Part shown: one piece after another, positions 1 to 64,000 of the stretch | Layout of the letters: each line of letters opens with the position of its first letter | How positions within the stretch are numbered: position 1 is the first letter of the stretch | NCBI GenBank assembly: GCA_030062745.1 | Contig: CP099844.1 | Span: 8,765,551-8,829,550 of the forward strand | DNA: 64,000 nucleotides | Source: Capitulum mitella | Taxonomy: Eukaryota; Arthropoda; Thecostraca; Pollicipedomorpha; Pollicipedidae | Reading direction: 5' to 3' | Notes under the pieces: model-generated | What the model saw: only the letters and a program-made list of their open reading frames with translations | Database searches by the model: none | Told to the model about the DNA's origin: nothing | Position numbers and translations under genes: made by a program

Positions 1-117
1 CGCTTAATGGAATCCAAGCGTTCAGCTTCAGAATCTGTTTGCATTTCATACTTACCGGCTGGTCCAACAGCCAGAAATCGGCTTGACAGCAGATTACGGC
101 GTACTCTTCCACCGCAG

Positions 118-299
118 CTCCCGGGGATCTGGCTAACGCTCAAAGGAAAGACGACCTGATCGCCGAGCTGAAGCGCAGCAAGGACATGGACGGCGTGAGG
201 AAGCTGCGCGAGGAGCGAGCCAAGTCGGTCGTCCAGATCCTCAGAGAGGAGAGTAAAGACCTCGTCAAAGAGTTCACGCCCGAGGCCTTCCTCAGCGAG
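118..299 (+). CDS. Penultimate coding exon, actin-binding (espin/forked-like?) protein
   Basis: The exon opens after a CAG acceptor at 115-117 and closes at a GTATGT donor at 300, ending on a complete codon. The translation is highly charged and helical, rich in K, R, E and D. It contains the stretch SKDMDGVRKLREERAKS and ends FTPEAFLSE. It joins in frame to the exon at 564-776, which carries two tryptophan-centred WKRQ repeats. I recall this layout (charged helix, then two P-x-W-K-R-Q motifs at the C terminus) from espin/forked-type actin-bundling proteins, but the name comes from memory of motif style, not a search. The rest of the gene lies left of the window. Exon reality is well supported; the family call is tentative. 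Confidence 0.75.
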
Positions 300-563
300 G
301 TATGTCGGATGTTTTTCCTTTCACTCTGTACCTTTTGTGACCTGCAGTTTGTGAAGATGCAACGATGACGCACATCTCAGCTAGGTAGTGAGGCAGGGTT
401 GCTGTTAATGATGTGTAACGACTCGATACCACGCGAAGAGTCGACATCGCAGTGAGAAGCCCGTACACGCAGTTAAGTTGCGCCGCTAAATCAAATTACC
501 CTGCAATCTCCTTATAGATTATCTTGGCTCATTAAAACAATTTATCGATATTCGCGTTGCCAG

Positions 564-776
564 ATTCCTGAAGTCGACGGTACAGGAAACACCATTCCGG
601 CGTGGAAGCGGCAAATGATGGCGCGCAAGGCTGCTGAGCGCGCCAGAGTCGCCGCTGAGGAGCAGCGAGTTAAGGACCTCGAGAGACAAAAAATCCAGTC
701 ACTGCCGCCCTGGAAACGACAGCTGATCGCCAGAAAAGAAGAGGAGGACTCCAAACGGTTAGCCCCTGGCTCCTGA
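564..776 (+). CDS. Terminal coding exon with two WKRQ repeats (espin/forked-like?)
   Basis: This exon follows a CAG acceptor ending at 563, is read in phase 0 from the previous exon, and stops at TGA 774-776. It encodes 70 residues. Two copies of a similar motif, IPAWKRQMMARK and LPPWKRQLIARK, are separated by an Arg/Glu/Ala-rich helical spacer. The tail is EEEDSKR followed by LAPGS and the stop. Paired P-x-W-K-R-Q/E motifs near the C terminus are what I associate with actin-bundling and actin-capping adaptor proteins (espin/forked, with taperin/phostensin as alternatives). Those proteins act in the cytoskeleton of bristles, microvilli or junctions. No neighbour informs the function. The coding call is strong; the family call needs a profile search. 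Confidence 0.8.
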   Translation: MPEVDGTGNTIPAWKRQMMARKAAERARVAAEEQRVKDLERQKIQSLPPWKRQLIARKEEEDSKRLAPGS

Positions 777-2650
777 CGATGACTCCCGGGCTTTGACGCT
801 TTGAGCAATTCTTAGACTTGTTTTTTTCTTTATATGCGAAAATTTACGAAAAGAAAAGCATGTATATAGCATTGCTTGGCTGCACAAAATGGAGATTCGT
901 TATGCCAGTCCAGAATAAGAAATACAACCAATCAACAACCATTGTTTCATATACTTTATATAAGTATATATATATATATAAGCCTATACTTTATATAAGT
1001 ATAATTCCATCAGATAATGATTTCGAGCTTTTAGGGCTTACCGAATATAAGGTTATTCAGAAGCACTGAAAAAATCCGGATCGGTAATGGTTGTTTATTC
1101 TGAGGACCAAAAAGTTGTTCATACCGCAGACCATAACACAGGCGTTCCATCGGGTTGCGTTTAGAGCACAATGTGTGTGTGTTGCACTAAGCCTTCTCTG
1201 GCTATCAAGACCACACTTTTTTGTTTCCTTTCCTGCCTTCTTTTGCTACGGCTTTTTAAGACTAACATTCACGGCGTTGCCACTGTGCACTGCACACCAC
1301 TCACAGGGCACTGCTCCTCCTGATCACTGCTGCGCCCAGTCCTCACTCCCGGCCAGAGGCGGCCGGTTGCTTAGTTGCTCACGTCTTTGCAGGTCACACG
1401 GACCCTGACCTTGCCGCCCGTGACCCCGGTAAGTATTGGTCAGCCGTCTCGCTGTGTTTGGGACCCGACGGTCTCCGAGCATCTCGCCTGTGTTCGGTTT
1501 CCGCTGTGTGCGCTGTGTCCGCGCGGCTGGTAGCTTTTATTCGAGCCGGTCTCGGTTTCGTCCGGAGTCGTTCGTGTTGTCGGGGCCTGAGATGGCCAGG
1601 GTCCGGCCTGAGTTTCGCACCGGTGTTCAGGGACATTGCGACGTGCTGCTGGCTGAGAATTACCAGTGGCCAACTTTTGCCGAGATTAAGCTCGTCTGAC
1701 GTTATGTACGGGTTAGACCTGATTAAGTCAAAGGCGACATCACGCGAAGCTGCACACGGTCAAGGTTCAGGGAGAATGCGATCTACGCCGTTGAAGTGGT
1801 GCAGGTGTTCAGGATTACTTGCTTAACGAGTGCTATCGCGATGACCGCTCATGATTTCCAATGAAGCCGTGGCTAGGGGTAACCTGCTGCAAATTGCACT
1901 CCTGTTCCATCCGTTTAACCCGATAGGCTGCCTCACCAAGAAGGAATCACGCGTGAAAGGAGAATGCTTTTAAGTGAGAAGGAATTTGAGTACATACTAG
2001 CCCTTGTCGCAACGTTGAAGTAATAAATGTTAACCCGTATGAACCTACAAATGATAATCATGTACTACAAAAAGGTGAATTTCTCAAAATGCCGTAGCAT
2101 TGTAAATGAGCTGAAGGTTGTAGGGCGTTTTAAGTTTCAAAGTTAAAAAACGTGAACTCAGGATTAAACCTCAAAGTTTCCGGGCCCATTTTGGGTCACG
2201 TGTGAAATAGCATCTAAAGCTCACCGTTGTAAACGTGGTTGCTGTATCCATTATGCATTACGTGGCGTGCTTCTAATTATATGGCCGCCAACTATATGTT
2301 CAGGATCGCTAGAAAATGAACATTTTCCAAAACACTGGCATTTCAACCACGTCGAAAACCAGAGTTTTTATGGCTTTGCTTTCCCAATGGCAGCAGCTTT
2401 CATCCACCTCGTGTTGCAGTACCACAGAACCAGCACTTAGTCGTCAAAGCACTAACCTGTATGCTTCCGTGTTCGTTTTTTTTTACGTTGCTGCACTTCA
2501 CGATGATGACTTTGGTAAAGTGTTTGTGGCAGTTTATGACGTTTTCGTTGAGCTCTACCTTCTTTGTGCTTATTTCAAAATTGCAAGCAAAACAACTTCA
2601 CTTATAGTGGCTGCGTTAACCATTTTTTCTGACTAACGACGTTTTCGGTC
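777..2650. other. 3' flank of the WKRQ-repeat gene; no gene recognised
   Basis: This is the downstream flank of the gene ending at 776. It holds an AT-rich stretch with a short TA repeat near 965-985. An AATAAA hexamer at 2022-2027 could be a distal poly(A) signal, though no closer one is obvious. A GC-richer patch at 1290-1660 contains a possible 36-nt exon, reported as a finding. Open frames here are short and show no family resemblance. Confidence 0.5.
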
Positions 2651-2659
2651 TAGCGTTCA

Positions 2660-3460
2660 CCTGGTTCGCTTGACTTCTTCCCTCTGTCACGAACTCGCCG
2701 GCCATGTTCGTCGCCCGTCACCTGGAGGACACATCTGGCAGTCGCTGATCTGACAGACGCCCCTGGCGGTCCGACTGTGCCGGGCGGTGCAGTCATACAG
2801 CGATGCGATGGCGCCGCCAGGCAGGCCGTCACACGACATTCCCGTGCCGACAGCCGCTCCATGACGGCGATGCGGAGGGTGCCGGTGGCCGCGCCGACCC
2901 CGGAGGAGATGATGCAGAGCCGGACAGCAGCCAAGTCCGGCCGAGCGCCGCCCAGGTAGTGACGGCAGCCCGGGCCCGGCTCTGACCGGACCCAGCCGGA
3001 GGGGACGGCAGCTGTAGGACTGAGCCGCCTCCGGTGGAGACTTGTTCGCTGCTCGCGCGGAGACGGCCGCCGCGGCCGCCGGGGCGGGGCCCGTCTCGGA
3101 CGGTCGGCGGTCGGGGGCGTCTGGACCGGGCGGCCCGGCGGCTGGCCAGTCTGCCGCCGCCGGCAGACGCCGTGCAGCCGCCGGCGCTCGGCGGCCGACA
3201 GCGTCCGCCGTGGCCGCGGCCGGCAGACGGTGACTGCAACGGAGTACGGAGTCGGGCCCACGAGCGGCGACCTGTCGGGCCGGAACTCGGACAGGAAAAT
3301 GTGATACGGAATACAGACAGCACGCGTGAAGCCGGCCGAGTCAGCTTCTGTGGGAGCGTGTGTCTGCTCTCGCGCGCGCCTCTGTGCCTGTGTCCGTGTG
3401 TGCGTGCGTGCGAGGCCCTGTGTCCGTTGCTGCTCGTTGGCGTCCGGGGTGTCCATGACT
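2660..3460. promoter_or_regulatory. GC/CpG-rich island
   Basis: The block is strongly GC- and CpG-rich, unlike its AT-rich surroundings, and is open in several frames on both strands. None of the translations shows a recognisable domain; they are Arg/Pro/Ala-rich, as expected of GC-rich DNA. A GT/GC-rich tail at 3355-3430 adds simple sequence. It may be an unmethylated promoter island with a first exon on either strand, but I see no decisive start codon, TATA box or splice site. Confidence 0.45.
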
Positions 3461-3469
3461 GAAAGCTAA

Positions 3470-4347
3470 CCTGGATTACACCTAAATTTAAATCGTTCAG
3501 GGAGTGGTCGTGTGGAGAATTAGCGCATATTTAGTTTGATCAATAACTGATACCCATTATAAGTAGCTTGATGTATTTAGAGTTGAATGATTTCTCATTT
3601 CAATACATTGGGATTATATTCCTGGTGTCTGCGTGAAATACGATATTCTCCACGAGAAAGAACCGGTTGCCCCTCTCATTCCCTCCCCCCAAAAAACACG
3701 ACGCAATGGGAGAGTGCCAGCTGATCAAAAAGGTCACCAGCTCTGTCTGGTGACTAGAAGACGCGTGATTCATCACCAATGACGGCTCTACCTTCCCTAT
3801 TCTGGTTCTTGCCCACGTGGCTCTGGTGGAAATGAAGCCGCGAACACGTACGAAGTGGATTTCCACAAGTAGTTCACTGCTAAGCAGAAACACATTCTTT
3901 GGCTTTGCCAAGTGATATCGCTTAACGTGTCCGATCCGGGGAAGGGAAAGAATATCGTGTGGTAATATTAAGAAAATGGCTGTAGTTGCATTGCTAATCG
4001 CGTAAGATATACCATAGTTCTTTTTTCCAGCTATATACATGTATACCTATCTATGTTTTCCACTCAGATGTAAAGTGCTTGGATATAAAATAATCTAACG
4101 CTGATTAGGTTTTGAAGGAAAAAACTTTCTGCAGACGATTTGGGTCTATGACATATCGACACCAGCACCATCGGTCAAACTGACAGGATCAAACATATCA
4201 AGCGAGGAAAGAAGCGAACGTGAGCATGATGTCTCTTGCATTTACGTCCAGCTGTCTATTAACGCCGTAGAAAGCTTAGCAATGGCATCTTGCTGAAATC
4301 AGCGCTTGGAGCACATGTGCCTATATGTTTTCATAGGCGCATACATT
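3470..4347. other. AT-rich intergenic stretch, nothing recognised
   Basis: The sequence is AT-rich and unique-looking. The longest open frame is on the minus strand (146 codons, 3600-4040). It lacks any motif I recognise and does not show coding-like composition. No repeat ends or RNA genes were seen. Confidence 0.4.
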
Positions 4348-5509
4348 TTAATCCTATTCCCTTATGAGGGGGGTTTAAAAGTTCTGTCGGTTTTTGCTTG
4401 ACTTGAACCATTTCCACGTTTTTTAAAACAGCTTCACGAAACTTTGCCACGTTTCCCCCCTATTCTTCGTGCGTAACATGCCAATTTTCATAATTTTGCT
4501 CTGCTCAGGGGCGGAGCCAAGTTAAGTTTTTAGGAGGCACCTTAGGCCCTTTCTGGCACTGTTAAAAGTGAGAGAAAATGGCTGCAAAATCGTTGTATAG
4601 TAATGTAGCCGGGAAAACGTACAACTGTGGATTTGAGGCTGCTTGACAAGGACAGGTGAAGGCCAAAATTTCGAACTTTTAATTCATGCATTTTTGACGC
4701 TAATTTTCAAACGGAAAAATTCGGAATACATATGACTCAGCACAGTGTCGTCCTCTTTAATTTTAAGTTTGAGGTTGATGTCAAGTCGGGTCACGGAGCT
4801 ATGGCCTAAAATGTTCTCGCGCGCACCCTACATCGCGACGGCCATAAACAGGACTTTTAGAAATATAGTCAATAAAAATGACTTGAAACGCTTCCAAACA
4901 ATATGTAATGAACTCAAGGTCATTCCATATCACTCTTAGGTCCTTTAAGTTCAATTAAGGTGAAAGGTTGCAAGCTAATCAGATGAACATGCGACTATGA
5001 CAGTCCCCCCTTTTTCATGTCCCTGGCGTCGCCTACACGCACATTACAAACTCCTTAATGTGGTTTGTACTTGCCAAATGTAGCATGAATTCTCAGAACC
5101 ATAAAGTGTTTTAGCTTTTCTTTAATTCTCGTTTTGAAAGCAAAATTATTTCCCTCATTTTCTAGACCTTGTCGGTCAATTTTCCCAAAATTTTAAACGT
5201 ATGAGCCAATGGGAAAATTTCCACCAACTAACTCTCGATTCGTGCCAGTTGCATCCAATCGGTCCATGAACAGCGGAGTTATAACAAGTCAAAAAGTACT
5301 CCTCCTTCTTACGTTTTTGCTCTCTGTATCGAAACCTTTTAGAGCTTTCAAATCTTGTATGCTCTCCATAAAAATGTAGTTAAAATGGTAAATTTGCCGT
5401 TCTTTTTCGATGACATCGGATGGGCAGTTCTCGAAATCTCAGGGGTAGGGAGTAAGTTCCCCCCATACGGGAATGCACCCTAACACTGTGGGTACGGAAA
5501 TAGGGTTAA
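4348..5509 (+). mobile_element. piggyBac-like non-autonomous element, copy A (TTAA-flanked)
   Basis: This element of about 1.16 kb is bounded by TTAA at 4348-4351 and 5506-5509. The ends are imperfect inverted repeats: the left begins TCCTATTCCC and the right reads, reverse-complemented, CCCTATTTCCGTACCC. TTAA target duplication with CCCT-type termini is the hallmark of piggyBac-superfamily transposons. No transposase frame is present, so it is a non-autonomous (MITE-like) copy. Internal landmarks shared with the other copies are a segment reading CAAGTCGGGTCACGGAGCTA near 4780 and a run starting CATGTCCCTGGCGTCGCC near 5017. Confidence 0.8.
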
Positions 5510-8500
5510 TCTGGTAGTGTTTGAGTATTTCGCTACCTTCCGGTTACGAGGGGGGATTTCGACCCCTGCCCTTTCTTCTGTTCTTGAAAACCAATGACTC
5601 AATATCGATATGTCAAACGGCAGTGAATAGCTCGTCATCCTGGAGTGCCAGATGTTCCCTATTCATTGACCTTTCCGTATGTATTTAGCGTCTTTAACTT
5701 CGCGTGTGCAACTGTTATATAAATTTACGAAGCAAAAAAGTGGTTTGTTTTTCCGGGTCTCCACCACTTTGGCTTTCTGGACTAGATTCCTTGCTGAGAC
5801 ATTAACTCTGCTGATCGCCACCGCCCTGGACGCGTGCAGCCTTCGTCGTAGGAGATCCTGCGCTACTGGGCATGGAAAATTCATAGTTTTTCTATTGACA
5901 AGACGACAACGACAAACAGGAACTAGTTTCCAGCGTCGATGTTGCCTTGGTCCATCCAACAAATGCGGGATGGTGATATCATTTCTCTTGCATGCGTTCT
6001 TTCCATGGCTTTACGCTCATGCGACAACAGTTTCTTTGCGAGATCAAAGCCGGCACTCACTTTCTTTCCTAGGAATGAAAAGTCATGGGCTTCCATGGAA
6101 CGTGATCGGCGTGTTGGCGCCAGAGACCTGCGCAGTAAAAACGGATGCAAATTTGTCTTTATGTTAGAGCTTTCAGAACACTCTGACATCAGTTTTAAGA
6201 AGGGATGCCATCTCCCAAAATGGGTTGCTTTAAGATCTTCCTGGAAGATCTGTCAATCACGCCTAGCCTAGTTCTGTTGCACTGAACCTGCCATGATTTG
6301 CCCTAGCTAGTTCGGCAAACACCTCTGAACCGAAGACTGGAAGATCCAGGTAGGCCCTAAATTAGGCAGCATCGTCAAAACGTTGAGAAACGTCGCTCTT
6401 TCGCTTTTAAGGACTGCCCAGTACTGGACGTGGTATTCGATCTGTGGCCACTTATTGCGATACGAATAGTCATGCCAAAATGAGGTAACTTTTATGCCCA
6501 ATTTTCCACATAGCAATCATTCCAATACTGCTGTGCTTCTGAACCAACCCTCATGCTACTATTGACTTTTGGGTCTTAACCTCGATGCATTATCACTGAC
6601 GTGGGATAAAAAAGGTTTACTCCGAGGGCGATTGATTGCCTTTCGATTGGCGCATCGATTGTCGTTCCAGTCTCGAATCTCAAATCTCGAATCTTCGAGA
6701 TATCCTTTGGTTCTCGCGAAAGAGTAAGAGGAAAATCTCCATTAACTAGAAGGAGGTGACCCGTGCCAGTAAATATCGGATTATTTACGATAAATGCCAG
6801 TTCGTTTGCGTGTGGCATGTCACCACTACCGCCCTTGGACAAACGTGAAGTGCCTTCAGTGTTGGAGGCCGGCATGCCTGAAGAGAGTCATACATAATTA
6901 TATCAAAGACAGCGCTATAATCACAGGCCGTCTCGCGAGAGAGAGCCGGAGGGCTAAGCGGCTTTAAAGATATGAAGGATCGTGTGCGACGTCGTAGCCT
7001 GAGCGAGATGCACGTCAAAAGCAGAAAAACCACATTAAGAGGCCGGTGCAGCCGGCCGGACCATAACTTTCTTTGCAGGCTATTGACAGTTGTCGTCCTA
7101 TGATCTTGGGGTTACTGAATACTAACTTCCTCATCTGGCTGCGTTCAAACAGTGTTTGTCTTCTACGCACCTACCACTGGCTGTGTTTTGGCCTCATTCT
7201 TGGCAATCGACTGTTGCTGTCGTGTAACTACCCCATCCCCATCCCTGTCCCCTGTGTCCTGAGCCGAATGAGACCCGCCGTCGCCCGACTGAAGGAGACG
7301 AGGCTGTGGATTGCGCTATTAGGGGAGCAATGGTAGATGGGAACGGATGGCAGTAACAACTATGCACCCTCAGCGGCCGGACAAAGGAGAAGGGCGAATC
7401 GTGTGGCATCACGGCGCGGCGAAACATGAGGAGCCTCATGAGCAAAACCCTTTGTGACGTGTCCGGTCGCTTGCCGTGCTCACCCGACTGCAGTTAATGC
7501 CATGCATCAACGTGGCTCTCCATAAACAAATCACTTTCTGCGTCTACCGATTCATGGCCATTTTTATGGCTGTTGGATGGTTGGACACTCCGAACATGCG
7601 ATCATGCTTCGCCCATCTCCCGATGTCTTCGCCGCAGGAATGTGTGCAACAGTTCAAGGTGAGCTCTGCAGGCAGCATACACGGAGGCTTCACTGCGACT
7701 GAGCCTGCGGACACCTGTTCTCTGTCGGCTAATCGCATATTGGACTCCATTTCAACTGGATCGTCCGCCACTGCAGCGCCGGCCGCGGGAGACACTCTCC
7801 AGTCGGCGATGTCGGCTCATTGTCCGCGGTTATGGCACTGAGGGCACGCCTAGCAGCACGATGCTGACCGGTGCTTTATACGGCCTTGGACTTCCAATGC
7901 CGCTCCCATCGGCTCAGAGGGAGAGGAGGAGAGACGGATCCACCTGGATACCGGAGAAAGCTCGAACCGCTATTCGCAGAGTCGATCGTCTTCTCAGAAG
8001 CAGGGGGCGTCTCTGGGCTCAGGATGTTTATCGGCCCCCAAATATGTGGAAAAATCATGTATTTGTGTACCATGTTTTACACGCACTTTTTGGCGGACAG
8101 CCCGATATTAACTCTGTACAGTTAAAGGCGGCTTCCGACAAAATGTTCGCTACGGCAGAGAACATACGAACTATTCAGCCTCCTTACGTGACATGATGTT
8201 CGAAGGAAAGTTCTTGTCAAGAGGATGTGCTGTGCTAGGTTTAAATTAACCATAAGCTCCAAGCATGGTCTTGGCTACAGCTCTGATCTACGGTATCATC
8301 CGCATTACCTGCTCTATCCAACATGACCACTCCTTTCGTGGGTCATTATGCCCGCGTAGTATGAAAATCCACTTGCCGAATGCCGAAAGTCCTTTGCAAC
8401 AGTGCCGTAAATCATGCCAATTCCACCTGTTTCTTCAAGCGAAATTTGAAATTTGCGGTTGTGTTCAACTTCATGTGATTAAAAGTGTACCTGCTTTTGC

Positions 8501-8833
8501 TCTCAGTGCACGTTCAAGGTTATATACAATTTTAATTTATATTATTCCTGTCTTTATCACAGGTCCATGTTGTTACCCATAAAAGATAACATCGTCCCCA
8601 AAAATGACTACGTTGGTCAGGAGAGCCCAAATGATATGTCATGGTGATATATCTCGGCAGCCAGGCCCACGCAGGGTACAAAAAGACGTAACGCCAGACA
8701 GAGAAATTCAGGTAGAACTGAAGCGAGGGAGAAAATTTAATGGCACGTCCGTTTACGTCGTGGATTTTCTGAGTGAACAAGCTCCACCAAAGACCAAAAA
8801 CTCCCGTAATGTCCTTAATGGATTACGTCCCAG
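5510..8833. other. Intergenic stretch, no gene recognised
   Basis: There are several open frames of 80-160 codons in both directions (for example 5679-6167 + and 5663-5962 -), but they overlap each other on opposite strands and carry no recognisable domain. A moderately GC-rich patch at 6870-7850 has no clear promoter or exon. I found no complete transposon ends in this interval. Confidence 0.4.
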
Positions 8834-9886
8834 CTAGTCGCATGCTCTTATCACGTTCACGCGTAGTTCGCGAATGAACAGCGTCTCGGTTAACTTCCTG
8901 CTGACGTGGACGCAGCATTTTGTGGCAATCCTGTAGGTCATATGAGTTTCCGGTAGGATGTCCGGTTGACGACGCATATGGAAATGTATCCCAACAGAAT
9001 TCTTGTTGTCTTTCTTGAAAGCCGCTCTGCGGTGCTCCATGAAGCGATCCCTGATTGGCCTGATGCGTTCACCAACGTAGTTAGCGCTGCATAGAGTGTA
9101 GGTAATCTGGTAAACCGCATTACCAATTCGACACTCATCCTCCAAGCCAGCTGCACAGGTTACACAGCGCCATGAGTTATGGCGCAGGTAGGGCCTCTGA
9201 TGTCACTTGTGGTCAGCTGTTTTCTCAAGGGTTCCTCCTAATGGTCCACGATACCCTACAGGCAAGGCTACTCGATCGGACAAGTCTTTGAGCCCGCCGG
9301 CAATGGTCATTATTCACAAATGGCAGCATCGAGATGAGATGATCTTTCTTGCTTTGGGGCTGGCTCGTTTGATGCGCTGGTAGCAAACCTTGATTTCGAT
9401 TCTGGTGATCAATTTTCTAGGGTGTCCACTTTGTTAGAAAACTTGCCTTATCTTCAGGATGTCGCGATTCGCTGTCGAGCTAGCTGAGGATAAGTGAATT
9501 GCTCTACGTAGCTCGTTTTGAAGAGTGTTCTCATTGGTTTTCTTCAGATGGGAAAAGTCGAAAGGAAGGATGATTACAGAATGGGTTGGTTTTACACAAA
9601 GCTCCGTGGTATATTTCTGATCTGGGTGACGGATGATGCGGATGTCTAAAAACGGATGAGAACCATGAGCATGTTTTCGGTCGGCCGTAGGCTTGATGTT
9701 GGGATACACTTCATTCACAAACGTCTGCAGTCGAATGCTTCCTGACCATGTCACCACATTCCAGTCAGATCACCAATACAGCGACCATGGAAGTCAGGCC
9801 TAACGGAGCAGTCGCATGTACTTCAAGTTCCAGGTGATGCAGAAACAAAATGACGACTGGAGAACCCATCTCGTTACCCATGGCGA
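8834..9886 (-). mobile_element. Penelope-like element fragment: end of reverse transcriptase plus GIY-YIG endonuclease
   Basis: On the minus strand the order is: an MGSP motif of the RT palm (codons at 9858-9869); a decayed counterpart of the RYVDD region near 9760-9790 with an in-frame stop; RT C-terminal features including HPFLDIRIIRHPD and a KPTHS motif (within 9434-9757); a cysteine pair region; then a GIY-YIG-type endonuclease core VYQITYTLCSANYVGERIRP followed by RDRFMEH (8834-9145). This RT plus GIY-YIG arrangement is diagnostic of Penelope-like retroelements. Stops and frame breaks mean it is a dead copy. It lies head-to-head with the plus-strand copy that starts at about 9890. Confidence 0.85.
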
Positions 9887-9889
9887 CTC

Positions 9890-10425
9890 CCTTATTCTAC
9901 TTGACGCTGCCGTTTGTGGTGATGATCATTGTCGGCGGGTTCAAAGACTTGTCCGATCGAGCGGCTTTACATGCGGGGTGTCGTGGACCAGTAAGAACAC
10001 CCTGAGAAAGCAACTGACTACAAGCAATCTCAGAGGACCTACCTGCTGGACAACTCGTGGTAGATGCATGGCCTGTGCAGCTGGCCTGGAGAATAAGTGC
10101 GGAGTTGGTAATGTGGTTTGCCAGATCACCTGCACTCTGCGCAGCGCTACCTACGTTGATAAATGCATCAGACCAGTTAGGGACCGCTTCATGGAGCACT
10201 GGAGAGAGGCTTTCAAGGAAGAAGGCAAAAATCCTGTTGGGATACATTTTTAGAAGCGTCATCCACTGGACGTCATACTGGAAACTCATGTGGCCTACTT
10301 AGTAAGAAAGATTGTCAGAAAATGATACGACCACTTTAGCAAGAAGCTAACAGAGACGCTGTTCGTTTGCGAACTACGCCCGAACATGAAAAAACACGTG
10401 ACTAACTGGAACATAATCCCTTAAG
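9890..10425 (+). mobile_element. Penelope-like element fragment, second copy in inverted orientation
   Basis: This plus-strand frame (within 9816-10253) encodes the Cys-rich linker GRCMACAAGLENKCGVGN and the GIY-YIG core VVCQITCTLRSATYVDKCIR, then RDRFMEHWREAFKEE. It is clearly homologous to the minus-strand copy at 8834-9330 but diverged. In the core the expected second Cys of LCSA is replaced by Arg, and a later Gly of YVG is Asp, so the endonuclease is probably inactive. After 10253 the frame continues with a shift to about 10425. The RT portion is absent from this copy. Confidence 0.82.
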
Positions 10426-10551
10426 GACAGCATAGAAATATTTGACCTTTGGTCATACCTGTTGATACGGAAGATCTGCAACCCAAACGAACGTGCCTTC
10501 AGATTACTTTTCTCGTCTCAGCTCTGCCCTGATTCTCTCTGACAGGAAATG

Positions 10552-10553
<2 letters not shown>

Positions 10554-10584
<31 letters not shown>
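10554..10584. repeat. (GT)n microsatellite
   Basis: An uninterrupted run of about 15 GT dinucleotides downstream of the plus-strand Penelope fragment. Confidence 0.95.
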
Positions 10585-10586
<2 letters not shown>

Positions 10587-10790
10587 CTCATGTGGGCCTG
10601 TATGTCGAAACATGTTGAGATTTAGAGTTTTCTGGCCAGTTTAATGTTTTTTTTAGCCTCAAAAAGAGTTTACCTTTGATCAGCTTATGTTGCCTGGACG
10701 TTTTGAACTTAGCGGGAACCATGTTGTCAAGGAATTGATTTATCCCTCGCCGGCCGGCCGGGATTTTACTCGCATCGACGACGAGGGGAT

Positions 10791-10821
10791 CAAATGGCGA
10801 GGGAGACCCCCTCGCCATTTG
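10791..10821. repeat. Perfect 13-bp inverted repeat (hairpin)
   Basis: Arms CAAATGGCGAGGG (10791-10803) and CCCTCGCCATTTG (10809-10821) surround a 5-nt loop. Pairing extends outward by GGGGA/TCCCC after a one-base mismatch. No U-tract or gene end is nearby, so a terminator is not implied. A folded transposon remnant is possible. Confidence 0.85.
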
Positions 10822-10859
10822 TCCCCTAATTGAGCTAGCTCCGCAGAGCAAAAAGGAAT

Positions 10860-13800
10860 AGATAGCTGTGTCCCAAAGAAATTCAACGATACCTCATTCG
10901 ACTCCGTTAGGTCAACTAGGGACCTTCTAGGTCAGGTTAGACTTTGATAGGGAGGTACAGTTCGATTTTGTGGAGTTAAAAGCGACACATTTGGGGACAA
11001 ATAGATGTGAAACAGTCTCGTTTACCACGCCCAGTGTCATAAATTAGTACAGGAATATTCTAATGAGAAAAGGTGATCTTAGTTCATTGATCTCGTTTGA
11101 CCTTGTAAAGTTCGTGAACCTACCTTATGTGATCTGTTTGCATGTGGGCTATCATTCTGAACCGATTTCACCCGTCATTTACCGTTCATGCATACCTATT
11201 GTCCTAAAACAATAAAAAACGACATTTGGTGCAAAAATCGCTCTTGAAGCCTTGAATTATGGCGTCATGGCTTAGACCTCAGATGACGTGGGGTCACTCT
11301 TTTTTCAAAACGTACGAAATGAAAGGATCATCAGCTAAGCCAAATTTCACGGCGCTGTCGAGCGCCGTATTATCGTGGTCCAGGAAACATTGCATAGGGG
11401 CGACATCCACCCCCTCGTCCGGCGAAGGTTATGACACCTTTCGCCGTCTTAAGAGATACTTTTTTGTTTGGAATAAGGATAAGCATCTCCTAAGATGAGA
11501 ATGAGATGCTGCATTTGGTTTTCGCCACAAGTGCAACGTTTAGTCTTTTCTGAGAACTCATAAGAACTGCGTTTTAAAATAACCGACAGGAATGAAAAAT
11601 ATAAGCCTGCCTCAACTATGGTCCCGCGGAACATTTTTACTAAGGCGACCTACGAGATGGGACTGGTTCGGCTCTTTCGAGACCAATCGATTGCACACAG
11701 TGTGACAGTTTGCTTTTTTTTCTACTCAGGTCAGGTTTCAAATGGACCTAAGAGATGCTGGCGGATCGGAAGCAAATCGTCAAGGACATATAATACTTTG
11801 TTTCTGACTGATATGACTAGACCTTACATGAGACCTCTTTCTGACGTTGAGGAGCAAATATGAGGTATTCGCAGTTTGTATCGCCTTCATATGAGGTCTG
11901 AAATGTCCATAATTCCTAGGAAGGTCAAACCATATAACTGACCTTGTCCGAAGTTTCAAAGATTACAATAGGTCACAGGGTCTTCACCCGCTGCATTAAC
12001 TTTCTACGGGAATTTAGCTTTGAAAATAATTTTACTTGCCCCAAGGCACAAAATGCCTAAGTCAGGTTCAGAAATTGAGTGGAGCTATTCGATGTCAAAT
12101 GTTCAATATAAAATACTTTTTCTTCTCTCCTTGTCTATTCGGCAGATCACAGCCAAACTTTCTTGAAACTTTGCGTTTATGATAAACGTTACCCAAAATG
12201 GTGGTTGACTTAGGTCGGATCAGTCCAAGTTAAGGTAGGACAACGTCTGAAAACACAACATTTTGTTAAAATGGAGAATAACAATATATGGTGCAGGGGC
12301 GTAGGAACCAGGAGGAGGGGGCAGAGGGCGGCTGCCCACCCCAACCTTGGGCAAAATTTACCATTAACCATATGATGGCGCACGGAAAGAAACGAGATAA
12401 GAATCACGTTTCCCCCTACCCTTCTCCACAGAGGCTGGTTACTCCGGTACTTATGTGGTTAGTAGTTAATGGGTGAGATAATCCAATGCGCTTTTCGCTG
12501 CGGGTGGCTTAGGTCAACTTAGATGGTTTAATCCAATATCAAACAAGCTCAACAGACTAAATCCCCGCGTAATGTTACTCGGGTCTTCTAGTTAGTTTTG
12601 AGGATAGGACAGAATGACATGTTTTTACCATTTCTTTTCGGGAGCATCTTTTGACCTGACCGAGTATGGCATGTCACTTGCTGGAGCGACATCGTCACCT
12701 TAATCGCTTCAGTGACGGACAGATGGCTCGTGAAGCGTTAATACTTCTCCAAAGGATAACGATGCTTTTTTAAGGTAACTTATTGCGGGACTAAATGGCA
12801 AATGACGTTACACAATGATATCCGGAACCTGACGAAGCATAGTGAAATGATTTAGTATAAAGTTTTAGCATAGTGAAAGTAGCTGAGCCGTTCAATCTGC
12901 GTTTGCAGCACACAAGTTATTAGCGTGATGTTCTGGGCGAGGCAGGTGGAGGTTCACTTGCACGTCTTGCATTCTCTGCAGCATAGGAAGCAGGGTTTTG
13001 TTTACCGTTATTAATGACGTTCCGATGAAAACTAAGCGATTTCATTGGCCTGGGACGAAACGTAAGCGTGCTTTCCGCGACTGTTATGAAAAAACGGTCA
13101 AAAATTAGATTGTGTTCCACTGTCCAGCCGGGAATTATTTTGTTTTTTAATTACTTAGAAATGGTCAGGAAACGGAACATGCGCAACCTCTCGCAACGTT
13201 TAAGTCCGATCAGTACTTCCAATCCTGATACCAGCCAAAGTAAGGACTCCAATGAATGATCGTGCAAGGCTTGATTGAAATACTATTTCGCGAAAATAAA
13301 ATCCCTTCAAAATATACTGTCAGTTTGTTCTCACTCGTTGTGAACAATTTTCGAAAATCATGATTTTTGGCCAAAAATCCCCTTGGCTGTCATTCAGCTG
13401 CGCAGTTTTTGCGACCGCTCAAATGAAATGTTTCTTAACCATCGCCCAACCAACACCCTAAAGTGGGCAGCCTGAGCCGGGGGCGGGGGGGTGGATGCAT
13501 TTCAACGCCCCCATCTTGCGAACGGAGAGTCGGAGAAAAAATGATACTTTTATCGTCGGAAAGCTCGCCACGAGTACATTCCAAAGCATTTAAAAAGTCT
13601 GGAAAATACTGAGAAATATGGAGACTTTTTGGCATGTATATGTAAAAAATAGGACTTACCAAAAAGAGCTCTAGCTCCGCCCGTAATAAAGCTAGAACAA
13701 TTCTAAGCATACCAATGAAAGTTTAATAGATTTGCATTATGCTGACATATCATTTACAACATGCATGTTATCACATGTCGCACCAGATGGCCAGATATGT

Positions 13801-14100
13801 CATTTTCATTTCGATACATCTGTGAGGTTTTTGAACGTTGCCAGCGAGCTGTTCTCAATGTATGCTTCCAAAACGGTAAAAACGATCTGTGAAAAAATCT
13901 TCAAATATTTACAGACTAGAACGCCCATGATCCGACGCGACCTGGCCTGATCTTGTGACGTGGTTTAACATTCACCCGTTTGTTTTATTTCATGTTCTGT
14001 CGAGGGATCAATAATGATACAAACAGAAGGGAAAGGCAAACCTTTGCACTGAAACTCCTTGGGTTTCACAACCGTAATAAACAGCGTGCTGCATAAGGTC
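10860..14100. other. Repeat-derived intergenic stretch with scattered AGGTCA/TGACCT motifs
   Basis: There is no coding gene I can support. Motifs of the AGGTCA type recur in both orientations (for example around 10915, 10932, 11105, 11720, 11925 and 12650). A patch near 12290-12350 beginning GGTGCAGGGGCGTAGGAACC with GC-rich inverted flanks looks like the end of a dispersed element, but I cannot find its other end. Open frames are short and featureless. Confidence 0.4.
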
Positions 14101-14104
14101 AGCC

Positions 14105-15995
14105 ATATGATCTGACCTGACGTTGGATCACGGCCTCCTTTGAAGCGACCTTGGGTTTCGCCTTTTATGCTTAGATCTGCCATTGTCTCATGAAATAAAA
14201 TAGAAGAATAAAGCCGGACATCTGGATATGAAGTCAGCTCCTACCATGGTGATCTCGCATGATCTCAGGTGACCTAAGGTACTTTCACAGCTTGGAAGCG
14301 TCCTGGTGCAATTATAGCTTGAAAACCGACCGCAGTGCCTATTTTTACCCCACGAATCACCAAAACGGGGTTTTAACCTGGCACAGACTGACGTGTTTTT
14401 ATAACCACGACCGCCTGGGGGAGTAAACAGGGCACCTACCTGTTATCTCAGGTTCTTACCGGTGGATCTGAACCTTTCTACCACCAATCAAAAGCCCGAG
14501 TCTTGCAATCCAGAAAATATTATTTTAGCCCCGGTCACATGAATGATGACGTCACGGGTCACGCAAAACGCCATAACACGACGTCGGAAAAACTGACATC
14601 GGTTTGTACATCATATCATTGGCAATACTAGTCTACGGTCCTTCAGCTGGGTATCAAACGAAAGGCTACGATCTTCACTTACCAGCGGCAGGCCAAAATG
14701 TTTTAAAAATGTCGGGTCAAGGTCAGCCTAGGTCAAATGAAATACTGGTTTTACTTTTCATGTCAAAGATCGATACCTTTTCGCAGCCGTTTTGATTCTC
14801 ATGACAAAAAGGTCGGGAGCAAAACCTTCTGATGATCAGTTTCGCATTACCTTGTTTTCACTCAGTCAAAGTCATTTAAGGTCAGGTCAGATAAGGCTGC
14901 ATTACTCTTCCTGACAGACAACAATATTTATTCGTTGGGACCCTTAACTGCGTCAAGTACAGAACTGAAAAGACGTCTCGCGATTATTAAATCCGCCCTG
15001 TCCGTTCCTTATCGGGTCAAGGCTAAGTCAGGCCAGTACAGATAGTCACTTTTCATCTTCTACTAGGAACAATAACTGTTCTTTGCTGCTACTGAACGAT
15101 GTTCCACAGACCATGTTATATTTCATTTCATTTTGATATCTACGTATGACGTGACCCAACATGACCTAACATTGCACTTAGTGAACCTTTCTTAGAGGCT
15201 CACGTAGATTTACTTGTCTGGCTTGAACGATGGGGAAGGTCAGCGGTAACCACTTCCATCATCCATAATGCAAATCAGCCCAATTGTCATCATGCGTGTG
15301 ACCTAGTATGACTTCTAATATTGATGTATCACGATTGTATATCTTTTTGGAGACCGTGTCCCATGTCATTTCAACTAATCCACGCATCATATTCGCGGAT
15401 ATTGTAAAAAATGAACCATGTTCACGCCACAGCCCAAAGAAGTAAAAACATGTATGCAAGGGTTCACGTATGACGTCATATCTCCGTGATCGGACCTAGC
15501 ATGTAAATAATTTTGATGTCAAAATATGCAAGATTGACTGGTCAATAGGTATTGAAAGTCTGATTGGGCTGGCTTTAATATTTCGGAAGTTATTCAAGAA
15601 AAAAACCGTGGGGGTTGCCCTATTTGACAATCCCCAGGCGGTGCCGGGTTAAGCTCCTTTTTGCCGGTTTATGTGACCTGACCTGGTCTCATGGCCCTCA
15701 TATCAACACTACTCGTCATGTTTAGTGACTATCTTAGTCCAGGAATGAATGTCTGGTACCAACAAGCCGAAGAAACAGTTCAAAGCCATTAGAAGCAGGG
15801 AAATAGGGTGGAAATTGAATTGACGTAAGGTCACTGACCTTGACCGTGACAATAAGGTCGACATATCACTATTCTTAGGACTACCTTCGATTACTTTCGT
15901 TGAAAGCTTCAAGGAGATAGATTCCACGGCAAGGGTTGTATTTCTTTTTATCAGAGGTTGGCCTTTTTACGTGACTTGATCAGTGACCTGACAAG
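14105..15995. repeat. Zone of AGGTCA/TGACCT motifs at roughly 155-bp spacing
   Basis: AGGTCA-type hexamers, often doubled, occur near 14113, 14270, 14567, 14722, 14882, 15015, 15163, 15300, 15493, 15676, 15832 and 15985. Most gaps are 130-190 bp, averaging about 155 bp where consecutive. Between motifs, short similar phrases recur, such as pyrimidine-rich CTTTTCAT-type stretches. This suggests an old, strongly diverged tandem array or several related transposon remnants rather than unique sequence. No gene is visible. Confidence 0.4.
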
Positions 15996-16229
15996 ATGAG
16001 AAATTGAAAATTCTGCAGGACATGCGCGAGGAATATAGAAGGAGGTACTGAAAATTTCAGTATCTTCCATCAGCAAAAGTCCTTAAGGGGAAGGGGTGAC
16101 TGTCAACTCCCCTCCCCCCGGTGAGGGGTAATAGCCTAACCAATATCTGGCTAGTGCAATCCATCTTTCTTCGCAGTACACTGTTTTTCTGGTTTTTTTT
16201 CTTGTTACGCTGGGGTGGCCGAGTTTAGA

Positions 16230-17067
16230 TAGTATCATGAGCATTTCGTTCACCTGAAAGACTGCCGTATACTTTTGTTTTGCCTTTCAGGTTAATATCA
16301 GGTCGGGTCACGAAACTATGGCCTAAAACAATAAAACACAAAACTGTGTGCTTACTTTATATCAAGATGGCCAAAACAGGACTTTTGGCAATGTAGTCAA
16401 TCCAAATGATTGAAAACATCTTGAAACACTATAAATTAAATTCAAAACCATCCCATTTGGCTATAAGATCATTCAAGGTCATTTAAGGTCATAGGTCGCA
16501 AGCTGACCCGATGAACATGCGACTACGACAGTTTCCCCTTTTTCTTGTCCCTGGCGCCGCCTGTGCTAAGACTGTAACACCTACAAATACATACAATGTC
16601 GTACTATTTGCACTTCTTGAGTACAAAATGACTAGTAAAAGCAAAAAAAAGAGATAGTTTTAGCTTTCGAATCGTTTTATGTCAACTCAGTTTTCAAAAA
16701 AATATTCCTCCCTTTTTCCAAACCCTTTGAACACCTACGAATTTTCCCAAAATTCCAAACACATGGACATGTGGGAAAAGCCCCATCGATTAGCTTTTGA
16801 TTTTTGCAAATTGTATCCAAATCTACCTATAAACAGTAGGTTTATAACAAGTCAAAAATCCTCCCTCATTCTGACTCACCTTGTACTCTTTCCTGTAAGT
16901 TTTTCGAAACTTCTCTTTACAGAAATGTTGCTAACGCCATGGCACATCGATTGTCGTTTGTTGCTATAAAATCGGATGGGTAGTTCTCAAGATCTCGGGG
17001 GAGGGGCGAACAATCCCCCCTCATACGGGAATGCGCCCAAACGCTATGAGTACGGGACTAGCGTTAA
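16230..17067 (+). mobile_element. piggyBac-like non-autonomous element, copy B (5'-incomplete)
   Basis: This stretch is collinear with copy A from the internal segment TCAGGTCGGGTCACGAAACT (about 16300) through CTTGTCCCTGGCGCCGCCTG near 16545 to the right end, where a terminal-repeat relic GAGTACGGGACTAGCG runs into TTAA at 17064-17067. The left terminal repeat is not recognisable, so the copy is 5'-truncated or diverged there. It has no transposase. Confidence 0.65.
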
Positions 17068-17890
17068 TACGCTGTCCTCCTGCGGGAAATTTGTTTCTGT
17101 CCGTGTTCTAATGGCTTGCGACGTTGAGCGTCCTAAGCTGTCGGCATGAAGGTCAAGGGCGTAAAGGTAAACCTATCTCTGTACGTATATGAAAATGCAT
17201 CTTCGGTATAGTTGTACATTATAGCCACTTTCTCAACTACGAGTTTACCTATTTGACCCTACTACACGTAACCAGATTGATCCCACTTATTTTCGTTGTT
17301 TTTTTACTTTTGAGTTTAATGTGCGCCGGCTGCATTCTCAGATCAGTTCACTGCTGGAGAGCTGGAACAGTCCCATGAATTTAGCACTACTCTGCCAAAT
17401 GATAAGTAGGTTTCAAACGGAAGATGGCAAATACACAATAGGGAGATGGTATGTCACGTAAACTTACCAACGGCGTGTTGCACATAGCAGGTCAATTTTT
17501 GCAGTTGTGAGTTGCTAAAACCGAACACCGTGTCCTAAATCCACAGCGTCCACACGCCAGTGTTACGCTTTTTGCATAATGATCTGATTTTACCTTATCA
17601 AAACACTGCACCGAGAAATTCTTAGACCGAGCATTGTTTCGTGACGATATTTCTCGATATGGTGACGGTAGCATGTCTCCCTTGCACTTACCTTGGCAGA
17701 GGCATTTAAATCATCCAAGAATGTCAAGGCTCGGGGCCAAATCCTTCGGATGCCGCTAATCACCTCGGTCGGGCCTTCCCATCGTGTCGGGCCCGGCGAA
17801 ATGCTCGGCCTCTGGCAACCTCTTGACATCAGGCTCGTGATGAGCTCATCACCTCGGCCGAGACCTTCGCCCTGCAAAGCCTAGCACACG
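17068..17890. other. Intergenic stretch upstream of the WAP gene
   Basis: No gene is recognised. From about 17690 the sequence becomes GC-rich and grades into the promoter island of the downstream gene. It contains a near-duplicate phrase: CACCTCGGTCGGGCCTTC (17761-17778) and CACCTCGGCCGAGACCTTCG (17851-17870). Confidence 0.4.
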
Positions 17891-18506
17891 TGCGGCCCAC
17901 CCGGTGACCCGGGAGGAGAGCGACGTGCATCGGCGACGCCTTCGCGGCTCGGCCCTGCTGAGGGCCGCGGACCCCGGCACGTTAGGTCTCCTCGGGTATA
18001 CTGCTCTGGTCTCGGAAGGTCGGCGGACCAAACAGAGCGGTAGCCTGACTGGCCCACAAGTGCTGAGGCCGGAGCTGGTGGAAGAAGAAGTTGGTGGAGC
18101 CTGACACCCTGACACCCCTCCGGCGGTGCTGAGTTCGGGGACGGAGGCGCTGGGCCCGAGGGCTAGGCCTGGCGCCTTGACGCTTTACCGGCGGCGCTGA
18201 CCCCGGAAGCCGGAGGCGCTGAGCCCGGGGGATGGGCCTTACACCCTGGCACCCCGCCTGCGGCGCTGAGCCCAGGAGTGGCCGCGTCCGGGTCGGGCGC
18301 GCCAGCCGGCGGCGGCCGCCGACGCCGCGTCTGACGCTCATCCCGCGGCGGCTCAGCCGCCTTCTGGGAACGGCGACCGCCGGGCGCCGGTCCCCTCAAG
18401 GTGACACCGGCTCCGCCCGGCCGGCCGGCCGCGCCGCCGCCGCCTCAGACGGTCTCCGTCGACGCCTCCGAGCGGACTCACACCAGCGACCTCCGCCTCC
18501 GCCACC
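17890..18506 (+). promoter_or_regulatory. CpG-rich promoter/5'-UTR region of the multi-WAP gene
   Basis: GC- and CpG-rich sequence immediately precedes the start codon at 18507, which sits in a near-perfect Kozak context (GCCGCCACC-type: CCGCCACCATG). No convincing TATA box is visible, consistent with a CpG-island promoter. A GC-rich minisatellite with a period of about 68 bp occupies 18121-18270. The transcription start cannot be placed by eye. Confidence 0.55.
18121..18270. repeat. 68-bp minisatellite in the promoter/5'-UTR
   Basis: Units begin at about 18121, 18189 and 18258 with CGGCGGTGCTGAG-like starts and contain GGAGGCGCTGAGCCCGGGGG-like cores, giving a little over two copies. Confidence 0.65.
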
Positions 18507-18660
18507 ATGCTGGCCGTCCTGCTGCTCGTCTGCCTGGCCCGGCTGGCCGCCGCCGCCGGCCAACAGCCGGTGGAGATCGGTCTCCAGTGTGCTGACGTCG
18601 TCTGCGCCGGCAACGCCACTTGCGTCATCAAAGTCAGCAACGGCGAGCCTGTCTGCCTGG
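18507..18660 (+). CDS. Exon 1: signal peptide and FOLN-like module
   Basis: The ATG at 18507 is in strong Kozak context. The first about 17 residues ([17 protein letters not shown]) form a classic signal peptide with a Leu-rich core and an Ala-rich cleavage region before GQQPVEIG. A four-cysteine module follows, C-x4-C-x5-C-x10-C ([12 protein letters not shown] then VSNGEPVC). It contains an N-glycosylation sequon, NAT. The same spacing recurs in ten modules of this gene and resembles the N-terminal part of follistatin-type (FOLN) modules. The exon ends in phase 1 at a consensus GTGAGT donor (18661). Confidence 0.88.
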
Positions 18661-21600
18661 GTGAGTGGCGCGGGGTCGACTCGGGGCGGAGGCGCTTGCC
18701 TGGAGCGCGGCACGAGTTGCCACGACGTCTGACTCTGGGCAGAGGCACCGGCCGAGACCGTGGAGCCGTCGGCGCGGGTCCGACTCTCAAGAGAACTCTC
18801 GCTAATTAAATGCATCACGCAAATCTGACAACTATAATTTATTCACAACTTCCAAGTCCAGTACTTTCTTGGACACCAAACTGAGGTTTTATTGGAGGGT
18901 TTCAGATCTTGACAATCAGATAATCCGAAGTCGGGTGATAACGATCTCGCTGGCCTGCAACGCGAAACAGCATTTTTCATCCCTTTGCCTTGGGTATGTG
19001 CTGCTGCGTAGAGTCGCAGCACACTGGCTCATGCTTTTGTGCGGAAAGGACTGGCAAAAAGCGATTTCGTTCATTGACCTCGGATCTGGATTAACAGGTC
19101 TGGAGATTGGGAAAGGGAGCCTTGAGCTGGATCGGATCATCGTTTGAACATTTTTTGGCCATTGTTTCAGTGACTTGATTAAAGGTGAAGTCACGACATT
19201 TTGGCATGTTGCTGCTCATCTGTCGGCAGAATCCTTCCATAATGTGCCAACCTCTGGCTGCTGTGTTCGAAACATCTGGCAATCCAGAACTTTTCAGTAC
19301 TACTTTACTACCAGGCTTGATAAGTCATTTGTACGACAGCTCCCAAGAAATCCGGAAACGCGGATTGTCAGTGAATATTAATTTACGTACAGCTGCTTTC
19401 CTTTGCCGTTTAGAATATATTCTTTTGGTTTTGTTATGCGATATTTAAGGGTGTTATGCTCAGATTTGCGCGTCATTTGCATTGGACAAGTGAGGTTAAA
19501 TCATGGCAAGAACATTCGGCTAGTAATTGCTCTGGCCGGTGTTTAGAAAGATCAAATGCATTTTGGCCTACTGTATTGTTTTCTGCAGGTCCGTTGTTAA
19601 AACTTTTGTTTGAAGAAAACCGACAGAACTCATTTGCTTCATGCGTACCATAGTTATACATGTGCATGCGCATGTGTATAAAATGCAATTCCGACTACAG
19701 CCTGCAGTTCATCTAGTCCTTTGCAACTGGATACAACAAAGTGCCTTGGAACATTTTAGCCAAATGCCAGGTAGAAAGACAAAGGACAAATAAATCTGGT
19801 TCGTTGTTTAATTCGCAATTCAAACTTCGACCCATATGATAACATTTTGACGAGGAATTCCTGTAGCATTTTATGGTTCCAGTATGAAACCCTATTTCAT
19901 CGGCATACCCGAAGCAATTGCGGAAATGTAAAAGAAAACGTTTCCAGAAAAGAAATGCTCAAAATTAATGTTCAACATTTCATACCATCCCTCGGGTGGT
20001 CAAACATGGAAATCAGCGATTGCCTCAGAACTGTATTATTTCGCCTACATACTAAAACGTCAACCTTCCTTCCACCACTGGACCTGTTCTCTGCAGTTTG
20101 TAATATTTCATGGATCAACAGGATAATCTCTCTGAATCATCCCCACTCCGCCGTTTTACGGAGTCTTGTTTCGCAATTCTCCGCAGTGCAGGTGATGGTT
20201 GCGTATCATCACAGCTCGCTCATATTTGGCACCAGAGAGCTTATGGTCAAGCACTTGGACTCGGAGCTCCTTGAACGCCCAGGCGTCCTTGCCAAAGACG
20301 CTAAGCCTCGCCGACTCGTGAATTCCTCCAGTCTGAGGCAATGATTGCAACGCGATCTCCCTAGTCACGGCATAAGCGTTGAACTGGATTTTCAAGGTTG
20401 CCTTCTGGCCGTTCCACCACCACATGTTCTGCCTACCGGTGACTGTCTGTGCTTTGTTGTGCCTTGCACAGCTGAGGCGCCATTCAGAGAATGCACGAGG
20501 CTTCACAACGTCCGTCTTGTGATGAACAGTTCAATTTAGATTTTGACGCATTCCTATCTCTTGGCATGCTTTGTTGACAAAAACATCCAGCAAAAGAATA
20601 CAAACCAGTCTTGTGATTGGCCATCGCAGGAAATAATGCGTCTTGAGACTTGCGTCTACTTTTGATTTAGGATTTGCGATTGTCCGTTCTAAAAGCATCG
20701 TCCATGTTCTCCTTGTCGTAGGAAATCATGGCATAGAGCAATACGAATGAGACATGTCTATGCTAGCAATTTCCTAACAACGACGCATTTCATATTGTTC
20801 AGACCATTGCGAGGTACCGTGGTGATGCTGCAACGGTGATTCTATTGGGGTGACTCACGAACCAAAATCTCATGACAGAATTTAGAACAAAAAATCTCAG
20901 AATCATTCCAAGGCAGAAATTCCGCATCTACCGACCGAGCCTATCATAATGTCTCAGACGATCAGAGATATAGCAGGAACAATGCAAAATGCAAAGTCCA
21001 GCATTTCAAAGTCGCCAAGTATTTAAATTTTTCATTCGCTTACATCGGTAAGCCAGTGTCTTCCCGGAAACCACAAAGGTAAGATCGACGTCTCCCACGC
21101 CTTCATCGACAAAATCTGGAATAACGGGGCCTAATGCGATAAAAAGATAAACTTCTCTTGGCCCAGTTTCCGGAGAATGCCCTGCTCACCGGTGACAGAT
21201 CCATCGCCGACGACATTACGCCGGTATTAAAGTCAATCCCGCCAAGCCCTGGTCGCCGTGTCGCAGCCGAGGCGACCACGACGAAGATGCGGGATGGACC
21301 ACAGCCCGGCCGGGCCCGCCGCGGACTGCCGTTCTGACGGACTGAGGGCTCTCTGGGCGGGGTTTCAGTCGTCCTGCCGGCCTCAGGCAGCCCTCCTCGG
21401 ACACGGCGGGCTCCCCGCTCCGTTTTCAGTTATTCGACCGGCCGCAAACGGCTCTTCTCAGGGACAGACGGCTCCCCGCTTTCCTTCAGCTGTCCATCCG
21501 CCGCAGACTGAGGGGACGAAGGGCTCCAGCTCACCCTCAGCGGTCCATCCGTCGCAGACGGCCGAGACGTCGCCGGCTGTCGCCGCGGCCAGTCGGCTCG

Positions 21601-24600
21601 CCTTGACATAGACTTAGCTGGCGCTGTCTGGCGCCGGAGCCGCCTGCCGGGGTTTAGCGTCGGCACGTGCAGGCAGCCCTCCGCCGTTGGCCAGGGTCCC
21701 CGGCCACAGAAGGGCCGACTCTGGCACGCCCCGCAGCTGGCAGGCCGGTGGCAGGGCTGGGCCCGGTACTGGCCGTTATCTGCCTCTCCCTCGGGAGTTG
21801 TCTGGCTGTTGGCCGGCATAAAAGCCTCGGTAGGACCGTAACTCGAACCATTACACAGAAAATGAAACGAATCATGAAAAACTGTGCATCGGGATTTGCT
21901 ATGCATATTGCACCTATTCCAGGACATGAAATATCTTACGAAATGCGTTGCTGTTCTTGAAAACACCGACGTATATGCAGCACAGTACTTGATTTGGGCA
22001 CTTGCAGAGTACCACGCGTTAATTATTCAGATAATGAATAACATTTTATACGTTACATATTAAAACTACACGTTTTGTTATGAGCTTTGATTTGATAAGT
22101 AGTCTGCATTTGTGTGCAAGCATATTGGTTTTTATCGTTCCCCGTGAACTAGGGAACTACTTGCCGTAATGGGAAAAAGCAGACCGATCAAGAAATAGAT
22201 AAATATCTGTCTAAATTTGCACGATATAACCGGCATATTTTCGGGTGTTAAGCCTCGCCGGGCCGGCCTCCAGATTAATCTTCGCCAGGCCGGGGGTGGG
22301 GGTTCATAAGACCCCCAAATATCTCACGAACTATCATTCGCACAGAAAAAGTATAAACGGCGATAGAGAGGCCTTTGCGAACCGAGGCCCAAGCGTCCAT
22401 GTTAAGTCTATCTAGTCAATAATGAGGTCTCCAGCGGTCATCTTACGCCAAATGACCTAGCAACATTTTCGGCAGATAATGTGATAATGACGTTGTATGC
22501 GTTGCTCCAAAGAGACCAGGCATAGTAAAACCTGATATACCAATTCTGCGCAGTATTAGAGCACCTTAGGCCCAATTCGGCCATGTCGCGCAAAACTGAA
22601 AGTGAAGAAAAATTTCGTTGTTTTGTAAATGGAGGGTCGCGATTCTTTTGTTTACAACATATTGTACTTCGGCTGGATCGCGCCCCAAATGCGTTAAAGA
22701 TGCATATCAAGCCTACAGCTATCATACTAAGGTCATTCAGGGTCAACGCAGGTAAAAAATTCGACGCACATAAGCAAGCTATTTCTTGTGTCTGCCGTAT
22801 GATCTGCGTCATCACTTTTGCTCAGACACAGCAAAGTATGAAATCCTACGGCACTGGTGCATGCAATATCCCTTCTACATGATGAAATTCATGCACAAGA
22901 GCAATTGCTGCAGATAAGTCACACATACACGGGGGGCTGGCGAGTCTGTAACGTAAAAGGCCAATATTTGATAGGAAGTCATTTTATCGAGTGACGGGAT
23001 TTCACTTTGACAACCAGAAACAAGAGACATGGGTCAGTAAAAACTGAACAGGAAGTAAGCATAAATATGGTTCTTATTGTCTGTGGCTATGCAAAGTGTG
23101 TAATAATTGTAAAAAAGCAGCATTTTTGACAATGTCAAATTGCATCAGCCTGTGTAAAATAGAATAAATTCAATTTTTGAACATAAGTACGCACCTTACA
23201 TGAGTGCCTCTAGATCACATACGGCTGCGACAGACATACAAAGACTATAAACCGACGAATTACATTCCACCGCGGGACTAAAAATTCTGGATAAGACGTG
23301 GCACCTTTTCCTTTAACCTCTGACCCCAGGTCAGAGGTTAAAAGGTAAATTTGCACGTGCAAAGGATGCAAGAAAACCAGAGCGCATATTCAAACCAAAT
23401 TAAACTGAGCCAAAAATCCCAACCGGCAGCGCAAAAAAGCCCGAAGGTTTCGCTGACTTAAGATCAATGACCTGGACATTTCTGAAAAATTCGAGACAGC
23501 AGAATTCTTGCACCTGAGGCGGCATACGAACGCAATTAGTTTCATGTTAATCCATACATTTTACAAAAAAGTCGTGGCACTTTACTTTTTGGAAGATGTC
23601 TTAACTTGGCCTGTCCCTGGTCAGGGACCTGAGACGACCTCAAGCTGAAATACCGACAAAATAAGTAAAAAGAATGCATAAAAAGGCACCCAAGTTTCAT
23701 AATTTGCGTGATGCTAACTGCGGTAGCAGGGTAATATATTTCGTCGTGCAGAGGTTTCAGATATTTCCCCATTCATCTAAAGAAAAGGATCGGATGCACT
23801 TAAGCAGCAAACCTTAGTGAGCCATGGGCTGAAAGGTGCGTGACGAAAGTGCAGTATTTTTTGGCCTTTTTTGGTTACTCTTGATGCCTGTATTGGGTCC
23901 TCTGAAAGAGGGAAAGGAAACATCACTGGCATGTTATGTGTTTAACTCTGAATCACCAGACAGTCGTTTGAAACACATTGTTAAATAGTTGCATATTCAT
24001 ATTTTTATCCTATCAGTTGGATATGGGCTTATTTACTAGCGTCAGAAACGGGCAGTATGACTGTTTTTCCTAAGTCGTCTTCTTTAAGTCAGCTTTTGGT
24101 AACGGGAATTCTAAAAAGTCCAACAGAGTTATGAGGCCATTCAAACTGCGTCCCGCTTAAAAAAAACCTAAATACCGAGTGAGGAAAGCAAATGTAAATA
24201 CAGAGACTCAGTACCATAGATGAGAAGGTTGATAAATCAGGCAGAGAAAGGTAACTTTATGAAAATCTGTCGAACGTAACACACGGAGTACGTTGTGTAT
24301 TAGATAACATGCACTGTTTGCCATTTGCTACCACCAGAGGAAGGTAAACATACGACGAGGCAACAAACGACTTCTCTTCCACAATAGTCATCCACTGCAT
24401 AAACGTACAACTCGGCCGTGGACGCGTGCGATTCGCTGAAGAGCTGATTCGATCTCTCAGTGACTGCACTTCTGCATCGGCGGCTGCCTCCCGCTGTGTA
24501 CTAGCCGGACACGCGTCCTGAATTATTCAGCGGCAGCGGGAGGCCCGAACATTTCCGGTCCGGCCCGGGACCAGCGGCCCATTTCCGGTCCGTTCGGGAG

Positions 24601-27600
24601 GTGCGTACACTGTGACTGCCTGAGAGAACCAGCATTGTCGTTAGCCGGCCAGTCTCTGGCACTCAGCGTGTGGTCGCAACATTTCGCGCTACGTTTATCA
24701 ATCACGCCTCAGGCTAGACCGCTTCCTGCACATTTCGAAACAGCTTTGAATGTCAAGGGCTATGAGGTAAAGCCATGGATCCATGAGACCACAACTCTGT
24801 GATCGGTAATGAATGGCTGCACTCGGCAGAGACCAACAGCTCTCTCCCAATGGGATCGAATTTCTCCCAGCAACGGTCTGTTTCTTAATAAGATCTTAGG
24901 TTAAGCAGCATGTGACTAAGGGAAAATCATGGCGTAAAGACGAATCCCCAGCAACTGCACCGATCTGTGACCGGCACGGGGCTGCAGCTTCCGTCTGCGT
25001 TCACCGTCTGCTCGCGCCCAGCATGCAGAAGCAGCACCAGTGGACGCTAAGATCTCTCGCGCACCGCGAGGCCAGACCCACTCCGCGGCAGGCGGAAAAG
25101 ATCCCTGCTGAGGGGAAGCAGTGCGTCGATAAACAGCCCCGCGCGACGCCCGACGCCTACCAACAAGCCTGCAGACTCCGTTTTCAATCCGCCGCTGCCT
25201 TTACGAGTCGCAGCTCCGATCGGGACGGATGGAGGGGGAGGGGGAGGGGGCTGTCACCGTTAGGAAGGTCGTCGCGACTCTCTGACGGCCTCGGCGGCCT
25301 TCCCGATCTGGCCGCGGCCGCTCCCAGAGGTGCAGCGGCTCGGCCGGCCGGGCGGGCGCCGGCCGGCCGGGGTGACGGGTCAGAGGTCGGCTGGCCAGGT
25401 CGTGCCGGTATCCCGGATCAGCCGGCCGCGGACCGGACTGGTGCCGTCACGTGCGGTCACGTCACGCCCTCGCGACCCTGACCGGCCCGGTTTTGGCCAG
25501 TTCTGCACTGGCTGGTGTGGTGAGCTGGGTGGCCGGGTTCGCGATGCTCTCCTGTCAGCGGATGCCTTTGCTCTGACAGCCATGAGCCCTGCATCCTGCA
25601 GGTCATTAATGCAGTAGCGTAGATGTGAGGATATCGATAGGAACAGGTGGTGACACATTCACCATATCAATGACCGGCATGTCATGGAATCTGACAACAC
25701 TCGGTATCAATAATGGCAGAAAAGAGCGCTGGAATACGGATAGGAAGCACAAACGGAAGCACTGGCATGCACTGTACGCAACGAGGACCGTTTCAGGACC
25801 GTTTTCTGTTTGCTTTGGCTTTCACCACGTTTCAGCGTTTTTATTAGATTCAGGAAAAGGATGCAATGGTTCCGAGAAGTTGCATATGTGTTGTGTTTTA
25901 ACTTGATAATTTTCCAGACACTTCTCAAAATAGACATCTTGGAAATACACAATATCCTGTTGCACGGACATGAAACATGAGACTCAAGTCGCAATCAACT
26001 TTTTTAGATAAAAATATAGCTGCTTGCCGCAAGATATCTATTTAATATTTGAGACGCATCAATTGCAGGCCGGAAGTCATGTGGTGGAAGGCTTGGACGA
26101 CACTTTTGAGAGATTTTAGGCCCATGTCAATAGCTGGAAAGAAGCGATTTGAAATCCTACTCGGACCCCAATAATTTTTGGACATCTCCAGCAATGCGTC
26201 AACTTTAAACGCGTTTTAAACAGCTAAACCAAAACCCCCAGCTTAGTACACATGAAAGGCGAGCACGTTCTAAACTAACAACAAAAGCAAGCTTTCTTCG
26301 TAGCTATATGAGAGCAAGAAGTGCACTAGGACATTCCACAACAGTCACAATACAAAGTCTTTCTTCTAGTCGTAGAGATTTAGAGAAAAACGTTGTGCCC
26401 TGACCACTCCTTGAAGTTGTGTGGAATGCAGAAAGTCTGCAGCCTATTACGTTTCGACTTATTTTTCCTCTCGGTAAGCTCATTGTGGGAAGAATTCCAG
26501 CAAGACCGCTCAGTGGGATGTCTCATTGTTTCAGTTGACAGGGCAGATCCAGCTGACTCACTGGGTCCTTCTGAAGGCTTCGCATATTTTCTCAGACTCG
26601 TAGGGCTACCAACCAGATTACTCTCGTCTTAGATCAGCTTCATATATTGCACGCTGCTAAAACATTCACGTAATGCACACAGCATGACGTTGCTTGTAGT
26701 TTATTTGGAATACTCACGAGGTTGATGGTCTGGTCACAGTTACTCCGCAAAATCAGCTTTTGTGTTAATGGTAAAGGCCATACAATTATTACGTCAAACC
26801 ACATGGCTCAGACATGTGAAGGTGACTTCATGAGTTACGAAGGCGCGATGCATCAATTTGCATCATGTTCTCTCTGAAATCACCTTTATTTTTTAACTGA
26901 CTTGCTGGATACAACGTCCTGCATGTACTCACGGAAATCCAGTGGAAAAAGAATAAATTGGTTTGAGCTGCCAAGCAGAAAAGAATTTGTTAGTTAATAC
27001 TTTTTTAATTGAAAATCTCTTCCTGCATAGCAACCATATTGCACTTTTTCTGGAATCACTGGGACGAGTATCGCTGCAAAGCTGCATGCCATTGTCAAAC
27101 GTACGTGCACCTATAAATTCCGGGGGCGATTATTTTGCTTGCTGACATGGCACAACGTACGCTGTTTTCAAAGTGAATATCACTTTGCCCCTAAATCATC
27201 ACGACGGCTTTCACGCGAACATTCCTTGTTGAAACAGAACTCAATGCAGCTAAAATCTTTCGCATTTTCTAGTTTTTAAGTTCCTTTCTCAAGCATGTGA
27301 TACATTTCGCAAAGCTGCTGTTTTTCTGAAACCTGGACAAAGTTCACCTCAATCGGCTTCTGATCGTCGCAAAGTGGCACTGTTTCTACGCCGTGCAGTG
27401 CGCGCGTGCCGCGGCGAGTTGCCGACCTGGACTTGATCGGTCTGCCTGCCGGCTCCGTTTTAGGTCGGCCTGTCGCTGACCTGCCGGTTCTGTTTCAGGT
27501 CGGCCTGTCGCTGACCTGCCGGTTCTGTTCCAGGTCGGTCTGTCTCCGACCTGCCTGTTTTGTTTTACGGCGGTCTGCCGCTGACCTGCCCGTTCTGTTT

Positions 27601-30600
27601 CAGGTCGGTCTGCTGATGGCCCGCTAGCTGTGTTTCAGGTCGGTCTGCTACGGACCTGCTGGCTCGGTTCCAGGTCGATCTGCGGTTGACCTGCAGGTCA
27701 TGCCTCCGGCCGGTCTCCCGCTAACCCGGCGGTCCCGTTTCAGGTCGGTCGAAGTCCGGCACCTGCCCGTTCACTCAGCTGGCCGGATGCAACGAGATCC
27801 GCATGATGTGCATGGCCGACGGGGACTGTCCCGGCCGGAAGATCTGCTGCCAGGACAGGTGCGATCGCGTCTGCATGGAGCCAGGTGGGTGACGGTGTGC
27901 GCTGTACTCTGAGAAGGGTGAGGGGTGTCAGCGAGCCTCGGAGAGAGGCAGTCAATGTTAAGCACAGTTCTACGAGCGGTGGGTGTCGTCAAACCGCACG
28001 GCCTTGTTATGGGTATACCTAACTACACGGCATGAAAGTAACGAGTGATACTCATGATCGTTGACTTAAGGATGATGACGGTGGCTGATGGGATCGGTGA
28101 AAGCGGTGTTGGTGTTGCTGGTAATTATGAAGGCGATGATGACAATGATGAAGATGACGGTAGAGATGGGTGACATCAGCTCCCGGCTTGAGCGTGGTTA
28201 CTGACGTCAACCCGCATCACGGGATTGGTAGGTACCTCTCATGGCACGGCGCCCAGATGGCTTGGCGTACCCCTCAGCTCGGGACGCCGAATAAGGGCGC
28301 TGATTAATGGCTGCAGCCGAGCCTGCACCCACACACGGTTCCGCCCCGCTGTAGCGCAAAGCCAGATCTGCTGCAGCAGCCCTCCGTGTGCGTGTTCTGA
28401 TATGCAGGAGGTAACAGACGGTCGATCATCCCGATAACTACCGGCTATTTTTCATATTTCCTTGCCACCTTCAAGGGTATCACAAGGCGCCTGCAGTGCC
28501 TTCCAGCTCCAACCTCGCCAAGATACGCCCACAGGGCTGTCAAGACTGACACTCAGTACCAGCTTAGAGCCAGCACCATCAACCGGCGACCGCACTCCAA
28601 AGCTTCTTTGACGTCCTTGGGCTCGGCTTGCCGCTCGGAAGGCTCGGACGGCCAGCGACGGACAAACGGCTGTGGCCGCCCGCACCTGGCACCGGGCACC
28701 GGCCACCAAACACGCCACCTGCCGAGGGACGACTAGCAACGAGGAACTATCAAGTGACTGGTGAAGCTCATCGTGTTTGCAAGCAGACAACTGGCAACAG
28801 AGCTGAAATATGTCACGGGGCAATTGGCAAGACACCGTAGTTTTCTCGAGGCTGCCGTTTCAGGCCGGAGCATGAATCTGTGAGGGAATAACTGGGACGC
28901 CAAATAACGCCAAACAGAGCGCCACATCTGTGAGGGAATAGCTGGCTACATGGCCCGTGTTCGTTAGGATGCAAGGGATAGCAGAAAACAGATTCCTGGT
29001 GTCTTCAGCATGGACCCAGTCAGGCGATGACACCGAATAATCCTTCAGTGAGGTCGTAGCCATCAATCACGCGGACGGCTGGGTGAGGCGAACAGCCAAA
29101 TCGTCCGCAAACCCTCTCAGAATTGAGAACCGTCCCGCCCGGGGCCTGGAGGCGAGGGAGCTTGAGCCTACCGCAGCACGTGCCGGAACCCCCATGCGGG
29201 TGTGTCCCGGGATTAGTCGTCTGAGCCCCGCGATGGTACCGGGGATAACATTCGTCCCGTCTGGCTGCAGGAGTAGCAGGAACGTCAGACGCACGCAAAT
29301 AAAGCCGGACACAAGAGATGCACCGCCGGACGACGTCAGAACCCAGACAGCCCGGACTCCTGCCGGACAGCGAGGGATGCACCCAGACAGAACCCCCGCC
29401 AGACACACCTGGCCGAGCTGAACACTCCCAGATGTGTCTGGCGGGACCGTTCCTCTGCCAGCCAGGCAGCCAGACACACTCTCACGTACCCGAGTACCAG
29501 TCAGATGCACTCAGACGTAAAAAGTCGCATTCCCGAACAATGCCCGACCCAGGTAGACGCGGCCTGGCAAAGTCGAGCTGCCCGCCCACTTCGCAGCGTG
29601 TATCGACTCCGCACTCCTCTGGAGTCAGGCCCGACACTGTCCACTTCCGGGACCACAGTGCAGCTCTAGTTCCACCCATATCCGGTGCCACGGCACAGCT
29701 CTAGGTCCGCCCACTTCCGGCGTCACGGGGCAGCTCCAGCCCCACCCACTTCCGGTGTGACGTCGCAGCCCCAACTCAGGCTGGGAACGTCGCACCCCTT
29801 AACGTGATGTCAGCCGCTCGATCTTCTGATAAGTGTCTGCGAGCTCCTAGCGCGCCTGTCTTACGCCGGGCGAGATATCGCATCTCTAGACCGTGGTGCA
29901 AGATTCAGCAAATGCATAGCGATCTTGGCGCGTTTCGCAAGAACTTAACCACCCCGTCCTGTCATGACGCTAACCAAGATATGATAAGACCGCTTCTTTT
30001 TTAGTGCGGTCAAACTACAGGTGACGACGTTGGGTAATGTTTTAAATTGACGAACCAGTGAGGTTTATCGGCTTCCTAGGCGGTATGTCTCACTACCTGT
30101 GGGGAAACGAACCATGCAAATGAGCCATGAAAAAATGTAAGAGTTCACAAAACTGTGTCTGATGTGCACTCCTAATTAATTCTGCCATATATTCCACAGT
30201 GCCTCTTAGGAGAAAACGCACGCTAGAGCTGGTGCCTAGACACATTCTTTGATTTATTCGAAACCACAGTCGTTGTCAGGCGTATAGCACGTTTGGGAAT
30301 TTCCTAACCATACCATACCATACCATAACATTTATTTGGGCAAATCCACACGATTGTGGCCATTCCTTGCCCACGAGATCAGAACACAAGGTAAAAGACA
30401 TTAAGTCACGGGCAGAACAGGACAGTTCCGTCATTTTTGTCACTTCAGTCATTTGTCAAGTGGAAACAAATCAGAGTACGATGAAAACGTGGCGCCTGCA
30501 TTTCGCGCATCTCGACTGGCAGCGTATTACACAGTACCGGTCCACGATAATAGAACCGGTGTCGCCCGGCCTCCGTTCTGACTGAGGCACGCGGAGATCG

Positions 30601-33600
30601 TCATCCTGGCGGGTGTTCCTCACTCGTGCCTTGCGGTTCGTTTTGAAAGTGGAGGAAATGGACTCTGGAACTCAATGCAAACGTATTTTGTGTAGTAGTG
30701 AGCGTATGATAGTGTGGACGTGTGATATTTGAAAGACCCTCCGCTTCCATCCACCCTAGCGCTGCCAGAGCATCCGTCTACCGGCTAAATTTCGTTCTCC
30801 CAGACATGACTAACGGCGAAGTTCAAAATCTTTCGAACTTTGGCAAAACTCTTGCGAGTGCCGTTGCCATATACTGGGGTGCAGGAGAGGACGCGGAACG
30901 GCACCAGGGCGGTTATGATGGTCGGAAGGATCTCGGCAGCAAGATAATGATGGACATGCGACAAGCCAATGATGGTCCAGAAGAATTTGCGAATAATTTC
31001 TTGTGCATGTACGTTCCGTGATAGGTGGCAATCAAAGATCATCCCTAGATTTTTTAGTTCGGAGACTGGTTGTATAGTACATATTGTTGTACAGTATTCT
31101 CGAAATTTCCGCCAGATGATGTATATTCCGCAAATTTTGTCTGCTGCCGAAAGCATTCAGTCGTGTTTTGTCAGGGTTAATTTTCAGAGAATTCGCGTGG
31201 AACCAAATGTCGAGAGAGAAAGTTGCCGTTCCATGTGCTTGGACAGGTCTACTAGGGCGGTCCTGTTACCGCAGACATGACCTGGGTGTCATCCGCATAC
31301 TGAATAACGTCACCTTTCGTCATCTTGTTTTACATCAAAACTGCAGGCGTGGTAACGGACCCGCCACCTGATGCGTGAGGAAGAATTTTACAAAAAGTAT
31401 GTATTGCTACCTAGATATTGCCGATTCCACCAACCACTTTCTAGTGTTTGCAACCCTGCAAACTAGCCTATGTACATCACGAAAAAAGCTTCTCAAGGCT
31501 AAAGGGCTGTATAAGATAATGAGTTTTAAGGCATCTTAATGCGGGCTCTTCACCGTCTGTCGCACAACGTCTCGACTGACGAACTGAACAAGATTCACCG
31601 TTATCTTTACGGCATGGTGAATGGTTCACAGGATCTCGAAGATGTATCGGGGATGTCTCTTCCGAGCAAACATGCTGATGGTATGCCGAACCCATTTACG
31701 TACATGCAAGGCAATGACCACTTCGCCCGCAATGCAAGGCATGGTCGAATTTTACCCCGGCTCACGTAGAGAGCAAATGTGACGTGCTCAATGGTGAATA
31801 ACACTCCGAGCAAACGTAACAAGACCGTGCCGGTCTTGAGTGTGGTGTTGGTCTTTCTGGAGGCGAGAACATTAATGGTGATTGTAATATCAGTTTTCTG
31901 CCAGGACAGCGACGACGAGTCCCATGCTGGAGACGGGTGAAACTCGCTGATGAGCCCGCGCTAGTTTCAGACGGGACTCGCTGACAACTGCGCCGCTGGT
32001 TTTGGTGAGGCCATCGACGACAGTGTGGACCTGTCTGCAGGTGCGAGAACTGACGACGACCGTGCCGGTTTCAGGCGAGGACGTGCCGAAGCCGGGCCAC
32101 TGCCCGTCCCGGTTCGCGTTCGGGCCGTGCGTGCACGAGTGCAGCGAGGACGGCGAGTGCCCCGGCAGCACCAAGTGCTGCAGCACCGGCTGCGGACGCA
32201 TTTGCTCCTCACCGTGTGAGTGCAGCAGCCTGTTGCGTCGACCAAACGCCGGCCGGCTTGCCAGCGCGGGCCTTCGGACGCCAAATCCGGTCTTTTAGGC
32301 GTGCTTTGTCGGCTTCCAGAGTCCGGCTGGATTTCTGCGCCATCTAGCTAGTTTGGACCAGTTGGTGCCGTGCGGCCATCGGCAAAACCCAATGGCCTTG
32401 ACCTGTGAAGTCTGTGGCATTGCTGAACCATGCAAGAACCTGATTTAAGCCCTAACCCAAGCATTACAGTCGTAAAATGTCGCCACCGCTGTAATCCACC
32501 TGAAGAGCTCAAGAAAGAGAAGGATCTCAAACTATCCCCTTCATAAGGAAACGATGAAAAAAACGCAGACATTGTATGCCAATGGGTGAATCATCCGCCC
32601 ACTTACTGTCATTCTGAGTGTTATCAATCATCCCTGTCCAAATGAGACCTTAAATCCCAGATGGTATGTATCCATGTAACTTACATTTCATACGTGCTGC
32701 GGGCATTTTCAAATGCCCATAGGACATGTGGTCTACCGGCACTCACCGGTAGATGATTGCCACAATGCAAGCATATTGGATTTCATTTCCTCAAATGACG
32801 CTGGTGGTTTCGGCTCGTCTATCACCTTACACCGTCAGGATGCACTGCCCGCCATGGACGCCAACAGATATTCAAATGCTCCTATTCGCCACTACAGTCC
32901 AGTTTGATTTGCGCGTTACTGCAGGCTAAGTCCTTTCCATCAGCGTGGTTAGCCAATTTCGGCGGCGGGTCGGCCATCACCGGGCTCTTCTGAGATGTCT
33001 GCTGACCAACAGACCTGGCCAAGGCCGGTTCGTGCCCTGTGCCACTGGCCAGAGGCGGCAGCTGCTCCGTCACGTGCAGCATCGACGACGAGTGCCCCGG
33101 CGAACAGAAGTGCTGCTCGAACGGCTGCGGCCAGACGTGCCAGGCGCCATCCGGCGATCACATCTGCCCGCTCGGCACCACCTTCTACAACAAGTGCAAC
33201 AAGTGCACCTGCAGCGACGCCCACGAGCCGGTCGACTGCGAGAAGAACGCCTGCGCACGAGGTGAGCCCCCCCCCGTCCCACCTTGTCGTATTTCGCGCG
33301 ACATCTCTCGTCCTGATGGTGTGTTTGCCATTTGATGGAGGGCCCTGAAATGTAGTGATGTTTTGTTTTGTTATTTACGTAATATCTCGCTTCGATTTCG
33401 GCGGCTTTCTGCCGTTGAATACTTGCCTTAATGCTCCTTTCGATTTTTTTTTTCGGCAGGATAACTCCTGGTGCTAATAAGCAGTTTTTTATCGATTAAG
33501 ACAATGCATGCGTGGCGTGGATCGAGGCCAGATGCCATCATGAACAGATTATGTTGGTTTGCGTGTCAGGAATTTTGGTGTACTTAATTCCACGGGCTCA

Positions 33601-35986
33601 GATCTGAAACAAAAATAGTACTTGTCAGCGGAAAGTGCTTGACTATGACAGCAGGCGAGGATAAGTATTTCAAGGAATGGTTACAACGCTTCGGCGGAGG
33701 TAAGGTACGTCTCAGGCAGAATCGCTTGTGCTCTCTGAGAAATAAATGAAGGAGGCGTTCGCGGTATTTGGCGGCTCAACTGAAGCGTCTGAAAGAATCG
33801 GTAGTCCCAGTGACCAGGCGGTTTAAAATTTCCGAAAGGATTGGGGTCAGAGGCGAGTGCAATAATACTGGGTTCGACTCCCACCAAAGACATCAACGTT
33901 TGTGGGCGTAGAGACGATGGTGACTGGCACGGAAGACACCTAAAACTCGACATATTAAGAATGCGTAACGCATTCTTACTAAGCGCAATATATAAACATG
34001 TATATGTTTGATCAGCCGCGCTGAAAACATATAGCGCCCAACGCGCATATCTCTGACCCACCATAACGGCTTTAACCTAGCACAACGGACAACAAATCGG
34101 CTAAGAATGTGCTTGCGCAAGTGCTAAGAATCGTTTGGATATGACTTAACGCAGTGTTATGCGCATAATGTGGGAGCTAAGCCGCTCGGATAAACTCCTC
34201 GCATTCAGCATTTTTACGTAACGTCGTCGAGGGGTGAATGACGTCAGCATTTCACCGGGCAGGACCTTGCTGACGTCAGAGGTTGAATCGCTACTGCGTA
34301 GAATTACTTCCCAACATCTCTCAAGCTAGACTAGCACCCGCAGAGCCAGATGGCGTCCGGATTTAAGCTCTTGTGGCGTCAGCGGATACGAATTATGTAG
34401 GGACCGCGATCAGCTGGCATCAGAAGGAGCCTTGCCGCTCCCATGTACCTAATGCCAGCACTGGACGGCGGGCCCTGGGCTTGTTAATGTAGACCTGCGA
34501 ACTAAGCACACATAGATCGGTAAAACATGCAGGCTTTTCCATTAGATGGAGGCCCACGCTGTCGTCAGCGGCTGCTGCCGACCTACCTTCCGTGGGCAGC
34601 AGCAAGGCCGTCAAGACCGAAAATCCTCTTAATGTCGCAGCACGTGCTTTAGCTGGATGCCAAACTCAGCAGTACAAATTACGGATGCCCTTGACAGTCT
34701 CTGTGAAAGCTCGAATCCGTGCAACACCAGCGAGTGGCACTGATCATCAGGCCCCTGACTGGGGCGCTGCAGCGTCACCAGAACAACATCCACAGCCTTA
34801 GACCGTGTAAGCCCGTCAGCTAAGCACAGCCGTCGTCACGTCCCGCTCGCGTTGCTGACCGCAGTGATGCCGTTTCAGAGAAGCCCGGCTACTGTCCTGC
34901 GCGCTCCCAGCACCGCCAGATCAAGAACAGCGGCTGCGGCGAGACCTGCTACGTCGACGAGGACTGCCGCGAGGAGTCGAAATGCTGCGACGTGGCCGGC
35001 TGCGGCCAGATCTGCACGCCCAAAGGTGGGCGCCCCAGGCGGCGGCGGGAGAGGCGTCACACGTGACGAACGTTTCTGGAAACTGATCATCCCTGCTGAA
35101 TTTCCGCGTCGCTGCGGGCATCTGGTCTTGACGCCCGTTTCAGCGCGTTGTTATGAGCGAGGACGACCGGATTAAGTTGCACTGAAAAGTCATAAAAAAT
35201 TGCGGCACGCCATTGTCCTCCGTTTCGCCGGCACTCAGAGTGCTCCGCCGTTCAGGGCTGTTGTTAGGCACACGGGCCGGAGGACGCCAGGACCGCAGGG
35301 AGCGGCGATGATCATCCCCGGCACGGCCTCGTGCCCGGACAGTGCCGGGGTCAGCTTGTGCCGAGGGTGCGGCCGTCTGATCGGATTTGCCGGCCACAGA
35401 ACCGCTTATTTGCATCCGAATTTCGGGGCTGATAACCTTCATAATCCGCCATTGCTTACGCAAGAAGGGAGGTTTTTGACAAACAGCCTGTCGTGACGCG
35501 TGGCACTGTTTGCGGGCACGTGGCATTTGGAAGAACCAGACGATCCATCCCCTGCTGTTTAAAAAGCGTTGTGCGATGAAAAAAACAAACAGCTCACGAG
35601 CAGTCTCACGGAATATCCTCGGACACTTGTGTTAACGAGCGTTTGGAGTAGTGTCCTCGCGCACAGCATGTATTTACGAGCTGCGGTCGAGACGACTGTC
35701 TGTCAGACTGTCAGACTGCCAGAACCTCCCCGGACAAATGCCATCGGCAGATTCCACACATAATGCTCTCACAAAAACCGCCGACGACTGGTCATGTCCA
35801 TGACATGACAGGGAAGGTGAATTAACGTGCGCCCGATGAACGGCTAACAGGAAAGGGTTCCGGAAACGCTCCAGGACGATTACCAATTACTCAAAGTCTG
35901 CCGGTTTTCACGTCCATCAGGGTGGAGTTTGGAAGAGATGCACCGCTTGCGATAACGACAGCCCGCCACCCTACGACATTATAGAA

Positions 35987-36039
<53 letters not shown>

Positions 36040-36067
36040 CTCTATATGCATATAAGACCTTATGGAA

Positions 36068-36123
<56 letters not shown>

Positions 36124-39100
36124 GCACCGCTAGCTTAAACAAGCCAACCTTCCTGAACCTTCCGCTGACGAGTGTGACCCACTTCGTCGACAGCCGCGGA
36201 GAAGCCGGGCATCTGTCCGGTTGCCGAGGGCAATGACCCTTGCGGCGAGTGGTGTGACGTGGACGGCGACTGCGCAGGCGGCGCCAAGTGCTGTCGCACC
36301 GGCTGCGGCAAGATCTGCAAGCCTGCAGGTGAGCCGCCGGGATCGGCCGGCATGGCACGCACGGACTAACTGTCCCTAAGATGCTTGCTCAGTGTCCATA
36401 TGCGCATATCTCATAACATCTAAATCGCCGCAAGTAAAATAGAGTTTCTGACTGAGCGTATTCGTGTTTCGTGAGAAGTCATGAGGGTGGCACGCGGCTT
36501 TCACGGAATTCCCGCGAAGATGTCTCTGATTTTCTTTAGGTTGCAGGACAGGGACTGGTATTGTGTAGTGTTAAGACGACGATGGCCTGGAGATGCCAGC
36601 AGCTCAGATTATACTGATGGTCGTGACTGAGTGAGGGATGCTCATACGCCACGAAACAGAGGAGCCTCATATCATCTAAGCATTCATCTCATTTCTGTTC
36701 GGCTCAGAAGGGACTTAGCATTACTTAAAACGAGTGGCCGAAGAGGTCAGGCATACTTTTCTTTGAAGCCGCCTCCTAAGGCTGCGACGTTGTCACGACT
36801 GTGTCCAGCAATTTGCGCAGCGGAATAAACGGTATTCATATTGTGCTTCTGCTTGCTCGCCCCGACAACGAAGACCCATTACAAAGCCATTTACTTCCTG
36901 CTACTCGAAAGAATATCTTCCGAGTCGACAGCGGAGACAGAGAGGGCCTCAAAGTAGACTAGCTCCCGGCGGGATCAAGGTTCTTTGTTCTGTGCCTACT
37001 CCCCGACTCACCCGATACGCTTTCACCGTCGCGCTCCGCAGCGCGCAAACCGTCGCCGTGATCATCTGGCATGCGGCGTTCTCCTGCCACACGGTGGATC
37101 GTTGGGCGGCTCACCTCTGTGACCTGTCCTCTGCAGACGACCCTGGCTTCTGTCCAGCCCAGCTGGCCACGCCCAACTGCTTCTTCCGCGACGACCAGTG
37201 CATCTCCAACAAGGACTGCCCGGGCAGCCAGAAGTGCTGCGACTCGCCCTGCGGCAGAAAGTGCACCACGGCAGGTCAGTTAAACTTCACTCCTTGCCGG
37301 AGCCTGCAAACAATTTAACTGAGCACTATTCGATTGAACTGCGCATGGGAAATGGTGGAGTGACGTTTATGGTGGACAAATTATTCAAATTACCAAAGTC
37401 ATAAAACGGAACCTGATGCATGAGTATGCGTAACAGTTTATTAGTTAACATAACACGTCGACATTCCTGGATCTTTGTCCCCATATCACCTCTGCTGCTA
37501 CTATTAATGGTCCCGCTGGTAGCTGTAGATTTCTGAGCTTCATTATATCATTCCGCATCCAAAATGAAACAGTTCAACGGACATCCAACACTCTGTGCGC
37601 TCTTACTTCGAAATTCGTCTGCTGTTATGCACTATACTTTCCAGAAAACGCCTTTGTTTTTAATGCTCGAGCCATGTGGTCTGACTATTGAGGCTCTGTG
37701 TCCTGAAGATACGTTGTCACTCCAAGTGCTGGAATTTTACTTGTTGATACAGTACTGTTAACAGGTAATTTAAATACGAAGACGGTGGAATAATCCATCG
37801 TAGTTTCGTGGCACCCCATCCAAGTTAGAGCGCTCTACAGTTTGTCTGCTGAGCCCGCCGTAGCCCCCCCCCCCCCCCCAGAACCTCTCCGCGTGTCTCA
37901 CTGGCCCACTCCGACAGGGTCTCCTTGCGAGATACTGCCGAATCTCCTCTTAAGTGTTGCGCAAGCAGCTTGCACTGTTACGGGCGCTCTCCGTCACAAT
38001 TGTGTTTTCCAGGATTAGGTCCAGAGGCTAACACGGTTTCCAACTTTGCACGCATAAGCGATGTCATCTAGACTTTTAATAACACCTTTCTGTAGTGCTT
38101 CACCAGCAACGCTTTTGTTCCATATAAGTTCGCTTTCCGAGTTCCAAGTTCCATATAATGTACGTTTACTTTTGCGCAAATCATTTTGTTTGCTCCCGGC
38201 CTGGACTTCTTAATGAAGGCATTGACGTTGTTTTACGAGCAGCTTATCGAATGCATCTCAGTCCCCATTCATTTCGATCCGTGATGGACCGTTCTCTGGC
38301 ACAAAACACTGTCCACGACAAATTAGGCATGTGAAGGCGTGCTACGTCGCGCATTATCGTTAATCGTGAATCGGTAATTCATTGTTGGATAAGGTGGTGA
38401 TGTATTGACAGCAGGCACGGCAGCCACTGGATCATTTGGTATTCATGCCCCACTCTCACTCGCCGTATCTATGCAGACAGCTTTACTTTCAAAGGCGTGG
38501 AGTGGGTCCCGACGCTAGTGCAGTCTTACAAGGCTTTCCCATTCAATGACTACATTTGCAGGTCTGGAGAGCGCTTAAGCTGTTAAATGCCTACAGGATA
38601 AAGCACGGCTCGTTTGTTATTCAAACCACTGAATCACGCTGGACTTGCTTCAACTCAGGACCGCCGTCCCTTTTTTCGTAGCTTGTAACACATGGTACCA
38701 TTTTTTCGTAGTCCGTATCACATGGTATCATGCTCGCTCTAAAATGTTACTGGAAAACTTCTCAGAGCATGTCAGCTTACACGGGAAATGGAGAAACATA
38801 GCGCATTTTCTGTATCCCCGATTATTTACCGACTACAGGATCCTACCACACGTCTGGCACCCCGGCCGTCGCTGTCGGATGTCACCTTTGCCCAGCTGCC
38901 CAGCGCAGCAGGTCCGGAGGCATACGGCGAGGTCCGACGCATGTCAACGGCCGACGATCAGTGGGGATCCACTTATACGGCCTCTCAACCCGTCCCAAGC
39001 GAAGTTGACCGGGGGACCTACTTACACGGTCCCCGGGCCCGTCACCGGCGGACTTGACCGGGGACCTCCCCACACGGTCCTCGGACCCGTCACCAGCGGA

Positions 39101-42100
39101 CTGAGCCGGGGACCTCCTCACACGAGGTCTGGATCCGTCAACAGCGGGCCTGACCGGAGGGCCTCCCCACACGGCCCCTGGACCCGTCAGCGGCGGGAAC
39201 GGCCCGGGAAGCTCCTCATACGGCGGCACCGGACCGGGCCTGGCCGGCCGGTCTGATGACCGCGGCAGCCCGGTCTCCGCAGCGCGCAGCCATCCCGCGC
39301 CGGCCTCCGCGGCCGGCATCAGTCGCCGCTCTCCATGACGGGCGCGTGGCATGCGGCTGCGCGAGTCGGCGGCCTCTGTGAGGTCGCCGCCAGCCGGCGG
39401 TCACTAAGCCGTCCGTGTCCGGCTCCGGCCCGGCCGGGGCGGCGGCGGCCGCCGCGCGCTTGAACCTGACGCGACCTCCGCAGGGCCAGCACGCGGCCTT
39501 CGCCGAGGCTGTCGTGGTAGGTTTGCTGGTCCCCCAGGAGGCCGCGAGTCCGTCTTAAACGTCACAGCATCGCACCCGCTCCTGACCACGACGCTTACAT
39601 AACTGCAGCGATTAACCGGGATGACTGCGCTGCATCCGCATGCACCGCCTGTTTGCATAAGGCGAATAAAGCGATGCGATCCAAAGTATCCGAGGAAACA
39701 GGAAAAACGTGCTGGCTTCACGAAAGACGTGGTGGACATTCCCACTAGACGTGAGAGGCGCATTAGGAGGATGGATGTTTCCTGCCATTTGCTCGGAGGA
39801 ACTGGAAATGTTAAGATTACATGAGCGTTAGTCGAAAGAACGTTACCTTTATAGAAGTACTCAAAATATGTTTTCAAGGGAGCAATGAGTCCCACATCAA
39901 CTGACTAGATTCTCGAAAATTACCCGCACCACTGTTTCAGAAGCTTAAGCCTTTCTGAGAAAATGTGCGCTACGTGCGGACCGTCCAAAGTCGCTTCAGG
40001 TGGCCATCATGTCATCGTTCGTCAAGGCCGGACTGTCGCGTGCGACGGGCCGTGTGTGGGGATCCAGCGGCGCTTCCACGTACGGCGGGCAGTAAATCTG
40101 TCCCGCCCGCGACCCGGTGTCAGTCGGCCGCGTCTGCGGCGGCGTCGAGCTCTTGACGGGACCCGGGATCGCCGAGAGTGAGGCCGGCAGCGGGGGTCTG
40201 ATGGGGTCGTGGCAGGGCTCTGGTGACGTTGGCCGAGCGGTCCCACACGACCGGAGGTCTGGTCGTTTCCAGGGCTAGCGGCCTTCACCCAGGACCGAGC
40301 TGCGCGGCTCGTGTGGATGCGCTGCAGGCGTGGATTAACTCGTAATCTGTCCGTGTCCAGTTTTGTTTTAACTCTACGAGCGAGAGCGAGAGAACGAGGC
40401 GAGGCTTGTGAAAAAGCAGTTAGCGAGATTTGTACAAATGTTCACTTTTATATGGAAACCTTATGAGCATATTTTGAGCAGCGTTTACTTTCTTTTACAA
40501 GTTGCTCGGCTTATTTTCTATTATCTTTTGCCTGTTGCCCGACTCGAGACCTACTCTGCTTATGCACTCCATATTTTTATTAGCACACAATGCCACCTGT
40601 CAGCTTACGCCGCGTGCAAGTCTTATGTTCATGTTTGTGGTTTTAGCAAAAGGTTGAATCAGAAAGCAACCACAGATAGCGTCCTTGGATTGATGTAATT
40701 CGGCTCTGAATGCCACTTTTCAAATCCCCAGCGGCCAGCTTATCGTATGCTGTATTGCGGTTAGTTCTAGAAACTTTCAAACGAAAGGTCTCACAGTACA
40801 AGGCAATGATGGTCACTTGTTCCAAAACTCCCTTTTCATATATACATCAAGTCATTTTTAGGTATATGATTCCTTTGTAATGATAAGGTTTAACGTTTGC
40901 GTTTAGCATGGCATTAGATATTTCTGGTCTGCGTTGTCAGCAGGTATAGGCATCTTTGGCACAACTATATTTATAAGATTATTAAAAAAAAACAAATGGA
41001 GCATGAAGATGGCTTTGTCCAAACAACTAGTTTTCATGTTATTTAAACGTTCCGTGAATTTGATTCCGGTGCCCAGTATGGTTTCTCGGAACAATGTTTT
41101 TTTTTATATTTTGTTTCATATAAGATTGTACTAAACCAGGTACGATCTTATTTCTTGTCTTCTGACATTTGCCTGTTCTAATCCATCCACTCAGAGCTGA
41201 TTGCTTCATGTGGGCAAGTTGTCCTTCGATATCGAGGATTTGGGACTAAGATGTTGTGCGTGCATCTGTTTCAGTTGGCGAAAAGCCCAATTTGTGCCCG
41301 AACCCGGACAAGTTGACTCTCAGTCCGGGCATGTTCTGCAAGAACGACCATCAGTGCCCACACGAGCTCAAGTGCTGCAAGAACGGGAGGGGAGACATGG
41401 GCTGCACTACGCCGAGTGAGTTACTCCTTCATTCCACTTCTCCCAATAGATCTGAACTGACAGGTCTCATGACTTTACTGCATGTCTGCACTCATACTAT
41501 AACCTCTAGTCGCAGTCCATCAACTGATTTTTTGTTTTATTCGGAGTCACAAACGTGCGGCACCCAGCTACTGGCGACTATTTTCTGCAACGCCGATGAT
41601 TTCTGACGTCGACGATATGATACTCGACCTAGGGTCGTCACCACGCCCCGAGACTGATGCGTCTGACGCTATAGCCAGTTATCAGTTTTGACCTCCCCCA
41701 TTCCCTTCCAATGGTTTCCTCGGTCTCGTGCCGTGCCCGTGAAGACACCACTGCTGCTGAGGCAGGGCCGTTCTTTTCGGCTTGTACCTCGGGGCTCAGC
41801 AGTCGCGAGAGGTCAGACCGACCAGACTGGTGACCTTCCCGGCTCGAGAGCTGGCCCACCAAACCGGTCGCTGACGGAGTTGTGTTCGCCGTACGGACGC
41901 CCGACGTCCCGTCGCCTTATCACGACGAAACGGCATTACCAGAAAGGATTAAAGACGGCTTTGCCACCGTATCTAGGTTACGACAGAAGCGATAACATTC
42001 CATCAGAATTCGCACAGGTGTTCAGTGCAATATCTGCGAAAGCAACGCCAGCCAAGTAATTACTAGCCGTTATGATAAGAATGCATTTGATATTTCAAAA

Positions 42101-45100
42101 CAGTTTACTACTAAGAATGCAGCGTCCAACGCTAAACCGGAATTAGGACGACTTGAGTCCCATTTATTTCTTACTTGCTATTACTTATTTTCATCTGAAC
42201 GAGACTGTTGGCAAGCGTTTGCTTAACGTTGAAAATTGAGCTGTTTCTCCCAGTTTCATAGTACGCCGACCTACTGAGCCTGTAAGACATGCAAATGCAA
42301 AAGTGCATATTCATGGACAGAATAAAGATATACCCACGAAGAACAACACGAAGATAAATATTAACAACTGATCATTGTTTTCAGCCGCGTACAGAACCAC
42401 CTGCCGTAACATCAAGTGCTCTAAGCGGGGCTTCTACTGCGTGGACACCGACAAGGGCCCGGAATGCATCAATAGTAAGTCCATAGTGCGTATAGGGGTT
42501 TCCGTTTCTTCTGTTTTATGTTTCCTCTTCAGAGCTTGTTTTTACAGAGAGAATGAAAGGAATGGAAATGTAGAAAACGAAAGAAAAGAAGTAAAGAGAG
42601 ACATAGCGTGAGGGAGAGGAAGAGAGACAGAGAAAGAGAGAGAGAAGGGAGAAGGAGAGGAGAGAAAAGAGGAAGAAGGAAATACGTTATGCTTAAACGC
42701 CTATATTCATCAATCCAACTGAATGTAAACGTTTGTTTAGGTGGACTTTAAAATCTGTTGTCTCTGTATGGACATGGACCCTCAGAATCCCGCCAATCAC
42801 ATTTTAACAAATAAGATAGACTGCATTCCAGACTGGCTACGTTAGTTGGTGTTTCTGTGGAAAATATTTGCTTTGAAAGTTTAACAAGTGTCTAACTATA
42901 GTCTCAACTGAAACAGAAGCTTCCGTCAGAGGCAATTTACCATGACTCAGTAGTGCATATAAGGCAGTGTGTCTAAATGTTGTTTGTAAGTGTTCCCGAT
43001 AGCGAACAGAGATTCTGTAACAGTTCGGGCGATTACTTTCCACCAGAGCCGAAGACCTCCTGTTCGGAGACGGTCTGTGATGACAACGCCAGCTGTCTGC
43101 AGAAGCGCGACAAGGCAGTCTGCGTTCGTAAGTATTCAACTTAAAGCGTTTTTTTAAGTTCCAGCACGAACTCAGTTGGACAAAAACGAGATCAACACGT
43201 AGCTAGCAACTCTATCTGTCATATCACAAGGCGGTAGATATTGGAGTGACCCGTGCTGAAAGCACCCTCATCCCCCTGATGGCGATTGTTACCCGTCAAC
43301 GAGATATCCCCTGATGTCTCGTTCCCCCCCCCCCCACGAATGACATTCCGTACTTTGTAGTCATTATGCGGAAATATAGAAAACACATGAGCGTTCAGAA
43401 TGCGCGAGGAATCCAAAGCTTACACGAGGAGTTCCAAAATTAGGTTATAACCTCACAATTGAGGGATCTTTGCAGATATTCCCAGTCATATGCCGCAGGG
43501 AACCTAGCCAATCATTCTCAAGGGCTTATAATGTCCCGCGATGTTTTGTGTGGGCAAAGTCTGGCCAAGACAGCTGGCTGTAATGCACGGTATTTTTATG
43601 AAGGTCGCGAGAATCTGCGGTTGGCTAAGTCACAATTAAGGAGCTTATGTGATCTTAGAATTTCGTTAGAAATGCTTGACGGTCAAGCTTTGACAGGTGA
43701 CCTCTCACTAAGCCGTTAAGCTTTGCTATTTTCCGTCATGGCCATGGTTGACGCAGCATAATTTCCTGTTTCAAATTCCTTGTAGTCTGAAAGGAGGATT
43801 TTTCCGGACCGTCTTCCTCGTCTTGCGTGTTATTTTTTCACAATTTATGAACGTCTGACGACGTATATAATACAAACCAACGTCTGACGACGGACAGAGA
43901 ACTAACTGGTCGAAACGTTGTGTAAACAATAACACACAAGACGGGGACGATTATCCAAGAAATTCCTCCACGCGTAATACCAACACCTCGTCTTAGTCAC
44001 TGTACAAAATCCTGTGGTCTTTTTTGTTTTCTTTGGCTATGCAAATTGTTTATTCCATTACCGCAAATGTTCGTTATTCACATAAAATGTATTCTAGAGA
44101 AATCCTGCTGAATGAAGGTAGTGCATGACCTCATCTTGGTTTTCCGATTTGCCAGCTACACGTGTCTAACTTGTTTTTCAGAGCTATCTGGTATTTCTAA
44201 GATATTCCACTGTACCTCGCAACATGCATTTTTGACTCATTTGCCATGGAACACATAAGATGGATCGAAATGTTTTATAATTTGTGAGCCGATTAGTTTC
44301 TGCGCTGAAGTCCTATTGCACTTTCTGTTTTTCGAAACTGTACCTCTAGAATAACTCATTTGTGAAAACTTTCAGTCCCGTGGCCCAAATTCGCGACCGA
44401 CCTGCAACTTGTCAGCAAACAGACCCATGTCCCTCATAATGCCTGGATCTCTCTTCCTGAGAGGATCTTTGTCCGCGACTGCGGTTGAGCTTATTTTCTT
44501 AACAGCGGCTCGTTTTTGTTATTCACCTACCGGCACACGAGCCGGCCGTCAGCCATGAGCCGACCCCGCGACCTTGACCGGCGGCTGGCCCGCGTTTCAG
44601 CGCACACCAAGGTCGGCCACTGCCCGCTGATCGCCACCGCGCTGCGGCCGTGCAAGAGGGCTCGCATCCTCTGCGAGGTGGACGAAGACTGCGAGGGCGG
44701 CGACATCTGCTGCACGGCCGGCTGCGTGCGCCGCTGCGTCAAGCCCCGTGAGTGTGCCGCCAGAGCTGCCGGCTGACGGGAAACGGGACCAATTGGGCCA
44801 GAGGGAACGGAGTGCGCCTGTTGTTTTCCCCAGTAACATTTGCCGTGGTCCTGTTCCGTCATGTTACGACAGCGTGTGAGTTAGTATCATTGCATGTTTC
44901 AGGAAGTCAAGCTGTTTTCATCTACTTTTGTTTCTGCAGAATGGAGTGTGTCGGACTGATGCATGGCAGTAAACAAAGTTTGATCGTGTTATTTCTGCGC
45001 GGATATCGCAACGGCAGTCTGATGGCAGGCGATAATCAATGTAATCAGCTGCATAATCCGTTCTCGTTTTCCCAGAAGTTTTTTCTGGATGTAATTAACG

Positions 45101-48100
45101 AGTTTGTTTAACATGTGCGGCCTCATAAAAATCGTGCATGCAATGCCTCAGACTTCTATTGAAACGTGACACCGTGATGGAGGCGACAATGGGCCTTTGT
45201 TCTTCTCCGCTAGTAGGTCTCTTTGTTACGGTTTTCGGGCAGTTTGAACATTCAAACACAGATGGTGACAATGAAACCGCGCGTTTTTCCACTCACCAAA
45301 ACATTGGGCCATATGGATCAAAACGGCGTCGAGAAAACCGTGTTGTGCAGTCGATTCCGCGAGGCTGCTGCAGCATAACAGTGAATTTGTGAAGCGACGT
45401 TGTTCTCAAGTGGCAGGTGTTTAATCACTGGCGTGACTGCAAAGCCTTCTGTGACTCCGGGATGGCTTTCTCCTCACGTCTTTGCGGTGGCTCTATGGTG
45501 CCAGAACGGCGTACTTTGTCGCTTTGATAATCCTCGCCACGGTCAGCTGGACTCCCGAGGCTCGCCGCCTTCCAGTTCACTTTAATTAGTTTAATCTTCG
45601 TTCGACACCATTCCTCCTCTGAACGCCACCACGCATCAGCAAGGGCTCGTCACGTCTAGCGCTGGTGGCCCTTTTGTTGTCCGTGACCGGGAACTCGGCC
45701 CGGAATCACGTGACCCAGTCGGGGGTGGAGTGTCGTGCGCCGGACGTGGGTCGCTTATGACCGGGTTGCATTGTTTCAGTGCGCACCGACTGCGCCTCGG
45801 TGGGCTCCTCGCTCTGCCGCACGGCTGGGTACGTCTGCCAGGACACCCCTAATGGAGCCGTCTGTGTCGAAGGTGGGTGAAGGTCTCGGGGAAGACGGCG
45901 GCTTGATGCGCTTTCAGCACGACATTGTCGAGCCAAGTTTTGCAACTGTTGGAGATGTGTCCTTTCACATGCTCATAAGACAGAGTGCCTAGCTGCCTTT
46001 TCCTATATATGCATTCCTGACTTTCTGTTTGGTGTTATGGTGTGAGAGAGAGACACTCATATGGCACTACTCAAGCTGTATGCTATTCCGTGATCTTGAT
46101 TCAAACTCATTCATAAAAAATCCGTGCGGAAAAAGTGCAATTAACAAAACTTCACTTCACTCTGCTCGAAATAAAGTAACCGGTTCGCCCCCAATGAATA
46201 TTCCCGGCCTTGTCCCAAAGGCCTTGGTAGTATTATCATTGTCTGGTGGCGTCTGCCGTCCATCTCTGTCGAGCTGCAATCAACTATAACTTGTCCAGGC
46301 TGGGCGCAGCACGCCCCAGACGGGCCGACGCCGGGCTACTTTGAATAAAGAATGGCCTGTCCTCTCCGAGAGTCGCCATTGAGGAGCCGGCCGTTTGTAG
46401 TGACACCGGGGACCACTGGTGCCTTTGTCTGCCATCTGAGAACCGTTGATAGTCTTGTCTAAGCGTTGATAGGTTTGCATCGGCCCAGTGATTCCTGACC
46501 ACCAAGGCGCAGTGCTGGAACGTCCGCCCGAAGCTGTGTCAGAGGGTTATAGCGTTTCATCTCCGTGCCACATAACACGAAAACGTTTCTAGCTCGCTGA
46601 AAGAGCAGGTGTTCCCATCAGCCAACGAGCGTTGTAATCTGGTAATGTGCAGCTTCACATTTAACTTTGCCTGCCTCCAAGGGCCAATCCGTTTAGTCAT
46701 ACCTGGATGGCCACTGCCAGTCAATCAGTGCCGGGATATCTGGGCACCCAACATGCTCACAGCGAGAGCCAATCAATCCAGTGATATCTGGGTGCCCACT
46801 CCGTCATCCAGTGAATCAGTCAATTTAGTGGTGGCTATGTCTGCACACCTCTGGGCGTTGGGCCAATCAGTCTAGTGGCATATGAGTGTTCACCCTGCCA
46901 CCGGCCCGGCTCCTTCCCAGCTTTCAGTCAAAGTCTCGTAACGAACCCTGGGAGCTGGGTAGGTCAATCCAGAAAGCAAGCTCGATTGAAGGGTAACTGT
47001 GCTCTGATGCTTTTGCGTGCCAAGTTCGTATCACAAACTTTCCAGCCACCGCGCTGAGGCGAAACGAACCGTCCTACTGCGCCACCGCCTACCGTGAGAT
47101 GAATCTGCCTTTCTGCAGTCAGGCCTGTCCGAGATACTGGGGATGGCGGACGAGATGACCCAGAGGTTGGGGCATGCAGCTTTAAGTCGCGAGGGTTGAG
47201 CTCAGATCGGACGGGTCGTGTAGCTTGCGCCTTCCCGCGAGATCTTTCCGCGACAGCAGAGTTTCGATTCTTTATGACTACGGCTGGTAAAAATACCAAA
47301 TGCAGAATCTAGGGCTGGGTCTCCTATGTGTTACATTGCTAAGGCAGTGTTGGGATCAGATCATACGGAGTAACGCCAGGACTTGCATATGATTCTAAGC
47401 CGTGGATCGTTTTCCAGCACAGCATCGACCGCATGCGTCGCCGCTACTTTCCTAACGCAGCCTATCGGTTATTTCGCTGGTGACTGATCCACAAAGGCAT
47501 ACCCTCGCGTCTAATCCTGGCTTATGTCGTCAAGCTGTCATCCCTTGAAATTCTGAATGTTGAGGCGACAGCTGTCTGGTAGCACTTACAGTGCTACCAC
47601 GCTTCTGTGTTTTTCCGCCAAACGGAACGCTGGGCTCGGCACGTGGCATTGTATCCAATAACATCATCTGGAATGTTTTCAATTCAACGCGAACAGCATA
47701 CCTCTGCCCTTTTTTTCGAAGCATGGTAGAAAGCATAGTTTTTGGCGACAGTAATTTACATGTCAAACAGGATGGGAGCTGATCACGGAGGTTGACTTCT
47801 CGTAATATGACAACACACGAAGCCTGTAAATCGCGTAATGAGCCCCTTTCTTTGGCGGGCGCGCATGTTTCCACCTGTTGTGCCAACGTGCTGGAAAAAT
47901 GGGTTTGTAATCGATGCATATTTGGGCTCTGCTCGCCGGGTTTCATTTGATGCATGTCTCCGCTCACATGAAGATCTATACAAAAGGGTTTTCCATGCCT
48001 GCCCAGGCTCGACCCCATTTTTTGTTAACCCTACTCCCGTATGGGAGATGGTTTTAGAAGACCCCTTCAGCTTTTATCTTGCCATTTCAAGGATTTTTGG

Positions 48101-51100
48101 GAGCAGTTCCATGAAACTTGATGGCTTCCCTACCTATCCTTTGCACGTTTTATGCCACATTTTCAGTTGTTGTCCAGCAACGGAGCCAGGCCCTTTTTTG
48201 GGAGGTACCTCAAGCCATTTTTGGTAGTGTTGAAGGTAGAAGGAAAACAGCTGCTAAAAATGGAGACTTATGGGTAAATAACTGGAAAAGACATACAACG
48301 ATATTTTTGTTGTTATGGACTCATTTTACAAGGTTACATCAGTGGCAGAATTAAAAACTCATTTTACGCAGGGTTTTCGGCTCAGATTTGAACATGAAAA
48401 GAAATATACATGCCTCAAGACGGTATTCTATTGCTGTGCCTCAAATTTCAGATAGATATCAAGTCAGATCACGGAGCTATGGCTGAAAATATCCATGTGC
48501 GTACCTTATATCACGACGATCATAAATAGAAGATTGACGAATTTGATACATCCAAGTGATTTAACCCTATTCCCGGAGGGCTAGACGGTATGGTCGATTC
48601 CCGGCAGGGGGGGGATTCGGCCCCTCCTGAGATCTCGAGAACTACTTGTCCGATTTCATCGCAACAAACGGCAATCGATTTTCCGCCACGTGAACTACAT
48701 CTTAAATGTCGAAATTTGTGGATACAGGGGGGGCAAAAATGTAAAAATGGGGGGTACTTTTGGACTTCTTATAACTCCGTTGTTTATCGGCCGATTTCAA
48801 TGAAACTGGTATGAATCGAAATATTATGGATAGGGCTTTTACCGTGAGTCTACAAATTTGAAATTTTGAGAAAATTCACGGGCGTTCACAGGGTTTCAAA
48901 AATAGGCGGATTAGTTTTCTAACAACTGAATGAACAAAAAAGGTAAAAACACTTTTTTGGCTTCTGCTAGTCATGCTATGCTAAAGAAGTACAAATCGCA
49001 TTACAATGTTTGTATAATGTTAGCATAGGCGGTGCCAGGGACATGAAAAAGGGGGAACTATCATGGTCACACGTTCTTCAGATCAACTTGTGACCTTTGA
49101 CCTTAAATGACCTTCAGTGACCTTGGGGTCACTTGGAATGATCTCGTGTGTATTTGACATTATCTGTAAACGTTTTCAATCATTTGAATTCAATCTATTT
49201 CGAAAATTTCATTTTGTGGTTATTGCGATATAGGGTACGCGCACTGACATTTTAGGTCATAGCTCCGTGACCCGACCTGATATCAAACTGAAACTTGCTA
49301 CACAAGTAGAGGGCACCCTTCTACGTCATATGCATTCCTGGTTTGGCATTTAATTAAGCGGCGCCAAAATTATTGCAAAAAAAATAAATTTTGAATTTTG
49401 ACCTTCACCTGACCTTGTAAAGTGACCTCAGATACACAAAATTTTGTGTGCTCATTACCCAACTATTTAGCTATACATCCATATAATGTTTTAAATTTTA
49501 TCTAAAAACTCTGTTTTTGGGAGACATTGTCCTTTTACCCTCAACATGGCCAAAAATGGCATGAAGTGCCTCCCAAAAAACGTTGCCTGGCTCCGCTCCT
49601 GAGCAAAGTAGAATTGTGAAATTTTGTCACAGCACGTAGAATAAATAGCTAGGAAAAGTGACTAAGTTTCGTGAAGCTGCGTTAAAAAGCCTTGAATTGG
49701 CAAGCAAAAAACCCGAGGGGCGTGGATTCAGCCCCCATGCCGGGAATAGGGTTAAATCGTTTAAAACACTATGAAATAAACCCAATGTAGTTTTCCACGA
49801 GGTCATTGAGGTCATTCGAGGTGAAAGGCCATAAGCATATGGGATGAAAATGGGACCATGACAATGCATCTTTGTCATGTCCCTGGTGCCGCTTCTGCCA
49901 ACATTATGCAAGTAATGTAATATGATTTGTGCTCCCCAAACGTAAAATGATAAGTATAAGCCAAAACAAAAACGGAACCTGAGCTTTATCCTGTGGGCGT
50001 CTACGAATTTTGCCAGTTTCAAACGTTTGAACCAAAGGGAAACTGCCGGTGACGAAATCTCGATGCATGCCAATTGCATTAAAATCAGTCCATAAACATC
50101 GGAGGCATAAAGTGAAAAATACTCCCTTTTTATCTTTCTTGACCCTCTGTATTCGCCTTTGTAATTCTTTCAGAATTTCTTGTTATAGAAGGGTATTTCA
50201 CGTTTTACGTTATGGAGAATCGATTACCGTTTCTTGTGATCAAATTGGACCGGTAGTTCTCGAGATCTCGGGGGGGGGGGACGTTTAGGCACCCCAGCGT
50301 ACGTGTATGCATCCATACCTTATGGGTACGGCTTCAGTGTGTTCTGCAATAGTGTTCAATGTCGCGGTCAAATTTTGGTCACGGAAGGCGGTTGGTTTAA
50401 GTAAGAATATGCAACACGCATTCTTCGGAATCCGTCTCATGTGCTAAAATACTCGCGGCTAGCATAACTCAGGCTCAGATACAATCCCGAGAAGGACACG
50501 GCTAAGAGCGTCATCCGTCTTTGCAATAATTACCGAGGTGACCAATGACTTTTCAAGATCGAAAAGAGTGGGAAATGGGGAGCCCCGCGGACGTTTCTGT
50601 CTGGATCCTCAGTTAGGCTCAATATTCAGGTACTTGCCATCCACTGGGATCCCCCGGGGACGAATCTCCTTATGTTAATGGATAAAAAGCATATGATGCA
50701 TTCACTAAGCAAAGCCTTGAATAGATGCCAGTTCGCATGCGAAATGTTTTGTTTGAGGAGGACTATTACTGCCATCTATTGTGCGGTCATGATACTAACA
50801 GTACCTCCGTTCTGATTTGGGAGACTCCGATTATGACCATGACGGCATCTCTGAGCGCAAACGCTTGCCACAGTTGCACTGTACATGGTCCGTACGGACG
50901 ATACCCATTATTTGAAACTGGTATGGCTTGTTTCAGATCTGTACACCTGTGACCACAAACGCTGCCCGCCAGGATACGTCTGTCACGAGAGTTTCACCGG
51001 GGCCCGCTGTGTCAAAGGTATGCCGTCTGTTAAGAGCTTCACCGGTCCCGCTGTGCCAAAGGCATGCCGTCTGTTGAGAACCTCGCCGGGGCACACTACT

Positions 51101-54100
51101 TCAAAGTAAAAGTTACTTCAAAGTTACTCCAAAGTTGTTTCGTCTATTGAGAGCTTGACTGATGTCCGCCCCTTGAAATACATACTGTTTTGAGAGTTTC
51201 AATGCGTTTCGCCGTATCACATGTTTGACGTTTATTTAGCTGGCCTAGTTGGAAACGTTAGCCATCATACACAGTTTCCGCATTTTGTATTTATCAACAA
51301 ACGCTCGCAAAGGCTGAACCCAATCACACACAAAGAAAATAATAATACGTACAGACCGTAAGATAATTCGCTCCTTACTGAACTGAAGCATCTGCATTTT
51401 TCTCTCCCTCTCGCACTATTACACGACACAGCTGGAATAAATCGATTAAAGTGGGTCTAGATAACGAAACGCTAGCGATATGACCATCCGTACCAGAGGT
51501 GTGATGCTTCATTAACACTGCAAACCATGTACTTGTTTGTTTCCCTTGGGCTTCAGAGTAGGTTCAGTTATCCTTTACCATGGGACTTTAAGACTTCCGA
51601 CAACTAGTGTCAGGACCGTCAAGTGACCAATGCCCAGAGGTTTGCCTTCAGTTTGTTTTACAGGCTGTCATTGGCTTCAAATCTCAGACGCGGAAAAAAA
51701 TGTTCGGTTCTGTGCCCGTGATCTTTGCTGCTGGTCCATCATTGAGGGAGAAAAGTTCAGGGTATTTTCCTTGCTTGCTGCTCGTTCAAGGTTCCTGCAG
51801 AGCATGTCAAACTCGGAAATATTGGGGAGATAAATGCTCGCCCATCGCTGGCGGACACCATGGTTTTGATGTTACTTGTTGTTTGCGTCGTTCACTATCT
51901 GAGAGCTGAACGTCGTATTTAACGTCTGGCTATTGGGTATCAACGCTTATCTGCAGTGCTGGGCCATTAGTTGGCATTCACCACTATCATTCGGTCAATT
52001 GATAACGCATTTTTTCGAATATATGTCATTTCCATGGCATTACAAACGCACCATTGGGGGAATGCAAGATAATTGTTCCATATTGTGCCATAATTCTTGC
52101 ACAGAATCTGGAAGAACAAACTGATGCATTCTATGGTGACGGGGTTGCAAAAAATAGGAAATAACATCCCTGATATCATTATCACCTGTATGTGTTAAGT
52201 TATGCTCAGGCTTCCAAGAGGCCATGAAAGTTAAAAGAATTCGTGTTGCTGAGCGCGTGGCCACTCCTGTATGCGGCAGATCCGGCCATGATGTTTCCGG
52301 TCTGCCAGGTGGGCAGCCATTGTCCTGTCTGGATATGCGGCAAAGCGCTTTCAGTAATCCGGAAATACCAGATGCTAAACAATTTCTTCCCTGAATAAAA
52401 GGAAATGGTTGTTCGAAAATATATGCGTGCCGGAATAGCTGTGGGTCTACTGTGGGTCCGTGAAGAATAGCTTCTGGGTACCAGGTGCAATGTGTTCAGC
52501 AACAAAACATGCCCGAACAGACGCTTAGGAAGCTGCCAGTTATAAGGTTGTTATGCATACTTTTCTACAGCCTTTGTTTAAATGTAAGTGGTGACGCCAT
52601 GGGAGTCTACCTCTTGTATCATAATGTTAGACTTGCATAGTAAAGCAAGGCGAAAAGTAATGGTGGCAAACACTCCGTCACAAAGGACAGCCAGGTCCAC
52701 GATGGGCCATTAGTATGACGAAGAAGCGGCATACAGCCGCGGTGGCTCCGAACTTGGACATCGAAGTTGTGGCCCAGTGACTGCTACGGACGGTGCCGTA
52801 TTCGTGTACAAAGCGATTGTCACACCGTTTTTTGCAAAAGGACATAAGCGCGTGTAATTCTCAGGTGCGCTTTTTAAAGAGTTCTCTGCCAGCATTATCA
52901 GCTTAACAGTATCTCGAGACTGGGAAAAATGCGGGCACGCCAGTTGAGGGCCACTGCTGCCCAATGTGCTCGACCACTCCATTCGCCTGGCTGATTACTT
53001 TTAACCGGTTCATCTGAGCTTGGTGGTATTGATCTTCTGCTGTCTATGTTTTCCCATATTTATCCGACCGCTCATCATAGGGTCTCCGATCCGGCAGACG
53101 CCGCCGATGGATGCGGAACACTGCGACGTCACAGTTCGGACGTACTAGATCTTTCGTATGCCGGCGATAGATGGCGCGAGATCGCCTCTTTCCGTTTTCT
53201 CACAACAAATTCAGTGCATCATTCAGGAACGTAGGAGCTTCCAGGAAAGACGGTCTTTTTAGCACAGCGCTAATGTTAAATTTTCAAAAAGTAGGGGTTA
53301 TGGACAGCCTCCCCGTTCCTCCGCCCAAGCACCATTGTTTAACAATAGCTTTGAAGAGCAGGACTCAACAGGCCTTCGTAAATGATGTTGAGCAGGCTGT
53401 CTCATGAACATCGCAAAAGCTTTAAAGGATCAAGTGCGAGGCCAGTGGAGTGCAATAGAGTCATGGCCCTCTCCTTTGGGGCTAAAGATAAAGTTGTTTT
53501 ATCAGAGGAGTTTTCAGATTTGAGAGAGATGAGGTTTGTCTTGGCTCCCTCCTTGACGAAATGCAGGCTACGCTTCTGTATGGGATGCAGTTGTCTAAAT
53601 CGAAATAGCATTTAAAAGAAGTATTGCCGTTTCATTGCACTTGATCGGGTCAAAACACGATGGACATCTTACAAAATGCGCGGCCGGCATATCTTAATTT
53701 TGGTAAATAAATGTCTGAATACGTCAGATAGTTCTCATAAGATCGAAAAAATGGTGCAGTCGTACATAGAAACATACCTAATACACATGAACCACGAGAG
53801 ATGCTGCCAGGTGTCTGCTTTACCGTGTTCTTCTAACAGCGATTATCTGGCTGTGCGTATTGCAGAACGTGAGACGTGCGCCACCAAAATCTGCGCCCCC
53901 GACGAGGACTGTTTCGAAGAGGAGGACGGAGCCATCTGCATCCAGAGTGAGTCCACAGAGGGGGTAACACTATCCTCTGGTAGTGGAGTTATTCCCTTCG
54001 CCACTTTACCAGCACATTTAAGTGTTTGTCTGAGAGCTTGATAGCGGTCTGGAAGAGGTGGTTTCATTTTCAAAAGCTGTTAAGGATTGTGCAGAGAATA

Positions 54101-57100
54101 GAGCTACTTTCAAAAGCCGATGAGAAAGAATTAAAGACATTTTAGTGTACATCCTATGCAGAACATTGGCATCCACATTAGTGGGCGCTCGAACCACCCT
54201 CGAAGTGCTGAGAACTTCTAGAAATCCCTCTAATAATTTGGTATCCGCTAATCGGAACTGCATGAAACCTCGCATGCAGCATTATTGCTACCTTACCGGA
54301 TGAGCCTGAAGATTTGAAGACGACGCTTGGAACGCAATTTGAATAATCGAGGTCAACATTTCCATCATCTGACGTCGGCGTTTGGCAGTGCCGGGCGTCG
54401 CCTGCGAGGCTGCATGCCGTTGCGCCCACTGACTTTTTCGGGAGCCGTGAGCCACTTATCATTCCACCGGAGCATAATTTTATATGAATAACTATTAACG
54501 ACATGCTCTTTTTTCCGCAGCATACGTGGCTACAGGATCCGTCAATCGAGGTAAGGACATGGAATGTATCTGCGGACTAACTACATTGCTATGATTGTAC
54601 TTTTTATCACTGAGATCCAAGCTACAAATAATGGATATACATATATATATATGTGTATATATACATATATATATATATACATATATAGGTTTATTGGATG
54701 GATACAAAAACACGACAATTTTCTTTGAAGTCTTGTACAATCTAGTGACATCTGCATACAGCAAACTCCACACTGTTTCCAATATGTAGGGCTTCTCGTG
54801 TGTTACTGGGTGAACATTTTTGCACCCTTCTCTCAGTTTTCCCGGCATAACCTCCAAAAGTCAAAGGTCATTATCCTCAGGCCTCCATTTCCTTAAGAAA
54901 CACAGTTACATTTTGGCAAAAAGGGTCATCATTAAAAGACATTATGTGTCAGATGATATGATATCATAACCTGAATCTTAAATGCGATAATCTTGCAATG
55001 TCTGCCCTTCCGTATCTATCTTTGTCCCGAGACTCGATTTGGAAGAAACCTTCATTGATAACACAAAAGACGGGTGTTAAGTCACAGAAGTTACGTTACC
55101 TTACGAGCGATCAACATCGGTCATTTGACGACTTTTCACCAAGCTGACGTAAATCGTTTTTAGAGAGGTGAGCTAGCGACCGCGATGTTGCAGATTCAAA
55201 ACAACGAACACCATTGTTGAGCTTCTCGTAAAACGATGGCACCAGAAACATGCAAAAGTCAAACGTCAGTCAGGTCCTCCTTGGGACTCAAAACCGAGGT
55301 TAACTCCGTTAAATGCAGTTTCGGAAGCAAAAAGTTTATCTGGTACTGGACAATGCCTGCTCCGACTATTCTTGCACTTTTAGTGTACCTTTGAAGCTGC
55401 CAGCAAATTGACACGAATTTGGGAGTTTTGACCTCTTTTCTGTGACATAAAGCTAAAAATATATACCGTTACGAAACGGTAGAGAAATGAACTAGTACGC
55501 CATCCATTTAATTCCTCCTTTTTTGGGAGGGGAGCGAGATGACGTGGGAACGATATGCCTGAACTTGTTTGTGGGGAGGCGATTCCTAGGCACATTTTGC
55601 ATTCAGCGCAGGCAACGTTTCCCTTCCGTTTTTCCGGCGAGCAAATGGCTGAATTAGTCGCACGCATATCGACGAGCACCCGTGTCCCGATCGCTCGCAT
55701 TCAGACCATTACAAGCCGATATCTTCCGGCCTGCATACCGCCCAGCCTGGCCGGCGCGGGGGGCAGCCGGCCGCACCGGCAGCGGCGTAACGCGGATGTG
55801 TCGGCCGGCCGACTGATCAGTAGGCACCTCGGCGGTGGCGAGCATCTGTCCGGACCGGACGGCGCGCGCCGCCGCGCCGGACCGCCGGCCGACGCGCCGG
55901 CCACGAGGAAATGCCGCCAAAACAAAAACCGGCCGCCGCCGCCGGCGATGCGGGCGGCGGGCCGGCCGCGCCGGCGCCGCCTCCGGGGCAGCCGGCTGGA
56001 CGAGCGGGACGAACCGAGGCCGGCGGCGGCCCGGCCGCGGGAAATGCCTCGGCCCCCTCTGGCGCTCCTGTGGTCCCATCTCGCGCCGGGCCGGGTGCGA
56101 CTGACAGGCGGCCGCCCTGATGGCTGTCAGCTCCTGATCGGAGGTGGTTCACTGCTGGTGCTCGGCTGAGAAGGTGGCGTGACGTCACAAGAAACCTTTC
56201 GTGCTTACGCTACATATAGTTACTTGTGAATGAGCCTCGTGAAGTAAATTGTTTTGGCGGACTCCGGCGTTCGCCGCCTGTTTTGATGAGGGTTTTAAGG
56301 CAATCTTATTTTTAATGCAGCTACGAGCTCAAGTAGCATGGAAGCTAGAGTCAGTTTTAGGAATCCAGAAATGTGGCGACGAGACCTGGCTAATGAGGGG
56401 ATGACTAATACGCAGGGTTAATCAACCAAAGCTGCCAATCATCCTAACAAGGAGGCAAGAGCAATGCGGATATTGCTTTTTTAGTACCCCGTCTAATCGC
56501 GCATTTAAAATCAAGAGGAATGTAATTTAGCACGCCTTTGCAGACAACCACGCGGTGCCGTGAATGTTTAACAACGTTACGTCATTGCCTCACGAACTAT
56601 TCAGCATGCTATTCAAGTGCTCATTAGCGGAGACAGACTGCTGGATTCCCTTGTAAGCCTCTCGGCAAAAATATTTCGTGTTTTAGCTGTAAAGAATTGG
56701 AGGCATCTTTGACCAGCAAGGACACAGACGTTCAAACTGATAGTCCGTCTGTAGCGGCTCAGGGCTGCCTGATAAAATCTGCTGATCGGACACACTTTTG
56801 TACAGTCTTTGACTAGCCAGCTGACAGAATTGGTGGTCGAGAAAAGGCCTAATAAGCCGTGACATGGAAACAGGGCGGAATAAATCAGATCAAAATATTT
56901 TCAGGTATCTTCAGAACTTACTGAAAGCCAGAAAGCCACTTTCCTCCAAAAAGTCGTAGGGTCTCTGTACGCGTGAAATGACAGAACTTTCAGAGTGCCA
57001 TTTGCCATTTGAAGTGCATTTAGGATTGAAGACTTGGGCAAACCTTTTACATAATTCATGCGATCAGAAACAATACGCAGATTTACATTTCTGAAAGGCA

Positions 57101-60100
57101 ACACAAACATTGATTTAACCTATAATTATTTAAACAGATCAGCAGCTTTTGCTAAAAGAAACCGTTGTAAAAGTGCTCACTGAAAAGATATACGTCCAAT
57201 CTTCAACAATTTCATATCTTTCAATCCAGGGACGCTGGTCATCAGCAAGCAAAGTTTGCCTGTCAGAATGGACCAAAATCTCAGGGGTATCAAACTGTTT
57301 CGTATGTGGTCTGATTAATGGCATGCATATCAAGTTTGGTCGACCCATGCACGTATGTTTGTGATTTATGACAGTGCGACAAAAATGAATTGTAAAATAA
57401 TTTTCTCACCTAATATGACAAATAAAAAAATGAATGTTTAAACTGTGACACACAATAGTCTCATGAACACAGAGAATGCTTTAACTGCAAACGAGCATCA
57501 AGGGTTCAAGAAAACAAGTCTGTACGCTTGATGTATAGTTCTGCGCATTAAAAACAGATATGATAAAAACTCATATCAACAGGATTTTCTATTTTCTTTG
57601 GGGGTGATTACCATGTCAAGATATCATTCATTTGTCTGTTATCAATACCCTCCGCCTGCTTCTTCCTATCTTCTTATCTCCTTATCAGCACCCTCAACTT
57701 CCATTTCTTTATGGCCAAACGTACTTGCGTTTTTATGCTATTTTTGACATCGCGTTATCGAACTGCCTGAATTCTGGCCACGAAAACCTGCCGCGTTTTT
57801 TTCCGGACAATATTCCCGTTTACTTCCCGACAGCTTAAAGCGAAAAGTGCGGCGCTGACATGATGCAGATATTAAACAACCACCTGCTCCGGAAGTTGCT
57901 CGCGCTCGAGTCTGGCACTACATGGACACGACCTAGCCAGCATCGGGCCGCCGCGTCGCCCGTCCATGACGTCACCGGCACGGCGAGGGGGAGGTTATAA
58001 CAGGCCGTCGCCGCCGGCCGGCCGGCACACACTCCGTTCTGTCGAGGTCGGGTCGCACGGTGGCTCAGCTCGCGCTGGGACAAGCTGCGACCGGCGCGGC
58101 GGTCGACACTCTAGCGGCGGGCACGAGAGAGGGACCACTGCCCGCGGCGCGGCGTTCGCCCGTTCTCCGTCTCTGCCATTGTCCCGCCGACGGCCGCTAT
58201 AGTTCGGAACCGGCCGCCGACGTCGCCGACTCGGTCGCCTCGTGTCAGGAACTGCAGGCCATGCTGGCCGAGTGCGCGCTAGTGCTGAGCTGTTGGGCGG
58301 CGGCCGGCTGCGGCGCCGACACCGGCGCGCCTTCGCCGCCGCCGACCAGCCGGCGGCAGGAGGTGTCCGACGTGGCCGCTGCCGTCCGAGGCGCGTACAC
58401 GCCGCCACCAGGGTATTATCTGCCGCCGCCGGGCGCGGCCCCGCCGCCGGCAGCAGCCGTCCCGTACCTGCGCCCCCCGCCGGCAGCACTGCCCCGCGGG
58501 CGGGACCGGCAGGCTGCGCTGGGGCCCCCTCGGCAGACGGGCCGCCTCCCTGGGTCGGCACGGCCAGGGCCTGCGTCTGGGCGCGGTCCCGGCCTGGCCT
58601 CCCCAAAGAGGACGTCAGGGGCGGTCCTGCAGTACCTGTCGCCGTCGGCGGGCGTGGGAGCTGGCCTCGCGTCGGCCGCCACCGTTCATAGAGGGAAGCT
58701 GGGCGCCGGCTCGGGCCTCACTCCGCGACGCAGGCCTCTCGTGGTGTACTTTGAGGACCTGCACTACGCCAACAAGGCGACGGAATACGGCTTCTGTGAG
58801 AGATACTGCGCCAACCCACAGAGGACCATAGGTAGGCAGAAAATTCATTGCGCCAGATGCGTCCAGTAGCTGAGGCAGTGTTGGGCCGGAAGCATGGGTG
58901 TACAATTGGAACGAATTTTGGTACAGAAAAACAGATTCATGGCACCCTGAAATATGAGACCGATAAAGTTTGCATAGAACTTTATTTTCTAAAGGAAGAA
59001 AACATATGAAAAAGTCAAAACATTGGCATGGAATTACGCACAAGGAATTTCCTTCGGCATGGAAAGCTCCATATGCTAAGTATACAAAGTTACACCTCTG
59101 GCCGGAAGACATCGCATTCTCGGCCGGGACGGGGAGTATTGGGTAGGATGGCATGTTCTGCCTCTGTTGCATGGTATGGGGGAGGAATCACTCGCATTAC
59201 GATGAGTTATATTAGGCTGGGGCTCGTGTCATAAACTGGTGGCGAAGGCTTAGTGCACTGCTTGATGTGGACGCTTGTATCTGTAGTTGAATGTGTCAAA
59301 AAGCACAAACAAACCTCACTAACGCCATTTGCTGGCAATGGGCCATTTCTTTTTGGATAGTCAAATTCATAGCCTTCATGTTCCAAAAAGATGAATGCAA
59401 AATTTTGGTGTTGCCCCCTTACGCCATGCAAAGACCATTTGGTGCTAATAACTTTTTTAGTGCAGCACATCCATCGAACCAGAATTTGATCGATGTCTCC
59501 CTTTTGTATGGTGATGTGACGTCTACGTGCTTTTTTCTAGCCTCGTTTTAGTGACGTTACCAGCCTTGTACAGATAAGCTGCATGTTCAGTCAATGAAAT
59601 AGTAAGTCGCCGAATACACAGCACACATTTTCTTTGTCTCGGTCTGGGTTTGGCTCCTTAGGATAGGCCATTAGAAATACACGTTAATAACCATGTCAGT
59701 CGGAGACAGTAAAGTTATTGTTCAATTCTTAAACGTGATCCCTCACTCACCGTAAACGCACAACATGTTGTGTAACTGTGACCCATTCCTGTCAATCTGC
59801 TCACCAACGTCAAGTCCCTGCAGAGGTCATGCGGTCTGGCACGTCTCTGTGACCCTGCTCGCTGACCGTTCGACCCTTCAAAAGTCATGACAGCCCGAAA
59901 CGTCCATGTGACCTCTTCACTGACCCTGTGACTCCGCAGAGGTCAAGGCGGGCAAGTGCCCGCCTCTGCGACCCGGCAGCTACCGCGGAGACTGCCATGA
60001 CGAATGCAAGTACGACTCGGAGTGTCCGAAGCAGCAACGCTGCTGCAACAACGGCTGCGCCAACGTCTGCCTCGACCCTATCTTCAGGAAGACGTGCGAC

Positions 60101-63100
60101 GATTTCGACTGCCCCGAGGGGTACGCCTGCATCGACGACCCGGCCAAGGTCAAGGACGCCTACTGCGTCAACACGAGTGAGTGCACGGACGGTGGAGAGG
60201 CGGTTTTGGCAGGTTGCCTCCCATTTGCTAACCCCAGCGTCTTTCCTGAATCGCATTGTTCATGGTTGCGTAAATGCAAACGGCAAATTTCGTCGGTCCT
60301 GATATTTGGGTTCAGTGTTTAGATATGCTCTTATGCAACGCGCTGTTTGTTTCGAATGTGTCAGATGTGAAAGATTACAATGAGTTCTGTGAAAATGGAT
60401 TTGTTGGCATGCCTGCACTCCCGTGGGCATCGATACCTTCTGGAAAAGCATCACGACCACTACAGATCCGAGATGTGGTGGTCGTGCGGTGTGGACCTGT
60501 GGTCTCAGTGTGTGGACCTGTCCAGTGCCCACGCCACTGCATGGTCCTGGCGACGGCGTCCTGAGAAGTCATCGCGGCAAAATCGCCAGCCGTAAGTGTC
60601 CTGAGAGGCGAACCATGCTGACGCGCCTCCCCACCTCGCAGCCAACAAGGCGGGCCGCTGCCCGGCACCTGAGCTGTGGGACCCCAAGACGCGAAGCTGC
60701 GAGGACGAGTGCCAATACGACTTCCAGTGCCAGGGCGACGAGCGCTGCTGCTACAACGGCTGCGCCAGCGTCTGCGTGCCACCCGACCTGCGCAAGCGCT
60801 GCGAGGACCACAACTGCGAGGAGGGCTTCGCCTGCGTGGACGACGGCGTCAATGACGCCAAGTGCATCAGCACAAGTGAGACAACGAGGCTAATGACGTT
60901 CAAGCATCGTGTGTAAGCGTTACGCTTGACGAAAGCTATGTGTACTTGCTGTCACTGTCGTCATGGCGTTCTCAGAGAACTATAAAGACGTGCGAAATAG
61001 AACACTCGTGTAATGCCCGTGATGTCTCACGAATGACACCCATTTTTAACTTCTATTTTTCAACCGTCGCTGTATCCCGACGTTTGAGAACTTTTGTGCT
61101 GGACCAGCTCATCCAGCTGTAGTCAGTGCTGGGTATGGACTCCTGTTGCACCGTCCAAATGCCATCCCCAAACGAGAGCGGCGCCTGGCTGTTGCCTGAC
61201 TGGCCTGCCGCGTCCACAGCGCCTCGCCCCGGCCGCTGCCCCAAGTGGACGCCCGGCCAGTACAAGACGTGCGGCAAGGACGAATGCCAGTACGACGAAC
61301 AGTGCCCCGACGACCAGAAGTGCTGCAACAACGGCTGCGCCAACGTCTGCGTGGCGGCGGACCTGCGCAAGCTCTGCTCCGACATCGTCTGCCCCGAGGG
61401 CACGGCCTGCATCGAGAGCCCCTACGGAGACGCCCAGTGCTTCTCGACGGGTCAGTGGGCTGCCGGAGATTCGGCGAGCGCCCGAAACTGTTTAAATACG
61501 TCATCGAAATTTCTTTGGACGTCGTGTTGGACGTCGGTGCTGTTTTGGAAATTTTGGACGGTTATGTGTAAGGTCAGACAGAAACACTAGCCAAGCGAAA
61601 ACAAAGCAATACGACCAGTTGAATAAAACACAAACAAGTAGCTCATTTCCCTTGGACAAAGTCAAGATACATGCAGATCAAGATTTACGATTCCGCTCTG
61701 TCTCGTATTGCCAAACAGCCCTCATTGCATACAGTAGGCATACGAACCCGTAGTATCCCATATTAGGTTCGTAGCAGCGGTCACATGTTTCCCAATGCCT
61801 GGGTCCGTAGGATTCGCGCTCGCCCTGTTGCAGTAACGCGGATGTTCAAGCTGCGGAAAAATATTTACCTCGCGTTTTTGGCCATGAATTATGCATGACC
61901 AGTTCAGTAATGGGAAGATCCGATGCATAGTTTATTTCCCCGTGAGATATTGCTTGATCGCTACCTTCCCGTGAGAGTGACGGGTTAACATTGCTACAGA
62001 ATGTCTCAGGAGCTTTAAGAGCTACCCTCTACCAATGACTCGGCAGTAACTGAAAAGCTGGTTCGCGCTCGCTGCCACGATAAGAGTAACGATCTGGCCG
62101 TGGTAGTGAGCGAGTCCGGCACAAGGTGTTGGCCAACTCGTTCGGCGTCATCCAGCCCCGTCGCCTCCCTCTCCGGGCGCCAGTCGTCTGCGTTTCACCA
62201 CGCTCCTCCCCCGCCGTCGGCCGTTGTGCGCCGTGACGAGTCCCAATCTGCAGAGGGTCTCGGTCGGGCGGCAGACCGGCGCCGGCTCTCCCGGTTGGGT
62301 AACCTGCGCCAGGAGTGTGTGCCGCCCGGCGCCGACCCGCTCCGTGCCCGCCTCCCCTTCCCGGCGTCGACACCCGCGGGCCTCCGTCGGACCGTTCCGG
62401 GCGCAGGGACGCCTCCGCCCGCATTCTTGGCGGCGCCTGGATGTGGTGCAACGGCGTTTGGCAGCGGGGCCCGCCAACTTTCGCTCTCTGCACGCCGGCG
62501 AGCTGGGCCCCGGTGTGGCCTCTGACCCTGGCCGGCCGGGGGCCACGCCGGCCGCGGTGACCGGACGACTCCCAGTTTCGCTATGCCGGCAGAGGCGGGG
62601 GCGCGTGGCCCTCCTTTCACCCGCGCTCGTCTCCCCCCACCCCCGGCCGGCGCGGACTGGGCACCGCCCCCACCTCCGGCAGCCGCCAGATTGAACGGAG
62701 CATTTGAAAGGCTGATAAGGCGCACCGGACCAAGCTTTGGGTTTCGGCTCGAATTTTCCGCCACTCGGGATCGGGAGGCCGCGGCTAAATCCAGGCAGCC
62801 CGTTAGTTTTAGTGGTTTTGAATTTCACGCGGTTAAATGCAATTTTCTGACGCGAACTGTAGACATCAGAAGGAATTTTTTGTTTTATCAGCTCTTTATG
62901 AGTTGAATATAGGGCTCAAGAGTAACGCAGATTTCCTTGTGATTTTTAAGGCTATGTTTTCTCCTGAATTATGACGTATTTGTGTATGCCACTTTGCGCA
63001 AGCCCGACTGCGAGCTCATCAATCAGACAAATTGCCTCAGGTCATTTTCCGTGGCTCAATGAAAGTCGCATCATAATACAGTTAGAAACTGCAGGACAAG

Positions 63101-63790
63101 TACAGTAGGGCCACTGATGAGAGCAGCAAACAACATTCGGTTGTCCTTCGTGTTGCACTTTTTGAGTTACAGTACAGCTTTTCAAAACTCAACTCAGCAG
63201 CACGTTTTCTCTCGTGAACCTCACATTACATCAGGAACCTCTGTGTATGTCTGTTTCTTTTTCGTTTGGCAGCCGAGAAGGACGGCCTGTGTCCGAAGAT
63301 ATCGAACGACACTCAGCCACGCGGCGGCTGCGTGGACACCTGCAAGTACGACTCCCAGTGCGCAGAGGACTCCAAATGCTGCTTTAACGGCTGCGCCTTC
63401 GTGTGCCTGCGGCCGCGCAAGCCAGACTGCGAGCTCATCAAGTGCAAGGTCGGATACAAGTGCAGCGAGGACCGCTACGGAAACCCTATCTGCTCGCCTA
63501 TCCGTGAGTACTGAGGGCGATTTGATGCCTCTCCCGTGCCGACTTCAGCATGGTGGAGATGGTGACATGGGCAGCGGCTGTTTGCATTCATGATTTCAGA
63601 GGGCATGTAATGTTGGTGCATGCCGATTCAGGTGATCTGGTTGGCTGGGTGTTGCAACTTGTGGGGCGCTTACGCCACGGTCCATTGTTTACAGCGTGCA
63701 AGCAGGACGGAGAGATCATCGACATCGAGTGCAACAGTTGCACCTGCATCCAAGGCTTTTTGCTCTGCTCCCAGGAGGAGTGCCCACCGG
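18507..63790 (+). CDS. Gene-level entry: giant secreted multi-WAP / FOLN-like / pacifastin protein (3' end outside window)
   Basis: Twenty exons read in one frame give about 959 codons inside the window. The order is: signal peptide + FOLN-like; WAP, WAP, WAP-pacifastin, WAP, WAP, WAP, WAP (6-Cys variant); FOLN, FOLN; WAP; FOLN, FOLN, FOLN; a 9-10-residue microexon; four fused WAP-FOLN exons; pacifastin. All introns are phase 1 and GT-AG, so any internal exon can be skipped or duplicated without shifting frame. WAP and pacifastin folds are disulfide-rich extracellular modules, many of which inhibit serine proteases, and WAP proteins (crustins) are also antimicrobial. An extracellular multi-headed inhibitor or matrix role is inferred. 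Whether the part after 58 kb is the same gene, an internal-promoter isoform or a second gene is open. A stop codon was not reached. Confidence 0.8.
20159..20440 (-). other. Orphan open reading frame in intron 1, minus strand
   Basis: About 90 codons of evenly composed protein can be read on the minus strand after an AG at about 20441-20442. The reading starts NMWWWNGQK, includes [13 protein letters not shown] and [18 protein letters not shown], and ends LRNKTP with a stop. Composition and GC content are more coding-like than the surrounding intron. I do not recognise the family. It may be an exon of a nested antisense gene, a processed fragment or chance. Confidence 0.25.
21240..21830. promoter_or_regulatory. 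GC-rich island with degenerate 51-61-bp repeat
   Basis: A GC/CpG-rich block in intron 1. TTTCAG-type phrases (TTTCAGTCGTCCTGCCGG at 21363, TTTCAGTTATTCGACCGG at 21424, then variants near 21484 and 21535) mark a decayed tandem repeat. Frames open on both strands look like by-products of GC content. Confidence 0.5.
23313..23341. repeat. Perfect 13-bp inverted repeat (hairpin)
   Basis: Arms TTAACCTCTGACC and GGTCAGAGGTTAA flank a 3-nt loop. The outer bases pair further with one bulged A (CCTTT/AAAGG). The arms contain AGGTCA-type half-sites. It lies in intron 1. Confidence 0.85.
24480..25560. promoter_or_regulatory. GC/CpG-rich island in intron 1
   Basis: A long GC-rich block with runs of GGCCGG and a GGAGGGGGAGGGGGAGG tract near 25230. 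Open frames of up to 189 codons exist on both strands, but none shows a domain or a convincing start context. It is either an internal CpG island or GC-rich repeat DNA. Confidence 0.45.
27428..27750. repeat. 35-bp minisatellite of acceptor-like units ending on the exon 2 acceptor
   Basis: Units of 35 bp follow the pattern TTTCAGGTCGGTCTG then CGCTGACCTGCC. The aligned AG ends fall at 27463, 27498, 27533, 27603, 27638, 27673 and 27743, with decayed units at 27568 and 27708. Every step is exactly 35 bp. The last unit supplies the acceptor and first bases of exon 2. Because 35 is not a multiple of 3, using the nearer upstream copies would shift frame. The in-frame copy at 27638 would read into TAA at 27722. 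Confidence 0.9.
27744..27884 (+). CDS. Exon 2: WAP domain 1
   Basis: The acceptor CCCGTTTCAG ends at 27743 and the donor GTGGGT starts at 27885; the exon is phase 1 in and out, 141 bp. The eight-cysteine four-disulfide core is complete: [12 protein letters not shown], then [28 protein letters not shown]. The loop between Cys2 and Cys3 is six residues and starts with Asn. In SLPI and elafin the residue directly after Cys2 is the P1 position of the inhibitory loop. The last base of the upstream minisatellite unit lies inside this exon. Confidence 0.92.
29396..29444. repeat. 17-bp inverted repeat with one mismatch
   Basis: The left arm CCGCCAGACACACCTGG (29396-29412) pairs with CCAGATGTGTCTGGCGG (29428-29444) apart from one position, leaving a 15-nt loop. 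Related CCAGACA phrases recur just upstream, so it may be part of a small repeat cluster. Confidence 0.8.
29641..29775. repeat. 35-bp minisatellite carrying ETS-like ACTTCCGG motifs
   Basis: The TCCGG cores end at 29650, 29685, 29720 and 29755, an exact 35-bp step. Three of the four units hold CACTTCCGG, which matches the ETS/GABP-type binding core; the second reads ATATCCGG. The unit continues GGCAGCTCTAG-like and CCCCACCCA. Confidence 0.85.
30300..31380 (-). mobile_element. 5'-truncated non-LTR retrotransposon (LINE) fragment
   Basis: Reading the minus strand, the RT catalytic motif QYADDTQV lies at about 31282-31302, with YADD at 31288-31299. It is followed, after a frame break, by a [14 protein letters not shown] thumb-like phrase. 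Next comes a frame (30785-31156) with [20 protein letters not shown] and later VRKILNFA, typical of the region after the RT domain in jockey/CR1-type LINEs. The 3' end has AATAAA and about four (ATGGT) units at 30303-30325, resembling a microsatellite tail. Stops and shifts show it is dead. The clade is not resolved. Confidence 0.8.
32075..32215 (+). CDS. Exon 3: WAP domain 2
   Basis: The exon is 141 bp between acceptor GGTTTCAG (ending 32074) and donor GTGAGT (32216), phase 1 on both sides. The complete WAP pattern reads [39 protein letters not shown]. The Cys2-Cys3 loop is only three residues, unlike the eight-residue inhibitory loop of elafin and SLPI, so a structural or antimicrobial role is more likely than canonical inhibition. 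Confidence 0.93.
33013..33261 (+). CDS. Exon 4: WAP domain 3 fused to pacifastin-like module 1
   Basis: The 249-bp exon follows an acceptor ending CAACAG (33012) and ends at donor GTGAGC (33262), phase 1 both sides. The first half is a full WAP ([40 protein letters not shown]). The second half reads C-x9-C-N-K-C-T-C-x8-C-x4-C ([17 protein letters not shown] and then VDCEKNAC), close to the pacifastin light-chain signature. It lacks the usual Gly before Cys5 and the Thr after it. In pacifastin inhibitors the second residue after Cys5 is P1; here it is Lys, suggesting trypsin-like specificity if the module is active. Confidence 0.9.
33262..34878 (+). other. Intron 4 (1.6 kb)
   Basis: No repeat end or gene is recognised. 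A strong pyrimidine-AG near 33440-33460 is followed at once by stops in the required frame, so it is not an exon start. Confidence 0.6.
34879..35025 (+). CDS. Exon 5: WAP domain 4
   Basis: The acceptor GTTTCAG ends at 34878 and the donor GTGGGC starts at 35026; the exon is 147 bp, phase 1. WAP cysteines: KPGYC, then a longer first loop ([14 protein letters not shown]), [26 protein letters not shown]. All eight are present and the Cys2-Cys3 loop is of the short, three-residue class. Confidence 0.92.
35026..36193 (+). other. Intron 5 (1.2 kb) with duplicated AT microsatellite
   Basis: Two AT dinucleotide arrays (35990-36038 and 36071-36118) sit 75 bp before the exon 6 acceptor, each preceded by a near-identical flank (TTATAGAAGGC and TTATGGAAGGC). 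A decoy GTTTCAG at about 35138-35144 is followed by an in-frame stop. Confidence 0.75.
36194..36328 (+). CDS. Exon 6: WAP domain 5
   Basis: The acceptor CGTCGACAG ends at 36193 and the donor GTGAGC starts at 36329; 135 bp, phase 1. It is a complete eight-Cys [43 protein letters not shown]. It shares the CC-R/S-TGCG-x-IC ending with exons 3 and 5, suggesting these cassettes arose by duplication. Confidence 0.93.
37137..37274 (+). CDS. Exon 7: WAP domain 6
   Basis: The acceptor CCTCTGCAG ends at 37136 and the donor GTCAGT starts at 37275; 138 bp, phase 1. The domain reads [42 protein letters not shown]. The Cys2-Cys3 loop is six residues, and the residue after Cys2 (the P1 position in elafin/SLPI) is Phe, so a chymotrypsin-type target is conceivable. 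This is inference from position only. Confidence 0.93.
37275..41274 (+). other. Intron 7 (4.0 kb)
   Basis: It holds a poly-C run at 37866-37880, a GC-rich block at 38.87-39.55 kb with a 48-bp minisatellite, a second GC-rich patch at about 39.98-40.30 kb, and AT-rich sequence near the next exon. No additional Cys-rich exon was found. Confidence 0.6.
38989..39230. repeat. 48-49-bp GC-rich minisatellite, about five units
   Basis: Units start with CCCGTCACC-like sequence at 38989, 39038, 39086, 39134 and 39183 and contain GACCGGGGACCTCCCCACAC-like cores. Steps are 49, 48, 48 and 49 bp. The frame spanning it on the plus strand stays open, but this follows from the repeat and no domain is visible. 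Confidence 0.85.
41275..41415 (+). CDS. Exon 8: WAP domain 7, six-cysteine variant with GRGD
   Basis: The acceptor CTGTTTCAG ends at 41274 and the donor GTGAGT starts at 41416; 141 bp, phase 1. The sequence reads [42 protein letters not shown]. Compared with the other WAPs, Cys2 and Cys7 are missing and the rest align. In the WAP fold Cys2 pairs with Cys7, so exactly one disulfide is lost. The position of Cys7 is taken by GRGD, an integrin-type RGD tripeptide on what should be an exposed turn. The frame and splice sites are intact, so this is not a decayed exon. Confidence 0.9.
42385..42474 (+). CDS. Exon 9: FOLN-like module 2
   Basis: The acceptor TGTTTTCAG ends at 42384 and the donor GTAAGT starts at 42475; 90 bp, phase 1. 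A stand-alone four-Cys module: [15 protein letters not shown], then VDTDKGPEC. The spacing C-x4-C-x6-C-x9-C matches the FOLN-like units of exons 1, 10 and 12-14. Confidence 0.9.
42590..42682. repeat. Purine-rich (GA) low-complexity tract
   Basis: Almost pure A/G on the plus strand over about 90 bp in intron 9, with GAGAGA and GGAGAAGG runs. Confidence 0.9.
43047..43127 (+). CDS. Exon 10: FOLN-like module 3
   Basis: The acceptor TTTCCACCAG ends at 43046 and the donor GTAAGT starts at 43128; 81 bp, phase 1. The module reads [24 protein letters not shown]. It carries an N-A-S sequon, as exon 1 has N-A-T at the same place between Cys2 and Cys3. Confidence 0.9.
43128..44600 (+). other. Intron 10 (1.5 kb)
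   Basis: It holds a poly-C run at about 43326-43337 and a small hairpin with repeated CGTCTGACGACG phrases at 43850-43925, described as a finding. No gene is seen. Confidence 0.55.
44601..44747 (+). CDS. Exon 11: WAP domain 8
   Basis: The acceptor GCGTTTCAG ends at 44600 and the donor GTGAGT starts at 44748; 147 bp, phase 1. Eight cysteines: [43 protein letters not shown]. The Cys2-Cys3 loop is six residues and starts with Lys, the P1-equivalent position, making this the best candidate in the gene for a trypsin-like inhibitory WAP. It is the only stand-alone WAP lying between FOLN modules. Confidence 0.93.
45780..45872 (+). CDS. Exon 12: FOLN-like module 4
   Basis: The acceptor TTGTTTCAG ends at 45779 and the donor GTGGGT starts at 45873; 93 bp, phase 1. 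The module reads [28 protein letters not shown]. The first inter-cysteine spacing is seven residues rather than the usual four, a small insertion before Cys2. Confidence 0.88.
46680..46910. repeat. Degenerate minisatellite of about 45 bp
   Basis: CCAATCAGTCTAGTG-like unit starts lie near 46684, 46722, 46769, 46820 and 46863, followed by GATATCTGGGTGCCCACT-like cores. Confidence 0.65.
48025..50343 (+). mobile_element. piggyBac-like non-autonomous element, copy C (interrupted by copy D)
   Basis: The left end is TTAACCCTACTCCCGTATGG (TTAA 48025-48028). The element is collinear with copy A through CAAGTCAGATCACGGAGCTA near 48459, is broken at 48561 by copy D, and resumes after 49755 with ATTGAGGTCATTCGAGGTGA and CATGTCCCTGGTGCCGC. 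It ends in a decayed right terminal repeat, ATGGGTACGGCTTCAG, near 50340 without an intact TTAA. It has no transposase frame. Confidence 0.75.
48561..49755 (-). mobile_element. piggyBac-like non-autonomous element, copy D, nested and inverted inside copy C
   Basis: This element of about 1.2 kb is bounded by TTAA at 48561-48564 and 49752-49755. Terminal inverted repeats read TTAACCCTATTCCCGG at both ends. Its internal landmarks run on the minus strand (for example TAGCTCCGTGACCCGACCTG near 49261-49280). The sequence of copy C is continuous across it, so it inserted into a TTAA inside copy C and is younger. It has no transposase. Confidence 0.88.
50937..51017 (+). CDS. Exon 13: FOLN-like module 5
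   Basis: The acceptor TTGTTTCAG ends at 50936 and the donor GTATGC starts at 51018; 81 bp, phase 1. The module reads [23 protein letters not shown]. The 3' half of the exon and its donor are the first unit of a 45-bp tandem repeat that continues into the intron. Confidence 0.9.
50989..51125. repeat. 45-bp tandem repeat crossing the exon 13 donor
   Basis: Three units start near 50989, 51034 and 51078, with ACCGG landmarks ending at 51000, 51045 and 51089. The first contains the exon end and GT donor. In the second the donor position reads GC, and the third is more decayed. A further weak echo may lie near 51150. Confidence 0.8.
51018..53865 (+). other. Intron 13 (2.8 kb)
   Basis: Apart from the 45-bp repeat at its start, I recognise nothing: no Cys-rich exon, transposon ends or RNA genes. 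The open frames are short. Confidence 0.5.
53866..53946 (+). CDS. Exon 14: FOLN-like module 6
   Basis: The acceptor TATTGCAG ends at 53865 and the donor GTGAGT starts at 53947; 81 bp, phase 1. The module reads [23 protein letters not shown]. It is unusually acidic between Cys2 and Cys4, which could bind calcium or basic partners. Confidence 0.9.
54521..54550 (+). CDS. Exon 15: candidate 30-nt microexon (linker)
   Basis: A very strong pyrimidine-rich acceptor (CTCTTTTTTCCGCAG, ending 54520) and a consensus donor (GAG|GTAAGG, 54551) bracket exactly 30 nt. Read in phase 1 it encodes about YVATGSVNR with no stop and keeps phase 1, matching every other exon. It has no cysteine, so it would be a short flexible linker. 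Evidence is splice-site quality and phase only. Confidence 0.6.
54551..57890 (+). other. Intronic/intergenic stretch after the microexon
   Basis: It contains a (TA)n/(CATATA)n microsatellite at 54636-54690 and a GC/CpG-rich island at about 55.73-56.17 kb. The island is open in several frames on both strands. A small plus-strand frame starting MPPKQKP at 55911 has a fair start context but is low-complexity Ala/Gly/Pro and unsupported. No WAP or FOLN exon is seen. Confidence 0.45.
57960..58260 (+). promoter_or_regulatory. Putative internal promoter (CRE, TATA-like box, CpG island)
   Basis: A full palindromic cAMP-response element TGACGTCA lies at 57967-57974 and a TATA-like GTTATAAC at 57994-58001. 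The start codon of an open, splice-donor-bearing exon lies at 58261. The whole block to about 58.76 kb is CpG-rich. Spacing fits transcription starting near 58025-58035, but no start site can be proved by eye. Confidence 0.45.
58261..58831 (+). CDS. Candidate alternative first exon: signal-like start plus proline-rich segment
   Basis: The ATG at 58261 is the first in its open frame. It begins [20 protein letters not shown], which has a hydrophobic, signal-peptide-like core. A proline/alanine-rich low-complexity part follows ([16 protein letters not shown]), then an Arg/Gly-rich part, and finally a more ordinary segment, [20 protein letters not shown], ending [18 protein letters not shown] donor at 58832 leaves phase 1, exactly what exon 16 needs. 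It could be an alternative first exon for the last five exons, the first exon of a separate gene, or a chance frame in a CpG island; the phase match and the compositionally normal C-terminal end argue against chance. The start context (GGCCATGC) is weak. Confidence 0.5.
58832..59939 (+). other. Intron before exon 16
   Basis: AT-rich sequence with no recognisable gene. Just upstream of exon 16 (about 59815-59930) phrases such as GTGACCCTGCTCGCTGACCG and CACTGACCCTGTGACTCCGC recur loosely, giving another TGACC-rich patch. Confidence 0.45.
59940..60176 (+). CDS. Exon 16: fused WAP domain 9 and FOLN-like module 7
   Basis: The acceptor GACTCCGCAG ends at 59939 and the donor GTGAGT starts at 60177; 237 bp, phase 1. 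The WAP reads [42 protein letters not shown]. The FOLN unit after a short linker reads [14 protein letters not shown], then a longer loop ending AYC. An RGD tripeptide directly precedes Cys2. It is the first of four adjacent exons with this fused layout, in contrast with the separate WAP and FOLN exons upstream. Confidence 0.93.
60642..60875 (+). CDS. Exon 17: fused WAP domain 10 and FOLN-like module 8
   Basis: The acceptor CACCTCGCAG ends at 60641 and the donor GTGAG starts at 60876; 234 bp, phase 1. [67 protein letters not shown], then NDAKC. It is closely similar to exons 16 and 18, indicating tandem exon duplication. Confidence 0.93.
61220..61450 (+). CDS. Exon 18: fused WAP domain 11 and FOLN-like module 9
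   Basis: The acceptor GCGTCCACAG ends at 61219 and the donor GTCAGT starts at 61451; 231 bp, phase 1. [76 protein letters not shown]. It shares NNGCANVC with exon 16 and DLRK with exon 17. Confidence 0.93.
61451..63272 (+). other. Intron 18 (1.8 kb) with GC island and an exon relic
   Basis: A GC/CpG-rich island occupies about 62.05-62.72 kb and is open in several frames without recognisable domains. At 62996-63022 a 27-nt segment matches exon 19 positions 63415-63441 at 26 of 27 bases. The rest is AT-rich. Confidence 0.65.
62996..63022 (+). pseudogene. Relic of a duplicated WAP-FOLN exon
   Basis: This segment encodes RKPDCELIN and is 26/27 identical to the DNA for the WAP-FOLN junction of exon 19 (63415-63441). 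The flanks do not match well and the following codons lose the cysteine pattern. It is best read as a fragment left by exon duplication or gene conversion. Confidence 0.7.
63273..63503 (+). CDS. Exon 19: fused WAP domain 12 and FOLN-like module 10
   Basis: The acceptor CGTTTGGCAG ends at 63272 and the donor GTGAGT starts at 63504; 231 bp, phase 1. [75 protein letters not shown]. An N-D-T sequon lies in the first WAP loop. It is the most diverged of the four fused exons. Confidence 0.93.
63695..63790 (+). CDS. Exon 20: pacifastin-like module 2
   Basis: The acceptor TGTTTACAG ends at 63694 and the donor GTCAGT starts at 63791; 96 bp, phase 1. The spacing is C-x10-C-N-S-C-T-C-x2-G-x3-C-S-x3-C ([29 protein letters not shown]), a full pacifastin light-chain signature except Ser for Thr after Cys5. 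The P1 position would be Gln followed by Glu, unusual for a trypsin or chymotrypsin inhibitor. The gene continues past the window. Confidence 0.9.
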
Positions 63791-64000
63791 GTCAGTGCTT
63801 TGTCCTTGTAATGATTACATCGTTACCATGCTTTTCCTCGTTTCTTGGCGTGATATATGTTGGTTAGCAATCGTTTGGATTTTTTATTTTCGGCACCCTT
63901 TTTGAAGCGATTGCCACATGTCGTTTTCATTTTCAGTCCAAAGGAGTTCGTTTTCAGTCCAAAACAGCAGTTTACATTAGTTATCATCCGTACGGTAACT
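63791..64000 (+). other. Start of intron 20, runs off the window
   Basis: AT-rich intronic sequence. A short direct repeat, TTTTCAGTCCAAA-like, occurs twice near 63930-63963. No further exon is seen. Confidence 0.6.

Follow-up and report, generated by a model that had tools for sequence, protein, structure and literature searches.

The analysed window, a stretch of 64,000 bp, contains a multi-WAP gene modelled on the forward (+) strand with 11 WAP exons; all gene and array features described below lie on this strand. Its presumed exon 1 (18507–18660), with a start codon, a signal-peptide-like stretch recognised by eye and one Cys-rich segment, ends at the donor CTGG|GTGAGT. An intron of approximately 9 kb separates it from the first WAP exon of the model (27744–27884; 46-residue product), whose designation as exon 2 presumes that no exon lies within 18661–27744, as scanned with a WAP pattern only, which found 10 of the 11 model WAP exons. 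Taken alone, the exon at 27744–27884 matched Pfam WAP with an E-value of 2.6e-9, which supported its assignment as coding. Its acceptor AG and its donor GT (at 27885) are both in phase 1, like those of the other ten WAP exons as placed; this uniformity partly reflects selection, because phase 1 was kept in view when the model acceptors were chosen by eye and the donor lists were confined to phase 1. A weak match to a pacifastin-like segment hints at an arthropod host.

The 3' end of intron 1 is occupied by a 35-bp tandem array. TRF reported it at 27445–27750 with a period of 35, 8.7 copies, 75% matches, 0% indels and a score of 276, the highest among the 27 rows for the window. Inside 27464–27743, self-matching at lag 35 was 0.74, versus 0.19–0.26 at lags 33, 34, 36 and 37. 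A search for CTGCCNGTTCTGTTTCAGGTCGG with up to three mismatches yielded four matches, every one inside the array, where shuffled sequences (n = 100) predicted 0.00. The nine to ten units at a 35-bp step described in a sequence-only reading were confirmed as eight units in register without indels (27464–27743; consensus GTCGGTCTGCCGCTGACCTGCCGGTTCTGTTTCAG) and one shortened unit. The latter (unit -9, 27435–27463, aligned by eye) lacks approximately 7 bp, ends in TTTTAG and provides the decoy acceptor farthest upstream (exon base 27464). As that reading had proposed, the last unit ends in the real acceptor; its placement of this acceptor at 27743 was corrected to an AG at 27742–27743, with 27744 as first exon base.

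Pairwise identity among full units was 20–34 of 35 bases. The most similar pair, units -8 and -7 (27464–27533; 34/35), was found not centrally but at the upstream end of the array, beside the shortened unit. Unit -5 was next most alike to this pair (31 and 30 of 35), and the exon-ward units -4 to -1 were more diverged (20–27/35). The motif GGTCTGC occurs four times within the array.

Extent of the repeat into the exon and elsewhere in the window

The real acceptor falls exactly into the 35-bp register of the array. The first seven exon bases (27744–27750, GTCGGTC) equal the unit consensus at 7 of 7 positions, and 27751–27778 (ACCTGCCCGTTC...TCAG) possibly represents a diverged remainder of the unit, with scores matched by few 28-mers. 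The repeat thus crosses the intron–exon boundary over seven exactly matched exon bases, and perhaps over the first 35. In a local alignment test, the exon at 27744 gave P values of 0.011, 0.022 and 0.023 at lengths of 35, 46 and 60, on par with the paralogous exon at 44601 (0.006, 0.019 and 0.025); values for the exon at 32075 were 0.276, 0.027 and 0.041. A more favourable global test, added after the local one and confined to one scoring scheme and exon bases 8–35, gave a score of 11 against the unit, versus -9 to 4 for all ten homologous WAP exon starts; scores as high occurred in 10 of 2017 CDS 28-mers and 50 of 19882 window 28-mers. Repeat similarity may therefore reach exon bases 8–35, as moderately supported by one of the two tests. 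The earlier suggestion that the acceptor itself might have been the source of the repeat is favoured by the single shared register and by the similarity entering the exon. Spread would then have proceeded from the exon start into the intron; a minisatellite overgrowing a pre-existing acceptor would appear much alike.

Among 23 junctions tested in the window, one carried a boundary array. The best single local copy at the 27744 acceptor matched 21 of 30 bases (P 0.03, with a null of 1500 random positions and repeats included in the background). Best local copies of 19/30 at acceptors 32075 and 59940 were unconvincing (P 0.08), and P values were 0.18–0.81 at the other eight acceptors and 0.43–1.0 at 12 donors. 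The other tandem arrays in the window with units of 30–69 bp touch no model junction. Kinship to a second 35-bp array (29641–29769) was rejected (P 0.85), and the best unit copies elsewhere in the window, from a scan without a null, matched 23/35 (+) and 22/35 (-) bases. A 26-base pattern had no exact match in viral_contigs, and nothing across 18000–40000 matched Rfam at gathering thresholds.

Splice signals, reading frames and predicted RNA structure

The consensus unit contains the elements of a complete 3' splice site: a branch-point-like CTGAC at -19 nt, a pyrimidine stretch and CAG|GTCGG. At the real acceptor, the presumed branch point is CTAAC (27721–27725), with its second A placed 19 nt upstream of the final base of the intron. 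CTRAY motifs 14–34 nt upstream were found at 7 of 11 gene acceptors, the 27744 acceptor included, versus 7.7% of window AGs. The claim that most units carry TTYCAG|GTCGG was refined: AG|GT was retained at six of eight upstream positions and AG|GTCGG at five of these, and AG was lost at two (AC before 27569, CG before 27709). At 19 nt, CTGAC precedes 27499, 27534 and 27604 and TTGAC precedes 27709; neither motif was found at this distance in the remaining four of the eight upstream positions. AG and CTGAC at 19 nt coincide at only three of eight (27499, 27534 and 27604). The branch-point and AG columns did not stand out in conservation from the unit's other columns (means of 6.86 and 6.68 of 8 units, respectively, hand-worked from column counts), and no sign of selection on the decoys was found in the array sequence.

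In an acceptor matrix, six decoys scored 4.68–7.45 bits and the real site 6.73 bits, with one decoy above and five below it; the most distal decoy reached 6.61 bits. The decoys scored within the span of the other acceptors of the gene. These scores are a rough guide only, since the matrix was built from ten gene acceptors chosen by eye, one of which (33013) scored -5.49 in leave-one-out analysis. Of 519 AGs scanned across intron 1 and shortly beyond it, 21 outranked the real acceptor, and 27499 was the only one of these in the array. As features of the sequence, the decoy acceptors proposed earlier were thus borne out, and so was the claim that most upstream copies shift the frame (four of six decoys). 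Premature stops are predicted for all six, five at 27582–27722 and one at 36234 in the sixth model exon. The in-frame copy ending at 27638 indeed runs into the stop at 27722, and a second in-frame copy, overlooked in the sequence-only reading, has its exon base at 27534 and a stop at 27614.

The abutting AG|GT was also scored as a donor, with a matrix of 12 phase-1 donors from which array sites were excluded. CAG|GTCGGT, present at 27534, 27604, 27639 and the real acceptor, scored 9.12 bits, which places it in the top 0.5% among 3717 GTs and within the 4.66–11.24 bits spanned by the 12 model donors in leave-one-out analysis. The remaining decoys were weaker (27464, 6.08; 27499, 7.90; 27674, 4.46 bits), and the hybrid TGG|GTCGGT, which a decoy splice would rebuild, reached 6.79 bits (top 1.9%). 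At the sequence level the array therefore shows the layout of recursive splice sites, with an abutting AG|GT of which both halves score as splice sites; the best juxtapositions were those at 27534, 27604 and 27639.

The region 27428–27800 was predicted to fold better than 100 shuffles (z -3.85), and of 150 column-permuted arrays, all except 2 folded less well than the 280-nt array. Folding thus depends on base order in the unit, in which a palindrome GACCTG...CAGGTC was recognised by eye. The idea that RNA structure switches between sites was rejected: unpaired probabilities were 0.00 for the real AG and 0.00–0.06 for the six decoy AGs. With all AGs equally buried, the predicted structure does not choose the site.

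Interpretation and comparison with known systems

Modern human introns have reportedly arisen from tandem arrays, to judge by the title of Zhuo et al. 2007; at this level, the present intron is alike in its association with a tandem array. A closer likeness is to the 'mirages' of amphioxus, boundary minisatellites of the globin genes BflGb6 and BflGb9, Adh3 and TnC, to which PGBD5 has been likened (excerpts of PMC3087553 and PMC3902484). According to these excerpts, many mirage units carry AG/GT while splicing stays regular and undisturbed, and mirage traits include concerted evolution inside with diverged edges and length polymorphism between alleles or tissues. The array shares minisatellite-like tandem repeats across an intron–exon boundary (27445–27750 crosses 27743/27744 in register) and AG/GT in many units, and resembles the PGBD5 repeats in its imperfect units. 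In contrast to the described mirages, it sits in a multi-WAP gene. Its 35-bp units compare with 10–72 bp in Adh3 and 150–160 bp in BflGb6, and their identity of 20–34/35 bases with 81–100% in BflGb6.

Tandem AGGT-bearing copies with inherited splice signals also characterise the Rogers model, in which introns arise from tandemly duplicated AGGT segments, as in potato RdRp and, cited there, SPOG_01682, SOCG_00815 and vertebrate ATP2A1; in the two fission yeast genes the intron spans copies (excerpts of PMC4974935). Such intron gain is defined by an intron that is missing in relatives and whose sequence derives from a duplicated exon segment, whereas in the present gene an intron already separating domain exons was seemingly extended, or its end shifted. 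CeRep25B, a C. elegans minisatellite that is likewise palindromic and intronic, has GGTCTGC in common with the array and is overrepresented in the introns of C. elegans genes that undergo multiple alternative splicing decisions; the available part of PMC4039745 describes this statistical link but no boundary duplication. The dog MCHR2 VNTR was rejected as a parallel, as it concerns a T-box binding motif rather than splicing by its VNTR (excerpt of PMC8912139).

The observed repeat, acceptor register, splice elements and stops are best explained by a mirage-type boundary minisatellite that derived from a duplicated exon start and whose intronic copies are mostly ignored (probability approximately 0.72). 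Tandem duplication would have begun with a 35-bp segment where the first WAP exon starts, ending in an AG next to a GT, and copies would have multiplied through slippage or unequal exchange. Because the consensus copy carries the splice elements, several similar 3' splice sites, some of them later damaged, would have come to line the intron end. Exclusive use of the last copy is presumed, since it alone preserves the reading frame and WAP coding and adjoins the exon and its donor, so that exon definition would favour it over upstream units. Use of an upstream copy would lead to premature stops and probably to removal of the mRNA by nonsense-mediated decay. The array is probably mostly harmless.

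Other readings were weighed. Decoys that score near the real site and all end in premature stops, and the CeRep25B enrichment in multiply alternatively spliced genes, would suit a regulatory array whose copies compete with the real acceptor, with copy number setting the productive mRNA share via frameshift and decay. This seems unlikely, given splice columns no better conserved than the rest, the two lost AGs, the four positions lacking a branch motif and the reportedly undisturbed splicing of lancelet mirages. Tuning of splicing by length variation likewise found no support, since splice columns are not better conserved, predicted structure does not discriminate and splicing of lancelet genes with such repeats is reported to be undisturbed (excerpts of PMC3087553 and PMC3902484). 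That an unrelated intronic minisatellite overgrew the acceptor by chance, with exon likeness past base 7 being fortuitous, is similarly doubtful. In its favour, the other arrays stay clear of model junctions and the significance of the exon extension is only moderate; against it, the unit reproduces, at fixed spacing, the branch-point, pyrimidine and acceptor layout seen at acceptors of this gene, and its AG matches the register of the real AG exactly.

Recursive splicing is known mostly for introns much longer than approximately 9 kb, which counts against a self-erasing array. Because AG|GTCGGT would also make a reasonable donor, a decoy splice could rebuild TGG|GTCGGT and be erased by a second splice to the real acceptor. 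The donor scores of both sequences and the occurrence of GTCAGT in 2 of 12 model donors fit this scheme, which is nevertheless quite improbable: 27464, 27499 and 27674 are weaker donors, AG|GT simply results from an exon beginning with GT, and selection on it was not seen. Very improbable, too, is a ratchet in which decoys capture the upstream donor first and each capture rebuilds AG|GTCGGT, so that the junction walks to the real acceptor; a potentially harmful repeat would then be tolerated, or would even aid removal of the 9-kb intron.

The array offers a ready-made set of look-alike 3' splice sites, in which the branch-point motif or the AG has been lost to varying degrees, ahead of one presumably functional site. 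It is suited to testing how the proximal acceptor prevails and how genes tolerate boundary minisatellites. If the host is not a lancelet, the mirage phenomenon would reach past the group from which it was described (excerpts of PMC3087553 and PMC3902484).

Array architecture and splice elements

The minisatellite at the end of intron 1 (27445-27750; period 35 bp, 8.7 copies, 75% matches and 0% indels by TRF) runs into the acceptor of the first WAP exon. In acceptor register it comprises eight full units (-8 to -1, 27464-27743), preceded by one shortened unit (-9). Self-match was 0.74 at lag 35, versus 0.19-0.26 at lags 33, 34, 36 and 37. Units -8 and -7 were identical at 34 of 35 bases, and the most similar pair therefore sits at the upstream end of the array. 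Unit -5 shared 31 and 30 bases with units -8 and -7, respectively, while units -4 to -1 had 20-27 bases in common with other full units.

The unit consensus, GTCGGTCTGCCGCTGACCTGCCGGTTCTGTTTCAG, includes a CTGAC resembling a branch point, with its A placed 19 nt ahead of the final base of the intron. The real acceptor (AG at 27742-27743) has CTAAC in this 19-nt place. Six upstream positions, here called decoys and named by their exon base, carry AG/GT. CTGAC in the 19-nt place precedes 27499, 27534 and 27604, which makes half of the six decoys complete in this respect; 27464, 27639 and 27674 keep the AG without a branch-point-like motif in that place. Elsewhere in the array, TTGAC precedes 27709, where the AG is lost, and 27569 has neither element. 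CTRAY occurred 14-34 nt upstream of 7 of the 11 gene acceptors (real array acceptor counted), versus 7.7% of AGs in the window.

Predicted consequences of possible decoy use

An acceptor matrix built from the ten other acceptors of the gene gave the real acceptor (exon base 27744) 6.73 bits; this matrix is rough, since leave-one-out scores of those ten ranged from -5.49 to 12.12 bits and 21 of 519 scanned AGs scored above the real acceptor. When the presumed exon 1 (18507-18660) was joined to the decoys, five of six joins met a stop within the array: 27464 (6.61 bits, stop 27625), 27499 (7.45 bits, stop 27582), 27534 (4.68 bits, stop 27614), 27604 (6.59 bits, stop 27687) and 27639 (5.34 bits, stop 27722). 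Reading through these joins bore out the stop at 27722 claimed by the sequence-only reading. The sixth decoy, 27674 (5.66 bits), is out of frame and runs on as far as model exon 6, where it meets a stop at 36234. In all, four decoys would cause a frameshift, and the remaining two keep the frame but run into a stop. Nearby out-of-register AGs were found at exon bases 27628 (3.84 bits, stop 27687), 27697 (1.52 bits, stop 27804) and 27755 (0.67 bits, 11 bases inside the exon and out of frame).

Column conservation across the eight units gave no sign of selection keeping or removing decoys, the seven branch-point and AG columns averaging 6.86 of 8 versus 6.68 for the other 28 (hand calculation). 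RNA folding was predicted to be strong and to hide real and decoy AGs alike. Scored with the gene's own donor matrix, CAG/GTCGGT, which occurs at the real acceptor and at half of the decoys, would also make a fair donor at 9.12 bits, within the top 0.5% of 3717 GTs; scores at the remaining three decoys were 4.46-7.90 bits. The exon 1-decoy hybrids TGG/GTCGGT and TGG/GTCGGC scored 6.79 and 5.57 bits. Because decoys and hybrid joins also score as donors, the sequence would allow array sites to act as recursive splice sites, with decoy use followed by a second splice to the real acceptor.

Gene model and neighbouring repeats

The 12-exon model consists of the presumed exon 1 and eleven WAP exons, reaches 63503, and may continue beyond it. 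Ten WAP exons were found by pattern scan and the eleventh (37137) was spotted by eye in an ORF list; between 18661 and 27744, the exon search covered the WAP pattern only. The joined frame is open from end to end, and its 728 residues contain 11 Pfam WAP stretches (E 4.7e-90); exon 27744-27884 on its own matched Pfam WAP with E 2.6e-9. All junctions are phase 1, which is partly a matter of choice, since acceptors were set by eye and donors taken from phase-1-only lists. The placed acceptor of the 33013 exon fitted badly (-5.49 bits, gene's own matrix, leave-one-out), with CTGAC just 7 nt from its end, and the true acceptor may differ. Behind the WAP domain of this exon lies a pacifastin-like segment (33141-33261; PF05375, E 0.0003, under the curated cut-off); together with the WAP domains, this weak match would fit a barnacle or other arthropod. 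Short Cys-rich segments, alike in spacing, were seen by eye in exon 1 and in the final four WAP exons (59940-60176, 60642-60875, 61220-61450 and 63273-63503); two such segments checked in Pfam gave only weak best matches (EGF_MSP1_1, Lustrin_cystein).

A second array of 35-bp period (29641-29769; 3.7 copies, 75% matches, 0% indels) lies in the next intron, 1756 bp from the nearest model junction, and showed no sequence kinship to the first (P 0.85). Minisatellites at 18099-18278 (69-bp unit), 38988-39196 (48 bp) and 50988-51092 (44 bp) touch no model junction. Open frames at 8834-9202 (-) and 9804-10253 (+) appeared by eye to be copies of one retroelement fragment, possibly Penelope-like.

Origin and relation to known repeats

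The first seven exon bases are identical to the unit consensus, and a gapped alignment of exon bases 8-35 to the remainder of the unit scored 11. This score was matched by 10 of 2017 CDS 28-mers from outside exon 27744 and, with the array excluded, by 50 of 19882 random 28-mers from the window; all ten homologous WAP exon starts fell below it (-9 to 4). A preceding local test gave a weaker result, in which exon 27744 did not stand out from its paralogue 44601. Should the exon portion be a genuine copy, we infer that the exon is the likely source of the repeat, because ACCTGCCCG codes for the first cysteine of the WAP domain and adjacent residues, under coding constraint.

The array holds four of the six plus-strand occurrences of GGTCTGC in the window (27439, 27572, 27607 and 27642). 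This is a motif of CeRep25B, a splicing-linked minisatellite of C. elegans (PMC4039745); the likeness is possibly coincidence. Tandem duplication as a route of intron gain is a theme of PMC4974935, which cites fission yeast genes with introns crossing a 24-bp AGGT array. Mirages are minisatellite-like repeats spanning intron-exon boundaries of amphioxus genes. PMC3902484 states that no aberrant mRNAs arise from those of Adh and TnC, and compares the imperfect repeats of PGBD5 with them; PMC3087553 suggests, from Adh3 data and RT-PCR, that regular splicing is undisturbed by mirages, with cryptic use possible. By its sequence, the barnacle array would be filed with this known kind of boundary minisatellite.
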